From the NCBI GenBank assembly GCA_947034885.2, contig OX344749.2, positions 20,103,501 to 20,167,500 on the forward strand: a stretch of DNA of 64,000 nucleotides, given 5' to 3'. Under the pieces are notes generated by a model. That model did no database searches. It was not told where the DNA came from and saw only the letters and a list, made by a program, of their open reading frames with translations. Both the position numbers and the translations under genes were made by a program. Source of the DNA: Thuidium tamariscinum. Lineage: Eukaryota; Streptophyta; Bryopsida; Hypnales; Thuidiaceae. This document shows, in pieces, positions 1-64,000 of this stretch (the stretch's first letter is position 1; each line of letters starts with the position of its first letter).

Positions 1-643
1 TCTCCATTTTCCAAAATGAAGTTCGTTTGCCTCAAGAATCTGTCAATATTAAAAGGAGCCATCAATTCAGCTTGAGTAGATCGATGCTCATTCATATCAG
101 ACAAAGGAAAGAACATTTTAATATGTACAAAACTTGTGCTTCCAAATGGAACATAAAAAGAAATATTGATTCCAGTTTGATTAAAGGTATGTTCCCACTA
201 GTCTTTTTTTTCATTTTTAGAACAAAGCTAGATTGGCTACATTTGTGCATACTCTGGAGCTCATTTGGTGAAGTTTCTAGATTCCTCAAGAAAATGAGGT
301 GGTAATAATCAAATGCAAAGAGGATAGATCTGGCTACACTGAGTAAAAATTTACCAAACTAGCTAGCATTGCGTCATTTATTCTTTTTGCCAAAATGACG
401 AATTTTCATAAAGAAGCAAACATTTTCTGGCATTGTCACAAGCAGCGTTCACGGCAAAAAGGCAAAGACCCTAGAGCAATTGATCCATTGACTTTTTATT
501 CATTGTAAATTTTTACAATTGGCAATGTTAACATGATAAGGAAATTGGAAGAGTATGTATGAAGCAAGAGTGTAAATTCATAAAATAAAATTGTTCTTAA
601 AACAACGGGACATGCAATGGTTCATCTTCTCAAGATGCAAAGG
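1..643. other. AT-rich intergenic DNA, no gene seen
   Basis: Only short open frames without recognisable domains occur on either strand. I see no repeat, RNA gene or coding bias here. The segment ends at the left edge of a solo LTR. Confidence 0.5.
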
Positions 644-1174
644 TGTCACGGACGTGCCATACCGAACTTCATCCACACTCTACGGATTCCCGTGAGACCT
701 ATAATGATATAATTTAGTGGTTAATAGTTTAGAGTAGCTTTTAGAAGGTTCTAGAACCTTCGACTAGTATCTAGAACTTTCCAATAGTTTCCGGAAGCTT
801 CCACAAGCTTCCGTATAGTTCTTGTAGTTTCCGGAAGCTTCCATACGAGTCTAGATGCCTCCGAAAGTTTCCATAAGCTTCCGGAAGGTTCCATAGGTGC
901 TTCCTAAGGTCTCTAGGACCTTACTCCGGAAGTTTCTAGAAGTCTAGTATAAGTAGAGAGTTGAGGGTCGTTGCTCCTCACTCTCTTCAACACTAGTTGT
1001 ACCCCAGTCTTGTATTCACTCCTTGTTATCAATACATCTTTTAATTCTCTCACTTTGAGTTGTAGTTTGAGTCACTTGTGAGGAATCCCCTCACTACTAG
1101 TTCAAATTTGTCATTGTTTGAGGTTTCCCCTCAATTCTGATCTTGGTTCCATCCAAGAGTTGTCGTCCGCAACA
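644..1174 (+). mobile_element. Solo LTR-like fossil with a heat-shock-element-rich promoter
   Basis: This 531-bp segment begins TGTCACGG and ends CGCAACA. It is flanked by near-matching 5-bp direct repeats (aaagg at 639-643, aaagc at 1175-1179), as expected for an LTR retrotransposon insertion. It has an LTR promoter layout: an upstream block rich in alternating GAA/TTC units (744-941), a TATA-like box TATAAG at 948-953, then a pyrimidine-rich leader. No primer-binding site, gag or pol sequence lies next to it, so it looks like a solo LTR left by recombination. The superfamily (Ty3 or copia) cannot be decided from the LTR alone. Confidence 0.6.
744..941 (+). promoter_or_regulatory. Cluster of heat-shock elements inside the LTR
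   Basis: Heat-shock factor binds at least three alternating nGAAn/nTTCn units spaced 5 bp apart. Six blocks fit: 744-761 (four perfect units, GAA-TTC-GAA-TTC), 769-781 (three units, one mismatch), 789-811 (five units, one mismatch), 829-841 (three perfect), 879-891 (three perfect) and 929-941 (three perfect). The last ends 7 bp upstream of the TATA-like box at 948. The regular spacing is read directly from the sequence; heat responsiveness is inferred. Confidence 0.7.
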
Positions 1175-1400
1175 AAAGCTCAGTTTTAGAACATGCTTGG
1201 ATCTAGAACAACCTGCTACTAAACTTAATTCAAAGCCCATAATGAGAATTTGCTACAGCTACCCATTGATCATATACTTCACTATAGAGAAAAGTCTCTA
1301 AACTAAATAGTTTCTATAAATATATGCCCATTATACATTCTAAATGAGTATCCAAGGAATTTCAAAGCTTATTCTTGAGGAATGCTAAAGAGCTGAAGCA
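1175..1400. other. Short spacer between solo LTR and hAT relic
   Basis: AT-rich sequence with no recognisable gene or LTR-retrotransposon internal region. Confidence 0.4.
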
Positions 1401-4400
1401 TTACTCGTCTTCTATAGATCCCAACACTTGTATTATCGTAATTTTCGCCATCTTGTAAAACTCAAGGAATGCTTTGACCCTCAAAACTATACATGAATCA
1501 AGATAGTGCCGAAGACAAGTGAGTGGATTTAGGTCGAATGGAGGCTCTATGTGTTTTCTTGCATTGTTCAACATTACTAATTTGAACAAGCCCTGTTGAA
1601 CCTCCAAGTTGTACCAATCTAGCACTGGTGCAATCAAATTCCTCCTTTTGTCAATTTCCACCAACTTGGGCTCACAATAATAGGACATGAGAACGTCCAA
1701 GTGTCTAGGAAAAGTCTCCTCCGCATCAATTTGCAACCAATATTGTGGATAAACTATTCCCAAGGCATCTATGATCTGTTTAGAACGGAAGCAAGCTTCC
1801 AGCTCTATCAACAACTGTTTCACTGCATCTTCCACAATTCAAAACAAAAAGATCATAAAAACTGTAAAAATCACAAATCAAGAGATCAAAATCACCCAAT
1901 TGCAATAACCCATCAATCACACGACTGAGTAGGGACACAATTGAACTCACTGATTCAATCTCATGCAATTGATTAACCAAACTCTGGGACACCAGAGACC
2001 TACAAGTCTCCAATTTGAAGACAACTCTATCTAACAATCGAATCACAAAACAACTAGGTGTAGTAATTTGAAGGAGGTGTTTTGTATTTCATCTTGTGTA
2101 GTACAATCCCAATTTGTTCAATTCAAAATAGATTAAAAAAATCATGTAGTTCTAATTTGGAACTCACTCCAACGATCAATTGCTATTAAATTTGTTTTAA
2201 CCCAACTAGGTCAGATTGTAGTAAGTGCAAAGGCAAAGGGCGTTGTCCCAACCTAAACGCAGGAACTCTTCTTTGGCAGAAACTATGACTAAAATATAGG
2301 CAAAAGAGAGAATTTCAGAAGTTAAGACAATGCTTGACTAGAGAACAAAACATAGAGCTCGTGAGCTCATTCTAATCTTGTGTTCCCAATTAGAAAGACA
2401 TAAGCTCAAGCTTACAATGCATCTGAAGCTTTTCAAAAGTACACAAACAATCAAGAAAGTTGCAAGAGACAATTGAAACTAATAGTGTTTGCATGTGGTT
2501 GCCTTCAGGACATATTATTCCCTCTTAAGGTGTGTTGTGCGAAGGTCTCTAAGAAATATTGGGACCATAGGGAATCCAAAGAAATTGCAAAAATTGAGTC
2601 ACAAAAACATGCATTCCTTGACCAACCAACTTTCCTCAGTAGGACCTATAGAAAAACGAATAAATATTGAATTTCTACATAAACAATCATATGTCACTAG
2701 TTTGGCCTCTTCCAACCACTACACTGTAGAGCTTCCCTCAACCAATTGCCCTGCCACAACATATCGAGAAAGAAAGAGCGTGTGCAGTGAACTTCAAGAA
2801 ATACAATCCCTAAGCTGACAGTACCATTGTACCACACTCCTTCTCCTCTATTTTCACAAATTATCCCCACAAAAATAACTCAAATAAATTGATCAACTTC
2901 TTTTAAACCCCATCAAGACTATTCTTTCTCACTTGACCTAACCTTGATCGTTTGATGAAGTCAAGAATTTACCAAGGACATGTCAGCAGAAAATTTGGCG
3001 ACAACAACCAATTCAATAGGTCGTTGATGAAAAATTGAAAACACTCCGCTCTCAAATGATTCAGTAACAATGATACTAGAATTGAATAACCTCTTGACCT
3101 CCCTATTCAAAAACAATATGATAATGATCCACAAACCTTGCAGCCCTTTTTTCCCGTTTCTAGGAGAAGGCTACATTGGCCGCACACGTATTTGCATTTG
3201 TACAATTGAATTACAAAACGACCATCTAAAATAATCTCAACAAAGTCTGAATAATGCAGAAAAAACGCTAAATGAATTGAAATCATTGAAGCATAGAAAC
3301 TGTTGGTTACTAATCGGCAAAATCAACAGATTCTTTAGTCCTTGAAATATAATAAAGCACGCAGATGAAGCCTAAATTGAAAGACTATAAAGCTGCTACC
3401 TTTGCAATTCACAAGGATACATAAATAATTCAAGAAGTACCTGTACACTTTGTCTTCACATCGTCGACCAAGGACGACATCACTTCATGATCTATAGGTG
3501 CGTCCTCATGCTTTGCCCAAATCTTCTACCCATTAGCCATGAAAACAAGTTGAGTTAATTCATCATTCATGATGTTACACATCTCCTTTATATGGATTTG
3601 TCTATGTGAACAATCTAGCATATTTTTAAAGGCCTAGAACTCATCTGCTGCATAAGAAGTGCTCTTATTAACGTACAAAGTAAACAATTGCCCGTCAACA
3701 ATTTTTAAAGCAACCATGAAATCACACACAAAGACATCCCATTTTTGAGCAAAAGTAACAAGTAGGTCCATTGTTGCTAACAATGGCATGAGGACTATCA
3801 TCCCAAGAAGGGAATATGGATCAACCAATAGGCGCAAGCATTTCTATGAGCAAAACACAAAATTGAAATTAATTAAATGAATAAGCATTGACATGCATCC
3901 TTGGCATTACAATGGTAAACCATTATTCTATTACTACAAGCGGTAAGGGAACAGACAAAGGGCGACAAGGCTAATGTATGCATGCAAAAAGATTACTACT
4001 TTGGAACCAAGAAGCAAACAATGGGACGATGGTTGGGTAAGAACTCGCTACCTCCTACACTGTCAAGTGAAAACCATGAGGATCAGAGGTACCGAGGCAT
4101 TATCCCACTGAAATTTTGAGGCAAATTCTAAGGTATTGCAACAAATTTGACAAGAAAATTTTAAGGTACTAAAGGGGATTCAAGAATTTTTTCAATGACC
4201 CATCGTCACCAAAAGAGCTTCTAAATAGCACTACAATTGCATTTTACATGGAAAGACAGGTTTTATTTTTTAAAAGATGCACCGTTCAAGAAGCGGCTAC
4301 AATTGAAAGCGAAAGTGTGAATGCTGGCTTGGTCGACAGACAAAGCTACGAGAAGATGGAGGACTTCCTTGCCAAACTAGGATTTGGCTTCATGACTGCG

Positions 4401-5600
4401 AGACTCTTAATTCATAGAAAACTCAATACTGCACTATCTAGCGGACGAGTCATTGTTGCTCTAACTACTTACAAGCAATTTGTGGGTCTAAAATGTATTG
4501 GGCACCCATTTGCAAACATTGCTCGAGGGTACCCTAGCCTAGAATCAAAAAGCAATCAATTTGCCGCAGAAATGAAATTGAAGACCGATACTATATTCCA
4601 ACTCCAGCCAACAAATTAATAGTTTACGTAAACCTCAGAGTACACAATGACAAGTAAAAGTATCTAATCTTATCGTGATTGAAACTTCTTGATGCTGAAA
4701 TACAATGAGCTTATCGCACTCTTACGTTATCCTACAATCTGCGAGCATTGCAACTAAACAATTACTATTTTGAGAAAAGGTGGGAGTAGATGAATACCTT
4801 TGCTACATCATTCTTGGTGGAATCGGCTTTCATCTTCGCTAATAGAGTGCGGTAGTCTATTAACAGCCTACGCGAAGGCTTCAAGAACGATACCCATCTT
4901 GTTGCAACTTAAAGAAGCGGCTTCAGTCCCTTTGTTTCCATCACTTCTCCCTATTTTTGGTATTCACTCAAGCGCTTAGGGCTCTTATTGAAATAAGCAT
5001 GTACCTTTTGGATAACTTGCTCTATAACACAAAATATCGATAAAAAAACAATGATCTTGTTACAAGATTGCAATGGTGCGCCATATAGTGAACCCTTGTA
5101 CAGAAAGGAGCAAATTTGGTTTGCAGTTGCATTATAACACCAATTCGAGTACCTTGGAAAACACTAACGTTGTCCGCACCAAAGCAAAAGAACCTCTTTG
5201 AAATTTGTTCTACAATCAAATCACCTCCAAGAGTCTAAGCACTAGGTCTACTGTCTTCTTGCTCGCCTTCAAAAATCTCGTCGCGATTGGAAACTTTTTG
5301 AGCGAAGTTGTGTAGTAGTGAGATTGAGTTTGAGCGTAGTTGTAAATTTTTGAGTAAAGAGAAATGTTTAGTGAACTAGGAGAGGTAATCACTTTCATTT
5401 CAGCATTAGTTCTGCTATTGCAAAATGTTTCAGTGGAATTGCCAGGTTGCAAGACGCTTAATCTTCTTGACCTCCCTCTCAGATTGCATCCATACCAAAA
5501 ACTAAACTCACAATCATGCCCCCCTCTCATCATACTCATCTCAATACAATTGTTGCCATACTAAAAACTAATTGATCGAATTCAATTCTTACTTCAAGTG
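1401..5600 (-). pseudogene. Decayed hAT-like transposase (ZNF862/DUF4371-like)
   Basis: Several minus-strand blocks, in the right order, resemble the hAT-like transposases often annotated as zinc-finger protein 862-like. From the N-terminal side: 5022-5219 reads CFGADNVSVFQGT, then KFAPFC and HYMAHHCNLVTRS, the hAT core around HCxAHxxNL. 4960-5040 reads QKVHAYFNKSPKRLSEYQK. About 4803-4905 reads RWVSFLKPSRRLLIDYRTLL, the conserved TRW block. 3634-3837 reads LLATMDLLVTFAQKWDVFVCDF and GQLFTLYVNKSTSYAADEF. 1401-2046 holds a C-terminal-like block with RHLDVLMSYYCEPKLVEIDK. The blocks lie in different frames with stops between them, and no hATC dimerisation domain is evident, so this is a relic; splicing could explain some of the gaps. 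Terminal inverted repeats were not found. Confidence 0.6.
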
Positions 5601-6127
5601 TCATCTGAATTTGTAGAAATTGTGTAGTTGGAGGCCCCTTAGTTCCTGCCTTGGCTGCACTTGAACTTGCTATGGATCACAGCTCTCAAGGATCGAACAA
5701 AAAGCAACAAGAAGAATCAATGCGCACTAAAAATATGAACACAAGAACAAGAATCATTGCGCAGGACTTGGAAAGGAAGCAAGAAAGATACTATAGAAAG
5801 AGGGAGCGAGGAAGCTACCACCCGCGCGAAGAACACTTCAAGGGAAATGGACCCTATTCTACAAAAAATTTGACAGAAAAGTGTCCAGAATGACAACCTA
5901 ATGTCAAAAATGACAGCCATAACTTCTAAAAGTTGGCACTTTGTCAATGCAGTCAATATTGCAATGTTTGTTAAATTCTTGTCAATTTCTCAATCAATTT
6001 TGACAAATAAGATTAATGTCTTCTTAGAAATCCAACAAGATTTTACATATAATTTTTATTTTAAATACAAAATGTCATTGCAATCTTCAACCAATCATCA
6101 TCAACACCTTAACATTACTTGTTTATA
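5601..6127. other. Spacer between hAT relic and palindrome
   Basis: A plus-strand frame at 5651-5893 is rich in K, R, E and Q and matches no family I know. The motif gacagaaaagtgtcc near 5873-5887 has a similar copy near 7387, on the other side of the palindrome. No gene can be supported. Confidence 0.35.
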
Positions 6128-7050
6128 GGGGAGTAAAACTCTCTTTATATATTTGGAGTGGTAGGAGGTCAACCAATCCAAGTGGGATATATAAATTTTT
6201 GAAGTTGTGAGAGCTCATAGCGAGGCTCATAGTTAAGTTAAAAACTCGAAATTTTCTATTTAAACTAGAATTTCAAACCTCATTTAGGCATAGTAGAATG
6301 TCTCTTTTCATAAACATTTGAACTAAGACTAATTAGAATATGAATTGGAGTTTTAAGTCCAAGAATCCATTTGACATTTCAAGTTTGAAATCAAAAGTTA
6401 TGGACAGATTTCGAAGAGGAAGTTTGAAAAATTATAATAAGAAAAATTTCAAACACCTCTTTGAAATTTGTCCATAACTTTTGATTGGAAACTTGAAATG
6501 TTAAATAGAGTTTTGTAAGCAAAACTTTAATTGATTTTCTAACTAATGTTAGTTCAATTTTTTTGAAAAAACACATTATACTATGCTTAACTGCTTAAGT
6601 GAGGTCTAAAGTCCTAGTTTTAACACAATTCCTATTTCTAACTTAGTATAATGTTAGTTAGAAAATCAATTAAAATTTTGCTTACAAAACTCCGTTTGAC
6701 ATTTCAAGTTTGCAATCAAAAGTTATGGACAAATTTCAAACAGGTGTTTGAAATTGTTCTTATTATATTTTTTCAAACTTCCTCTTTGAAACCTATCCAT
6801 AACTTTTGATTGCAAACTTGAAATGTCAAACAGATTCTTGGATTTGAAACTTCAATTCATATTCTAACTAGTCTTAGTTCAAATGTTTATAAAAAGAGAC
6901 ATTCTACTATGCTTAAATGAGGTTTGAAATCCTAGTTTATATACAAAATTTTGAGTTTTTAGCTTAACTATGAGCTCTCACAACTTCAAGAATTCATATA
7001 TCCCATATGGGTTGGTCAACCTATGTGTACATAAAGAGCCTCTCTTCTCC
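6128..7050. repeat. Compound imperfect palindrome (foldback-like), about 0.92 kb
   Basis: The left arm (6128 to about 6590) is repeated in reverse complement by the right arm (about 6640-7050). Matching landmarks are gggatatataaatttttgaag at 6183-6203 against the reverse of cttcaagaattcatatatccc at 6982-7002, and CATAGTAGAATGTCTC at 6289-6304 against its reverse at 6898-6913. Inside each arm is a smaller inverted repeat built on AAAGTTATGGACA / TGTCCATAACTTTT. A unit like actatgcttaaatgaggt occurs three times (left arm reversed, centre, right arm), so the structure is nested. No coding sequence is seen. Confidence 0.75.
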
Positions 7051-8651
7051 ATTCATTTCACAAAATACAAATGGTTCATGGAGAAAAACAATTTATTGAA
7101 TAAATTAACATCATGATTTTAATTTGTTTTGGTCAACATTCTTGAAAGTTGATTAAAAAAAATTTTAAAATTTAAATCATCCAAAAGTATTTCATCTAGA
7201 ATTTTATCATTCATTTGATAAAATTTCATCTAATTTTTTTTAGCCATTATTTGAACTATTTTATTAAATTCTTAGAAAATAATTTTTTGAAATAAATGAC
7301 GTGGAAAAAATCCACGTTAGCAAAGAAAAAAATCTACAGCAGCAAAAAAGTGAGAGGAAGACTTGCTGACATGTATCTTTGTCCAAATTGATAGAATTCT
7401 GTCAAAAAAGTGTCCGAAATAGGCACTCCTAATCTACAACAGAGTTGACAGAACTCTATCAAAATTATTATCAAATAGGACACAGTTCCCTTGTAGTGGA
7501 AGGAAAAGGCGGGGGAACTATCGATTTAGATAGCAACGCTCATCCTCCTCTCAAATCTAGGAAAAGGTAAGATTTCAAAGTTGAAATCTTCAAATGGTCA
7601 AACCCTGCCATAATTTGTGGCATTTCTAAAATATCAATCAAATTGCTCACAAAAAACAAGTTTGACAAGTGTTACTTGAGAGGCTTGGTAGCATGGTGTG
7701 AACGTCAAGGTAAAGTTTGTACAGTGATAGGCATTGAACACTGCTACATGGCTTAGATGTGGAGAGGCCCTAAGAGACACAAATGATTATGTGGCACAAA
7801 ATATGACTATTGTGGCCTTAAAGCCACATCATTGGTTCCATTTCCATATTGAAAACTTTGTGTTCTCTTGCATTCTATAGGCTGATATTATAGCAAAGGG
7901 CGTGGAAATAGAATAAAAATCTAATTTAAATTAGAGTAAAGGAAGTCTGTGGGGATCCTCACAAGGATGTACACTGGCCCTACTGATTTTCTATGATGTG
8001 TCCACCTTTCAGCCCTGCCCCCGAAAGAAGCGCAATGGGACACTATGTCAAACCAAGCCCCCTATAATAACACCAAAATTTTAACTAACAACAAGTGGGA
8101 ACATACCTTAATTTCATTCATTTAGGGGATCTGATTGTCATTTTGCAAGTTCATAGTGGGGTTTTCAAGATAAACTGATTATAGTTGGGTTGAATTGTGG
8201 CTTGAAATCGTAAATGATTACGAGTATTTCTTTTGAATGCAATTCCTCACTTATCAGCTCTATCTCTGTATTATATACAAGTGAGTGCAAGTAATGAATA
8301 TGTATTGTATAGTTATCCATATTTGATTGTAACATAGGTTTGTTGCACATTGAGATAGGGATAGTCATACCTCCTTGGAGAAGCAAATTCTCTCGAAGAA
8401 TGAGAAGTTGGTGAGAGAATCAAAGAGCCAACAAGGAGTCGTTGTATGTAAAGAAGGTGTGACATCATTTTTTGTTGTTTAGAGTATAGAGAATGAAAAG
8501 TTGAGGATGGATTACTTACAAAGCCAAATCGGGTAAGATTGGGCCCAATCAGACATGGTGAAGTTGGTAGCAATAATAGTAAAAGTAGGGCAAGAAAAGA
8601 GTGATGTAGCACAAGATCAAAAATTCCTTGAAAAGTTTTTCTTTAAAAACA
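7051..8651. other. Intergenic DNA without recognisable gene
   Basis: AT-rich with moderately less AT-rich stretches. Weak minus-strand frames at 8165-8612 have no domain. The sequence ttcccttgtagtg ending at 7499 resembles a CACTA-transposon terminus read outward, but no partner end with a matching 3-bp duplication was found. Confidence 0.4.
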
Positions 8652-8782
8652 ATAGCCAACGAGAAAATACATCAAACAACGAGAAAATAGCCAACGAGAA
8701 AATACATCAAACAACGAGAAAATAGCCAACGAGAAAATACATCAAACAACAAGAAAATAGCCAACGAGAAAATACATCAAAA
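8652..8782 (+). repeat. 35-bp tandem repeat, about 3.7 copies
   Basis: Units starting atagccaacgagaaaata begin at 8652, 8687, 8722 and 8757, an exact 35-bp period. Each unit itself contains two similar halves built on caacgagaaaata and acatcaaacaacgagaaa. Copies are nearly identical, suggesting recent expansion. No coding role is apparent. Confidence 0.9.
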
Positions 8783-9772
8783 ATTGCAATTGAGGTGAAT
8801 TGTGACTACCCTTAATGTGAAAAGGGAGTCTTTTACAAAAATTAGGGAGTACAGTGGTGCTTGAAGAATTTTCTTTAATCCTAGAAAAGCCTTAAGGTTT
8901 CTAGATACTTGTATTTAACCTCACAATCCTTCAATTGTGAATTAATATATGAATTGTGATACATTGCTATTTACAAACCATTATGATCATTGATTTACCT
9001 TGTATTGAAAAATATTTAGTCAGTTTTTTCCTCATCAAATACTATTGTATTCATAATATACTATACGACTGCAAAGGGCTTTAGGGCCCTTCTAGGATAA
9101 ATAAGATGTTCTTTGTAATGCAAGGTGTGAACACAAACTAAACTTACTAGGTGTAGGAGGGAGTTTTTTGAACATTTTTTTGCTAAAATATGATGATTTT
9201 TTTTCAAAGAATATCTTAGAGATATATTGTCTCTTGCTTATAGAATGAATGAAATTGTAAAATGATGCCAAATTTTAAGACCATATTACTCTAATTAGGA
9301 CAAATGTACACTATTTTGGATGACAGAACAAGTTTCATCTATATATTGTAGGTTTCATCTTTTTATGGATGTAAATAGTTTCATTACTACAATAAAGATT
9401 GCTTTTGGCATTGCCCTTGATGAATGAAAAAAACCAATCAACCTAAGGTGGAGTCACTATATGGTCACATATCAAGTGAAGGTGAAGCCACTTATAACTA
9501 ATGAATTAAGCAATTTAAGGCATGATTTATTTTAGTGCATTGCAAAACAAATATTTTCAAAGGTACAATAATAGATATGATGGGGATTGTATAAACTTTG
9601 GTAATTTTATTGCTTGAATTGAGATAACTATGAATTTTGAAAAACAAAAAGTGCTTGGGATCCATAATCAATCTTTAAACTTTTCTAATTCCAATCATTC
9701 AAGAACTACTTTTCTAATCATTGCTTTCTACTTTCCTATTCATTAATTTAGAACATGTGTCATTGTTAAGAT
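8783..9772. other. AT-rich intergenic DNA
   Basis: No gene recognised. The stretch around 9640-9740 (motif ccaatcattcaagaacta) is loosely similar to sequence in the spacer of the 38-40 kb palindrome, which suggests an old shared repeat. Confidence 0.35.
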
Positions 9773-10084
9773 AGGTGACCTATTTTTGATCGCAAGACGT
9801 TAAATCCTGTAATCGAAACTGACGTGGCACAGGTAAATCGAGCCCCCAACAAATAAAATTTCTTTTACCAAGGGTTGATAAGGGTTTTGGGGTTTATATT
9901 TTGTTGGTTTTTTTGGTTGTATCAAGGTCGTCCCTAGTTAATTTGGGGTCTTCGTCTCTCCGAATCTAAATATGAATTCAAAATTTGGAAAAAACAAAAA
10001 ATTTAAGTGTTTACCCTAGGGTAAATCAAGCTGCGCCACATTAGTTTTGATTACAACATTTAATGTTGCGCTTTTGGATCACCT
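9773..10084. mobile_element. Non-autonomous TIR element (MITE-like), 312 bp
   Basis: The two ends form long imperfect terminal inverted repeats of about 65 bp. The left end starts aggtgacc and continues through GTTAAAT, TGTAATCGAAACTGACGTGGC. The right end, read in reverse complement, starts aggtgatcc and continues through ATTAAATGTTGTAATC and AAACTAATGTGGC. The middle is non-coding. Long TIRs suggest a Mutator-like family, but no convincing 9-bp target duplication was found, so the superfamily is open. Confidence 0.65.
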
Positions 10085-10379
10085 TCTATTTCCAATCTAT
10101 AAGTTGCTTTTTTTCCTACAAAATTGTGGTATAGTTCTTGGAGTAGTTATAGCATATTATGATTTGTTGCAAGGCTCTCAATATTGCAACCAATCCTTGG
10201 TCAATTTTGCAATTAACTAAAGGGCACAAATGGAAAGGACTACATCACTGTTACAAATTGAAGACAATATTCCACTTAAAAGTTCATAGTAATTATGTTT
10301 TTTGTAATATAATTCTGAAGAAAATATGCAATCCTTCTCAACTCAATTTTTGTAGATGAATTTTTTTTTGCATTCTACA

Positions 10380-10660
10380 AGCTTGCTTTTCAAATGTATG
10401 TAATTGCTTAACCCTAAATGATGGACTAGTGACCGTAGAAATCATGTATTTTGATTCCATATGACATCATTTACTTCAAAAAAGTCAAATATATTCATTG
10501 GAAGTCAAAGCCCTATAGAAAATCTCCCCTTTCCACCCCTAAAAATGAGGACCAATAGTTGCACTTCCATTTTACAAGGGAAGATTCTTTCTCATTTAGC
10601 AGATGTAAAATGTCCTCTTCAGCGTTTAAGGGTTAAGTGGTTGAAAATTGGTTAGCTACC
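10380..10660 (+). repeat. Dispersed repeat, copy 1
   Basis: This stretch matches the reverse complement of 42290-42600 along about 250 bp. Shared landmarks are ttcattggaagtcaaag, cacccctaa, ttttacaagggaagattctt and gcgtttaagggttaa. A third, more diverged copy lies near 42990-43160. The family is non-coding; its ends are not defined. Confidence 0.65.
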
Positions 10661-10702
10661 CTTGTCCCAACTTTGAAAAGGAGAAAAAAAAACATTCCAA
10701 CC

Positions 10703-11035
10703 TTAAGATAGAAGGCTCTTAAATGGAGCGGGTTCTAAAATGGTGCCCTATCTTAAATGTACAGTGCTTGTACATGTTGCTTTTTCATAGCCTTCAATAG
10801 TGTATTGATAGTGTACATTTTAGCTAGGGCACCATTTTAGAGCCCTATACCCTTTCAACTTCAAAATTTGAGAACTAATTCAAAAAAGCTCAGAAAAATA
10901 TGAAATGACTTGGGTTAGATGTCAATTCTACTTGTCTTTGAAGGAAAATTTACTAAAAAATATTTCTAGAATTTTTACCTCCCTGAAATTTTGTTTCAGC
11001 CCTTAGATGGTCCATTATAAGACCTCTTACCTTAC
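10703..11035 (+). mobile_element. 330-bp TIR family, copy A
   Basis: This is a member of a MITE-like family with copies at 50770-51089, 56219-56538 and about 59645-59970. Shared internal landmarks include tagagccctat, ttcaacttcaaaattt, cacttgtctttgaa-like and aaaatatttc. Ends are degenerate inverted repeats: ttaagatagaaggctc on the left against the reverse of gacctcttaccttac on the right. It lies about 0.6 kb upstream of BiP. This copy is the most diverged from the dyskerin-promoter copies. Confidence 0.7.
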
Positions 11036-11122
11036 TTGAAAATACCTCAACCGCTATGGTTGCGAATGGAAGGTCCAACCTTAGTCAACAATGATAGACT
11101 GGACACAGTGGCATGTGCGATG

Positions 11123-11357
11123 CCACGTTGGCAGATGCCGCGTCGCTTGGTGATGGGTGTGCACCAATGCCGAGCCTGCGCGCCGGAATGACGCGATCAT
11201 TGGCCTTGTCGACCAATCAGCGTCTCGTCTGACGTGGAAGGGACACCTCTGGGCCAACCAGACCGCCGAGCCACGCTAGTGGGTTCACACCGACAGTCCA
11301 AGTGGCAACGAACTGACGTCACACACTGAAGCCAGCCAAATGGAGAATTTTCCAGAA
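11123..11357 (+). promoter_or_regulatory. BiP promoter: UPR and heat-shock motifs
   Basis: Upstream of the BiP start are CCAAT boxes at 11164-11168 and 11213-11217, CCACG cores at 11123-11127 and 11271-11275, TGACGTGG at 11230-11237 (the core bound by plant UPR factors of the bZIP28/bZIP60 type), a TGACGTCA palindrome at 11314-11321, and a perfect three-unit heat-shock element GAAttTTCcaGAA at 11345-11357. CCAAT and CCACG are not at the strict 9-bp ERSE spacing. No clear TATA box is seen. Stress induction is inferred from motifs and from known BiP biology. Confidence 0.55.
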
Positions 11358-11627
11358 CCAACAAGGTTGTCAGCCCTAACGCATTGATAACTCTTGCAGA
11401 ATTCGAGCTCCACGTAGTGGAACTGAGATTTGTGGGTTGAGCATTGTCTAACGCGCGCCTTTGGTGATTGGCACCAAAATCTGTTGTGGGTTCTTAGCCT
11501 TAGTTTCCGTAGATATCCTCAGTGGAGTTGGCGTTGCTGTTGCTGTGGTTTGTTTGAGTGTTGTGTTTTCTCCGAGGTTGCGGTGAGCTTAGGGTTTGGT
11601 GGATTGGCAGTGGAGGGGGCAGCCAGC

Positions 11628-13613
11628 ATGGGGCGCCAGACGTTGTTGGTGCTGGGCTTGCTGTTCGCGGCCGGAGTGGTGGGATGCTATGGCGCGGCGG
11701 AGGAGACAGCGAAGCTGGGCACGGTGATTGGAATCGACCTCGGCACGACGTATTCGTGCGTGGGTGTGTACAAGAACGGACATGTGGAGATCATCGCCAA
11801 CGATCAGGGCAACCGCATCACGCCGTCGTGGGTGGCGTTCACGGACAACGAGCGACTGATCGGTGAGGCGGCGAAGAATCAGGCCGCTGTGAACCCGGAG
11901 CGCACGGTGTTCGACGTGAAACGTTTGATTGGGCGGAAGTTCGAGGACAAGGAGGTTCAGAAGGACCTGAAGCTGTTCCCGTTCAAGATCGTGAACAAGG
12001 ATGGCAAGCCGAACATCCAGGTGAAGGTGAAGGATGGCGAGGTGAAGGTGTTCACTCCTGAAGAGATCAGCGCGATGGTGCTGACGAAGATGAAGGAGAC
12101 TGCGGAGGCGTATTTGGGGAAGAAGATCAAGGACGCCGTGGTGACGGTTCCTGCGTACTTCAACGACGCGCAGCGCCAGGCGACGAAGGACGCGGGCGTG
12201 ATCGCGGGTCTGAATGTGGCCCGCATCATCAATGAGCCTACAGCGGCCGCGATCGCTTACGGTCTGGACAAGAAGGGCGGGGAGAAGAACATTTTGGTGT
12301 TCGACTTGGGCGGTGGCACGTTCGACGTGAGCGTGCTGACGATCGACAATGGCGTGTTCGAGGTATTGTCGACGAACGGCGACACACATCTGGGCGGTGA
12401 GGACTTCGACCAGCGTATCATGGAGTACTTCATCAAGCTGATCAAGAAGAAGTACAACCGTGACATCGCGAAGGACAAGAAGGCGATCCAGAAGCTGAGG
12501 CGTGAGGCGGAGAGGGCGAAGCGTGCTCTGAGCAACCAGCACCAGATCCGTGTGGAGATCGAGTCTCTGTTCGACGGCGTGGACTTCTCGGAGCCCCTGA
12601 CGCGCGCCCGTTTCGAGGAGCTAAACAACGACCTGTTCCGGAAGACGATGGGTCCGGTGAAGAAGGCGATGGACGACGCGGGTCTACAGAAGAGCGAGAT
12701 CCACGAGATCGTGCTGGTGGGGGGCAGCACCCGCATTCCGAAGGTGCAGCAGCTTTTGCGTGACTACTTCGACGGCAAGGAGCCGAACAAGGGCGTGAAT
12801 CCTGATGAGGCGGTGGCTTACGGCGCGGCGGTGCAAGGTGGTATTTTGAGCGGCGAGGGTGGCGACGAGACCAAGGACATTCTGTTGTTGGACGTGGCGC
12901 CTCTGACGCTTGGCATCGAAACTGTGGGCGGCGTGATGACGAAGCTGATCCCCCGTAACACGGTGATTCCGACGAAGAAGTCTCAGGTGTTCACGACGTA
13001 CCAGGACCAACAGACGACGGTTTCGATTCAAGTGTTCGAGGGCGAGCGTAGTTTGACGAAAGATTGCCACGAGCTCGGGAAATTCGACCTGACGGGAATT
13101 CCTGCGGCGCCTCGCGGCGTGCCTCAGATCGAGGTGACGTTCGAGATCGACGCGAACGGCATTTTGAACGTGAAGGCGGAGGACAAGGGCACAGGCAAGT
13201 CGGAGAAGATCGTGATCACGAATGACAAGGGTCGTCTGAGCCAGGAAGACATCGACCGGATGGTGCAAGAGGCGGAGGAGTTCGCGGAGGAGGATAAGAA
13301 GGTGAAGGAGAGGATCGACGCGCGGAACAGCCTGGAGACGTACGTGTACAACATGAAGAACCAGCTGGCGGACAAGCTGGGGGAGAAGATCGAGGCGGAG
13401 GACAAGGAGACCATCGAGACGGCGATGAAGGAGGCATTGGAGTGGCTGGACGACAACCAGAGCGCGGAGAAGGACGACTTCGTGGAGAAGTTGAAGGAGG
13501 TGGAGGGGATCTGTAACCCGATCGTTACCAAGTTGTACCAGGCTGCGGGGGGAGCCGCTGGGTCCGCAGGTGAGGACGGCGACAGTGACGACGACAGCCA
13601 CGAGGAGCTGTAG
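11628..13613 (+). CDS. BIP: ER-lumenal Hsp70 chaperone BiP
   Basis: Intronless 661-residue BiP, the ATP-dependent Hsp70 of the ER lumen that folds nascent secretory proteins and signals in the unfolded protein response. The first ATG in this frame is at 11628; the frame is open upstream but without ATG. Residues 1-22 form a signal peptide (hydrophobic [14 protein letters not shown]). The nucleotide-binding domain shows [10 protein letters not shown] (34-43), [12 protein letters not shown] (about 224-235) and [13 protein letters not shown] (about 362-374); the linker [15 protein letters not shown] (about 418-432) leads to the substrate-binding and lid domains. It ends in an acidic tail and HEEL, a variant of the HDEL ER-retrieval signal. 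Length and order match plant BiPs. GC-rich codon use creates long but meaningless antisense frames. The identification is secure. Confidence 0.97.
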
Positions 13614-16600
13614 GCTCTTCAAGTATGAGGATTCGCTTACCAGGGCATTGAACCTGTCGGTGGAAGGCTGCGGGAGGAGAGAAGGCAAGCAGGTGGTCTG
13701 CGGGGGTGGGGTGGGTAGGGGGTGGGCGGGATTTAGTTAGGCATCGCCCTTGGATTCATTGCATTGTTGAATGTGAGGGAGGATCGTGACGCAGGAACAG
13801 CCATGAGTCAAATGAGGTTGAGTGCGATTGATGAGCGGAGAGGGAAGTGAGATCGTGGGAGTTTTCTGAACGTTTCCCACCTCTTTAGTGAGTAGGCTTT
13901 TGGTAAGATTCGGAATTACTGCCTCGAGTTGTAGGCGGTTCATGTATATTTCATATTCTTTAAATGAGAGTACCTTGAGGTTTGAAATGACTAGGTGTAT
14001 GAGTTGCGGACTTTCTATTGTTTTTTGTCTTGAAGGGTGTGGAAGTTTGAAGTTTGCACTATTGCTTGGTTATCATTGTTGTGTCTCTTGCCTTTGAAGT
14101 AACTGGGCCTATCGCGGCTCAGCTTTATGGTGGGTCTCACGCCGGTTTGTTGCACTGTAGTTGTGAAACGTGACCATTACTACGTCGTTGTGTTTTTGTG
14201 AGCTTGAATTAGCCTATTTGTAGTTAATTTGTGGTGTCAAGGGCCAGTGCTTGACGAGCCAGGTCTGTGGAAGTGAGCACGGAGCAGTTTCTTGCAGGCC
14301 ACCGTTTTTGTATTGGCAACGTCCTCATGGTCAAGCGGCGAATGTCGTGATGATCTCTGCGCATGCTATCCGTGTTAAGAATTCGAGTTACTTTTCGTCG
14401 TTTTGATTCATTATTTTGATCGTTTTTCTTTGTTTTTTTTCATGCACACAGGTAATGGATAGAAGAAAGAATGCTGTGCATGAACTGATGATGTTGACAC
14501 AGTACATTGGATGGTTTTCAATTATTCTTAGTAAATTTTGAAAAGTAGCCCTATTATTTTGTAAATTGAGTGTTCAGGAGTTGACAAATCGACTAGATTT
14601 GCTTTTTCAACATCTGTGGATAAACTTCATCTATCTCTTGTGGCTCCCATCATAAACAAATCATTTTGGAATCATTCATAATCCATTCTATGCATGATCA
14701 TTATCTTAGGAGTAAATTATTGGATTATATTTAGAGAATCTAAGAGATTGAATTTTAACCCGTAAGTGTCACAAACCAAATAGCTCTAAAGGTGGGACCA
14801 TTCTAAAAAAGGCAACATATCTTGAATTTGAATTGATTATTGCATTCTTCATCATACAAATGTATAGCCAACAACTTCATCAATTTAGATTCCTTTCTTT
14901 GGGGGAAATCTATTGTACGGATGCAAACATTATAAGATTTGATGGATCCAGTCTCCCAAAATCAAGGATGTAAACATTATAAGATTTGATGGATCTAGTC
15001 TCCCAAAATCAAAGGTCTGAAAAACATCCCTTGTGAAGTTCAAGGGTTAACAATCTCATTTAATTTGTTTTCAAGGAAATTATAGATTGTTTTGTAATTT
15101 TGTTGTAATTTGAGTATACATTAATTATTTTTACAATTGGGATTTAAATCCAAAACCAACTACAAATTCAAAATATATGTAGACGGTGTTTTGGGTAACA
15201 AATACAATGTTCAGAACTTCTCAACAAAATTAATGAATGTTAGAGGACCTTCTTATTCCCTCCAAAAGTAGGAGCCTTTGGTGTTGTATCTTGCAAAATT
15301 ATTTTTAGCAAAAAAAACCTTGGTTCTCCCCTATTGTGTAGTATTCATATAAGTGATTCTCTAGGAGTCCTAACATAGCACTTCATCAATACACTATTGT
15401 TGATTTTGTGGCCATCAACTCATCACTTACAATGCTATTCAACAATGTTGATGTGAACTATTGACACAATTTAGCCACCAATTTTACAACTAGCCAATGA
15501 ATTTGCTAATTCAAATTGTATCTACAATCCCTCATAGGCATCTACAAAGGATTATCCCTCCTCCAAAGGAAAATGATCTAAGTTGGTTAGCAATGCTATG
15601 TTAATGATAAACCCTTTATGAACATAAAAGTTTGAAAGAAACTTAAGAAGAATATTTATTTGTTTTTAACATTGATTAATTTTTGGTTTAACTTGCTATT
15701 ATTGTCAACTAAAGACTACATAAAGAAATTACTTATAAATTGACCTTTATCATGTAATGTGGCATCTAGTTAAACTACAACATGGATTGTTATTTAATAG
15801 GCTAAGGTGCTTTTCTAATTCATAGTAAGTTTTTTTAGAGCTTTTAGTCATGTAGACATACTATTGCATGTAGTTGATAGACAATTATGTGCCAATTAAA
15901 AGGCATGAGAAGTTGCTTCAGGCAACTAGAATTTGGAGGATTTAGACAAAAACACTTTTTTGAATTTACATTCTTGTCAAATCAAGAATGTAAATGTGTA
16001 TTTTGAAAAGAAAGATCTTTTGTTGTAAGGATTATTTCTATTAATGGTGTTTTAGCCATTTTTATGTATATTCTCTTGAATTTCCCATAATAGAATGAGA
16101 GATAATTTACTTCCTTTGCCTTAAAAGAATTTGGAATTTCATAGAAATAGCTAAAAAAATTTGAATATTCAAACTAATAGAGGCTTAATCACAACATAAG
16201 GATTAATCTCAAAGAATTGTCCAAAACAATCTTTTAGAGGCCTCAAAAAACATATCATGATTTCTAATATGTTCTTTCTTTGAGAAGGCATGCACTTTTG
16301 ATATACAACACCTTGTCAATTACAAAAGATTGTTGAGGCAAATTATAATCTTGTTATTTTAGGAACTATTTTCATTTTACATAGTATTTGTTGAAGTTGC
16401 AAAGTCAAATTATAGGTTCACAAAACAAATGGATCAAAAAAGAAAAGTTGATTCTTATTTCTTAAAATAGTACAAAAATATGACAAATTTGCAATCAAGT
16501 CTAAAAACAAAAAAAACATTTAGAAATATTTTCGTACTTATATATACAATGAATAGTCTTTCATATTTTATGGATTAAAAAGGTTGCTTCAAAGAGTTAG

Positions 16601-17616
16601 TCATAAAACCTTTGTAAACTAGTATTGGAACTTGTAGAATCTACCAAAAATATACTATTAGAACCTAGGATCTTGGATCTCTACCTACACTTAGAAAAAA
16701 ATGAACAATTTGTAAGGCTCTTTGTGTGCCCTACTATCATTAGGGAAAAAAAATGAGCCCTTAATAGGGATTTTGAATTTTGGATAGTAGGAAACAAGCA
16801 ATGAGCATTAGTCAAAACAAATTCCAATTTTCTTTTGGCCTATGAATTGTAGAGCTTGATTAATGCAAGATAGTTCAATTAAATGATTTAAATATTAAAT
16901 CTATAAAATTAAAACAAATACAAATTAAATATTAATACAAATATCTAAAAAATAAAAAAAATTTAGATCTAATAAATATGGCATTAGTGTAACTACATCA
17001 AACTACTATTTTCTAAATTACTATTTTAATATTGTCCCTCAAAGGGGCTATGAGGGAAACTCTTCAAAAGAAAGCAACTCCTTTGAAGGTTGATTGTCTT
17101 CTTAATGATGTTGTTACAAGACAATTAAAATGAAAACATCCAAAAACATCCAAAAATCCATTCATGTGAAGTATAGTTTGCTTTAAAGTGTCCCCCACAA
17201 TGTCTTTAAACCATTTCCTTATTTACCTTTCAATTAATTGATTATTGATTTATATATATTTTGGTTTTAGGACCAAGCTATGTGATGGTTCTAGTGGCCT
17301 TGGAAGTTCAACTTTGAAAATTCTTTGAAATACCATGTCTCACTGAAAAATTCTAATCATTTTTGTAATTCATAATTTTCAATTTCTTACTGTACAAAAT
17401 ATTTTCTCCTTCAAAAAAGTGCCTCCAACGTTTCTCGGTGTTTTCATGTTAGCATTTCGATGCTCTAAGTCAAATCGGTTATTAGGACCCATTCATTGAA
17501 TCTAATCCCACCCATGCCCGTTACATGCCCCGCCCACGGAATCGAAAAGTCCTCGGTCCAATAATTTCGACGTGGTGTGAAAACGCCCATTTCCGAAAGC
17601 CGGAGAGTGTACTCTC
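13614..17616. other. Intergenic DNA between BiP and ThrRS
   Basis: The first several hundred bases are probably BiP 3' UTR. Beyond about 14.4 kb the sequence becomes strongly AT-rich with no recognisable gene on either strand. Apart from a 47-bp tandem duplication near 14.9 kb I see no structured element. Confidence 0.45.
14919..15012 (+). repeat. 47-bp tandem duplication
   Basis: Two copies beginning ggatgcaaacattataaga (14919) and ggatgtaaacattataaga (14966) are repeated at a 47-bp period with two or three differences. Non-coding. Confidence 0.85.
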
Positions 17617-17665
17617 TAAGCCCTAAACCCTTTGAAAACCTAAAACAAACAATCAAACCCTAAAA
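17617..17665 (+). promoter_or_regulatory. Telo-box-like motifs upstream of ThrRS
   Basis: CCCTAAACCC at 17621-17630 and AAACCCTA at 17655-17662 match the plant telo-box, a known element of translation-apparatus promoters. They lie about 280-320 bp upstream of the ThrRS start codon, a reasonable place for a promoter or 5' UTR element. Confidence 0.55.
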
Positions 17666-17941
17666 GAGTAGAAGCTCGCAAACTCGCAATTGGATTGCTT
17701 GGGTGTCACTGCAGGCGCGTGCATCACCTCCAGAGCTCGTCATTGTCTTGTTGCGGATTCTCGTCGCGCCTGTGCCAGAGCTCGTCGTTCCTGCCACGGC
17801 CGCAGCTCAGAGGGCTGTTCTCTATCTTTTACCGTATTTTGAACGGGTCCTTGTGGAGATCGTGGCGGGGCATCAGGTTTTGGTGCTGGACACCTCTCTT
17901 TGTTGGAGGGCTAGGAACCATTTTTGCAGCGAGCATTAAAG

Positions 17942-20900
17942 ATGGCAGACGCCGTAATAATCCAGAAGCGCGTTGCGCTCTTCGAGAAGCTGCAGAAGGA
18001 GCAGAGCGCGGCTTTCCAAGCCAAAGGCGGAGAACCTATTAAGTGAGTGGCGTCAGTCGGGATTGGGTTGGATTTTTAGGTCAGTGAGGAGAGCGCTGAT
18101 GGTTTGGTGCTGTGTCGCTGCAGGATTACGATGCCGGATGGAGCTGTTAGAGATGGGAAGAAATGGCTTACGTCGCCAATGGACGTTGCACGGGCGATCA
18201 GCCAGGGGCTAGCAAACAGTGCTCTCATTGCCGAGGTTCGATTTTAGTAATTGTCTCATTATCTCTGTGGAGGCACTGAAGCTCTGATTAGAGTAATCAG
18301 TTTTTGAGCTCACTGTTAATGTAAGGTTATGGACCCCCCCCAATGCACCTCCTAAGTAATTGAGGTCCTTACACTCAATTGCTCTCTTTAGGATAGTTAC
18401 GTAGAATAGTTTAGACCTGATAGCAACTACTGAGTCGACTTTTTTTCCATCCAATCTTGTTTGAGCGATGGCGAAGTTTCTCATATTTTCATGCTTGTTA
18501 GGGCACAGGTAGACGGCGTGTTGTGGGACATGACGAGACCATTGGAAAGTGACTGCAAGCTTCAAATTCATAAATTTGACTCAGACAAAGGTCGCGACAC
18601 CTTCTGGCATTCTAGTGCTCATATTCTTGGCCAGGTTTGTCATTCGCCATTGCCATTCATACTGGTATAGTTATTTTACTTGAAAATTAATTCTCTAGTA
18701 ATTCTCGAGTGATTCTCTGAAGGGTGTGCGTGAACATGGTCTCGATATTTTTTTAATTTTTTGTGCAGTCTATCGAAATGACTTACGGTTGCAAGCTCTG
18801 TATCGGTCCTTGCACCACGAGAGGAGAGGTACTCAATTTTCCGCTCTTCTGTCCTCAATTTCGTTTGTTTCAGTACAACTTCTATGCACTTCTTTCGATT
18901 GATGAACCTTAGTACGAGAAGTAATGTCTTCTATGAGCCAGTAGTCTTCATTAATTTCGAATGAGATGTTTCTATTGTAAATTAATTAGTCCTCCAATCT
19001 TGCCATTCTTACAGGGCTTCTATTACGATGCGTTCTACCATGGGCTTACTTTGACCGAGAAAGACGATTTTGGAAAAATTCAAGCACAAGCAACTAAGGC
19101 AGTCAAGGTTTGTTTATTTTATGAATGTTTTCTGGACTGTGATGCCATTCCACGAATTAATTTCCTCTAATACCTTCCATATGATGTGCAATTTCAAATT
19201 ATGCACAGTATTTCTGGATGTTAACTGAGAGAACGTGTACAGAACTTGCGATATTTATCCGTTTTAGTCCTTCTTGATTCCAGTGTTCGATTTGGTGTTG
19301 AGTGGTATTTTCCCTTCCAGACGACTCTTGTTTCTGTGCCTCATGCTTACAGGATAAGCAGCCTTTTGAGAGGATTGAAGTGACCCGTCCACAGGCTTTG
19401 GAGTTCTTTTCAGACAATGAGTTTAAGGTACGATTCTCTTCCTGAGTTGGTCTTAGATATCGTTCTTCCTCTGGTACACTCAAACCATATGAGAGCATGT
19501 TTGTTGTGTGATGAGTGGACTGTGTGCATCTAGATTTTCAACAATCATACATGAAAGATATGTTTCTGAAGTTGTTTATTATATGCAGGTGTTAATGATA
19601 GTCAAATAATTGTATTTTGCAAATTTGTAGCGGAACATGTCAGTAGGAAGGTTTTCGATGGATCCAAGATGTTTGAACTCGATTGAGCGTCATTTGACTT
19701 GTACTGATGCAGGTTGAAATCATCAAGGAGCTTTCGGAGGATAAAACAATCACTGTATACAGATGCGGTCCTCTTGTAGATCTGTGTCGGGGTCCTCATA
19801 TTCCGAACACGTCCCATGTGAAAGCGTTTGCCTGTTTGAGGGTGAGTTTATTAAGCACATTATGAAATATTTTCCATGTGGAAGACATCTGTTATTCTGG
19901 TGTTAAACTACTGGGATGCACCCATGGCTATTACTGGTGTTTTTCAGGCTTCAGCATCTTACTGGAGAGGGAAAGCAGATCGAGAAAGCCTTCAACGTGT
20001 GTATGGAATCTCTTACCCAGATAGCAAACAACTTAAGGTAAGATTCTGTAAAGGTGGTGCTGTTTGGTGTGGTGGTATTTCCATGAACTTAGAGTCATAT
20101 GCTTGTAGGGGTGTAATTGACATTATCGTTTTTGTTGCTCTTTTTCTGTGTTTCCTGTGTGATTTATTTAACACATCAATACGAAAATCTTGCAGGAATA
20201 TCTCCACAACCTGGAAGAGGCTAAAAAGAGAGACCACCGGAAGCTTGGCCAGCAGCAAGAGCTTTTCTTTTTCCATGATTTGAGGTTTGCTGCAATTCCA
20301 CTCATTAGTTGGCATGCTAAGGGAGAGGGCATATTTGAACATTAATATCTGTTGAGTTTGGTTATGGGTGTAGGTTATGGATATCCTGGTTGGCTTGATC
20401 ATTTCCGAGTAATACTGATTAATGTTGTGTTCATGCCATCAGTCCCGGGAGCTGTTTCTTTTTGCCTCACGGTGCACGGATATACAATAAACTGCAAGCT
20501 TTTATTAGAGGGGAGTATAGGAAAAGGGGTTATGAAGAGGTGAGTATGTTCACATGGCTAGTTTCCATTGTCTTAAGAATCTTTGATTTCAGTGTATTGG
20601 CTCCATATCTGGTGCAGTGGTTGGGTAAGGCCTTGAGATTCGTTGATTTTAGACAGGATTATAGTTTCTATGGCATGCTGTTTCCGTGTTGAGGCAGTTG
20701 AGCTTAGAGGTGGATGCAATTTTCTTAATGTGTTGGTCTTCCATCAGGTTGTGTCTCCGAATATGTTCAACATGCAACTCTGGGAAACATCTGGACACGC
20801 TGCGAACTACAAGGAGAATATGTTCACATTTGAGGTCAGTCATTCTTGGAATGGCATGCGTCAGTGCATGTAGCTTTCCTGCCTCTCTTATTTGGGGGGT

Positions 20901-23900
20901 CGTTAAGTGCTATACGATTCTAGTTGATCGCTAGTGATGATTTGTGGGTTGTTTGTTGATCAGGTAGAGAAACAAGAGTTTGGATTGAAGCCTATGAACT
21001 GTCCGGGTCACTGTCTTATGTTTGACCACCGTGTGCGTTCATACAGAGGTGAGAGCTGGTGGATTGTTTCTTGTGGTTTTAGGAAGTACTCCGTATCAAA
21101 TATGTTTAAGAAGTGTAGAACCTTTGTTTCTTGTTTTATGATTCATTCTTTTTTTAGGAGCCCATTTCATGTGTATTTAGTTTTTGGCAACCACACTGAT
21201 TTTGATCATGCCTTTGTACTCGTACAGAACTTCCATTACGGCTAGCAGATTTTGGAGTACTTCACCGGAATGAGATGAGTGGTGCTCTTTCTGGGCTAAC
21301 TAGAGTTCGAAGGTTTCAGCAGGACGATGCCCATATATTTTGCATGGAATCTCAGGTTTGTGTCTTCTGTTCCTCCTTTTGACAACTTGTTTAAGGTCGA
21401 TTTCACACTGCCGTGGTTGTTCTCAGGACAAGAATAATTGTATCTGTGATATGATCTTGCATTTTGTCTTATAAGTAGTTGATTTTCTGGACCCTTGAGT
21501 GATAAATATCTTTTTGTGTACTTTTGGATGATCTTTTGTCTCATGATATCTGCGGCCATTAACATGCAGCTTGACCCTACTCGTTCAATAGGAGGATTGA
21601 TATTCAGATCAGATATATATTGTTGCTTTTTTGATACGGTCATGAATGTTTGGGGGTTCTCTCTAGCTTAATGCGAGGTTTGGGCTGGCCTCTGGTCTTT
21701 TACAGCAGGTCGTGAGGTGTTTTTTGCATTCCTGTCCTTGTTTGCGTACGAGTGTTGTTGCTCTGCCTTTATAGTTAAATTTGAGTTCAAGGCTTATGAT
21801 GACACCAATTATTTGCTATATTCGGGATGACCTTTGGTCACTTGACAAGAGACTACCACCAAGAGCTGAAGCCTATAAATTTTACTACGTGACAATCCTG
21901 TACTTCGCTTAGGGGCTTTTGTATGTGCTTATTTGAGATTTTAGATATGTCGTGGTTCGATATTGTGAACTTAATGCTCGATTGTTTATATGTTCTCGGT
22001 TCTCACAAGTTATTGATTACCCAAATGTTTTCTGGGCAGGTTTTAGATGAAGTGAAGGGATGTTTGGACTTTCTGGAATTTGCCTATGGAGTGTTTGGCT
22101 TCACCTTTCAGCTGGAGCTCTCCACGGTACACGACCTTTTCGGTCATTTCTAGAGTACAGGATTGCAATGTTTGCGGTGAAAGACTTTTTAATCGAAGTT
22201 CTATGCTATACCGGAGTATACTCTGTTAGCCACGACATATGTGATTTTTGATTCTGCCTATATTGAGTGAAATTACTAGTTTTTCATTTAATCCTGAGTA
22301 TAATAATGAAAACTTGATGTTGGACTTGTGTATCATCTTTGCTGGATCACTGTTTTGGGGGAGTTCCAAATTTATACCTGCAAGTCCAAAAGCGTTAATT
22401 TTATGAAATTTATTGGGAAGTCCTTTATTCATCATACAAAATGATGCAAGTGGTATTGACATGTTTTATTGTTTTGACTGTATGCCACAGCAGCTTTTAA
22501 TAAGCAATTGTCTATAATTTATGTTTTGACTACTTGCTAGTATAATGGAAGATTGTGTCTGCCTTTTCGTGATTTCAGAGACCAGAGAAATATTTGGGTG
22601 AGATAGAGACATGGGACCGAGCAGAAAAAGCTTTGGAAGATGCCCTGAATGCCTTTGGTAAACCCTGGCAGGTGGGTATTTCTGTTGCCCATGCTTGTTA
22701 GATTGAACGATTGTTGGCGTTTTATCAGGTTGTGCCCTGCTTTGGTATCGATCAGGTCTTCTAATTTTTCTGATTCTACGTTGCAGATTAATGAAGCGGA
22801 TGGTGCATTTTATGGTCCCAAGATTGACATCACTGTTTTTGATGCGTTGAAAAGAAAGTTCCAGTGCGCTACAATCCAGGTGAGGAGCGAGACTAGTTTC
22901 AAATCGAGTGTAAACTTTTTCTTTGTTATAAATATGTGGAAGACTTGAGAATTTCGTTTTACAATTATTTGATCTTACACCCTGTAATATTCTAGATGTA
23001 GATGTACATCTAATGAACATTAGTCATGGGTAGATGTACATCTAATGAATTAATTTCACGTGTGCTGTTCCATTGACCTTATCAGTGTTCTGTCTAATTA
23101 TCATTGTTCTTCATCGAGTGCAGCTGGACTTCCAGCTTCCCATACGTTTCAACCTGTCATTTTCTGCGGAAGACGAAGCTAAGAAAGGCCGACCGGTTTT
23201 GATTCACCGTGCTATTCTTGGATCGGTTGAGCGGATGTTTGCTATCTTGCTGGAACATTATGCAGGAAAATGGCCCTTTTGGCTGAGCCCACGTCAGTGC
23301 ATAGTTTGTCCAGTATCAGAGAAGTTCACACATTACGCACTTGAGGTCAGTACCTTTGTTCCCATATTCTGCTATTTAATGACACATTCCCATAATTGCT
23401 TCTTATTGACTTTTCTAGATTTGATACACGTTGTAACTTTTGATATTTTGGTGCTTCAGGTCCGGGATACTATAAATGCTGCTGGTTTTTTTTGTGAAGC
23501 AGATGTCTCTGACCGAAAATTGCAGAAGAAGGTAAGTCTTGTTTAGAATCAGTTCTGGTTTTACTAGTTTGTGCTGGTATTGTTCACTGATTCAGTGAGG
23601 TTGCTGGTGGGTTACTTCAGAATCTGTTTTGTACGTTCTGCTTTCATCAAAGCTGCTCTTGATGAAGCATTTCAAAGCATTGTTTTGGGTTGGTTGCTCC
23701 ATCGTGTTCATTGAGTGCCGTCCTTTTCTGATGCAGATTCGGGAGGCCCAGCTGGCTCAATTCAATTACATTCTTGTTGTTGGCGAGGAGGAAACGAGCA
23801 AGAATCAAGTTGGTCCCCCGTCCCCTTTTCTACAGATTTATTCGAATATTTTGCTGTTGTTTGATGGAGATGGTGTTCGTCTATGTATCTAGGATGGTCC

Positions 23901-24034
23901 AGTTTCATGGGGATGTTTCTTACATGTGCAATACGCAGGTGAACATCCGTACTCGAGATAATGTTGTGCATGGCACCAAGTCCCTGCCCGAATTGCTTGC
24001 AGATTTTGAGGAGGAAACAGCCGAGTATCATTGA
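17942..24034 (+). CDS. ThrRS: Threonyl-tRNA synthetase, 20 exons
   Basis: A 668-residue class II synthetase that charges tRNA-Thr. Exons: 17942-18042, 18124-18235, 18509-18634, 18769-18828, 19015-19107, 19353-19427, 19713-19841, 19948-20037, 20196-20284, 20443-20539, 20748-20834, 20964-21048, 21228-21355, 22040-22126, 22579-22671, 22787-22879, 23124-23345, 23460-23531, 23737-23808, 23939-24034; all introns are GT-AG and every junction keeps frame. Domains in order: TGS, the editing domain with HSSAH and [14 protein letters not shown], then the catalytic core with MNCPGH (zinc cysteine), motif 2 [17 protein letters not shown] and motif 3 [17 protein letters not shown], then the anticodon-binding domain. 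An in-frame stop lies upstream of the ATG (17912), so no organelle transit peptide is visible unless an upstream exon was missed. The Arabidopsis homologue is reported as mitochondrial and cytosolic. Introns run from 81 to 684 bp. Confidence 0.96.
21790..21874 (+). ncRNA. C/D box snoRNA in ThrRS intron 13
   Basis: Intron 13 (21356-22039) contains a canonical C/D layout: box C ATGATGA at 21796-21802, box D CTGA at 21866-21869, and a closing stem AGGCT (21790-21794) with AGCCT (21870-21874). A C'-like GGATGA is at 21825-21830. The 15 nt just before box D (21851-21865, gactaccaccaagag) are complementary, over about 12-14 nt, to the conserved 25S rRNA stretch containing CTTGGTGGTAGT as I remember it. 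By the box D+5 rule the A at 21861 would pair with a U, marking it for 2'-O-methylation; this may correspond to the site guided by yeast snR62. The boxes and stem are seen; the target is from memory. It ends 165 nt before the 3' splice site. Confidence 0.75.
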
Positions 24035-26229
24035 AGGATAAAAACTTTCTAGAAAGATCACTCAAGTTGAGATATTGATATGCAGACTTTTTTCCAACCT
24101 GGGAATATGAATGCACCATTACAGCTTTCATTCTTTCGGTTTTGCTACAGTAGAATGTATTCTTGAAGTTTGGTAACCACTTACTTCGAACAACTGCTCA
24201 TTTTTGCCGAAGCTGTACTTCGGCGAAGGTGGTTTTAAATGTATTTGATTTAGTGATCTTGAGAGTTATCTCTTATCATCTGACAGCGATACTTGATGCC
24301 GATGTAAGTTACTCCTTCAAAGCAAATGAGAAGTTGCATATGCTCAACAGGTACAAATCATCTGTAGAAAGTTTGATGATTAGATCTCTTCCAGAGGTGT
24401 CGAGTGGTCATTCCAGCATGTAATTCCATAATGTGAAATTGGTGCGTTCCAAGGTGAATATTATCACTTCAGTATGTTCTACGGGTTCAATATAATAGTA
24501 ATACTAGTGTGCCCTGTGGCAACCCGCCACAGCTAAAATAAAAGTAGTAGTAATTTCTAATTTTTTAGTTCTGCAAAAACTTCAAAATTCAGGAACTTTC
24601 ACACTCTAGGTCCAAATGCCATGAATTGTGTACCCTCTCCTTTGAGGGCCTCTCCAATGGTACTGAGAATGTGACTAGGGGATACATGGTTTGGAATATG
24701 TCATGCTGTTATGATAATTTCAGTATAAAAATGATATATTTTTAGTGTATTCTATGGAATTTGTATCTTCCATTTGTTTGAAATCATGAGTATGGTGTCC
24801 ATCTATTTGGATTTTTCTTTTGATTTTCGATTTAATAAGTGAATTTGTATTAGAGTAGTGTATATCTAGGTCTATTACAGTTGTGAATTACAGGGTCCTA
24901 TTTTTAGAGTACAAGGGTGCTAATGCTAAAGCAAAATTGGCACAATCATGTACATGATTTGTTTTGGTCATGTGACTTGACCAAATATGGTTAAATTGTA
25001 CAACTAAGGTAGTTTATCAATTGAATTTGATCCAAAATGGAATCATGTTGACACTCCAACTTCTCAAAATGTTTGAAGGGAAGTTGCAAGGCCTTAAGAA
25101 GCTACAATTACGGATTGAAAGACATTGAAGTACATGTCATACAGTTGTCAATGTATTTCAAAGTATGTTGGAGCAAAAGTTTTTTATACAAGCACTAATT
25201 AAAAACATTATTAAAGCAAAAAAAAGAATTGTGCTTTTGTAGTCTTTATCCTTGTAAGAACATCCAAATATCCATGTTCTAATTGCAATATAAGTGTGCT
25301 TGTGCTCATGTTGAATCTCAATCTTCATATAAATGATTTTGTGATTTCTATAGGGCCTACAAAGACCTATAAATGTGACTTGTATGACATCTCTAAAAAC
25401 CTTTCTAAGAAAAAACTTTCATATATGGCATATGTGAGTTTTATCTATATCCTTGAGAGAAAGCGTACACAACTATGTTCTTTGTTGTTGGGCCATTAGA
25501 TTTTTTCTGGGCATTTAGAAGATTGCGGATTTCCAACTTGTAAGAACTCTAGGAACATTGCCATGTAGGAATTTCAACATGGTCGAGAGACTACCATGTC
25601 AAATAATATTAAGAAATTATTAAATATTTTAAAAATAAATTTTTGAAAGAAAGAAAATTTTTAATCAATTTTCAGATTTTATATATTTTGTGAAATTCTT
25701 GAAAAATGAACTTTTTTAATTTTTAATTTTAAAAAGAAATTTGAACTAGCAATCACTAGTTCATTACACAAGGAATAGTTTCAGAGGATAATTCCATAAT
25801 AGTCTCTTGCAAGGTTGAAAAACACTTAATTTTTGAATTCTAATTGGATGTTCAAAAGTTGTTCATTTTGCATTTTATGCAATGAACCAAGTTTTTTCTA
25901 ATATGAAACTATAAGTCATTCACATCCCAAATAGAATTGACAAAGATTGATAGAAGTTAGAGGTTTAGGATGTTTTGGCCAATTTTGGCCTAAATTGTAG
26001 ATTTTCAAATCCAAATTCATAAATCCAAAATTTTTATTAGCTTAAATTGTTCAATGCAACATGTCTATTCTAAAATAATAAAATACTTCATAATGAAATA
26101 ATTTTAGCAAAAAATAAAGATGGATGAAGTTTCATTTCTAATTCAAATTTCAAGACTTCATCTAACATTTGCTTCAAGCTCATAAGCCTAAATTAATTTT
26201 TACTTTCAATATTGAACTCCAAATGTCAT
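24035..26229. other. Intergenic DNA downstream of ThrRS
   Basis: The first few hundred bases are probably ThrRS 3' UTR. The rest is AT-rich with no recognisable gene. A GC-richer motif tgtggcaacccgccacag at 24514-24531 is a small hairpin (CTGTGGC/GCCACAG) of unknown meaning. Confidence 0.4.
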
Positions 26230-29200
26230 CTAAATTTAAAGGTTCTTTTCATGTTTAACCCTTTAAATTCTTTAACTATATTTACTTCAAAAATGGTAAA
26301 AAAATTGGCATTTCTAATACAAATATTAAATTCTCTTAAAATTGAAATAAATAACCATAGGATCTTGTAGTAAATGATTTGAGAACATGTGCAAAAAAAT
26401 TTAGAGTTTTTTACCATGTAGATTGCAACATAGTAGCATTTAAAAGCTCAAAAATCATTTTTTTACACTATAGATAGTAAGAGAGCTACACTTCAAATGG
26501 CAAAATCGTATTAAAAATGGTCCAAAATGGTTGTGTTTATTTGGATTCATTGTTTAGGCCAAGTAGGATACTTGCCTAAAAATTTCAAATTGTTTAGAAT
26601 TGTACAACATATAGAAAAAAAATAGTAAGTAAAAAGAAGTAGAAAATTATTCAAAATACAAAATTGTTAAGAATTTAATTATCAAATTGAAAAATGTCAA
26701 TCCCAGTGGTTGGAATATTGTAATAAACAATCTACATCCCATAGTTTTATTTTTTCAAAAAATATTGAAATTGAGTAAAATAAAGGATTTGAAAGTTTAT
26801 TTTAGAATAGAGAATCTATAATTGCCCACAAAGAAAAAAAATCATAACTTTTGACTCATTGATCAAAATGGAATGATTTAAAGCTTTCCATAAATAAATA
26901 AATGTAGAAAACTAATTTCAAATTCTTGTTTTGGGAAAAGTGATTTTTTTTCAATTTGTCCAAACTACTCAACTATGGAAAAAAAATAACATATTAGGCC
27001 ATATCTTTTGACTTGTATTTCCAAATGTCTTGATTTTTTGTACATATGAAAGAGAATTCCTTGTCCCCACTTTGTATTAAAATTAGGGCCCAAAATATGG
27101 AAATCTCCACTCACACGTACCTACCCAAAATTGCTATGTTGCCAAATTTAGCAAGCTGGTCCCTTAAGGTTTAAATTAGATGAATATTGATATTTTTAAT
27201 CTAAAACTATTGCTCTTAATTATCTACTTTCATTGTATTCTATCTTTTTTAATTTTTTTTAATTTTATAAAGTAAGTTATGTTACTAGAAAATTCTAAAA
27301 TTACATAAGTGATCTTGAGTTCAAAGTTGGATTTTAGTAAATTCTTAAAGGTCTTACTTAAACCTCTAATTTCTAACATAATTATGATTTCTATTGCAAG
27401 AGAAATAAAAAATTGCCAAATTTAAGAACATGACTAGTAATCCATTTCCACCACATCTCCATACTTCAACATGTGTGCTACAAGTGTATCTTGAGGCCTA
27501 TCTTCATCAATTTTTCTTACATTTTTTTGTATTTTCATATACAACTTAAATAACAACTTTTACAACAAGGTATATAAATTCTATCTATGATCTAGTCCTA
27601 TTTTGAAGCCTATGGTTTATTTCTTTACACTTCCCCTTTTGAATTTCTTCAACTTGTTTTTTATATTTTTCTTTTTTCTTCTATTTTTTGGCATATTTTA
27701 TAATTGCAATCTTTGACTTTTATTACTATTACTACTAACTAATTTATAGTTATTCTAGAAATCAAACAATTGTGATGACATAAGCATCATAAGTGCTAAC
27801 TAAGTATGTATTTAAGACTTCACAACTTCATTTGGTCTACTACACATGGGTAGTTGCAAGAAAGGGTGAACGGTTTTGTAGCGTTTTGGCAAAACTGGCT
27901 TTTGTCCAAGCTATAACTTTTGAGTTTTAAGCCCAACGCCAAAAGCTAAAAATATATTTCTAGATGTTTTGATTGAAATTGTATCACTTATTTTTCAGAA
28001 ATTTTCAAAAATAATTTTATATTTAAAAGTCAATTTCTCTAATTTGTCACACTTTCAATGTTTTTTGTTTTTTGTACCAAAAAGTATCCAAATTTAATTA
28101 TTTAGGAAAGAAATTTTGGTGGTCTATTCCTACACTAATTGGACATGTCCCATGGGAGGGGCATAAAAAAATACATTATTTTATGTCCTCCATGTTTGTC
28201 CAAATAGGCCAAAACAAAGGGTCCATTGCGCGCACACTTCTAAACATAGAAGATGGATTGAAGATCATTTTTTTGGTGAAATCTCATCACTATAATGTCC
28301 TTACAAATGGCCAGTTTTTAGATTTTTTAGTTCACTATAAGTATTTAATTAAAAATACAAACGTTGAAATACTCCTTTTCTACCTACAACTCTACATGTC
28401 CCAAAAAAGGAGTATTTCAACGTTTGTATTTCTAATTAAATACTTATAGTGAACTAAAAAAATCTAAAAACTGGCCATTTGTAAGGACATTATAGTGATG
28501 AGATTTCACCAAAAAAATGATCTTCAATCCATCTTCTATGTTTAGAAGTGTGCGCGCAATGGACCCTTTGTTTTGGCCTATTTGGACAAACATGGAGGAC
28601 ATAAAATAATGTATTTTTTTATGCCCCTCCCATGGGACATGTCCAATTAGTGTAGGAATAGACCACCAAAATTTCTTTCCTAAATAATTAAATTTGGATA
28701 CTTTTTGGTACAAAAAACAAAAAACATTGAAAGTGTGACAAATTAGAGAAATTGACTTTTAAATATAAAATTATTTTTGAAAATTTCTGAAAAATAAGTG
28801 ATACAATTTCAATCAAAACATCTAGAAATATATTTTTTGCTTTTGGCATTGGGCTTAAAACTCAAAAGTTATAGCTTGGACAAAAGCCAGTTTTGCCAAA
28901 ACGCTACAAAACCGTTCACCCTTTCTTGCAACTACCCACATACTATAATTAACAATCTTTGTTTAACCCCTAAAGGACCAAACTATGTTTTTTGGCAATA
29001 TAGTAATTTTGGGTAGCTCATTACAAATGAAGTTTTTCTTTTTTTTCCTTAAAATTTTCAAAAAACATGCGCCTAAGGAATATCTTTAAGGCCCAGTAAT
29101 TTTCATAATTTTTTACTACATAGTTAGAAGGTTATTGGATGATATGTGATTTTTGTTGTTTGGTGGGCAACCTAGGCAGCTCAAAAAACTTCTTTAGAGA

Positions 29201-29930
29201 GCAATTTTTAAAAAAATAAAAATTTGAAATTGATTCTCTAGATTTGTATAAACATGGGAAGCTTTGAATCATGCCATTTGGATTAATGAAATGAAAGTTA
29301 TGAGGAGTTTTAGTTTTGAGGTAGTTTGTAGGAAGTTATGGAATATCTACTCTAAAATAAATTTTGAAGTCGTTTATTTAATCAAAATTTTAATATTTTT
29401 GAAAAAAAAACAAAAACATTGGATGTAGACTGTTTATTACAACATTACAACCATTGGGATTGGCATTTTTTATTTGATAAATTAATTGTTAACAATTTAG
29501 TATTTTGAATCATTCTCTACTTCTTTTTACTTACTAATTTTTTGTACATGTTGTACAATTCCAAATGATTTGAAAATTTTCAAGCATGTAGCCAACTTGA
29601 CCTGAAGAATGAATTCAAAGAGTTACACCCATTTTGGACATCTTTTCATACAAATGTAACTCTTTGAAGCGTAGCTACCCGGATTTCCGCGTTGTTTAAA
29701 ATTTTAAAATAGATTTTTGCAACTTCAAACCCTAATATCTTGCAATCTACATGGTACGTGGAAATTTCTGAATTTTTTTCTACATGCTCTCAAACTATTG
29801 CACTAAAAGATCCTATGGTTTTATTATTCTAAAAATGTTTTCAAAAAAAAATTTGGTAGTTGTTCTAAAAATGATAGTTTTGGAGCGATTTTAGTGAAAA
29901 CATAGTCAAAAACCTTTAGGGGTTAACATG
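26230..29930. repeat. 3.7-kb foldback palindrome with nested arms
   Basis: An outer inverted repeat pairs about 26230-27180 with about 28950-29930. It is diverged but collinear: for example ccataggatctt near 26355 against its reverse near 29815, and acccaaaattgctatgttgcc near 27125 against the reverse of ggcaatatagtaattttgggt near 28995. Inside is a much younger inverted repeat. The left outer arm holds about 660 bp (27180-27845) with no counterpart on the right, so an insertion or deletion followed. No transposase is encoded; a foldback-type element or inverted duplication fits. Confidence 0.8.
27847..28938. repeat. Inner palindrome, 533-bp arms, 26-nt loop
   Basis: 27847-28379 and 28406-28938 are reverse complements with no net length difference (mirror coordinates sum to 56785) and only a few substitutions, for example cccaacgcc against cccaatgcc. 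The loop is 28380-28405. Both arms give the same open frame of about 85 codons, which lacks an ATG (it opens at TTG) and resembles no family I recognise, so I do not call it a gene. Transcription of either strand would give a hairpin RNA of more than 500 bp. Confidence 0.93.
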
Positions 29931-30984
29931 TAATCAAACTCCTATAAAGTAATCAAATTAATCTTCTAACAATGCATAAAGCTTTGAGTAGTATCTTGGA
30001 ACTTCTACTTCTACTTCAAAGACTTAGACTTTTCAACACAAATTGCACTCCCTACTTACTCTTAGTCCATCACCTCTCTTGTATGGATTTTTCTCACATT
30101 CTTTTTTCTCCTCTTTGGATTCGTTTTTTTTTCAAGCTTTTAATTTGTTTTTTCTAAGGTCCAAAAGCTTCAGTATACATCATTAATTTAAATACATGAG
30201 ATTTCATTTTATATTAATTAGTCTAATTTGCTTTCAATTTGTATGAGCCATGACAATTAATCAACATAATTAGTCAACCTCATAACAAATCCCATTAGCA
30301 GGTCAAGGCAAAGGGTTACTATTATGTAAGCATAAAAGTGTAAGCCTGTGAGCCTAGAAGACTATACACCTATGATATAAGTGTCTACATTATAATAACC
30401 TTCTATGCTAATAGTGTATATATGTTGTAAATACCTATATTATAGGTGTTTATGTTATAAACACCTTCAATGGTTTCATGATACATACTTATATATATAT
30501 GCTCAAGGTTCACATGCTCATACTTTCATGTTCACATACTAGCAATGTTGGATCAAAGTAAGCTTAGATTTTGTAGTAGAAGCTAAGGCTTTGTCCTACT
30601 TTGGAACTCCATATTGTTCATAGGCTTTTATTCTTCTCTAATTTCCTCCAAAATTCTTTAAGAAAATTCTTTAAGAAAATTCTTTAATTGTCTTCTCTTG
30701 TTAACTACTTAATTTTTTTCTATTTCTCTTACAAATTCTATGAAAATGTTAAATGTATTCATTAAGATTTAAAAAAGTGCCGTTCCAAATTATTTGATAT
30801 CAATTTTGTAATAGATAGATTATAGAACTAAAATTAATTTTTTCAAAAGAAAAAATCACACTTTAAATCCAAGGAATGGTCCCTAGGACCAAAATATAAG
30901 TGCCTTGTTATAGATTGTCCATCTTTTGAAGGGGCTTCATCAAAATAAAAACAATAATTACCAAAAAAATGTGAATACAAAAGA
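29931..30984. other. AT-rich intergenic DNA
   Basis: No gene or clear repeat boundary. Short imperfect repeats of acctatgatataagtgt/acctatattataggtgt type occur at 30360-30480. Confidence 0.4.
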
Positions 30985-31680
30985 TTACAAATACAAAAAT
31001 AAAACTAAATTAAAACAAATATGACTAACAAATATGATTGGGCAATCTTTAAACATATTTTCCACCCAAGTTTTCCTTTTGTCTACCTTCCAAAGAAAAA
31101 AGATGAATGCCAAAAAGATGTGACTACAAAATATGGTTCCAGCAAATATGACTAGGCACTTTTTAAGCATGTTCCTTGTCCATATTTACCTTGGATTACC
31201 CTAAAAAAATTACTACAAAAAATAATTTTAATTGCAAAATATGACTCCTCCAAAAATATAACTAAAAAATATGACTACAATAATGGTCAATTTTGTTAAA
31301 ATGGTGGTATTCCAATAAAATGGCATGATATTCCGTTAAAATGGCACAACATTCCATAAAAATGACACATTTTCTTCCTCTACTTCTAGGCCTCTATGTC
31401 GAAATGGTATACAAAATATGTCAAAATGGCATTTGAAATTTGTCAAAGTGGCACATGGAATATGTCAAAATGGCACTCGAAATACCGCCACTTTAACAAA
31501 ATTGACCATAGTATAAATATGTCTAAGTGCTTTCCAAACATATTCTCCACTTGAAATTTTCCATGGGTTGCCCAAAACAAAACGAAAATATAATGACTGT
31601 AAAGATATGACTACAAAATATGACTATAAAATATGACTTTACGTCCCTAAACATATTCCCCATCGTTCCCTATGAAATAA
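30985..31680. repeat. Degenerate tandem repeats of about 130 bp
   Basis: Units containing atatgactac/aacaaatatga, then a tttaaacatattttcc-like stretch, then a ttacct/ttgccc-like segment recur near 31016, 31147, 31515 and 31615. They are strongly diverged and are interrupted by the hairpin MITE at 31283-31509. Non-coding. Confidence 0.5.
31283..31509. mobile_element. Hairpin MITE, 227 bp
   Basis: The ends are inverted repeats of about 29 bp: atggtcaattttgttaaaat on the left against the reverse of caaaattgaccat on the right, continuing into gtggtatt/aataccgcc. Each half is made of short repeated units (aaaatggca + attcc on the left, gtcaaaatggca on the right), so nearly the whole element folds on itself. 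It sits inside degenerate tandem repeats. A target duplication is not clear. Confidence 0.75.
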
Positions 31681-31849
31681 TGAGCAATCTCAATGGGTGT
31701 ATACTATACACTCATGAAATATAAGGTCAAAATATCACTACAACTAGTTGCTATTCATCCTTAGCTATATTTTTGCAATGATAAAACATCCATTTTCTCG
31801 TCCATTTTCTAGTAGTGCTTGTTTCAATTGTGCAACAAAACGTTAAAAG

Positions 31850-33560
31850 GTAGCAAGTGTCTTGGGTTTAGTCTTGAGACATTTAATGACTTCGAAACTT
31901 GTGAATTATTTTGTCTTTGAAAAGAACAAAATACAAAGTGTTGTCTATTGTAGGCATACTCATAGGTCCAAAAAGATCCGAGTGAATCATATCGCCTAAA
32001 CTAATGGATCGTGCTCTCATTGCTCTGTTGTCATTGGATGAGAATGGAGCTCTATGATGGTTTCTATATACACAACTGGAGCAAAAGGGTTTGTGTTTAT
32101 TGTTGAGAACTAAACCATCAACAATACCCTCAGAGGCCATCGTTTGTATCATAGAATGGTTTTAAGTGAACTAGTCTCCCATGCCAAACACCAAGAATAA
32201 GCAGATTCTCGATAGTGGTAGACATGCTAAAAGAAGTCATAGAAGTAGCAGTTAGAGCTATTGTAATGACTTCTAGTTGGACGACTTCAATATTCAATCT
32301 ATACATGTAGTTGTAGATACTACCAGTTGTAGCAACTTAGCCATCTTCAAAAAATTGGCAACCAATATTGGTATGGAGAATATACATCTTTCTATAAGTT
32401 GCAATGTATGATAAGAATAAATTGTGACCAAGGGAGGGAAACATGGATTACCTTTTTTGTACCCTTGAGTTAAATTGATGATTGTGTTGGATTCTAATGT
32501 TGATGTCTCCTATTCTAGCAACTATCAACATGGCACTACCAATGTTGTGAATTGATCGTCTTTTCATCGATACATAAGGATACAAAGAAAAATATGAATG
32601 ATTGTTACTCATGTACTTTGTGTAGCCAATTTGGACATACCAATAAGTTGAATTTGGTGAAGCTTCTTCCAAAGTGGCCACGAATGCCTTGTGTTTGTTG
32701 CTCTTCTTGCCATTTTTCACCTCGATTATGTGATTCTTGGTGCTTTTTCTAGTCCACTTTGCTAGTTTCACACTCACACCCCTAATACCCTATCACACCA
32801 CACTTCAAACATTTGCTATTGTTTTTACGATTGCGAATTTATCTATGTCTAGCAACTTGTTGCTTAGTTGTGTACTTGGAAGTCCTACTATTTCTTAAAG
32901 CTATATACGTAGAATGGTGGAGTTAAAGTGACTTCATGCATTAATCTTAGCTTTGAATGTACTGTTAGATTGGAGTAGCTATAGGGTGAAATTGTCTAAA
33001 GTTTTTGTGGCATTTTTTTGCATGCACCAAGTAGAGATCAAACTATTGAAATTGCTAGGAAGATTGCATAGGATTTTAGAGATAACGGCTTGTTTATTGA
33101 ACATAGTATCATCTACAAAAGCTAGTTTAAACAATGTTGTATTATGATATCAAGTCTGCCTACAAAATCAATGATGCTATCTCTTTGGTTCATGAAGAAT
33201 TTATAAAATTCTTATTGCAAAGTTTGAATATTCTATCACGCATTTTGTTTATAAAAGAGTTTGACCTTGTTTTGTATTTTTTATGATGAGACACAACTAA
33301 TGACATGCTTAAGCATATTCTTGTCAATTGTTTGATAGAATAGATTGAATGCTTGATTGTCTTCCTTATACTAGGCAGCGTGGATGGCAATCTCTGTTAT
33401 GGCTATTGGCTTGGCTTTTGAACCATTGACAACATCCATGAATTCTTGACCTAATAAAACTACTTAGATTTTTAATTTCAATACATAGAAGTTTACTCTC
33501 TCAAATCAGGAGATGCCTCTGAGATCATAGCTATTGTCAACAATGATAGCAAAAGGATTT
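31850..33560 (-). mobile_element. Broken Ty1/copia retrotransposon fossil
   Basis: Minus-strand fragments in family order are recognisable as copia: a gag-like region (about 32950-33500), a gag/zinc-knuckle to protease-side region (about 32448-32950), and a GAG-pre-integrase to integrase start (31883-32152). Reverse transcriptase, RNase H and both LTRs are not seen in the neighbourhood. The copy is truncated and carries many breaks, so it is old. Confidence 0.7.
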
Positions 33561-34960
33561 AGACAAAGAAAGACTATAAACTATTGTTTTTCAAAGATCT
33601 AAAATATAGTCTCAGCTAAAGAAACGAAAAGGCCCATAACTTGTTGAAGTTAGGTACAAAGGTGACACATTAGCAATAGATTGATACTATATCAAAACTT
33701 CATACAAAGTAACAAGTATATGCACAAGCTCTTGGTAATTAAAGCAAAATATATATTATACTCAATATATCTTGCACACATCTCTTTGTATCATGTTCAA
33801 AACACAAAGTATATTGTAACTACATAGATCTAAAAGCTAGCATTACCTTAGCGTGACACAAACATGTTAGAGAGAATTAGAAAAGTTATGATGCTTAAAT
33901 AATGGACTTGTGCACAAAGTGGAAAACAAGAGACGCATCTACTATGATGGATCAAAAAAGCATTGTTGGGTCACCTTCCAAATTCAAAAATGTTGCTTCA
34001 TTGGTCCATAATGATCTAGCATGGGTTTGTCATCTAATTTAGATGTAGGTCATCTAGTACCCCGGCTAGATTCATGAATTCATCTACATCCAACACAAGC
34101 AATCATTCCAATTTGAAGTGCAACTAACTCAAAGCACTACTCCCTCTATCCCAAAATGATCTTCTCGTTTACTATAAATTCTTGTCCCAATATAATCTTC
34201 CGATGGCAAGCTATGATATGGAAGAGTAGAGATGGTGACAATATTAAGAGCAACAAGATGAAGGAAGCATTAAAATAATAAGATGTATTAGGAGGGATTT
34301 GAAGGCAAGGGAAACTTATTATAGGGTTGTTCTCCAGCCCATTCCTTGTACTATCTGAAAACTACAAATTAGTCCTATTGGTTGAATTTTTAGAATTTTT
34401 GAAAAAAAAATTAAAATTTTTTTCCAAAAATTCTAAAAAGTGTTAAGAAACCTAAAATTCAATTTAAATAATTCAATTTTTTAATTGAAAAATAAATAAA
34501 ATAAATATTTTTTGATATGGCGCTCTTTTGACCACATCAAACTGCTGATGTAACTCATTCCCACAATTTGAGAGTCCAAAATGACTTGAAGTCTCCCATT
34601 GCCTTCAATCCCTTCTAATGAATTAGTATCTTATTTGGCTATGATATTTGGTTGTAACACATGGGCTAGACAATAAATTTGCCAAACATCTAGTTGATAT
34701 CCCTTAACCTTATTGGTTGCCATACATCAACTTGGGCCACCCACATGTCAACAATGACAAAGCAACTGCCACATGTATTTAGGTTGTAAATCATAGACCA
34801 CAAGGATCTCATTTTGCACCAATAACTTACATAGTCTTGGAGAAGACCTCATAGTGAGCAATTGAATGTCCACTAGTGCTCCTTAAATGTGCCCTAAAAT
34901 ATTCACTTTTGACTATTTGCAAACCTTACTTTGGAAAGGACTTTTAAACTCAAATTTTCA
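33561..34960. other. Intergenic DNA with an old dispersed repeat
   Basis: No gene seen. About 34310-34610 (agggttgttctcc, then A/T homopolymer hairpin, then gaccacatcaaactgctgatg) is loosely collinear with 51760-52060, suggesting two diverged copies of one element. Confidence 0.4.
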
Positions 34961-36119
34961 AGACACTCTCCTACCTTACTCGCTCTCAAGGTAGCCAAAG
35001 TTGATGCCTCTTTGTCTTGATTATTGCACGGAATTCCATAAACTAGTTCTGGATCAGTGCTACGAGATGTCGAGTCCCAAGCTCCCAAAGCTTCAAAATC
35101 GACAGGAAACGCCGGCAACATGTTTGACGCAAACCCCTGTTGCATCCCGACGGGAAGCCAGACAGAGGTGCTCAAGCGATGCCACTCACTTCCCTTTGCC
35201 GTAACCACAAATTACGAACCCACTTGGTAACCCTAAGTAAGGTCAGAGTTTGGCGAGCTTCCATGGTATTCCATGACGCATATGCTAACGTAGGCTTGTG
35301 GTAGCCTCTGAGAAGTGTGACTTTCCGAATGACTGTGGCCACGAGATTTGATCAAGCGATGCATAAGCTTAGTGGTGATGATGGAGCCTTTTTTCTTAAT
35401 TTCGTTTCCACGAGGAGCAAAAGCAGCCGCGTTCCTCGCGTCAGTCTAGGTGCTCTCACTGGCACCTTATCCACCTTCGAGTATCGTATGCTCTTGGGTA
35501 CTCTCTCCTTTCTGTCTCTACAGGGGAAGACGGCCTTCGCGGCCATCAATCGCAATTGCGGCTGCGACGACGCTGACTCGTCCATAATTGCAAGGTTAAT
35601 ATGCGCATAGTGGAATAGCTCTAGTTTTTATGGAGGAAGCACTGTTCACTGGTGGAGTTTTTTGAGCTTCGGAGCCTGTGGCTGAAGTCGCATTCATCGC
35701 CTTCTTGTGTCGAATAGGTGAGCACACAGCGCATTTGTAAACCGCATTTGGTAGCACGTTTGTGTGCTTCGAATTTTGGCGTTTGGAAAGAATTCGAGAC
35801 GAGCTTAATTGAGGACCACACGTTTGGCTTTGAATTCCTATCCACGCAATGCTATCTGACAGAGGGGGGCTCTGTGGCTTTCCGCTGCCTGTAGAATTTG
35901 AAAAAGTATTGGTGGGAATGTTTGATTGGATTGTAGGTACCAAGTGTGCTCGTGACTGGGTCTGGAAGGATTTATGCAGTTGTGCGTGAGTTTTGGAGAA
36001 ATTTTGAAACATCTTGCAATTTTTTGTGAATTTGGGAGAGTGTTGTTTGCAAATACTTTGGGTTCTGAGATTTTCGCTGTGCGTTTGTGATTGAAGTGAG
36101 TGTGCAAGGAGGAGAATCC
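34961..36119 (+). other. Upstream region and probable leader of MET1
   Basis: 34970-35045 (ctctcaaggtagccaaagtt onward) is similar to 43388-43460, just upstream of the OTU gene. From about 35.3 kb the GC content rises. Frames here lack ATG starts or domains, so I read this as promoter and 5' UTR of MET1. A coding exon of another gene is possible but not supported. Confidence 0.4.
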
Positions 36120-37097
36120 ATGGCGACTGCGATGGCAACAGGGGTTTGCCATTCCGCGCAACTGAATGCCGTTGTGCGCGCGGTTGATTCTCCAGTATCG
36201 TCGTCTTCAGGGGTGCAATTGCGGCACACGGCCTATGCGGGAGCTGGTTTGCAGTCACTGAAAGCGAGCTTCACATTGAGCGAAAGACACCACCGCAATA
36301 CCGCCATGGCAGTGCGTGCCACGGCGGAGCCCTCACCTCCAGCAGTGAAAGAAACCTACGAGGCGGAGCTCGAGAAGCCCTGGGGACTCCGCTTCTACAA
36401 AGGCTCCGACGGCGGCACGTACATTGACGCCATAGCACCCGGCGGCAGCGCGGACAAGACCGGCAAGTTCACGCCAGGCGACAAGGTGATCGAGACCAGC
36501 GCTATGTTCGGCACCGATATGTGGCCCGCGGCGGAGTACGGGCGCACAATGTACACCATCCGGCAACGCGTGGGCACGCTCCTTATACGCTTGGAGAAGC
36601 GGTACGGCGTCCGCTCGGACCGCGGCGCCAGCGCGGAGGCGCTCTCCAAGGAGCGCAACGCGGGATCCATCAGCGAGGGGATTCGGGAAATTCAGGTGCA
36701 GAATTACCTTCGCAAGCAGGAGCAGATGAAGCAACGTGAAGAAGAGCTCGACGCGGGGCTTAAGCTCTACAAAGCCAGCAAGTATGAGGAGGCGTTGGTG
36801 CACTTCGAATCCGTTTTAGGGTTGAAGCCCGAAGCGCGAGAGGAGGCCGTCGCGAGCTACAACGTCGCCTGCTGTTACTCTAAGCTGAACCAGATCGACT
36901 CTGGGCTGCAAGCGCTGGAAGAAGCATTGGAAGCCGGATTCGAAGACTACAAGACAGTTCGCGAAGATCCCGACTTGGCTCTCTTGCGTCAATCGCCAGG
37001 TTTCACGCCTCTCATCAACAAATTCGATGAGCCTTTCATCAATGAGAATGCCATTAATGCTGTCAAAAATTTGTTCGGCATATTCGGGAAGAAGTAG
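36120..37097 (+). CDS. MET1: Thylakoid PDZ-TPR protein MET1
   Basis: A 325-residue single-exon gene matching plant MET1 (Arabidopsis At1g55480, about 335 residues), a stroma-side thylakoid protein that helps assemble and repair photosystem II supercomplexes. The ATG at 36120 is the first in frame. Residues 1 to about 66 are serine, alanine and arginine rich with few acids, a typical chloroplast transit peptide. A PDZ domain spans about 80-160 (WGLRFYKGSDGGTYIDAI, GKFTPGDKVI, the family-specific WPAAEYGRTMYTIRQR). A charged helix (ERNAGSISEGIREIQVQNYL) and a TPR region (about 205-275, KYEEALVHFESVLGLKP, ASYNVACCYSKLNQ) follow, ending with the conserved FDEPFINENAINAVKNLFG. Identification is strong. 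Confidence 0.95.
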   Translation: MATAMATGVCHSAQLNAVVRAVDSPVSSSSGVQLRHTAYAGAGLQSLKASFTLSERHHRNTAMAVRATAEPSPPAVKETYEAELEKPWGLRFYKGSDGGTYIDAIAPGGSADKTGKFTPGDKVIETSAMFGTDMWPAAEYGRTMYTIRQRVGTLLIRLEKRYGVRSDRGASAEALSKERNAGSISEGIREIQVQNYLRKQEQMKQREEELDAGLKLYKASKYEEALVHFESVLGLKPEAREEAVASYNVACCYSKLNQIDSGLQALEEALEAGFEDYKTVREDPDLALLRQSPGFTPLINKFDEPFINENAINAVKNLFGIFGKK

Positions 37098-37984
37098 CCG
37101 GTTGCATATTTTTGTGTAGATAGAAGCCATAGTGATCTCCTGCAGCTTCTTCGATCTTTTTGTTACACTATGTATCCATCATTCTTTGTATCATTGATAA
37201 GAAATCCTGCCTAGTTCAAGTTTTTTCTTGTAATATTGTGTTGCAACTGAATGTGGTGAACTCTAAAGATTCGATGACTACAAAGCGGTCCGCAAGGATT
37301 CGGCCAATTTACGTCAATCTCCAGGTCACGCCTCTTATCTACAAATCTCGTCAATGAGAGTTCCGTGAATTCTGTCAAAATTTTGTTCGGTATGTTTGGG
37401 AAGAAGTTGCCGGTTTTATGATTTGTGTAGATAGACCCCTGAGCGAACTAGTACAGCCTCTTCGATGTTTTTTTGGGACACTGGCGAGAGTTATCGCCGG
37501 GGAGCTATCCCAAGTCATGAAATCAGTTGCTCTACATATTGTCCCTCTTTCAATTGACTTATTTAGATTTAGATTGCATTTGAGTTCTTATTCAACTAGT
37601 AATTTTCTGGAATGACAAGAGGATTCAATTGACTTACTTAGATTTAGATTGCATTTGAGTGCTTATTTAACTTATGATTTTTTGGAATGAATGATTGGAT
37701 GCAATTTAATCACATTGAGGTGTCTACTTTGTACGCACTTGAGTTTGGGTTCTCACTTTGGCAATTCTGAGACACGAAAGAGAGGTCCGAGAGTTTTCTC
37801 TGTTGTGCCCTCAATCTGCGAGTACTCAAAAGCCGCAGCTCTAATTGAGGTGCTAGACAGGCCTGCTCCCCTTGCCTTAGAATCAAGGATTTGATTTGAA
37901 AGTCCGTCTTCTTATGTCAAATTGTGAGTGCTTAATTTCAGGAAACAATCCATCTGCTAATTTCACTAATGGTACGTTCACACC
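37098..37984 (+). other. MET1 3' flank
   Basis: MET1 3' UTR followed by a decayed duplicate of the gene's end (listed separately), then ordinary intergenic DNA including a short direct repeat of ttgacttacttagatttagatt type at about 37555-37670. Confidence 0.5.
37262..37475 (+). pseudogene. Decayed tandem duplicate of MET1 3' end
   Basis: This stretch aligns with 36942-37170 of MET1: gattcgatgactacaaagc matches gattcgaagactacaagac, ttacgtcaatctccaggtca matches ttgcgtcaatcgccaggttt, and ttcggtatgtttgggaagaa matches the GIFGKK end. Homology continues into the 3' UTR (tttgtgtagatag and ctcttcgatgttttt). The reading DYKAVRKDSANLRQSPG is still legible, then the frame is lost. It covers only the last 50 or so codons, so it was a partial duplication and is non-functional. 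Confidence 0.85.
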
Positions 37985-40221
37985 AGGTTTTAGCAAAGGT
38001 TATGTAGAGAGATAAAACCAATCGATGTTGGAGGGATGGGCCGAGGCTGGGGTTTGGGAGAGGCAGCAAGGGACTGTCCGTGCAATGCAGCAAAGGGAGG
38101 CAACCTCCACAAAGTGAGGGTCCAGATTTTGGGCCTTCTTTACTATTGCTCATTACTAGATCCAAACTTCCCAAAAGTTTTTACTTTTTTACTTTTCTTA
38201 AATTTTTATTAACAAATAAGAACATGATGTCATTGCTAGTGAGTCCGTTCAGATTGCAAAGTGGGTATGATTGAGGCCCTAGTAAGTTAACTACTAGGGT
38301 TTTTTCTTTTTTTCTTTTTGGTACTAGATTGTATCCAAAAAGTAATTTGGCTAAAGAATTTTGAAAAGTATGTTAGAAAACATTGATGAAATTGCCAAAC
38401 ATCTTTGAATTTAAAGAAAATCTTAGATGAAATTACCAAATTGTGGATGAAAACCATATTATAAATTTAATATGTGGATGCATGTTGTAATTTGGAGCAC
38501 CAGTGTAACATTAAATGTCACCACTATGGTACTTTATAAAAAATGTAAACAAAGTCCTACTAGTATCCAATCATTTAGGCAATTTTGGAGCAAATTGTAT
38601 CTATGATGAGGAAATCCTAATTTTTCCCATGCATGAAGGTGTGAAAATATGGAGTTTCTGAAACCACAAATTTCTCTTTCATCTTAATTTTTCATTTTGT
38701 GAGAGACATTGTATTTTTGTATTAGACTTGAGAATTTGCACTAGTTTGTTTGGTTTTCAGAAATTTATCATTCAAAATTGAATTTTGAAAAGCAAAAGTT
38801 GGGCTTCACCCATGAGCAACAACTCTAACCATCCAAAATAAATTATTCAAGAGCTATTTTTTGTCTGATAGCTTTCTTTTTTGGTGCTTATTTATATGCC
38901 ATTCATATATTGCTAAAAAACTTGGACAAGTTTGAAATATGGATTTAAAGGAAAAAATGGAAATCGGTTTTAACCTTAGTTAAAATCTAATGCCCTTTGT
39001 ATTCTTCATGGGGCACCCATTAATAAAAAGTTTCTATCACAACGCTCAACACTTCATAACCAATCTACAAAAGTGTAGTATTTCTAATAAAGACTTGGAA
39101 TGCATTACATTGGTTCTTTTCAACGTTGGGACCAGTGCTTCTTTTATCATTTCTTATGAAGTACCTTAGTAGTGAAACTTCATTTTTCTTTGTAAAGCTC
39201 CAAATCTCAACATTAATCTATATATTGGATAGAAAATATCATATTAGCACATAATATGTATCTATCATTCTATTTTCATCCATTATTGTATTTTTTTTTA
39301 TAGGTTTGGTGCTAGGCCAAAACATTTGCCGTGCAATTTTGTACCAAATTTCCAGTAAAAAAACATAGGTTGGGACTAAAAAAATAATATCACATGTCCA
39401 AAATTACTAAGCAAAAATTCAGTTAGTAGTGAGTGGGACAATAATTCTTGAATGATTGGAATAAAAAGAACTCTGAACATTGGCTATTGGTCAAGAGTAC
39501 TATCTAGCTTTCAAAATTCACTAAATGATTTCATTTTGGGGATTTATATCTTGGAAATTTTCACACCTTCATGCATGGGAAAAATTAGGATTTCCTCATC
39601 ATAGATACAATTTGCTCCAAAATTGCCTAAATGATTGGTTACTTGTAGGACTTTGTTTACATTTTTTATAAAGTACCACAATGGTGACATTTAATGTTAC
39701 ATTGGTGCTCCAAATTACAACATGCATCCACATATTAAATTTATAATATGATTTTCATCCACAATTTGGTAATTTCATCTAAGATTTTCTTTAAACTCAA
39801 AGATGTTTGGCAATTTCATCAACGTTTTCTAACATACTTTTCAAAATTCTTTAGCCAAATTACTTTTTGGATACAATCTAGTACCAAAAAGAAAAAAGAA
39901 AAAGCCCTAGTAGTTAACTTACTAGGGCCTCAACCATACCCACTTTGCAATCTGAACGGACTCACTAGCAATGACATCATGTTCTTATTTGTTAATTAAT
40001 TTTTTTTTAAATTTAAAAAAGTAAAAACTTTTGGGAAGTTTGGATCTAGTAATGAGCAATAGTAAAGAAGGCCCAAAATCTGGACCCTCACTTTGTGGAG
40101 GTTGCCTCCCTTTGCTGCATTGCACGGACAGTCCATTGCTGCCTCTCCCAAACCCCAGCCTCGGCCCATCCCTCTAGCATCGATTGGTTTTTATCTCTCT
40201 ACATAACCTTTGCTAAAACCT
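37985..40221. repeat. 2.24-kb palindrome, 665-bp arms, 907-bp spacer
   Basis: 37985-38649 and 39557-40221 are reverse complements (mirror sum 78206), nearly identical over stretches such as aggttttagcaaaggttatg, the GC-richer block with cctcggcccatccctc, and cctaatttttcccatgcatg. A few dozen differences are visible, so it is older than the inner 28-kb palindrome. Each arm contains a segment (about 38297-38562 and its mirror) related to the hAT MITE at 41001-41266. The spacer has no gene. Confidence 0.9.
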
Positions 40222-40501
40222 ACCATAAGGGAACTGAGCCTATGATAGGCACAACTTTGGACAAGTCTAAGGTACACCTTCCATTTATCATACACTATGT
40301 AAAATAGCACAGTCCACTTGAGAACTAGAACTGAGTTGAGGGATCGCTTCTTCCTGCAACCACACAGCCACCACATCGCCATTGGACTTTGTGATGTGAG
40401 GTGAAGGGTTGTTGGAATTTTTTATAAAAATCAAACCTTTGTTAACAAGATTTATGGTTGCATTGAATTTACAGAGTATGACTCATAGTTTGATGTGATT
40501 A
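40222..40501. other. Spacer between palindrome and Harbinger MITE
   Basis: No gene or repeat recognised. Confidence 0.4.
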
Positions 40502-40908
40502 GAGCATCTCCACGCCTACGCAAAACAAGACGCAAACTGGGTAAGTGGCCGGGCCCGGCCATGTGAATTGCCCCACAGCACGCATAGGGAAGGTAAAAAT
40601 AAGGTAGGGCCCGGCCAAATTTGGTGATGGCTTGGCCAAATGGCAAGCCATCACCAAATAGAGAGTCAACCTGGCATGCCTTTATTTTTGCCTTTTTTCC
40701 AACTTCCGAGGCACTTGGGATTAGAAAAAGTCTTTTTCAAATTGGAATCTCCTTAGGTGGCACCTCGAAGTCCAAAATAGCTTGCTTCCCAGCCTCGTTG
40801 GCTGTGTTGGGGTGGGGCAAATTTTTTTAGCTAGGCCCGGGCTTCCTTAATGGCTCGGCAAGTGGTCCTTGGCCAGGCCATTTGCCTGAGCCAGGCGTGG
40901 GGATGCTC
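40502..40908. mobile_element. PIF/Harbinger MITE, 407 bp
   Basis: The ends are GAGCATCTCCACGCC and GGCGTGGGGATGCTC, an inverted repeat with the GAGCATCTCCA signature common in plant PIF/Harbinger MITEs. The element is bounded by TTA at 40499-40501 and 40909-40911, the 3-bp duplication typical of this superfamily. The interior is GC-richer than its surroundings and holds smaller inverted repeats (tttggtgatggcttg / caagccatcaccaaa near 40619-40654; ggccgggcccggcc). No transposase. Confidence 0.88.
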
Positions 40909-41000
40909 TTATCTCCAAAACTTGCATTCAACATGCCTTTAGTGTGCCAAAATTCAAGGAAATGATGGAAAGTCAAAGGAAAGTCTTCCTATGTGGTGAT

Positions 41001-41266
41001 CAGGGCTTTTTTTTGGCTTTTTGGTGCTAGTTTGCACTAGAAAAAATAATCTGGCTCAAAAACACCCAAAAAAATGCTGGAAAAATTGGATGGAATCGCT
41101 AGACAAATTTGAAATAAAGAAAAATATTAGATGAATTCGCCTAATTTTGGATGAAAACCATACTATACATCCAAGAAATGGATGAATGTTGCAATTTGGA
41201 GCACCCCTATAACATTTTATGTCGCCACTTTGGCTATTCTCCAAAAATGAAAAAAAAAAAGCCCTA
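41001..41266. mobile_element. hAT-type MITE, 266 bp
   Basis: The ends are CAGGGCTTTTTTTT and AAAAAAAAAAGCCCTA, as in hAT elements. They are flanked by an 8-bp near-duplication, GTGGTGAT (40993-41000) and ATGGTGAT (41267-41274). The interior (gatgaattcgcctaatttt, ggatgaaaaccata, tgttgcaatttggagcacc) is homologous to part of the arms of the palindrome at 38-40 kb. Non-autonomous; the decayed hAT-like transposase at 1.4-5.6 kb is not shown to be its partner. Confidence 0.85.
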
Positions 41267-42289
41267 ATGGTGATTAGCATGTATGTTGTAATGCAATACC
41301 ACTTTTTCTTGTGTGGTACATTTTATAAGACACATGTATACCATAAGAATTTTTGGAATTGCAATAGATATCTTTAGAGTTGTGCTTGTCATAGGTTGAG
41401 TTACCTTACAAGCTATGAGATTATGAGATAGGCAATCAATACTTTTAATTTTTTTGATGTATTAAATTGGACAAGATTTCAAATTGTGTTGGTGCAATAC
41501 TTGGTCTATGAGATTTTGGAATTCTTACACCATTCTAAGTTACAGAAATCTAAATCTGTGTCCCTAGTCTAATTATACCTTCTATTTTTGAACCCAATTT
41601 CATCCTGCATTGCATCATAATGAAGTCAAACTATACAAGTGTTTTTATTATGATAATTTTGTAAGGAATTGAGGTTGAAAATGTTGGTTTGGAAAATGGG
41701 CATTTTTAAAAGAGTGTAGAGGACCAATTTGAGACCATATACAAAGATCTAGACCTTCAAACAAGATGCTAATTTAATGATTGTTGCATATCAAGCCATT
41801 GATTATTATTTTCCTATCCAATTCAATTTGTTTTATGTGAAGGTCAAATTTGGCAAAGGTTTTCAAAAATAGAATTTCCACTTTAGATTTTGAAAGGTTT
41901 TTATCACATTGCAACTATCATTCTATGACATGTGGCACTTAGTTTGTGTTGAAGCTAACCTTCATGTAGTTTTGACCACAAGCTTCTACCACAACTTGAA
42001 ACTAGAAACTTGACTCACTTTTGTCCATGTAACACAAGTTGAGGTTTTTGAACTCAACCACAATATTAAATCAAACTTGCAATGGAAATGGGCAAGTAAT
42101 CAATTGTTGGATTTCAAGCCAATGTAAAAATATTGAAACGTCATACCTCAAAAAAAACTTGTAATTGTTAGTGAACATTGTTATATCTCTCACTATATAC
42201 TATGCAATAGTTCAATAGATGCAACTTTCATATATTTGAAATTTCAATATCAATTAGATTAGAAAGTTGCAACTTCAAGAAAGTTTTGA

Positions 42290-42600
42290 TTTTACAATAT
42301 TTTAAACACTTTTTTAGTTTTCAAAATGTTTTTAATATACAAACACTTTTCAAAAGTTTTTTAACCCTTAAACGCCAAGGTGGATGTTTTGCATCCAATG
42401 AATTACAAAGAATCTTCCCTTCTAGGACAAAAATGCAACTATTCATCCTCAATATTAGGGGTGGAAAGAAGAGATATTCTATAGTACTTTGACTTCCAAT
42501 GAATATATTTGGCTTATTCAAAGTAGATGATGTCACACGGTATCAAAATGTATGATTTTCATAGCCACTAGTCTGTTTTTAAATGGCTGGTTAAAGTTGT
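42290..42600 (-). repeat. Dispersed repeat, copy 2
   Basis: Reverse-complement match to 10380-10660 (ttaacccttaaacgc, aatcttcccttctagg, ggggtgg, ctttgacttccaatgaatat). A weaker third copy at about 42990-43160 shares aggaccaaaatgcac, gttcatcct and tttgacctccaac. Confidence 0.65.
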
Positions 42601-42989
42601 AACATTTTAGAAAATTTGTAGAAGTGACATCTACAATAATAACACCACAATTCATTCATCCAAAGTCATATAAATGTCATGTAACAATGACAAGCTTGGG
42701 TTGTCTTTTCTAAAATGAACACCATGACAAGTTGACTCCATTTTGCTTTCCTTTGGTTTGGAGATTCAAGATAAATAAAGTAGAAGGTTTATAAAGAATT
42801 CAAACTTCAAGACGTGAATGCTTTTAGTCACCATTGTGTTTCAAATTAAAAAATTCATAACTATTTCTAAAAGTATGTGCAACAATGTCAATTCCATTTG
42901 TCTTTAAAAAATAATAATTATTGAAACTAATTTCAAAAAGTCCAACCTCCCAAATTGATTTTGAACTCTTCAATGGATGTTTAATGAAC

Positions 42990-43160
42990 ATCTTACCTTA
43001 CTTTATAACAATATGATGATTTAAAAGTGCTCAATGAATGATAGAGAATTCTCAGTGTAGGACCAAAATGCACATGTTCATCCTTAAAATTTTGTGTGAA
43101 AAGGGTTGGTCTTGCATAGTAGTTTGACCTCCAACCAATGTTCTCAAAACTGGCTAAATT
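42990..43160 (-). repeat. Dispersed repeat, copy 3 (diverged)
   Basis: Aligns in the same orientation as 42290-42600 with many differences; shared landmarks are aggaccaaaatgcac, atgttcatcctta and gtttgacctcca. Its ends are uncertain. Confidence 0.45.
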
Positions 43161-43689
43161 TCGCTTGGTTTCTACCAAAAAAGTCCTTGTGCTACTATTA
43201 CATTGTAAAAAAGGGCCTTTCAATGGAGCCATTTTAGTCAAAATTACAATAAACAATAAAATTTGATAGCCAATTTGCAACTTCATCTATAGTAGAATTA
43301 GCATATATTTAGTTAGTTTTGTCTTACAATACTCCCAATAATCCTTCGCAACTTGCAAAATGTTTTCTTTTTTCTTTTGTTCTGCTACTACTCACTCTCA
43401 AGATAGCCAAAGTTGATACCTGTTTCTCTTGAAAGGTAGCATATTGCACTAAATTCCAAAAACAATTCTGAGAACACTGCCTCCAATAAGTGCTCTTGCA
43501 TTATTTTTGGAAGGAAATGCTTCACAAGGTACAAAAAGGATGATAATATCCACGGTGACCAGCCCGCGCACCGACTCCAAGCAAATCAAAGAGCTACAGG
43601 CCCGTCAAAGGGCCTCCTCTAACGGATTGTCTGCATTGTAGTGAGCCTTCTCGCCCTTTCACCAAACATCGAGAATTTCCGGCGTCGCC

Positions 43690-46256
43690 ATGGCGTCTCT
43701 CACTGGTATGATTCAACTTGGGCAACACGACTGGTTTGCATTGAAATTCAACTGATTGGGGGATCCGTCTAATTGCCTCTCACTCCGGTGACGAACGATT
43801 CGTGTCTGTGGACGTGGGAGTCGGCATTGGGAGGGCGGTGGTTGATTTCGACTGATTTGGGTGTTCTTCTCTGAGAATTAGGGGTTTCGAAATGGGGTCA
43901 GGTAGCTATGGGTTTGGGAAGAGGCTCGGTGTGGGGATTTTCTGAAAGTTGTCGAGTTTGGTGCAGAGACAATTATGGCTGGACTAGCAGATGGCTCAGC
44001 ATTCTTCGAGTATGTTGACACTACCACGCCATCGTTCAATCTTCCCTTTGCTTCCGTTTCATCGGCTTTCTCTGGGTCAAGACCCAAGCAGTCGCTCTTT
44101 TTCGCCAGGATGGGGTTTTCTCGAGGGGCAGGGCAAGCTCGGTGAGGCCATTGGAAGACGCGTGCTCCGTTGTATTCGTCTGTTTTCGATTGGTTAGAAC
44201 AAGAGAATTGTCTGGCATGCTCGAGGGTTTAGGTTACAATGTGGTTGATGCAACAAGAGATGAAAATTAATTTTAGGGTTTTAGACAGGGTACGTCGCAG
44301 GCGCTGAAGAAGGTGGAGCATTTCACAGTGCGGAGAGTCGCCGGGGACGGGCGGTGTATGTTCAGAGCTCTTGTATGGCTTCCTTCTCTTGCGAGACTTG
44401 TCAGTTACTGTGCCCTTTACGACGGAGTTATAATGCCTTTTATTGTAAAGCTCGAAGTAATTGTTCACCGTTTTCATGTCGCGATTATGTGTGTCGCAGG
44501 TGCAAGGAATGGCTTTGAACAAAGGACTGAATCTGAATTCTACCGAGGAAGAGAAAGAGGCAGGTCAGTGCGGAATCGCTCATGAATGCGCCAGTTAAAC
44601 GCAGTTCTGAACGTTTCTTAGATGGTGGATATGAATCTTGTCTACTTTTTGTGGAAGGTCAATTATTTATGTGTTCTTGTTAGTAAATGAAAAGGGTTTC
44701 TAGCGCACCAACAAATGCGTTTCTTGGATATTGTATACATAATTTAGGTGTACTTATTACTGTTCAAAGTTTTGTTGGTAGATGAAGTTAAACCAAATTG
44801 AACGTGGGCTACATTTTCCTATTGCCCCTTGTCTAAGATTTTAGGATGACGATTTTTTCAGTGGATATTATGGGTGTCGCTACCTTAGCAAATTTGCGAA
44901 GCTTACCAGAAGGACCACTCGTGCTGGAGGTTCACAATTAGTTCATTCTGGCATGTTGAGTAAAATACATCGTTTTGACGTATCGTTTGCTGGGTCTCAC
45001 TTTTGATTGATCCGATATTTGGGGTTGGCTTGCAGATCAACTTCGATTTGCAGTCATGGACGCACTATGTAGAAGTGACAAACGGAGGTCCATATACGAA
45101 GAAGCTCTTATAGCCATCACAGTTGAGGAATCTTTAAAGCGGTGAGATATTCTAGAGCCGATTGTTCATGTACTGTGGAATGCTACTGTATTTTGTGGGA
45201 GCGATTCCTAGCTTTCGTGAACAGTGCAACAACTCCTATACCTTTTAAGTTCAGCCTGAATTGTACCCTTATGATCCCACATTTGATATCTCATGCCATA
45301 CTCGGAGTGGTTTATTGGGAGGATACCGTGGGTTTAATTTCTTATGGATGCTGAATTTTGCGTATTGTGGGACAGGTATTGCCAAAGGATTCCCAGTTCA
45401 AATTTCTGGGGTGGCGAATCAGAACTACTGGTTAGTGTTGATTCCTTCTTTCTGTACATACAAACCTCCTGCTCCCTATGGTGACGAATTTCTGTGTGCC
45501 TAAATTCGACTTTCAAATGCTGAAAAAAATTAGAATTAGAATTCGTGCTCAGATGGGGTTTTAGATGCCAAACTGAGAACACTGAGCTCTAAGAATCTAC
45601 TAGGACTAATATAGATCCGTGATTTCACCTAGTTGAGAACCATTTTCTGAGTACACCAATTTTGTGAATTACACCAATGTAATGAACATGATCATAAATC
45701 CTCGACCCACAAAATACTGTGATATGATCCCGCGGATTTTTGCTGCCCTTTTCTTAAGTGAGCTTGGGAATTCGATGTTGCATTTGTTAACGGTTTGGGC
45801 TACATATTTGCAGGTTTTGTCAAGAATGTGTTCTCAGCCAATAACTGTTTACATTCCTGAATCAGAGGTTAGATTATCAAAACCTCCTGAACTGCAAATT
45901 GTGTTCCTTTTTAGTTGGTTTTCAACCTCATGTACTTGTGGTTGAGAACGTGGATCCCATGATTTCTGACCATCAGGTTTCACTTCAAGAAAGCTTGTAA
46001 ATGTATTTTCCATGTTCCAGCTGACTGTGACCTTGGTGCACTCTTGCCATCAGCCCTGAATAAAGAAAGTCAGATTGCTGTGTTAACAATTCTTTTTTCA
46101 CGGTCGCAGGCAAAGCAGGGTGCTCGGTGGGGCACAGGATATATTCCAATCGCAGAGTACGGTTCTGAGTATACTAAGCCTCGCAAAGATAGGAAAGCTC
46201 GCAAGCCTGTGAGGCTCTTGTACAATGGAAGCAACCACTATGACCTACTTATTTGA
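43690..46256 (+). CDS. OTU-family deubiquitinase
   Basis: A 234-residue cysteine protease of the ovarian-tumour family, closest by eye to Arabidopsis OTU3 (At2g38025); it would cleave ubiquitin chains. Exons: 43690-43705, 43967-44141, 44285-44372, 44500-44563, 45036-45141, 45376-45430, 45814-45867, 46110-46256, all GT-AG and in frame. The OTU domain shows VAGDGRCMFRAL (catalytic D85 and C88), VQGMALNKGLNLNS, DQLRFAVMDAL, EEALIAITVEESLKRYCQRI, FWGGESELLVLSRMCSQPITVYIPE, GYIPIAEYGSEY and the C-terminal NHYDLL with catalytic H229. The N-terminal 65 residues are serine-rich and not conserved to my eye. The 16-nt first coding exon rests on a good initiation context and exact phase; if it is wrong, translation would start at 43975 (226 residues). 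Confidence 0.9.
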
Positions 46257-47978
46257 GCACGAGCTGCACATTCTTACCTCTCTGCAAAATCAAGCAATTG
46301 TTTGTAGATGGCACCATCTGTGTGCATGTTTGTACCACTGAAACTGGTTGTAAATTAAGAATTATTGTGAAGTAGAAGCAAAGAAGTTTACGGATGAATC
46401 AACCTGTTTGCGGTTGATGTTTTGGTGTGATGGATGTTGAAAATTTTGTTACTCATAATCAAAAAGCACTTCATTAAGTTGTGATTTTTTGTTTCCGTGT
46501 GTGTCGGACATGCTCAATGAGATTATTCTAGCATGCAACGCTTAGATTTGGTAATGCTAGGATGAACAGTAAAGTGACTCTCATACACTTCACAAATTTC
46601 CATAACTAAGGGAGAAACACCCATTCCCGTCCCTGTACCTTGCAGTGGAGTGTAGAGTCACTCAAATATGTCCCTAGAGTGTAGTTAATGTGTTTGACAC
46701 ATGTGTGAAAATAATTTGTTGACACAGGTGAAGGACACTTAAGAAAATCTGGTTGGCTCAGGGCTGATTTTCGCAGGGTTCAGTTTTGGGTGCACCTACT
46801 GGACACTTTCAGTGGTCTAGGCACCCATCACTTCAAAAAAACATAGAAATTACATACAATGCCCAAAAAATTAATTTCTTTTTTTGAATATTCATAATTT
46901 TCACTCGCTAATACTAGAAAAATATCAATTTTAGGAAAATCTCCCTCCAACTATGCTGAATTCCTTAAATGGACGGTTTTGGGTGTTTCCACTGTAATCT
47001 ACAAATTAAATCAATTTTACTATTTGAAAAAAACTTTTAATAAAGGTAAATGCTTTACGAAGTGTGACTTTTGTAATAAATTACTAAAAGATTGTAAATA
47101 TTTGAAACTATACTCGGAGTCAGTAAAATATCACTTAATAAAATTTCAAAACTCATGACATTCTCATAAAAATAATCTAAAAGAGTTGTCATTCCAATTA
47201 GTAAGGAATCTCCAAAAAAAACATTCCTTTTCAATAACAAACTTAATATTTCAGTAAAAAAACTAGAATCTACATTTTAAATTTGTTTAATGCACATATC
47301 ACATATGTCACAACAATTCCTATTTTGTTCGAAATCTCTACTTACTCCAATCCCTGAACTACCTAGTACCTACAGCAATTTCTGAGATGTTCTGATAACA
47401 CTGTCGAACTCAACAGAGAACTCTCCAATTCAAAGTCCTTGAAAAACAGATATAATCATGTGCCACAATGTCCGAGCACATCAAGAAAGTTGATCCCGCA
47501 GACCAGCGATGTGTCAAAGGTCCAGGATCCCTTTTTAGTTCCACTCACCACTCATTAAACTCTGATACTAGATACAAAACCCATGACATACAAGCCCACA
47601 AACAAGTCCAACCAGAAAAAAAGGACAACTGCGAACCTTCAAGCCCAAAAATTAAAAAACACCACCTGAGTACCAAATATGTAATAGTGCTCGAACCTTC
47701 GCTAATAAAAAGGCCAGGACAAAGAGAAGACACGGTTTCCCATCAGACACAACTGCCTTCCCCGGACTGGGAACGAAAATACAAACCAATGCGTGCCACA
47801 AAACCCTCAGAAAAAAATGCCAACAATATCAGCAGGTTCATCAACACAATTACCCACTAAACCACTCGCCACAAATTCCAGGAATTTAAACAATAACCTG
47901 AATTCTAGTAAATCACTAAATGCACTGAACCGCTGCATCAGACAATACAATCACTCAAGGTCATAACACAAACTCCCG
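46257..47978. other. Intergenic DNA left of the dyskerin palindrome
   Basis: OTU 3' flank followed by AT-rich DNA. An open plus-strand frame at 47468-47860 lacks any known domain and shows no coding bias I can recognise; I do not call it a gene. Confidence 0.4.
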
Positions 47979-48594
47979 TCGCAAAGAAAACAATCCACCA
48001 TACTCCCCAGGAAATGAACGCATACATCAACCTCACCAGAAAACACACTCAAACACGGACAACCGAGTTGCGGATCGTTGGAAACTTCTTCTCAGCTCAC
48101 TCCGGACCAAGAAGGAAGTGCTCAAAATCACCTTATTAAACAGGTTCGTAAATTGTTCGTAGTGGCCGACTTATCACATCATAATCTCACCACATCAGGC
48201 AGTCCGCCACAGTGAGATTCAAGACTGTCAAACCACGTCCAAGTGTAAAGCCCCGACAGCTCGAAAGCTCGGGCCGACACCGACACCGCCATCCCCGAGG
48301 GAGGGCAAGCCGCCGGTAACAGCAAAGGAGTGTATGCACATCAGGCCCGGCCAGCACGTGGAGGGGGACGAAGGAGGGACTCCCGAGTACCTAAAATACA
48401 CATACTGAAAGCCCCGTCTGAAAGCTAACGATCGACGTCACCACTGGTGACACCTCCCTCGATTCCAAGCCGACGGCACCGTCTGAAAATTGCCTCATCA
48501 TTCCCACAACCAAAATTCAAAGGCCAGCTGGATCCTGCACCCAGAAGTAACGTAAATCCTAACGAGAAAGCCTAAGAAAAAATTAATCAACGCA

Positions 48595-50265
48595 CTATTG
48601 ACCCGCTTCCGACGATTTCTTCTTCTTCTTCTTCTCACTCTTCTCTACACTAGCGGGAACGTCCTCCATCTCCACGTCCACGGATTTCGACTTCTTCTTC
48701 TTCTTCTTCTCCGTCGTGCCTTCGCCGTTCGAGACGGCGGCCTCGCCCTCCGCGTCGCTCTTCTTCGCCTTCTTCTTCTTGTGGGAAGCTTCAGGCGTTT
48801 GTTGAACGGGACTGACAGCTGCTTCCTTCGAACGCTTCTTCTCGCTCTTCGAACCATTCTCGGCCGCTTCGCCGACGGGAGTCGACGGCTCCGCTTTGCT
48901 CTTCTTCTCCTTCTTCTCCTTGGCAGGAGTTCCTTCCACGGCGGCGGCGACTTCCACGGGCTCCGCGGCTTCCTCCACCCGCTCGGGCTTCTTCGCAGGC
49001 GCTGAATCGAAAACGGGAACCCGAAGCCACTCCGCAGGCGTCTTCTCGTTCGGCTTGCCATGCTTGTCCAGAAGACCGTCGTTGATCATCTTCTTCTTCG
49101 TGCTCGCACGAGGACCCAGGCCCCACTTCCGCGGATAAGTGTCCCTCTCCATCACCACTCTCTTCACCTTCGCCACCACGCCGTGGTCGCACGTCGCCAT
49201 CACCGCAGTGGTCATCTGCGCCACGCCAATTGCGATGGCCTCGCCCTTCGTCGTCATCAAAACAACTTCCTCGCCCACCTCAATGCCTTGCTCGTACCTC
49301 AACAGACCCGGAATCATCAACTTCGCACCGTAGCAAATAGCGTTCACGGCGCTGTCCTTCACCACGCAACGCTTGTAGCTCGTCAAAAGAACCTCCAGAG
49401 GCATGATCACGCGACGCAGGTAGCTCTCGTCCTTGTGGTTGTCGTACACCCATTGCGCGTCCAAAACGTCGTGCATCGTCACCAGGTTGTCCTTCTCGCC
49501 CAAAATGCCAGACCTAACCCTACGAAGCTCCTGCATGTGACCGCCCACGCCCAAAAGAAGACCCAAGTGCACGCACAGCGTCCGAATGTACGTCCCGGCC
49601 TCGCAAGACACCCAGAACACCACCAAGTGACGCTCCGCGTCATACTCCAACAACTTGCTCTCGTAGATGGTGCGAATGCGCAGCTGACGCTTCACGGCAG
49701 AGATCAGCGGGGGCCGCTGAAACAGAGCGCCAGTTAGGGTTTCGATGGCCTGGGCCACCTTCGCCACGGACTCCACCGCGGAATGCAAACGCGCCACGCA
49801 CACGTACTCCTTGCCCGCGCCCTGCTGCGCCTTCACCAGACGCGTCGCGCGGTCCACGCACACAATCAAGCTGCCCGTCACCTTGGGATCCAAAGTCCCG
49901 CTGTGACCCGTCTTGTCCACGCGCAGCATGCGACGAATCCAAGCCACCACCTCGTGCGACGAAGGGTTCGCCGGCTTGTCCAAGTTGATCACGCCGTACC
50001 GCACGTAGTCGTGCAGCGGACGCTTCAGCGGCGTGTGCCCAGTCGGCAAAGGAGTGTAGTGACCCGTCCGCACGTTCAGCTTGTCGTAATTCTTCAGCAG
50101 AATTGGCCACTTCGAGGTGTCCAGCGGAGGCGTCGTCGACTGCGGCTTGATCAAGTAGTCCGTGTCCGCCTGCTCAGGGTCGCCCAACACCTGCTTCGTC
50201 GCCCCGTCCACATCCTCCTCGCGCGGCTTCTCTTTCCGCTTCTTCTTGCTCTCCGAGCCGGCCAT
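48595..50265 (-). CDS. CBF5: Dyskerin/CBF5 pseudouridine synthase, copy 1
   Basis: A 556-residue intronless dyskerin (plant NAP57/CBF5, about 565 residues in Arabidopsis), the catalytic subunit of H/ACA snoRNPs that converts uridine to pseudouridine in rRNA and snRNA and also binds telomerase RNA. Domains: basic N-terminus, dyskerin-like region (about 45-100, [23 protein letters not shown]... in part), TruB catalytic domain with [11 protein letters not shown] (catalytic D126), [26 protein letters not shown] and [19 protein letters not shown] domain (about 297-371), and a low-complexity tail from about 430 with many KKKKK runs, a nucleolar-localisation feature. The protein is identical to copy 2. 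The start is the ATG just downstream of a G-rich leader. Confidence 0.96.
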
Positions 50266-50435
50266 CGCTCTCCCCCGCCCCGCCCCTCCCCCAAACGAAA
50301 GCTTCGACCTGCTTATTGCACTCTAAAAACACCTAAAACCCCACTCACTGAAAGAATAGGCACTACTCCAAAGATTGAAGCTTTGGTGCAATTACTGGAG
50401 CTACGGCGCCAAGGAAGTCCGGAAACAGCGGAGAA

Positions 50436-50504
50436 TCAACGTCTGCACCGGACAAGAGGACATTGTGCGGGAGCAAGCACTGCGGCGTGAGACAGAACTG
50501 CCAT
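50436..50504 (-). other. Possible 22-codon uORF, copy 1
   Basis: Mirror of the uORF at 56804-56872. It is an ATG-initiated short frame (starting MAVLSHAAVLAPAQ) between the telo-box and the dyskerin start, ending before it. Whether it lies in the transcript depends on the true transcription start. Confidence 0.3.
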
Positions 50505-50543
50505 GCCTGCTACCGAGGAGAGCGAAACTGCAAGCTGGGGGAA

Positions 50544-50559
50544 TTAGGGTTTAGGGTTT
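50544..50559 (-). promoter_or_regulatory. Double telo-box in dyskerin promoter, copy 1
   Basis: AAACCCTAAACCCTAA on the minus strand, about 280 bp upstream of the start codon; typical of plant ribosome-biogenesis genes. Confidence 0.75.
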
Positions 50560-50769
50560 AGCGTTCGGAGCTGGCTGGCGCCACGGCATCTGAGCCGTCC
50601 GTCGTGGGGGGGTGCCTTTGATCAGTCCAGCCAGGAGATTTGAGATTTGAAATTCTGAAGAATGCTTGTACAATGTACACTCACAGGAAGGAGGAATATC
50701 TTTCTAGGTCAAGGGGTTTAGATCAGCGCTCTCAAATTTCAATTTCTGAAAGTAGTCACCAAATTTATA

Positions 50770-51089
50770 CTAAGGTAGGAGGTCCATAAAGCGACAGTCT
50801 CAGCGCTGAAGCTGAATTTTGGGGAGGGAAAACATCTTGAAATATTTTTCAATAAATTTTCTTTGAAAGACAAGTGGAAATGACATCCAACCTAAGTTGT
50901 TCCATATTTTTTGGATCTTTGTGGAATTCGTTATGAAATTTTGAAGTTGAAAGCCATAGGGCTCTAAAAGCGACCACCCCCTAAAATGTACACAATTTGT
51001 ACATTTTGGAATATTGCAGAAAGCGAAATGTACCTCTAAGCCATGTTTGGTTCTAAATGCCCTATCGGAGTTCGAGCCTCCTACTTTAA
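50770..51089 (-). mobile_element. 330-bp TIR family, copy B
   Basis: Same element as 56219-56538 by mirror symmetry. Its ends are taaggtaggaggtcc and, in inverted form, ttaaagtaggaggctcg. It lies about 500 bp upstream of dyskerin. The open frame of 112 codons across it is not a gene. Confidence 0.8.
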
Positions 51090-51565
51090 CTTGTTGGGGT
51101 AGGTGAAATTTGAAAAGTAGGATGAGGGTTTTCAACAAAAGATGCCCCCATAATTACCCAAATTACCCAAATTGCTCAAATTTTTTCACATAGTGTATCC
51201 TTTTATCTACACATCCAATCAAAATTTTCTACAATTCTCATGAAGAGAGTGAATAATTCAATCATGTATTTGTTTTCTTTTTGTCCTATATAAGATATTA
51301 TTTTTGCTCTTCCATATGCTTTTTTTATAGTTAACAAATATCAAGTAATTCTTTGGTATTAGATTGAATTAAAAAAATGTATAGATTTATTCATATCATT
51401 AAACCTTTGCTTTCATCTAGCTTGTAATGACTCGTATATGATTTCAACCAAATACTTAGGTAGGAGGCTCCTAAATGAATTAGCAAAGGAAAAAGAGGCT
51501 TCTCTTGGTGAATCACCAAAGCCAATCATGTCAAGAATTTTGTGGCACATGAAAAAGTGACAAAG

Positions 51566-54500
51566 CAGTTATTCACTTATTTTTTGAATGTTTTTTGAGT
51601 GTAATTGAAATATATACTTCATTTCAAAGTGACAAGGCTCCAACTCACTACACTTAAAAGGATATTTAGTATTGGATTACAATTAGTGTAATTACCACCC
51701 TACTCCACATAACACTAAATGTCAACTTTGAAGGAATTAGTGTAGTGTGCCCTAGGGAAACTTTTTAGGGTTTTTCTTTGAAAATGTTCCCAGTTTTGCA
51801 GACCAATCCCCTGTTGGTCTAAATTTTTGAATTTCGAAAAAATAAAATAAATTTTTTTTTTGAAAAAACTTCAGAATGTATTAAAAAGCAAGAAAATGAT
51901 TTTTAAAAATAATTTTTTTTCAAAAAAAGAATTTCAAAAAGTTCAATAATTAATTTCGTAAATTAATTAATTAGTACTTTCTGATGTAGCATTCACTTAA
52001 CCACATCAGCATAGTGTTACCATCGGTCCCAGCATTTGAGAACTTTTAGTCTTCTAACACTAAATGTAAACCTCTTCATATTTTAGAGTAACCACAAAGT
52101 ACTTTTAGTTTTAGAAATTAGATTTAATGTTACTTACTTTAGTAGGGTTAATGATATTTAGTGTCGTGGTTTGTAAATAGTGTTGCTGACACTAAATATC
52201 CTTTTTAGTATACCTATGCTTATAGGATATAAGACACTTGGATCAAAATTTGTCTTTATTTAGAACTATGATGTCCCAAAAGTAACTACATTGCTATTTT
52301 ATTGAAAATTTGGCACTTCATTGATTGATTGTTTTTATGTTATGGAAATAAATAATTGCACTACTATCTCACTCTTGATCTCATTGCACTTATGAGACCA
52401 ACAAATGTGATTTGTTTACTATCCTAGGATAAAACATGAGCATTTTGAGTTTTTGGTCAAGGAAAGGATGACCCATTTTTAGAACCTTGTACACAATTTT
52501 TGATTGATCTATTAGTTCATTCAAATGACCTAAAAAAATTCAAGTGTCCTATCCATTTATAGAACTTTAGTTATATTTTAAGATAAATGATTTTATATTT
52601 TAATCGATTTTTCTTTAACAAAATTTGAAGATGGATGAAAAGAAAAAGTTATTTTTGCAATAGAAATTGAAGTAGCAACTTCTTTTGCCAATCAAGAATT
52701 TTATTGTGGCAGTTTGAAGAAATCTTTAAACATTGATATGATGATTTCATAACAAGCCATTAATTTTAGGGGGTGAGATTATACTTGGAGCATTTACATT
52801 TTGGATTAATTTTAAATGGTTATGTTGCCAAGTTGGCAAAATCAAAGAAACAATACCATAGTAAATTGAGCGAACTACTATTCTTTGTCAGTGTGAGAGC
52901 AATTTGAAAATGTTAAACTTAATGAAGTATTTATAGAATACACTTCCATAAAATTCATTTCATTACTTTGTGTAATGACCTAGACTTGCATCCACCCAAT
53001 GCTAAAGTGAGAAAATTGTAAAAGACAATGAGCACATTTTAACACTATTTCTTTGGTGTAGCCATTGTGTAGTAGTAATTGAATGGTTATTGTTGAGGAG
53101 TCCATGTAAAGGCTCATTAGTTCCCTTGCTTGATAGCTACTTCAATCATTCAAATCTAGTGATAAATATCTAAAGAAATCACAAAATGAAGTTATCCTTG
53201 AAGATTTGTTTCGAAGCTTGCGACTACATCCAAAATACAAACTATTGTGAAACCCATTGAAGGTTGCTACCAAACAATCGTTATGTTTTGTACAATGGAC
53301 TTTGTATTACAATATGTTCAAAAATTAAGTGAAGCAAATGCCAACAATTCCTTTAGAGTCACTTGCATTTCATTACACTATCAAACAATAGTAGAAGCAA
53401 TTGTGCAATTGCAATTAGAAAAAAAAATCATTTGACTACATAAGACAATAGAAACATGATAGGAATCCATTCAAATACAATTTGAAGGTGAAGATTTGCA
53501 TCACAAAATCCCTCAATACAAACACCAATGTCATCCTATTAATGACAAAGGAGGTTTACTTGAAGCACTTCATCTTCCCAATAGCCTGGTTGCCATGACT
53601 ATAAGGATTCATCATTCTCACAAAAACCTCCACCTTCACAAGAATCTACAATATGTCATATTTAAGACTAGTGAGTGGAAAAAACATGGTTGAATTCCTT
53701 ATTTGGACAGATTGTATGCTTCCACCGTAGTCTCAATTAGAAGTGCAAACTAAATGAAATCAATATATAATATAGAATGTTGAAGAATTACTACATCTTT
53801 TTTCAAACCATAGACATACCATTTTCGAAGTTATTCCCTATATTCTAAACTAATATACTGCTTGTTGATTTTTCAATATTAAAAAAACATTTAAATACAT
53901 ACCTATTTAAATCATCAAAATTAATGAAATTAATTTAAAAAAATTAAAAAATTCCATTAAAATTATTATCTAACAAGGTCGTCTCTTGACCACATTAGAT
54001 TTCTAATGTGGTCAAATTTTTAGTCAAAAGGTTTATTTTTTGTCCATTAAATTTTTTTCATGTCGTGATATTGTCCTACATAGTTCAAGCCTTGTAATTT
54101 GCTAAATTCTCTTATTAAATAAAATTTGGCAACTGTCCCTTGTTGTTCAAGAACTCATAGTTTCTCTATGACTTGAACAAAATGTAATGCAAGGCTTATA
54201 TTGCAATTAAAATCTAGGAATTATTGCACTCAAAACAAAATAGATAAATAAGTACAAAATAAAAATTCAATTTAAGCAATCTCAATATTTCAAACTTGTA
54301 AACATCTTGTTTTATTGAAGAACTCTTCTTGAAAGTGAAGAGTCTATATTGTAGAAAGAATTGAGAGATTTCTATTGGTTTTCAAAGGGAATTGTACCTT
54401 GAATTTCTGGCATAGCAACTCCATAGTGAAAATATACAATGGCTCTTGCAACTCCAACAATTCTTCTTGAAGGAAAAATAAAAAAACAAAAAATTAGCAT

Positions 54501-55742
54501 TGCTGAAGCAGTTTACATGACCAAAAAAATAAGATAAAATTTGCTCAAATTGGGCAAAAAGAAGCTCCAAATCACTATGGATTGCAAAGTACTTTGAGAT
54601 TTGAATTGCCAACCTCAACCAAACACAGCTTTGTTTAGCTCATTGGCATGGAAGTTAGAATCCTACATTATGGTGTCCAAAGATTCATGCTAAAGAACAT
54701 GGCAAAGTGTCAAAATAACCACAAAAATTGACAATTAAACCCATTCCAACATCATCTTTCATACACACATCTTATATTATATGCAACTACCTTATTAAAG
54801 TAACAAATTTTTTTTTAATGAATATTGTAATAGAATTAAGTTTTTACAACACCTTGCTAGAATATGAGACCATTAAAAAAGGTACTTGTCCATGCATAGA
54901 GACCATTGGGCATCAGAGCTCATAAAATAGATTAGCTTTACATTTATGCCATTCATCCTAAAACCTATATGGAAATTCAATTTCAAATTGATTTCAAAAT
55001 TTCCAATTAGGCCCTCTACATTTATAATAGAAACCTTGTACTCTTTAGATGTTGCAGATCAACCAACAATTCAAATTCTTACAATCATACTTTGAAATAG
55101 TCCAATTCTATACAATAAGCTCCAAATGAAAGAGATGAAAGAAATTCATAAAAAACATCCAAACAAAAATCTAATTCAAATTGCAAGCTCAAAATACAGT
55201 GTGCATATATTTTTCCAACCTACAACAATTGAAAACAATTAAGTAATAGCATTCAAAAGGCAAAAAGTAGAAATAAGACCCCACAAGGTATATACCTCCC
55301 TAAACTAAAATTAGAGAACGCTATGAGCACTAATTAAAGCAATAATGGCAAAAATATGATAAACAATTGCACGCCGTTGGTGATTCCTAGTGCACATAAA
55401 TGCAAAATCAAAACAACAATGGTGATACACCAATTTTGTATAGAGCAGTTCAAACAAAGGAATGAGAGTCTCACGATAAATGAGGCAAAAATGGGCACCT
55501 AGGATGAAATGTTAGCAAAATCACCCTAAATTAGTGACTTGTCTAAAGCCAAAGTGGAACAAGTTAGTAAGGACCAAATACCAAAAAAATGGGTGACTTT
55601 TTCCTTAGTCACTTCTTAAAAAAAAATTTAACAAATAGAAGAACCTACTATATAAAGAAAAGAAACCAAAAACAAGACACTAGGCTGAATGTCGGCAAAA
55701 GAGACACAAACTACAGTGAGAAACCACTACATTGAAAAAGCA
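51566..55742. other. Spacer of the dyskerin palindrome
   Basis: A 4177-bp AT-rich spacer between the identical arms. No intact gene is recognised; frames at 53247-53693 and 54382-54925 have no known domain. It holds a diverged copy of the repeat at 34310-34610 (51760-52060) and a short hairpin, ttgaccacatta / taatgtggtcaa, at 53988-54017. Confidence 0.5.
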
Positions 55743-56218
55743 CTTTGTCACTTTTTCATGTGCCACAAAATTCTTGACATGATTGGCTTTGGTGATTCAC
55801 CAAGAGAAGCCTCTTTTTCCTTTGCTAATTCATTTAGGAGCCTCCTACCTAAGTATTTGGTTGAAATCATATACGAGTCATTACAAGCTAGATGAAAGCA
55901 AAGGTTTAATGATATGAATAAATCTATACATTTTTTTAATTCAATCTAATACCAAAGAATTACTTGATATTTGTTAACTATAAAAAAAGCATATGGAAGA
56001 GCAAAAATAATATCTTATATAGGACAAAAAGAAAACAAATACATGATTGAATTATTCACTCTCTTCATGAGAATTGTAGAAAATTTTGATTGGATGTGTA
56101 GATAAAAGGATACACTATGTGAAAAAATTTGAGCAATTTGGGTAATTTGGGTAATTATGGGGGCATCTTTTGTTGAAAACCCTCATCCTACTTTTCAAAT
56201 TTCACCTACCCCAACAAG

Positions 56219-56538
56219 TTAAAGTAGGAGGCTCGAACTCCGATAGGGCATTTAGAACCAAACATGGCTTAGAGGTACATTTCGCTTTCTGCAATATTCC
56301 AAAATGTACAAATTGTGTACATTTTAGGGGGTGGTCGCTTTTAGAGCCCTATGGCTTTCAACTTCAAAATTTCATAACGAATTCCACAAAGATCCAAAAA
56401 ATATGGAACAACTTAGGTTGGATGTCATTTCCACTTGTCTTTCAAAGAAAATTTATTGAAAAATATTTCAAGATGTTTTCCCTCCCCAAAATTCAGCTTC
56501 AGCGCTGAGACTGTCGCTTTATGGACCTCCTACCTTAG
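56219..56538 (+). mobile_element. 330-bp TIR family, copy C
   Basis: Left end ttaaagtaggaggctcg, right end (reversed) taaggtaggaggtccat; interior gtacatttt, tagagccctatggctttcaa, ccacttgtctttcaaag. Mirror of copy B and about 500 bp upstream of the dyskerin start. Confidence 0.8.
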
Positions 56539-56748
56539 TATAAATTTGGTGACTACTTTCAGAAATTGAAATTTGAGAGCGCTGATCTAAACCCCTTGAC
56601 CTAGAAAGATATTCCTCCTTCCTGTGAGTGTACATTGTACAAGCATTCTTCAGAATTTCAAATCTCAAATCTCCTGGCTGGACTGATCAAAGGCACCCCC
56701 CCACGACGGACGGCTCAGATGCCGTGGCGCCAGCCAGCTCCGAACGCT

Positions 56749-56764
56749 AAACCCTAAACCCTAA
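56749..56764 (+). promoter_or_regulatory. Double telo-box in dyskerin promoter, copy 2
   Basis: AAACCCTAAACCCTAA, two tandem telomere-type units, 279 bp upstream of the start codon. Such boxes are common in plant genes of the nucleolus and translation apparatus. Confidence 0.75.
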
Positions 56765-56803
56765 TTCCCCCAGCTTGCAGTTTCGCTCTCCTCGGTAGCA
56801 GGC

Positions 56804-56872
56804 ATGGCAGTTCTGTCTCACGCCGCAGTGCTTGCTCCCGCACAATGTCCTCTTGTCCGGTGCAGACGTTGA
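56804..56872 (+). other. Possible 22-codon uORF, copy 2
   Basis: An ATG in good context (ggcATGGc) opens a frame starting MAVLSHAAVLAPAQ and closing at TGA 56870-56872, 170 bp before the dyskerin ATG. It could dampen translation if it is inside the mRNA. Confidence 0.3.
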
Positions 56873-57042
56873 TTCTCCGCTGTTTCCGGACTTCCTTGGC
56901 GCCGTAGCTCCAGTAATTGCACCAAAGCTTCAATCTTTGGAGTAGTGCCTATTCTTTCAGTGAGTGGGGTTTTAGGTGTTTTTAGAGTGCAATAAGCAGG
57001 TCGAAGCTTTCGTTTGGGGGAGGGGCGGGGCGGGGGAGAGCG

Positions 57043-58713
57043 ATGGCCGGCTCGGAGAGCAAGAAGAAGCGGAAAGAGAAGCCGCGCGAGGAGGATGTGG
57101 ACGGGGCGACGAAGCAGGTGTTGGGCGACCCTGAGCAGGCGGACACGGACTACTTGATCAAGCCGCAGTCGACGACGCCTCCGCTGGACACCTCGAAGTG
57201 GCCAATTCTGCTGAAGAATTACGACAAGCTGAACGTGCGGACGGGTCACTACACTCCTTTGCCGACTGGGCACACGCCGCTGAAGCGTCCGCTGCACGAC
57301 TACGTGCGGTACGGCGTGATCAACTTGGACAAGCCGGCGAACCCTTCGTCGCACGAGGTGGTGGCTTGGATTCGTCGCATGCTGCGCGTGGACAAGACGG
57401 GTCACAGCGGGACTTTGGATCCCAAGGTGACGGGCAGCTTGATTGTGTGCGTGGACCGCGCGACGCGTCTGGTGAAGGCGCAGCAGGGCGCGGGCAAGGA
57501 GTACGTGTGCGTGGCGCGTTTGCATTCCGCGGTGGAGTCCGTGGCGAAGGTGGCCCAGGCCATCGAAACCCTAACTGGCGCTCTGTTTCAGCGGCCCCCG
57601 CTGATCTCTGCCGTGAAGCGTCAGCTGCGCATTCGCACCATCTACGAGAGCAAGTTGTTGGAGTATGACGCGGAGCGTCACTTGGTGGTGTTCTGGGTGT
57701 CTTGCGAGGCCGGGACGTACATTCGGACGCTGTGCGTGCACTTGGGTCTTCTTTTGGGCGTGGGCGGTCACATGCAGGAGCTTCGTAGGGTTAGGTCTGG
57801 CATTTTGGGCGAGAAGGACAACCTGGTGACGATGCACGACGTTTTGGACGCGCAATGGGTGTACGACAACCACAAGGACGAGAGCTACCTGCGTCGCGTG
57901 ATCATGCCTCTGGAGGTTCTTTTGACGAGCTACAAGCGTTGCGTGGTGAAGGACAGCGCCGTGAACGCTATTTGCTACGGTGCGAAGTTGATGATTCCGG
58001 GTCTGTTGAGGTACGAGCAAGGCATTGAGGTGGGCGAGGAAGTTGTTTTGATGACGACGAAGGGCGAGGCCATCGCAATTGGCGTGGCGCAGATGACCAC
58101 TGCGGTGATGGCGACGTGCGACCACGGCGTGGTGGCGAAGGTGAAGAGAGTGGTGATGGAGAGGGACACTTATCCGCGGAAGTGGGGCCTGGGTCCTCGT
58201 GCGAGCACGAAGAAGAAGATGATCAACGACGGTCTTCTGGACAAGCATGGCAAGCCGAACGAGAAGACGCCTGCGGAGTGGCTTCGGGTTCCCGTTTTCG
58301 ATTCAGCGCCTGCGAAGAAGCCCGAGCGGGTGGAGGAAGCCGCGGAGCCCGTGGAAGTCGCCGCCGCCGTGGAAGGAACTCCTGCCAAGGAGAAGAAGGA
58401 GAAGAAGAGCAAAGCGGAGCCGTCGACTCCCGTCGGCGAAGCGGCCGAGAATGGTTCGAAGAGCGAGAAGAAGCGTTCGAAGGAAGCAGCTGTCAGTCCC
58501 GTTCAACAAACGCCTGAAGCTTCCCACAAGAAGAAGAAGGCGAAGAAGAGCGACGCGGAGGGCGAGGCCGCCGTCTCGAACGGCGAAGGCACGACGGAGA
58601 AGAAGAAGAAGAAGAAGTCGAAATCCGTGGACGTGGAGATGGAGGACGTTCCCGCTAGTGTAGAGAAGAGTGAGAAGAAGAAGAAGAAGAAATCGTCGGA
58701 AGCGGGTCAATAG
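57043..58713 (+). CDS. CBF5: Dyskerin/CBF5 pseudouridine synthase, copy 2
   Basis: Identical in length and protein sequence to the copy on the left arm (48595-50265). Start ATG follows the leader gggggagagcg; no in-frame upstream ATG was used. Catalytic aspartate at 126 in [14 protein letters not shown] domain at about 297-371, lysine-rich tail to residue 556. Both copies keep full frames, promoter telo-boxes and 3' flanks, so both are predicted functional; the total lack of differences means the duplication is very recent, is homogenised by gene conversion, or is an assembly artefact. Confidence 0.96.
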
Positions 58714-59644
58714 TGCGTTGATTAATTTTTTCTTAGGCTTTCTCGTTAGGATTTACGTTACTTCTGGGTGCAGGATCCAGCTGGCCTTTGAATTTTGGTT
58801 GTGGGAATGATGAGGCAATTTTCAGACGGTGCCGTCGGCTTGGAATCGAGGGAGGTGTCACCAGTGGTGACGTCGATCGTTAGCTTTCAGACGGGGCTTT
58901 CAGTATGTGTATTTTAGGTACTCGGGAGTCCCTCCTTCGTCCCCCTCCACGTGCTGGCCGGGCCTGATGTGCATACACTCCTTTGCTGTTACCGGCGGCT
59001 TGCCCTCCCTCGGGGATGGCGGTGTCGGTGTCGGCCCGAGCTTTCGAGCTGTCGGGGCTTTACACTTGGACGTGGTTTGACAGTCTTGAATCTCACTGTG
59101 GCGGACTGCCTGATGTGGTGAGATTATGATGTGATAAGTCGGCCACTACGAACAATTTACGAACCTGTTTAATAAGGTGATTTTGAGCACTTCCTTCTTG
59201 GTCCGGAGTGAGCTGAGAAGAAGTTTCCAACGATCCGCAACTCGGTTGTCCGTGTTTGAGTGTGTTTTCTGGTGAGGTTGATGTATGCGTTCATTTCCTG
59301 GGGAGTATGGTGGATTGTTTTCTTTGCGAAGGGGTTGATTCCCGGATTTAATGGGACGGGATTTTCAGGGATGGGGAGCTTGGATGTCATTGTAGTTTTT
59401 CAGATAGTTCGTCGTTTGTTGGAGGCAGGTATGAAGATGGGAAATGTGGCTCTGGAGTGATTCGAGTATTGGGTCGTGACTTTATTTCAACCGGTGGTTT
59501 ACGGTTCAGTCACGGGCTTCGGTAATACTTTGAGAAGGTGATTGGAGAGGCGTGCTGTGATGTTTTACAGTTCTTCGTAATTGTTAGTGTTGCAGACAGG
59601 ATTTTTGTGTGTATTCAAATAGTGTTTTTGTTACCTGCGGAGAT

Positions 59645-59970
59645 GGTTAGGGAGGAGGTCCGTGAAGCGCCCATCTAAGAGCTGCAACTGAATTTCGGGG
59701 AGGTGAATCTTCTTGAATTATTTTTCAGTAAATTTCCCTTGAAAGACAAATGGAGTTGGCATCTTACGCAAGTTGTTGTATAATTTTTGGTGCTCTACAG
59801 AATTAGGTATAAAATTTTTGAAGTTGGAATGGCATTGGCCACCAAAGCCGCCCTCCCCTCAAATTTACATTGTTTATACATCTGAAAAAGGAGCATGTAC
59901 AGTACAAACTATGTACCTTTGAGAGCGGTCGTGGGTTCTGAGCTATAGTGGTCTTTGAGCCTCGTCCGTG
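59645..59970 (-). mobile_element. 330-bp TIR family, copy D
   Basis: Opposite orientation to copy C. Left end gggaggaggtccgtgaagcg, interior cttgaaagacaaatgga, aagttggaatggca and acaatgtaaattt-like stretch, right end gtctttgagcctcgtcc. Together with copy C it brackets the right-hand dyskerin gene. Confidence 0.7.
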
Positions 59971-60626
59971 GATTCTGTTGACCTTAGATTTGCATGTATT
60001 TCTCTCAATTCCTCTTGGACTTGAGGTTATATGTATTAACTATGCACTAAAGTTCCACCCACATCCATCTCCTAACCTTGTGCTTTATTTCAATTCATGA
60101 TTCTACAGGTCCTACACAAAGTAGACACTTTAGGTGTTGTAAAGTTATTTAAATTTTCATTGTGGGGTGACCTATGTTGTCTACATTGCACAACAGATTG
60201 TTGATTTTGTAGAACTTGAAAAAATTATTTCAGCTTTTTGTGTTGACTATATTGTGAATTGTGTTTTTTGTTTTGATTTGAAAAGACAATTCTTCATATA
60301 TAGAATGGTTGGTGAACAAAAGAGAAACAATGTGGCATATATCCATTAGTTCATAGTTAAAAAAAAACACTTGAAATCTTCATCTGTCCTAAACCCTCAA
60401 ATGGTTGCCTAAAACCCTAGTCATTCTCATGTCTGTTTTGTGCCGGAACTTGTAGAACAATGAAATTGTTATTGTGGTCCTGTAGTTTTGTTGGTGATCG
60501 TGAGCAATTCCCATCACTTGTGGGGCCCATTGGGTGGGCCCAAATTAACTTCTTGCAAATGTTCGTGGTAATAGAGGCCAAGACACTTTTCTCAAAAAAG
60601 TATGCGCAATACAATTGCACTAGTAT
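59971..60626. other. Spacer between TIR copy D and CAT gene
   Basis: No gene. The last bases probably include the CAT 3' UTR. Confidence 0.4.
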
Positions 60627-62620
60627 TTAAGTGAACTCTTTACAGGCCAAGACACTTTCCGTCCCTTTAGGCGATGAAGGGTTAATGTCAGCTTCAATTG
60701 CTACTTCCGCTCCCTTCAGATCTGCTGCTGCTGCTACCTCAGGTGAACCAACAGGCATTTCCATGGCAGCATCGTAAGAAGCATGCAAGCCAACAAATGC
60801 GTAGTAAACAACGATCAATGCTGTAAACGCTCCAAATCTCCAGAACGAATCTTTATCGATAGACCCCATGAGGAAAATGTTCGTGCCAATAGAGGCTGCT
60901 GGAAGCCAGGGGATCATTGGCACTCCCCATACCTTGGGTGTCCTCACAATCGGAACGAAGTACCACATCGACCAGGTTGCCGCCAACCAAATCGCCCCCA
61001 GAATCACCTGACCAAACCATTTGCAACAGCTTGGGAACGTCAGTCAGTCGTAACCTGTTGATGCGAATAATGTTCAAGCCTCTTACATGCACCTCAGCAA
61101 ATAATGGCGCGCAAAGGAACAATGTCTATGACAACCTGATAAATCACACAAGTAGAAGAAAATTTTGGTATCATTCATTCATGAATCTTATTATGAATTG
61201 ATGGATTTAGTTACGTTGCAGAAGTTGGTCGATCGATCACTTACATGACCCACCCACCCATCACTCAAAGCCCAGTAAGCTGCTATGCCAATCGACGAGC
61301 CGACGATAACAAGGATGAGGAAGATCAGAAGCCCTTGATGTTTCCTTGAAGTCTGTCCGGGCATGTAATGTCGTCGGACAAGCAACGCCACCGCCACCAG
61401 CATGAAAATCGAGAGTGTGCTGATGGAGAGAAGGTTGGACAGGACGCTCAAGCTGGTGAAGAACGTGATGAACGAGGTTATCACCAGGGGCATAATCGTT
61501 GCCCTAATGGGCGTCCCCGTGCGCTTGTTAATGTGTGCAAACCAAGGAGGGATCATATGTGTCCTTGCGATGTGGGTCACGTAACGCGCTTGGCTAACTG
61601 TACCCACAAGGAGCACTGTGGTCATCCCTTTGAGGGCTCCCAAAGCGATCAAATACTGCGCCCAGTGCCATCCAATGGACCGAAAGGCATACGAAAAGGG
61701 AGCATTGGGATCGATGGCCGTGTACTTCTGCATCAAGCAAAGAGTGAGCGCCATGAGGCAATAGATGATGGTGACCAGGACCATGGAGCCGACGAGGCCA
61801 ATGGGTATGTCGCGGGCAGGGTTCTTGGTTTCTTCAGCCAGAGTAGCGACAGCGTCAAACCCTAAGTACGCAAAGTAGACCGTGGCAGAAGCAGCAAAGA
61901 CGCCGCGTACTCCAAAGGGCATAAAGGGCTCGTAATTTGAAAGAGTGGAGTTGGAAAGACCAGCGACAATGATGAACGAGATGAGCAACATGTTGATTGA
62001 GGAGGCAATCCAGTTCAATGTGGACATGCCTCGTGTGCTGGCTGCTGCAATCAGGCCTGTTATCCAGACCACGACAACCGCAATGGGGTCTAGCATGTTG
62101 AAGTTTGGGGCAAGGTTGGTATGGATGCGAAGCTCATCTGGATGCTTGTTGATGAGAGTTGCAAAATAGGATGTCCAAGCCCTGGCAACGGCTCCAGTCC
62201 CCACTGCGTACTCCATCACCACATTCCCTGCAGCTATGAAGGCCACGAAGTCGCCCAACTCCACCCTCAGAAATGCAAATGACCCTCCTGCAACGCCAAG
62301 CCCCAAATTCAGCTAATGGAATATGAGCTCACAAATACTCCGAATGAACCTCAGATCATCAAGTTAGACCGTTGGTGGAGTCAATGCAGAAATTGATCAA
62401 GCAGCTAAGCAACTTGGTTTGCAAGTGTGCTGTCAATCGAGTAACTAACTTATGATGACCTTGCCTGCTGACGGAACTTCCAGAGCAAATTCGGTGTAGA
62501 TGAAAACTGAAAGCATGGAAGAAAAACCTGCCCCCACGTAGGACAGGAGTATAGCTGGCCCTGCCACTGATTGAGCTTGTTCGCCTGTTACCACAAAGAT
62601 TCCTGCACCCACCACGGCAC
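60627..62620 (-). CDS. CAT: Cationic amino acid transporter (CAT family), 5' end not seen
   Basis: Plant CAT-type APC-superfamily permease, moving basic and other amino acids across the plasma membrane or tonoplast. Visible exons in coding order: 62620-62465, 62287-61245, 61007-60627, giving about 525 residues. Matches: GAVVGAGIFVVTG, GPAILLSYVGAG, YTEFALEVPSAGGSFAFLRVELGDFVAF, GVFAASATVYFAYLGFDAVATLAEETKNPARDIPIGL, ALKGMTTVLLVGTVSQAR, RTGTPIRAT, then WGVPMIPWLPAASIGTNIFLMGS and GLHASYDAA, followed by an acidic cytosolic tail. About a dozen hydrophobic segments are present. The first intron (62464-62288) fits only with a GC donor (AG|GCAAGG); the others are GT-AG. The exon for the N-terminal cytosolic region and the first part of TM1 is not recognised upstream; it is beyond the window or in the repeated region at 62.7-64 kb. 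Confidence 0.92.
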
Positions 62621-64000
62621 CTGCCAAGAATCCGAGAATGCAATCCCGAGGTTGAGTAAGCATTCTCTGAGTCTACTCATGCGAAGGGTAAGTCCACAGA
62701 ACTTCTGGGCTAGTTTCAGATTGTGATAAATTCTCATGAGCTTGCGTCTGACTGAAATTGCAAGTTGATTTTGTGTAGCTAATGATGACCAATTTTGTTC
62801 TGAAATTTTCTGAAATGGCGCAGTGGTCTTGTGCATGTCTTGAAGTACATAAGAGTCAGCTTCGAGGGTTGTAAAGGTAGAGGGTACTAAAATCATGACC
62901 TCGGGACCCTCGTTACCAACGGCAACTCATCTATTCATACACCTATTGCAAGCATGAAAGCAATGGGCTTAATGTCTTCGATCACTCCTCTTTGAATGGA
63001 AACTATGGGTTTGTCTACTGTCAATTTAAAATGTCACTCTAGCCTACAACCTCCCGCATCGAAATCGCATAAGAAATTCTTACATTGAGATAACAATTAG
63101 TTCCGAGGAGAATTGGCTCTTGTACCCAAAGATCTTTGCACAAATCTCTGCATCTCGATCTCAAAACTCACACTCCAAATTATATCGGTTAAAGTTCTTA
63201 CTGAAACTAGTCACAGAGATAATATCCGGCAGTTTCTGCACTAGTTTCATATTGTGGTAAACTTTCATGAGTGATCGCACATGTTTGCGACTCAAATTCC
63301 AATTTATGTTTAGCTAATGATGGACAGAGCGCAATGCAAAGCCATGAGATGATACTTAAATTCTGAAATGAAACAACAGTCAAGTACAAATTAACTGTAG
63401 TGCTCAGGGTTGTTAATTACCTATAGAAAACCACGTCAAGTCCCACCAGTTTAGGGTTCGTTTCATCTCATTCTTGCTCCTCTGCACCAATTCGGTTGTC
63501 TCCGACTGCAATATTCAAAGTCCACAATTACTTAATTAAAAGCCCCAACAGGGTGAAGTCAAGCATAACAGATTAGATTTCAATTCTTTTTCTTACAAAC
63601 ATCATTGCAGCGATCTATCACGTCGACCCCAGCCAGTGTAATGTATGAAGGACACTAAAACCCGCATTAAGAAACCCGACTTCTGTTACCAACACCAACT
63701 CATCTCTTCCAAGACACTCGGTTAAATTGGCCCTCACTTAATTCGCAAGTTGGACTTGACCAGATGATCTTACAATGAAAAACAGGGCTGTTTACTATAC
63801 AATACAATACTCCGTACTAGTGTACAACCTCCCACTTCAAATATTTGCATTAATTAGAAGTTTATGCATAATGATATATCAATTAAAGTTGCCCTGGACC
63901 AAGAGAGATTGGCTCCTGTACACAAATTAAAGTGAGCTCTTCAGTGAGCTCAATCGAGTGTTCTCCTAAAGAAAGCACTCATACACACGTTTAAAGTGAC
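62621..64000 (-). repeat. Diverged tandem duplication in the CAT upstream intron or 5' region
   Basis: Blocks at 62690-62800 recur at 63225-63320 (gggctagtttcagattgtg/gcactagtttcatattgtg, tctcatgag/tttcatgagt, tagctaatgatg). Blocks at 62900-62935 recur at 63680-63715 (gttaccaac...caactcatct). Blocks at 63035-63125 recur at 63820-63925 (tacaacctccc, gagaattggctc/gagattggctc). So an old duplication covers this stretch. No coding exon is convincing; a frame at 62896-62588 only overlaps the splice acceptor. Confidence 0.55.

What the first reader, a model, noticed from the sequence alone, without database searches (positions are those of the whole stretch)
47979..59329. Identical inverted duplication of a complete dyskerin gene
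Two 3587-bp arms, with identity running straight through introns-free coding, promoter, 3' flank and a MITE, surround a unique 4.18-kb spacer. Dyskerin is normally a single-copy essential gene with dose effects on rRNA modification and telomerase. The options are a very recent duplication, arm-to-arm gene conversion as in chromosomal palindromes, or misassembly. In a living genome the spacer should flip by recombination between arms.
Basis: partly seen in the sequence, partly recalled or inferred. Interest (0 to 1): 0.85.

Follow-up and report, generated by a model that had tools for sequence, protein, structure and literature searches.

The report
Recent inverted copy of dyskerin gene
In what looks like a moss genome, the essential dyskerin gene appears twice as perfect mirror-image copies, most likely because a 3.6-kb piece was recently copied backwards next to itself, which is a known kind of genome accident.

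Summary
Two arms (47979-51565, 55743-59329) are exact reverse complements over 3587 nt around a 4177-nt spacer. They carry the only two dyskerin (CBF5/NAP57) genes found in a 363-Mb genome with 11 large contigs, probably a moss. Both ORFs are intact and head to head. Plant CBF5 genes normally lack introns, and identity runs through both flanks, so this is no retrocopy.

New evidence gives a polarity. A dispersed repeat (51455-51632) crosses the left arm/spacer junction; 18 of 21 other listed copies extend at least 29 nt past that point. In the right arm it is cut at the junction: 0 of 21 reach more than one base beyond. The left inner junction is old, the right one new.

Best reading: a recent inverted segmental duplication, made by backward copying during repair or by a staggered-break inversion; the outer junctions do not separate these. 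Zero differences suggest an age under roughly 0.1 million years (recalled rates) unless gene conversion resets it. Misassembly cannot be excluded without reads. The kind of event is known; interest is moderate.

The parts
47979..51565 (-). Left arm, 3587 nt, with dyskerin on the minus strand; its inner junction is the old one
   Evidence: exact match to the right arm; repeat intact across 51565|51566
55743..59329 (+). Right arm, 3587 nt, with dyskerin on the plus strand; its inner junction is the new one
   Evidence: exact match to the left arm; repeat cut at 55742|55743
51566..55742 (.). Spacer, 4177 nt, G+C 0.30 against 0.51 in the arm
48595..50265 (-). Dyskerin (CBF5/NAP57) ORF, 556 aa, intact, no intron
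57043..58713 (+). Dyskerin ORF, second copy, identical
51455..51632 (+). Dispersed repeat of about 178 nt that crosses the old left inner junction; 21 other places listed
55743..55853 (-). The same repeat in the right arm, cut at the new junction
50771..51088 (.). MITE-like element in the arm with inverted ends, upstream of the gene
50545..50552 (-). Telo-box (AAACCCTA on the gene's strand), about 280 nt before the start codon; name and role recalled
51647..52212 (.). Dispersed element in the spacer; 43 listed matches, some of them pieces of one copy
53053..55127 (+). Spacer stretch with a collinear relative at C1:39589982-39591762 (four pieces, 71-83% identity)
55627..55739 (+). Spacer end similar (77%) to C5:16524492-16524604, ending 3 nt before the new junction

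Best explanation
A recent inverted segmental duplication. The ancestral chromosome had one dyskerin gene whose promoter side ran into the present spacer through the repeat at 51455-51632. A 3.6-kb stretch with the whole gene was then duplicated in reverse orientation at the far end of the spacer. The route I think likeliest is repair synthesis with a template switch at a broken end (MMBIR-like or fold-back priming): the broken spacer end primed on the nearby strand, copied backwards through the gene, and was joined to the right flank. A staggered-break inversion that duplicates the same segment gives the same inner junctions and is included in this reading as the second route. Shown: exact arms, abrupt ends, old left inner junction, new right inner junction, no third copy found. 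Inferred: repair pathway, order of steps, recency, and activity of both genes.
For: 3587 nt identical with abrupt ends. A dispersed repeat crosses the left inner junction: 18 of 21 other listed copies extend at least 29 nt past it. At the right inner junction 0 of 21 extend more than one base past it. Alignment with four of the 21 copies. Two dyskerin genes and no third. Spacer not palindromic and once in the genome as a whole. No flush direct repeat of 2-11 nt between spacer end and right flank. Weak hint of fold-back priming: 7 of 9 in-register matches just beyond the new inner junction, about 1% of random position pairs; two other measures gave 3% and 5%, and the measure was picked after seeing the sequence. 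No difference over about 2300 near-neutral sites: upper age 65-130 thousand years for rates of 1e-8 to 5e-9 (rates recalled).
Against: Three of the 21 repeat copies stop within 6 nt of the left junction point. Under the inverted-copy model without loss of sequence the new junctions share only 0 and 1 nt (sequences printed), so a template switch is not demonstrated. The matches at the outer junction are unremarkable by count (17% of random pairs; a run of three in the first four bases, 3%). No repeat crosses the outer junctions, and skew continues on both sides. No reads, related genome or expression data were available. Total identity also fits misassembly or gene conversion.
Confidence: 0.66

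Rival explanations
1. Assembly error: one real dyskerin locus is present and the second arm is a misjoined duplicate.
For: Not one difference in 3587 nt; no reads to check; G000 is known here only as an assembly.
Against: The spacer is not palindromic, as a simple fold-back read would make it, and occurs once; flanks 44500-47978 and 59330-62500 each match the genome in full only at this locus; 234 kb around hold no gap letters.
Confidence: 0.16
2. Older palindrome whose arms are kept identical by gene conversion, as in sex-chromosome palindromes; the spacer flips from time to time.
For: Identity over the whole arm including non-coding sequence.
Against: No eroded margin at any arm end; nothing here shows an age beyond that implied by identity.
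Confidence: 0.12
3. Staggered-break inversion (or inverted copy followed by a flip of the spacer): the right outer junction is the old one and the spacer is inverted relative to the ancestor. This is a route within the best explanation and its share is counted there too.
For: Gives the observed old left inner and new right inner junction; such duplications at inversion ends are described (PMC7584159, passages seen).
Against: Needs a 3.6-kb stagger; no evidence favours the right outer junction as old.
Confidence: 0.22
4. Copy carried by a mobile element or a retrocopy.
For: Repeats are frequent around the locus and one lies at the arm end.
Against: No further copy of the arm; no flush target-site duplication; the new end lies inside a repeat rather than at its end; identity reaches 1.3 kb upstream and 0.6 kb downstream of the ORF.
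Confidence: 0.02

Closest known systems
Inverted duplications by backward copying or staggered breaks, Drosophila subobscura O7 and AttA2 (PMC7584159, passages seen)
   Same: A gene duplicated in inverse orientation around a spacer, explained by template switching with backward copying or by staggered breaks; the spacer there inverted later.
   Different: Plant genome, essential RNA-modification gene, identity still complete, ancestral arrangement unknown.
Fold-back inverted duplications of the human genome (PMC3907307, title and start of abstract in the listing)
   Same: Inverted copies attributed to a fold-back mechanism.
   Different: The abstract speaks of large duplications with many genes; this one is 3.6 kb.
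Sex-chromosome palindromes (PMC3403216, title and start of abstract in the listing)
   Same: Inverted duplicates holding genes, open to conversion.
   Different: Short arms here, no sign of a sex chromosome tested, conversion not shown.
Plant CBF5/NAP57 (dyskerin)
   Same: Domain order and intron-free gene (PMC8910892, passages seen).
   Different: Two identical copies here.

Membership tests
Dyskerin/CBF5/NAP57 | DKCLD, TruB_N, TruB_C_2 and PUA domains in order | tested here: met
   all four above the Pfam cut-off
Dyskerin/CBF5/NAP57 | Catalytic aspartate in the G-T-L-D-P motif (motif recalled) | tested here: met
   motif begins at residue 123
Dyskerin/CBF5/NAP57 | Intron-free gene in plants | tested here: met
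   one 556-aa ORF; survey statement in PMC8910892
Recent inverted segmental duplication | Two inverted copies alike through non-coding flanks | tested here: met
Recent inverted segmental duplication | A new junction that interrupts older sequence | tested here: met
   repeat intact at the left inner junction, cut at the right
Recent inverted segmental duplication | Single copy in close relatives | not testable with these tools
   G000 has no relatives in the genome search (stated)
Template switch (MMBIR-like) | Microhomology at the new junctions | tested here: inconclusive
   0 and 1 nt shared under the no-loss model; 7 of 9 in-register matches nearby, post hoc
Staggered-break inversion | Spacer inverted relative to the ancestor | not testable with these tools
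   outer junctions gave no answer
Conversion-maintained palindrome | Duplication older than the identity of the arms suggests | not testable with these tools
   needs relatives or population data
Retrocopy | Copy limited to the transcript | tested here: not met
   identity continues 1300 nt upstream and 616 nt downstream of the ORF
Transposon-borne copy | Target-site duplication at the copy's ends | tested here: not met
   no flush repeat of 2-11 nt between spacer end and right flank

The most novel reading that the evidence does not exclude
A small autosomal palindrome in a moss in which the essential dyskerin gene is kept as two identical copies by arm-to-arm gene conversion, with a spacer that flips in the population, so that the dose of the H/ACA enzyme and telomerase partner is doubled and shielded from mutation in a haploid plant.
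Probability: 0.08. Interest if true: 0.6.

Novelty: new member of a known kind. Interest (0 to 1): 0.33.

Why it matters
If real and recent, it is a clean natural case of how a small inverted gene duplication arises: identical arms, base-exact breakpoints, and a repeat that tells the old junction from the new one. It also doubles a gene for rRNA pseudouridylation and telomerase that is embryo-lethal when lost in Arabidopsis (PMC8910892, passage seen), so tolerance of a doubled dose could be tested directly. [quoted passage not shown] The event type itself is well known.

Tried and rejected
Retrocopy: rejected, identity runs through both flanks. Mobile-element capture: disfavoured, no further copy of the arm and no flush target-site duplication. 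Which outer flank is ancestral: tried with repeats across the outer junctions (none found), with the relative of the spacer end on C5 (neither flank continues it) and with strand skew (continues on both sides); unresolved. The relative of the spacer at C1:39.59 Mb gave no gene order, and the protein search found no dyskerin there; a short weak match of 63044-63170 to that locus was not pursued. AATAAA on the gene's strand: not found in 47401-48595 or 58713-60700; plant site II motif: not found in 50266-51565. The 'flush' value of the script is zero by construction, because the arms were already extended to their last identical base; I do not use it. Species: (listings) and the review PMC13120521 (passages) showed no moss genome of 363 Mb; the name stays unknown. 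No paper on dyskerin duplication in mosses appeared in the listings; only openly licensed PMC papers are held. The first alignment of the junction repeat had rows in the wrong orientation and was replaced.

Full report
What is there. The window holds an inverted repeat with arms 47979-51565 and 55743-59329. They are reverse complements over 3587 nt without one difference, around a spacer of 4177 nt (searches list the same pair with slightly extended ends). Chance is excluded. The reported coordinates are exact.

The gene. Each arm has one intact 556-aa ORF, 48595-50265 on the minus strand and 57043-58713 on the plus strand, so the genes stand head to head. The protein has all four dyskerin domains above the Pfam cut-offs and the G-T-L-D-P motif (motif recalled). 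Human DKC1 is the best of 13 PDB sequences listed at E up to 1e-20. The arms include 1300 nt upstream of the start codon, with a telo-box about 280 nt upstream, and 616 nt beyond the stop codon. Both copies therefore share the near promoter; expression was not tested.

Copy number. Searches of the whole 363-Mb genome with the protein (50 of 50 candidates scored) and the DKCLD profile (3 of 3 scored) found these two copies and no third. The arm DNA matched 41 places: the two arms and 39 places matching only the MITE-like part, 38 at 91-94% identity and one shorter at 78%. There 40 of 4413 candidates were scored, so the element count is a lower bound.

The host. There are 11 large contigs (54.2, 47.9, 47.4, 32.5, 30.6, 29.1, 28.8, 25.7, 24.9, 24.3, 17.5 Mb) and eight small ones, and contig C1 ends in a TTTAGGG array. 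Straminergon stramineum, a hypnalean moss, has 11 pseudomolecules, of which the first six are 47.5, 46.5, 45.4, 27.6, 27.4 and 24.6 Mb (PMC11992514, passages seen). I infer a moss of that kind; the species was not identified. Plant CBF5 genes have no intron in all species that one survey examined (PMC8910892, passages seen).

Polarity of the event. A dispersed repeat lies at 51455-51632 and crosses the left arm/spacer junction at 51565|51566. One search (query 51100-51646) listed 23 places: the locus itself, the right arm, and 21 others. Of these 21, 18 extend at least 29 nt past the junction point and three stop within 6 nt of it. One search (query 55500-55990) listed 24 places: the locus itself, the left arm, one match to the spacer end on C5, and 21 to the repeat. 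None of these 21 extends more than one base past the right inner junction. The alignment with four of the 21 copies shows the left copy continuing in register with its relatives and the right copy departing at the junction. So the left inner junction is older than the duplication, and the right inner junction was made by it.

What this does and does not settle. In one route the left gene is the original and an inverted copy was placed between spacer and right flank. In the other, a staggered-break inversion, or an inverted copy followed by a flip of the spacer, makes the right outer junction the old one. No repeat was found across either outer junction. Strand skew of the gene's 3' side continues on both sides. 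The spacer end resembles C5:16524492-16524604, but neither flank continues that similarity. Both routes stay open.

Mechanism. There is no flush direct repeat of 2-11 nt between spacer end and right flank. If no sequence was lost, the new junctions of an inverted copy share 0 nt (inner) and 1 nt (outer) with the sequence they replaced (letters printed). Just beyond the inner junction 7 of 9 positions match in the register of the arms, as in about 1% of random position pairs; two other measures gave 3% and 5%. At the outer junction the count of matches is ordinary (17%), with a run of three in the first four bases (3%). These measures were chosen after seeing the sequence, so they are a weak hint of fold-back priming and no proof. 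[quoted passage not shown]

Age. With no difference over about 2300 near-neutral sites the 95% upper bound is 65-130 thousand years for rates of 1e-8 to 5e-9 per site per year (rates recalled, not specific to this plant). Gene conversion between arms would make this bound void.

Misassembly. No reads were available. Against it: the spacer is not palindromic and occurs once as a whole, the flanks match in full only here, and 234 kb around the locus hold no gap letters. For it: the absence of even one difference. I give it 0.16.

Neighbourhood. In these 234 kb, 14 inverted pairs or palindromes of at least 250 bp and within 50 kb were listed, and this one is by far the longest. The only other pair that I looked up in the genome, 868 bp at 99% identity outside the window, belongs to a repeat family. 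The remaining ones were not classified.

Verdict. A real feature of the sequence as given, best read as a recent inverted segmental duplication of an essential gene. The kind is known; the clear old and new inner junctions make it a tidy example.

Noticed in passing
C1:20072926-20073791 and C1:20080262-20081129, about 30 and 22-23 kb left of the window (L022, L023): Two copies of a repeat in inverse orientation are 99% identical over 868 bp, while the other places listed for its first 575 bp are at most 89% alike (40 of 5203 candidates scored): a second recent inverted pair, or a local transposition.
   Followed up: partly
27847-28938: A near-perfect palindrome of about 1.1 kb, 97.8% identical to its own reverse complement, perhaps a fold-back element.
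   Followed up: no
46606-46996: An element of about 390 bp with 39 other places listed at 96-99% identity (40 of 3290 candidates scored), which suggests recent activity.
   Followed up: no
21791-21873: A SNORD24-like snoRNA, just over the Rfam gathering score (41.5 against 41).
   Followed up: no
11427-13610: An HSP70 gene in one open frame of 728 codons.
   Followed up: no
60630-62312: Open frames of an amino-acid permease gene on the minus strand, converging on the right dyskerin copy; Pfam was run on 61191-62213 only.
   Followed up: no
53053-55127: About 2 kb of the spacer has a collinear relative of 71-83% identity at C1:39589982-39591762; no conserved frame stood out, so its nature is unknown.
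   Followed up: partly
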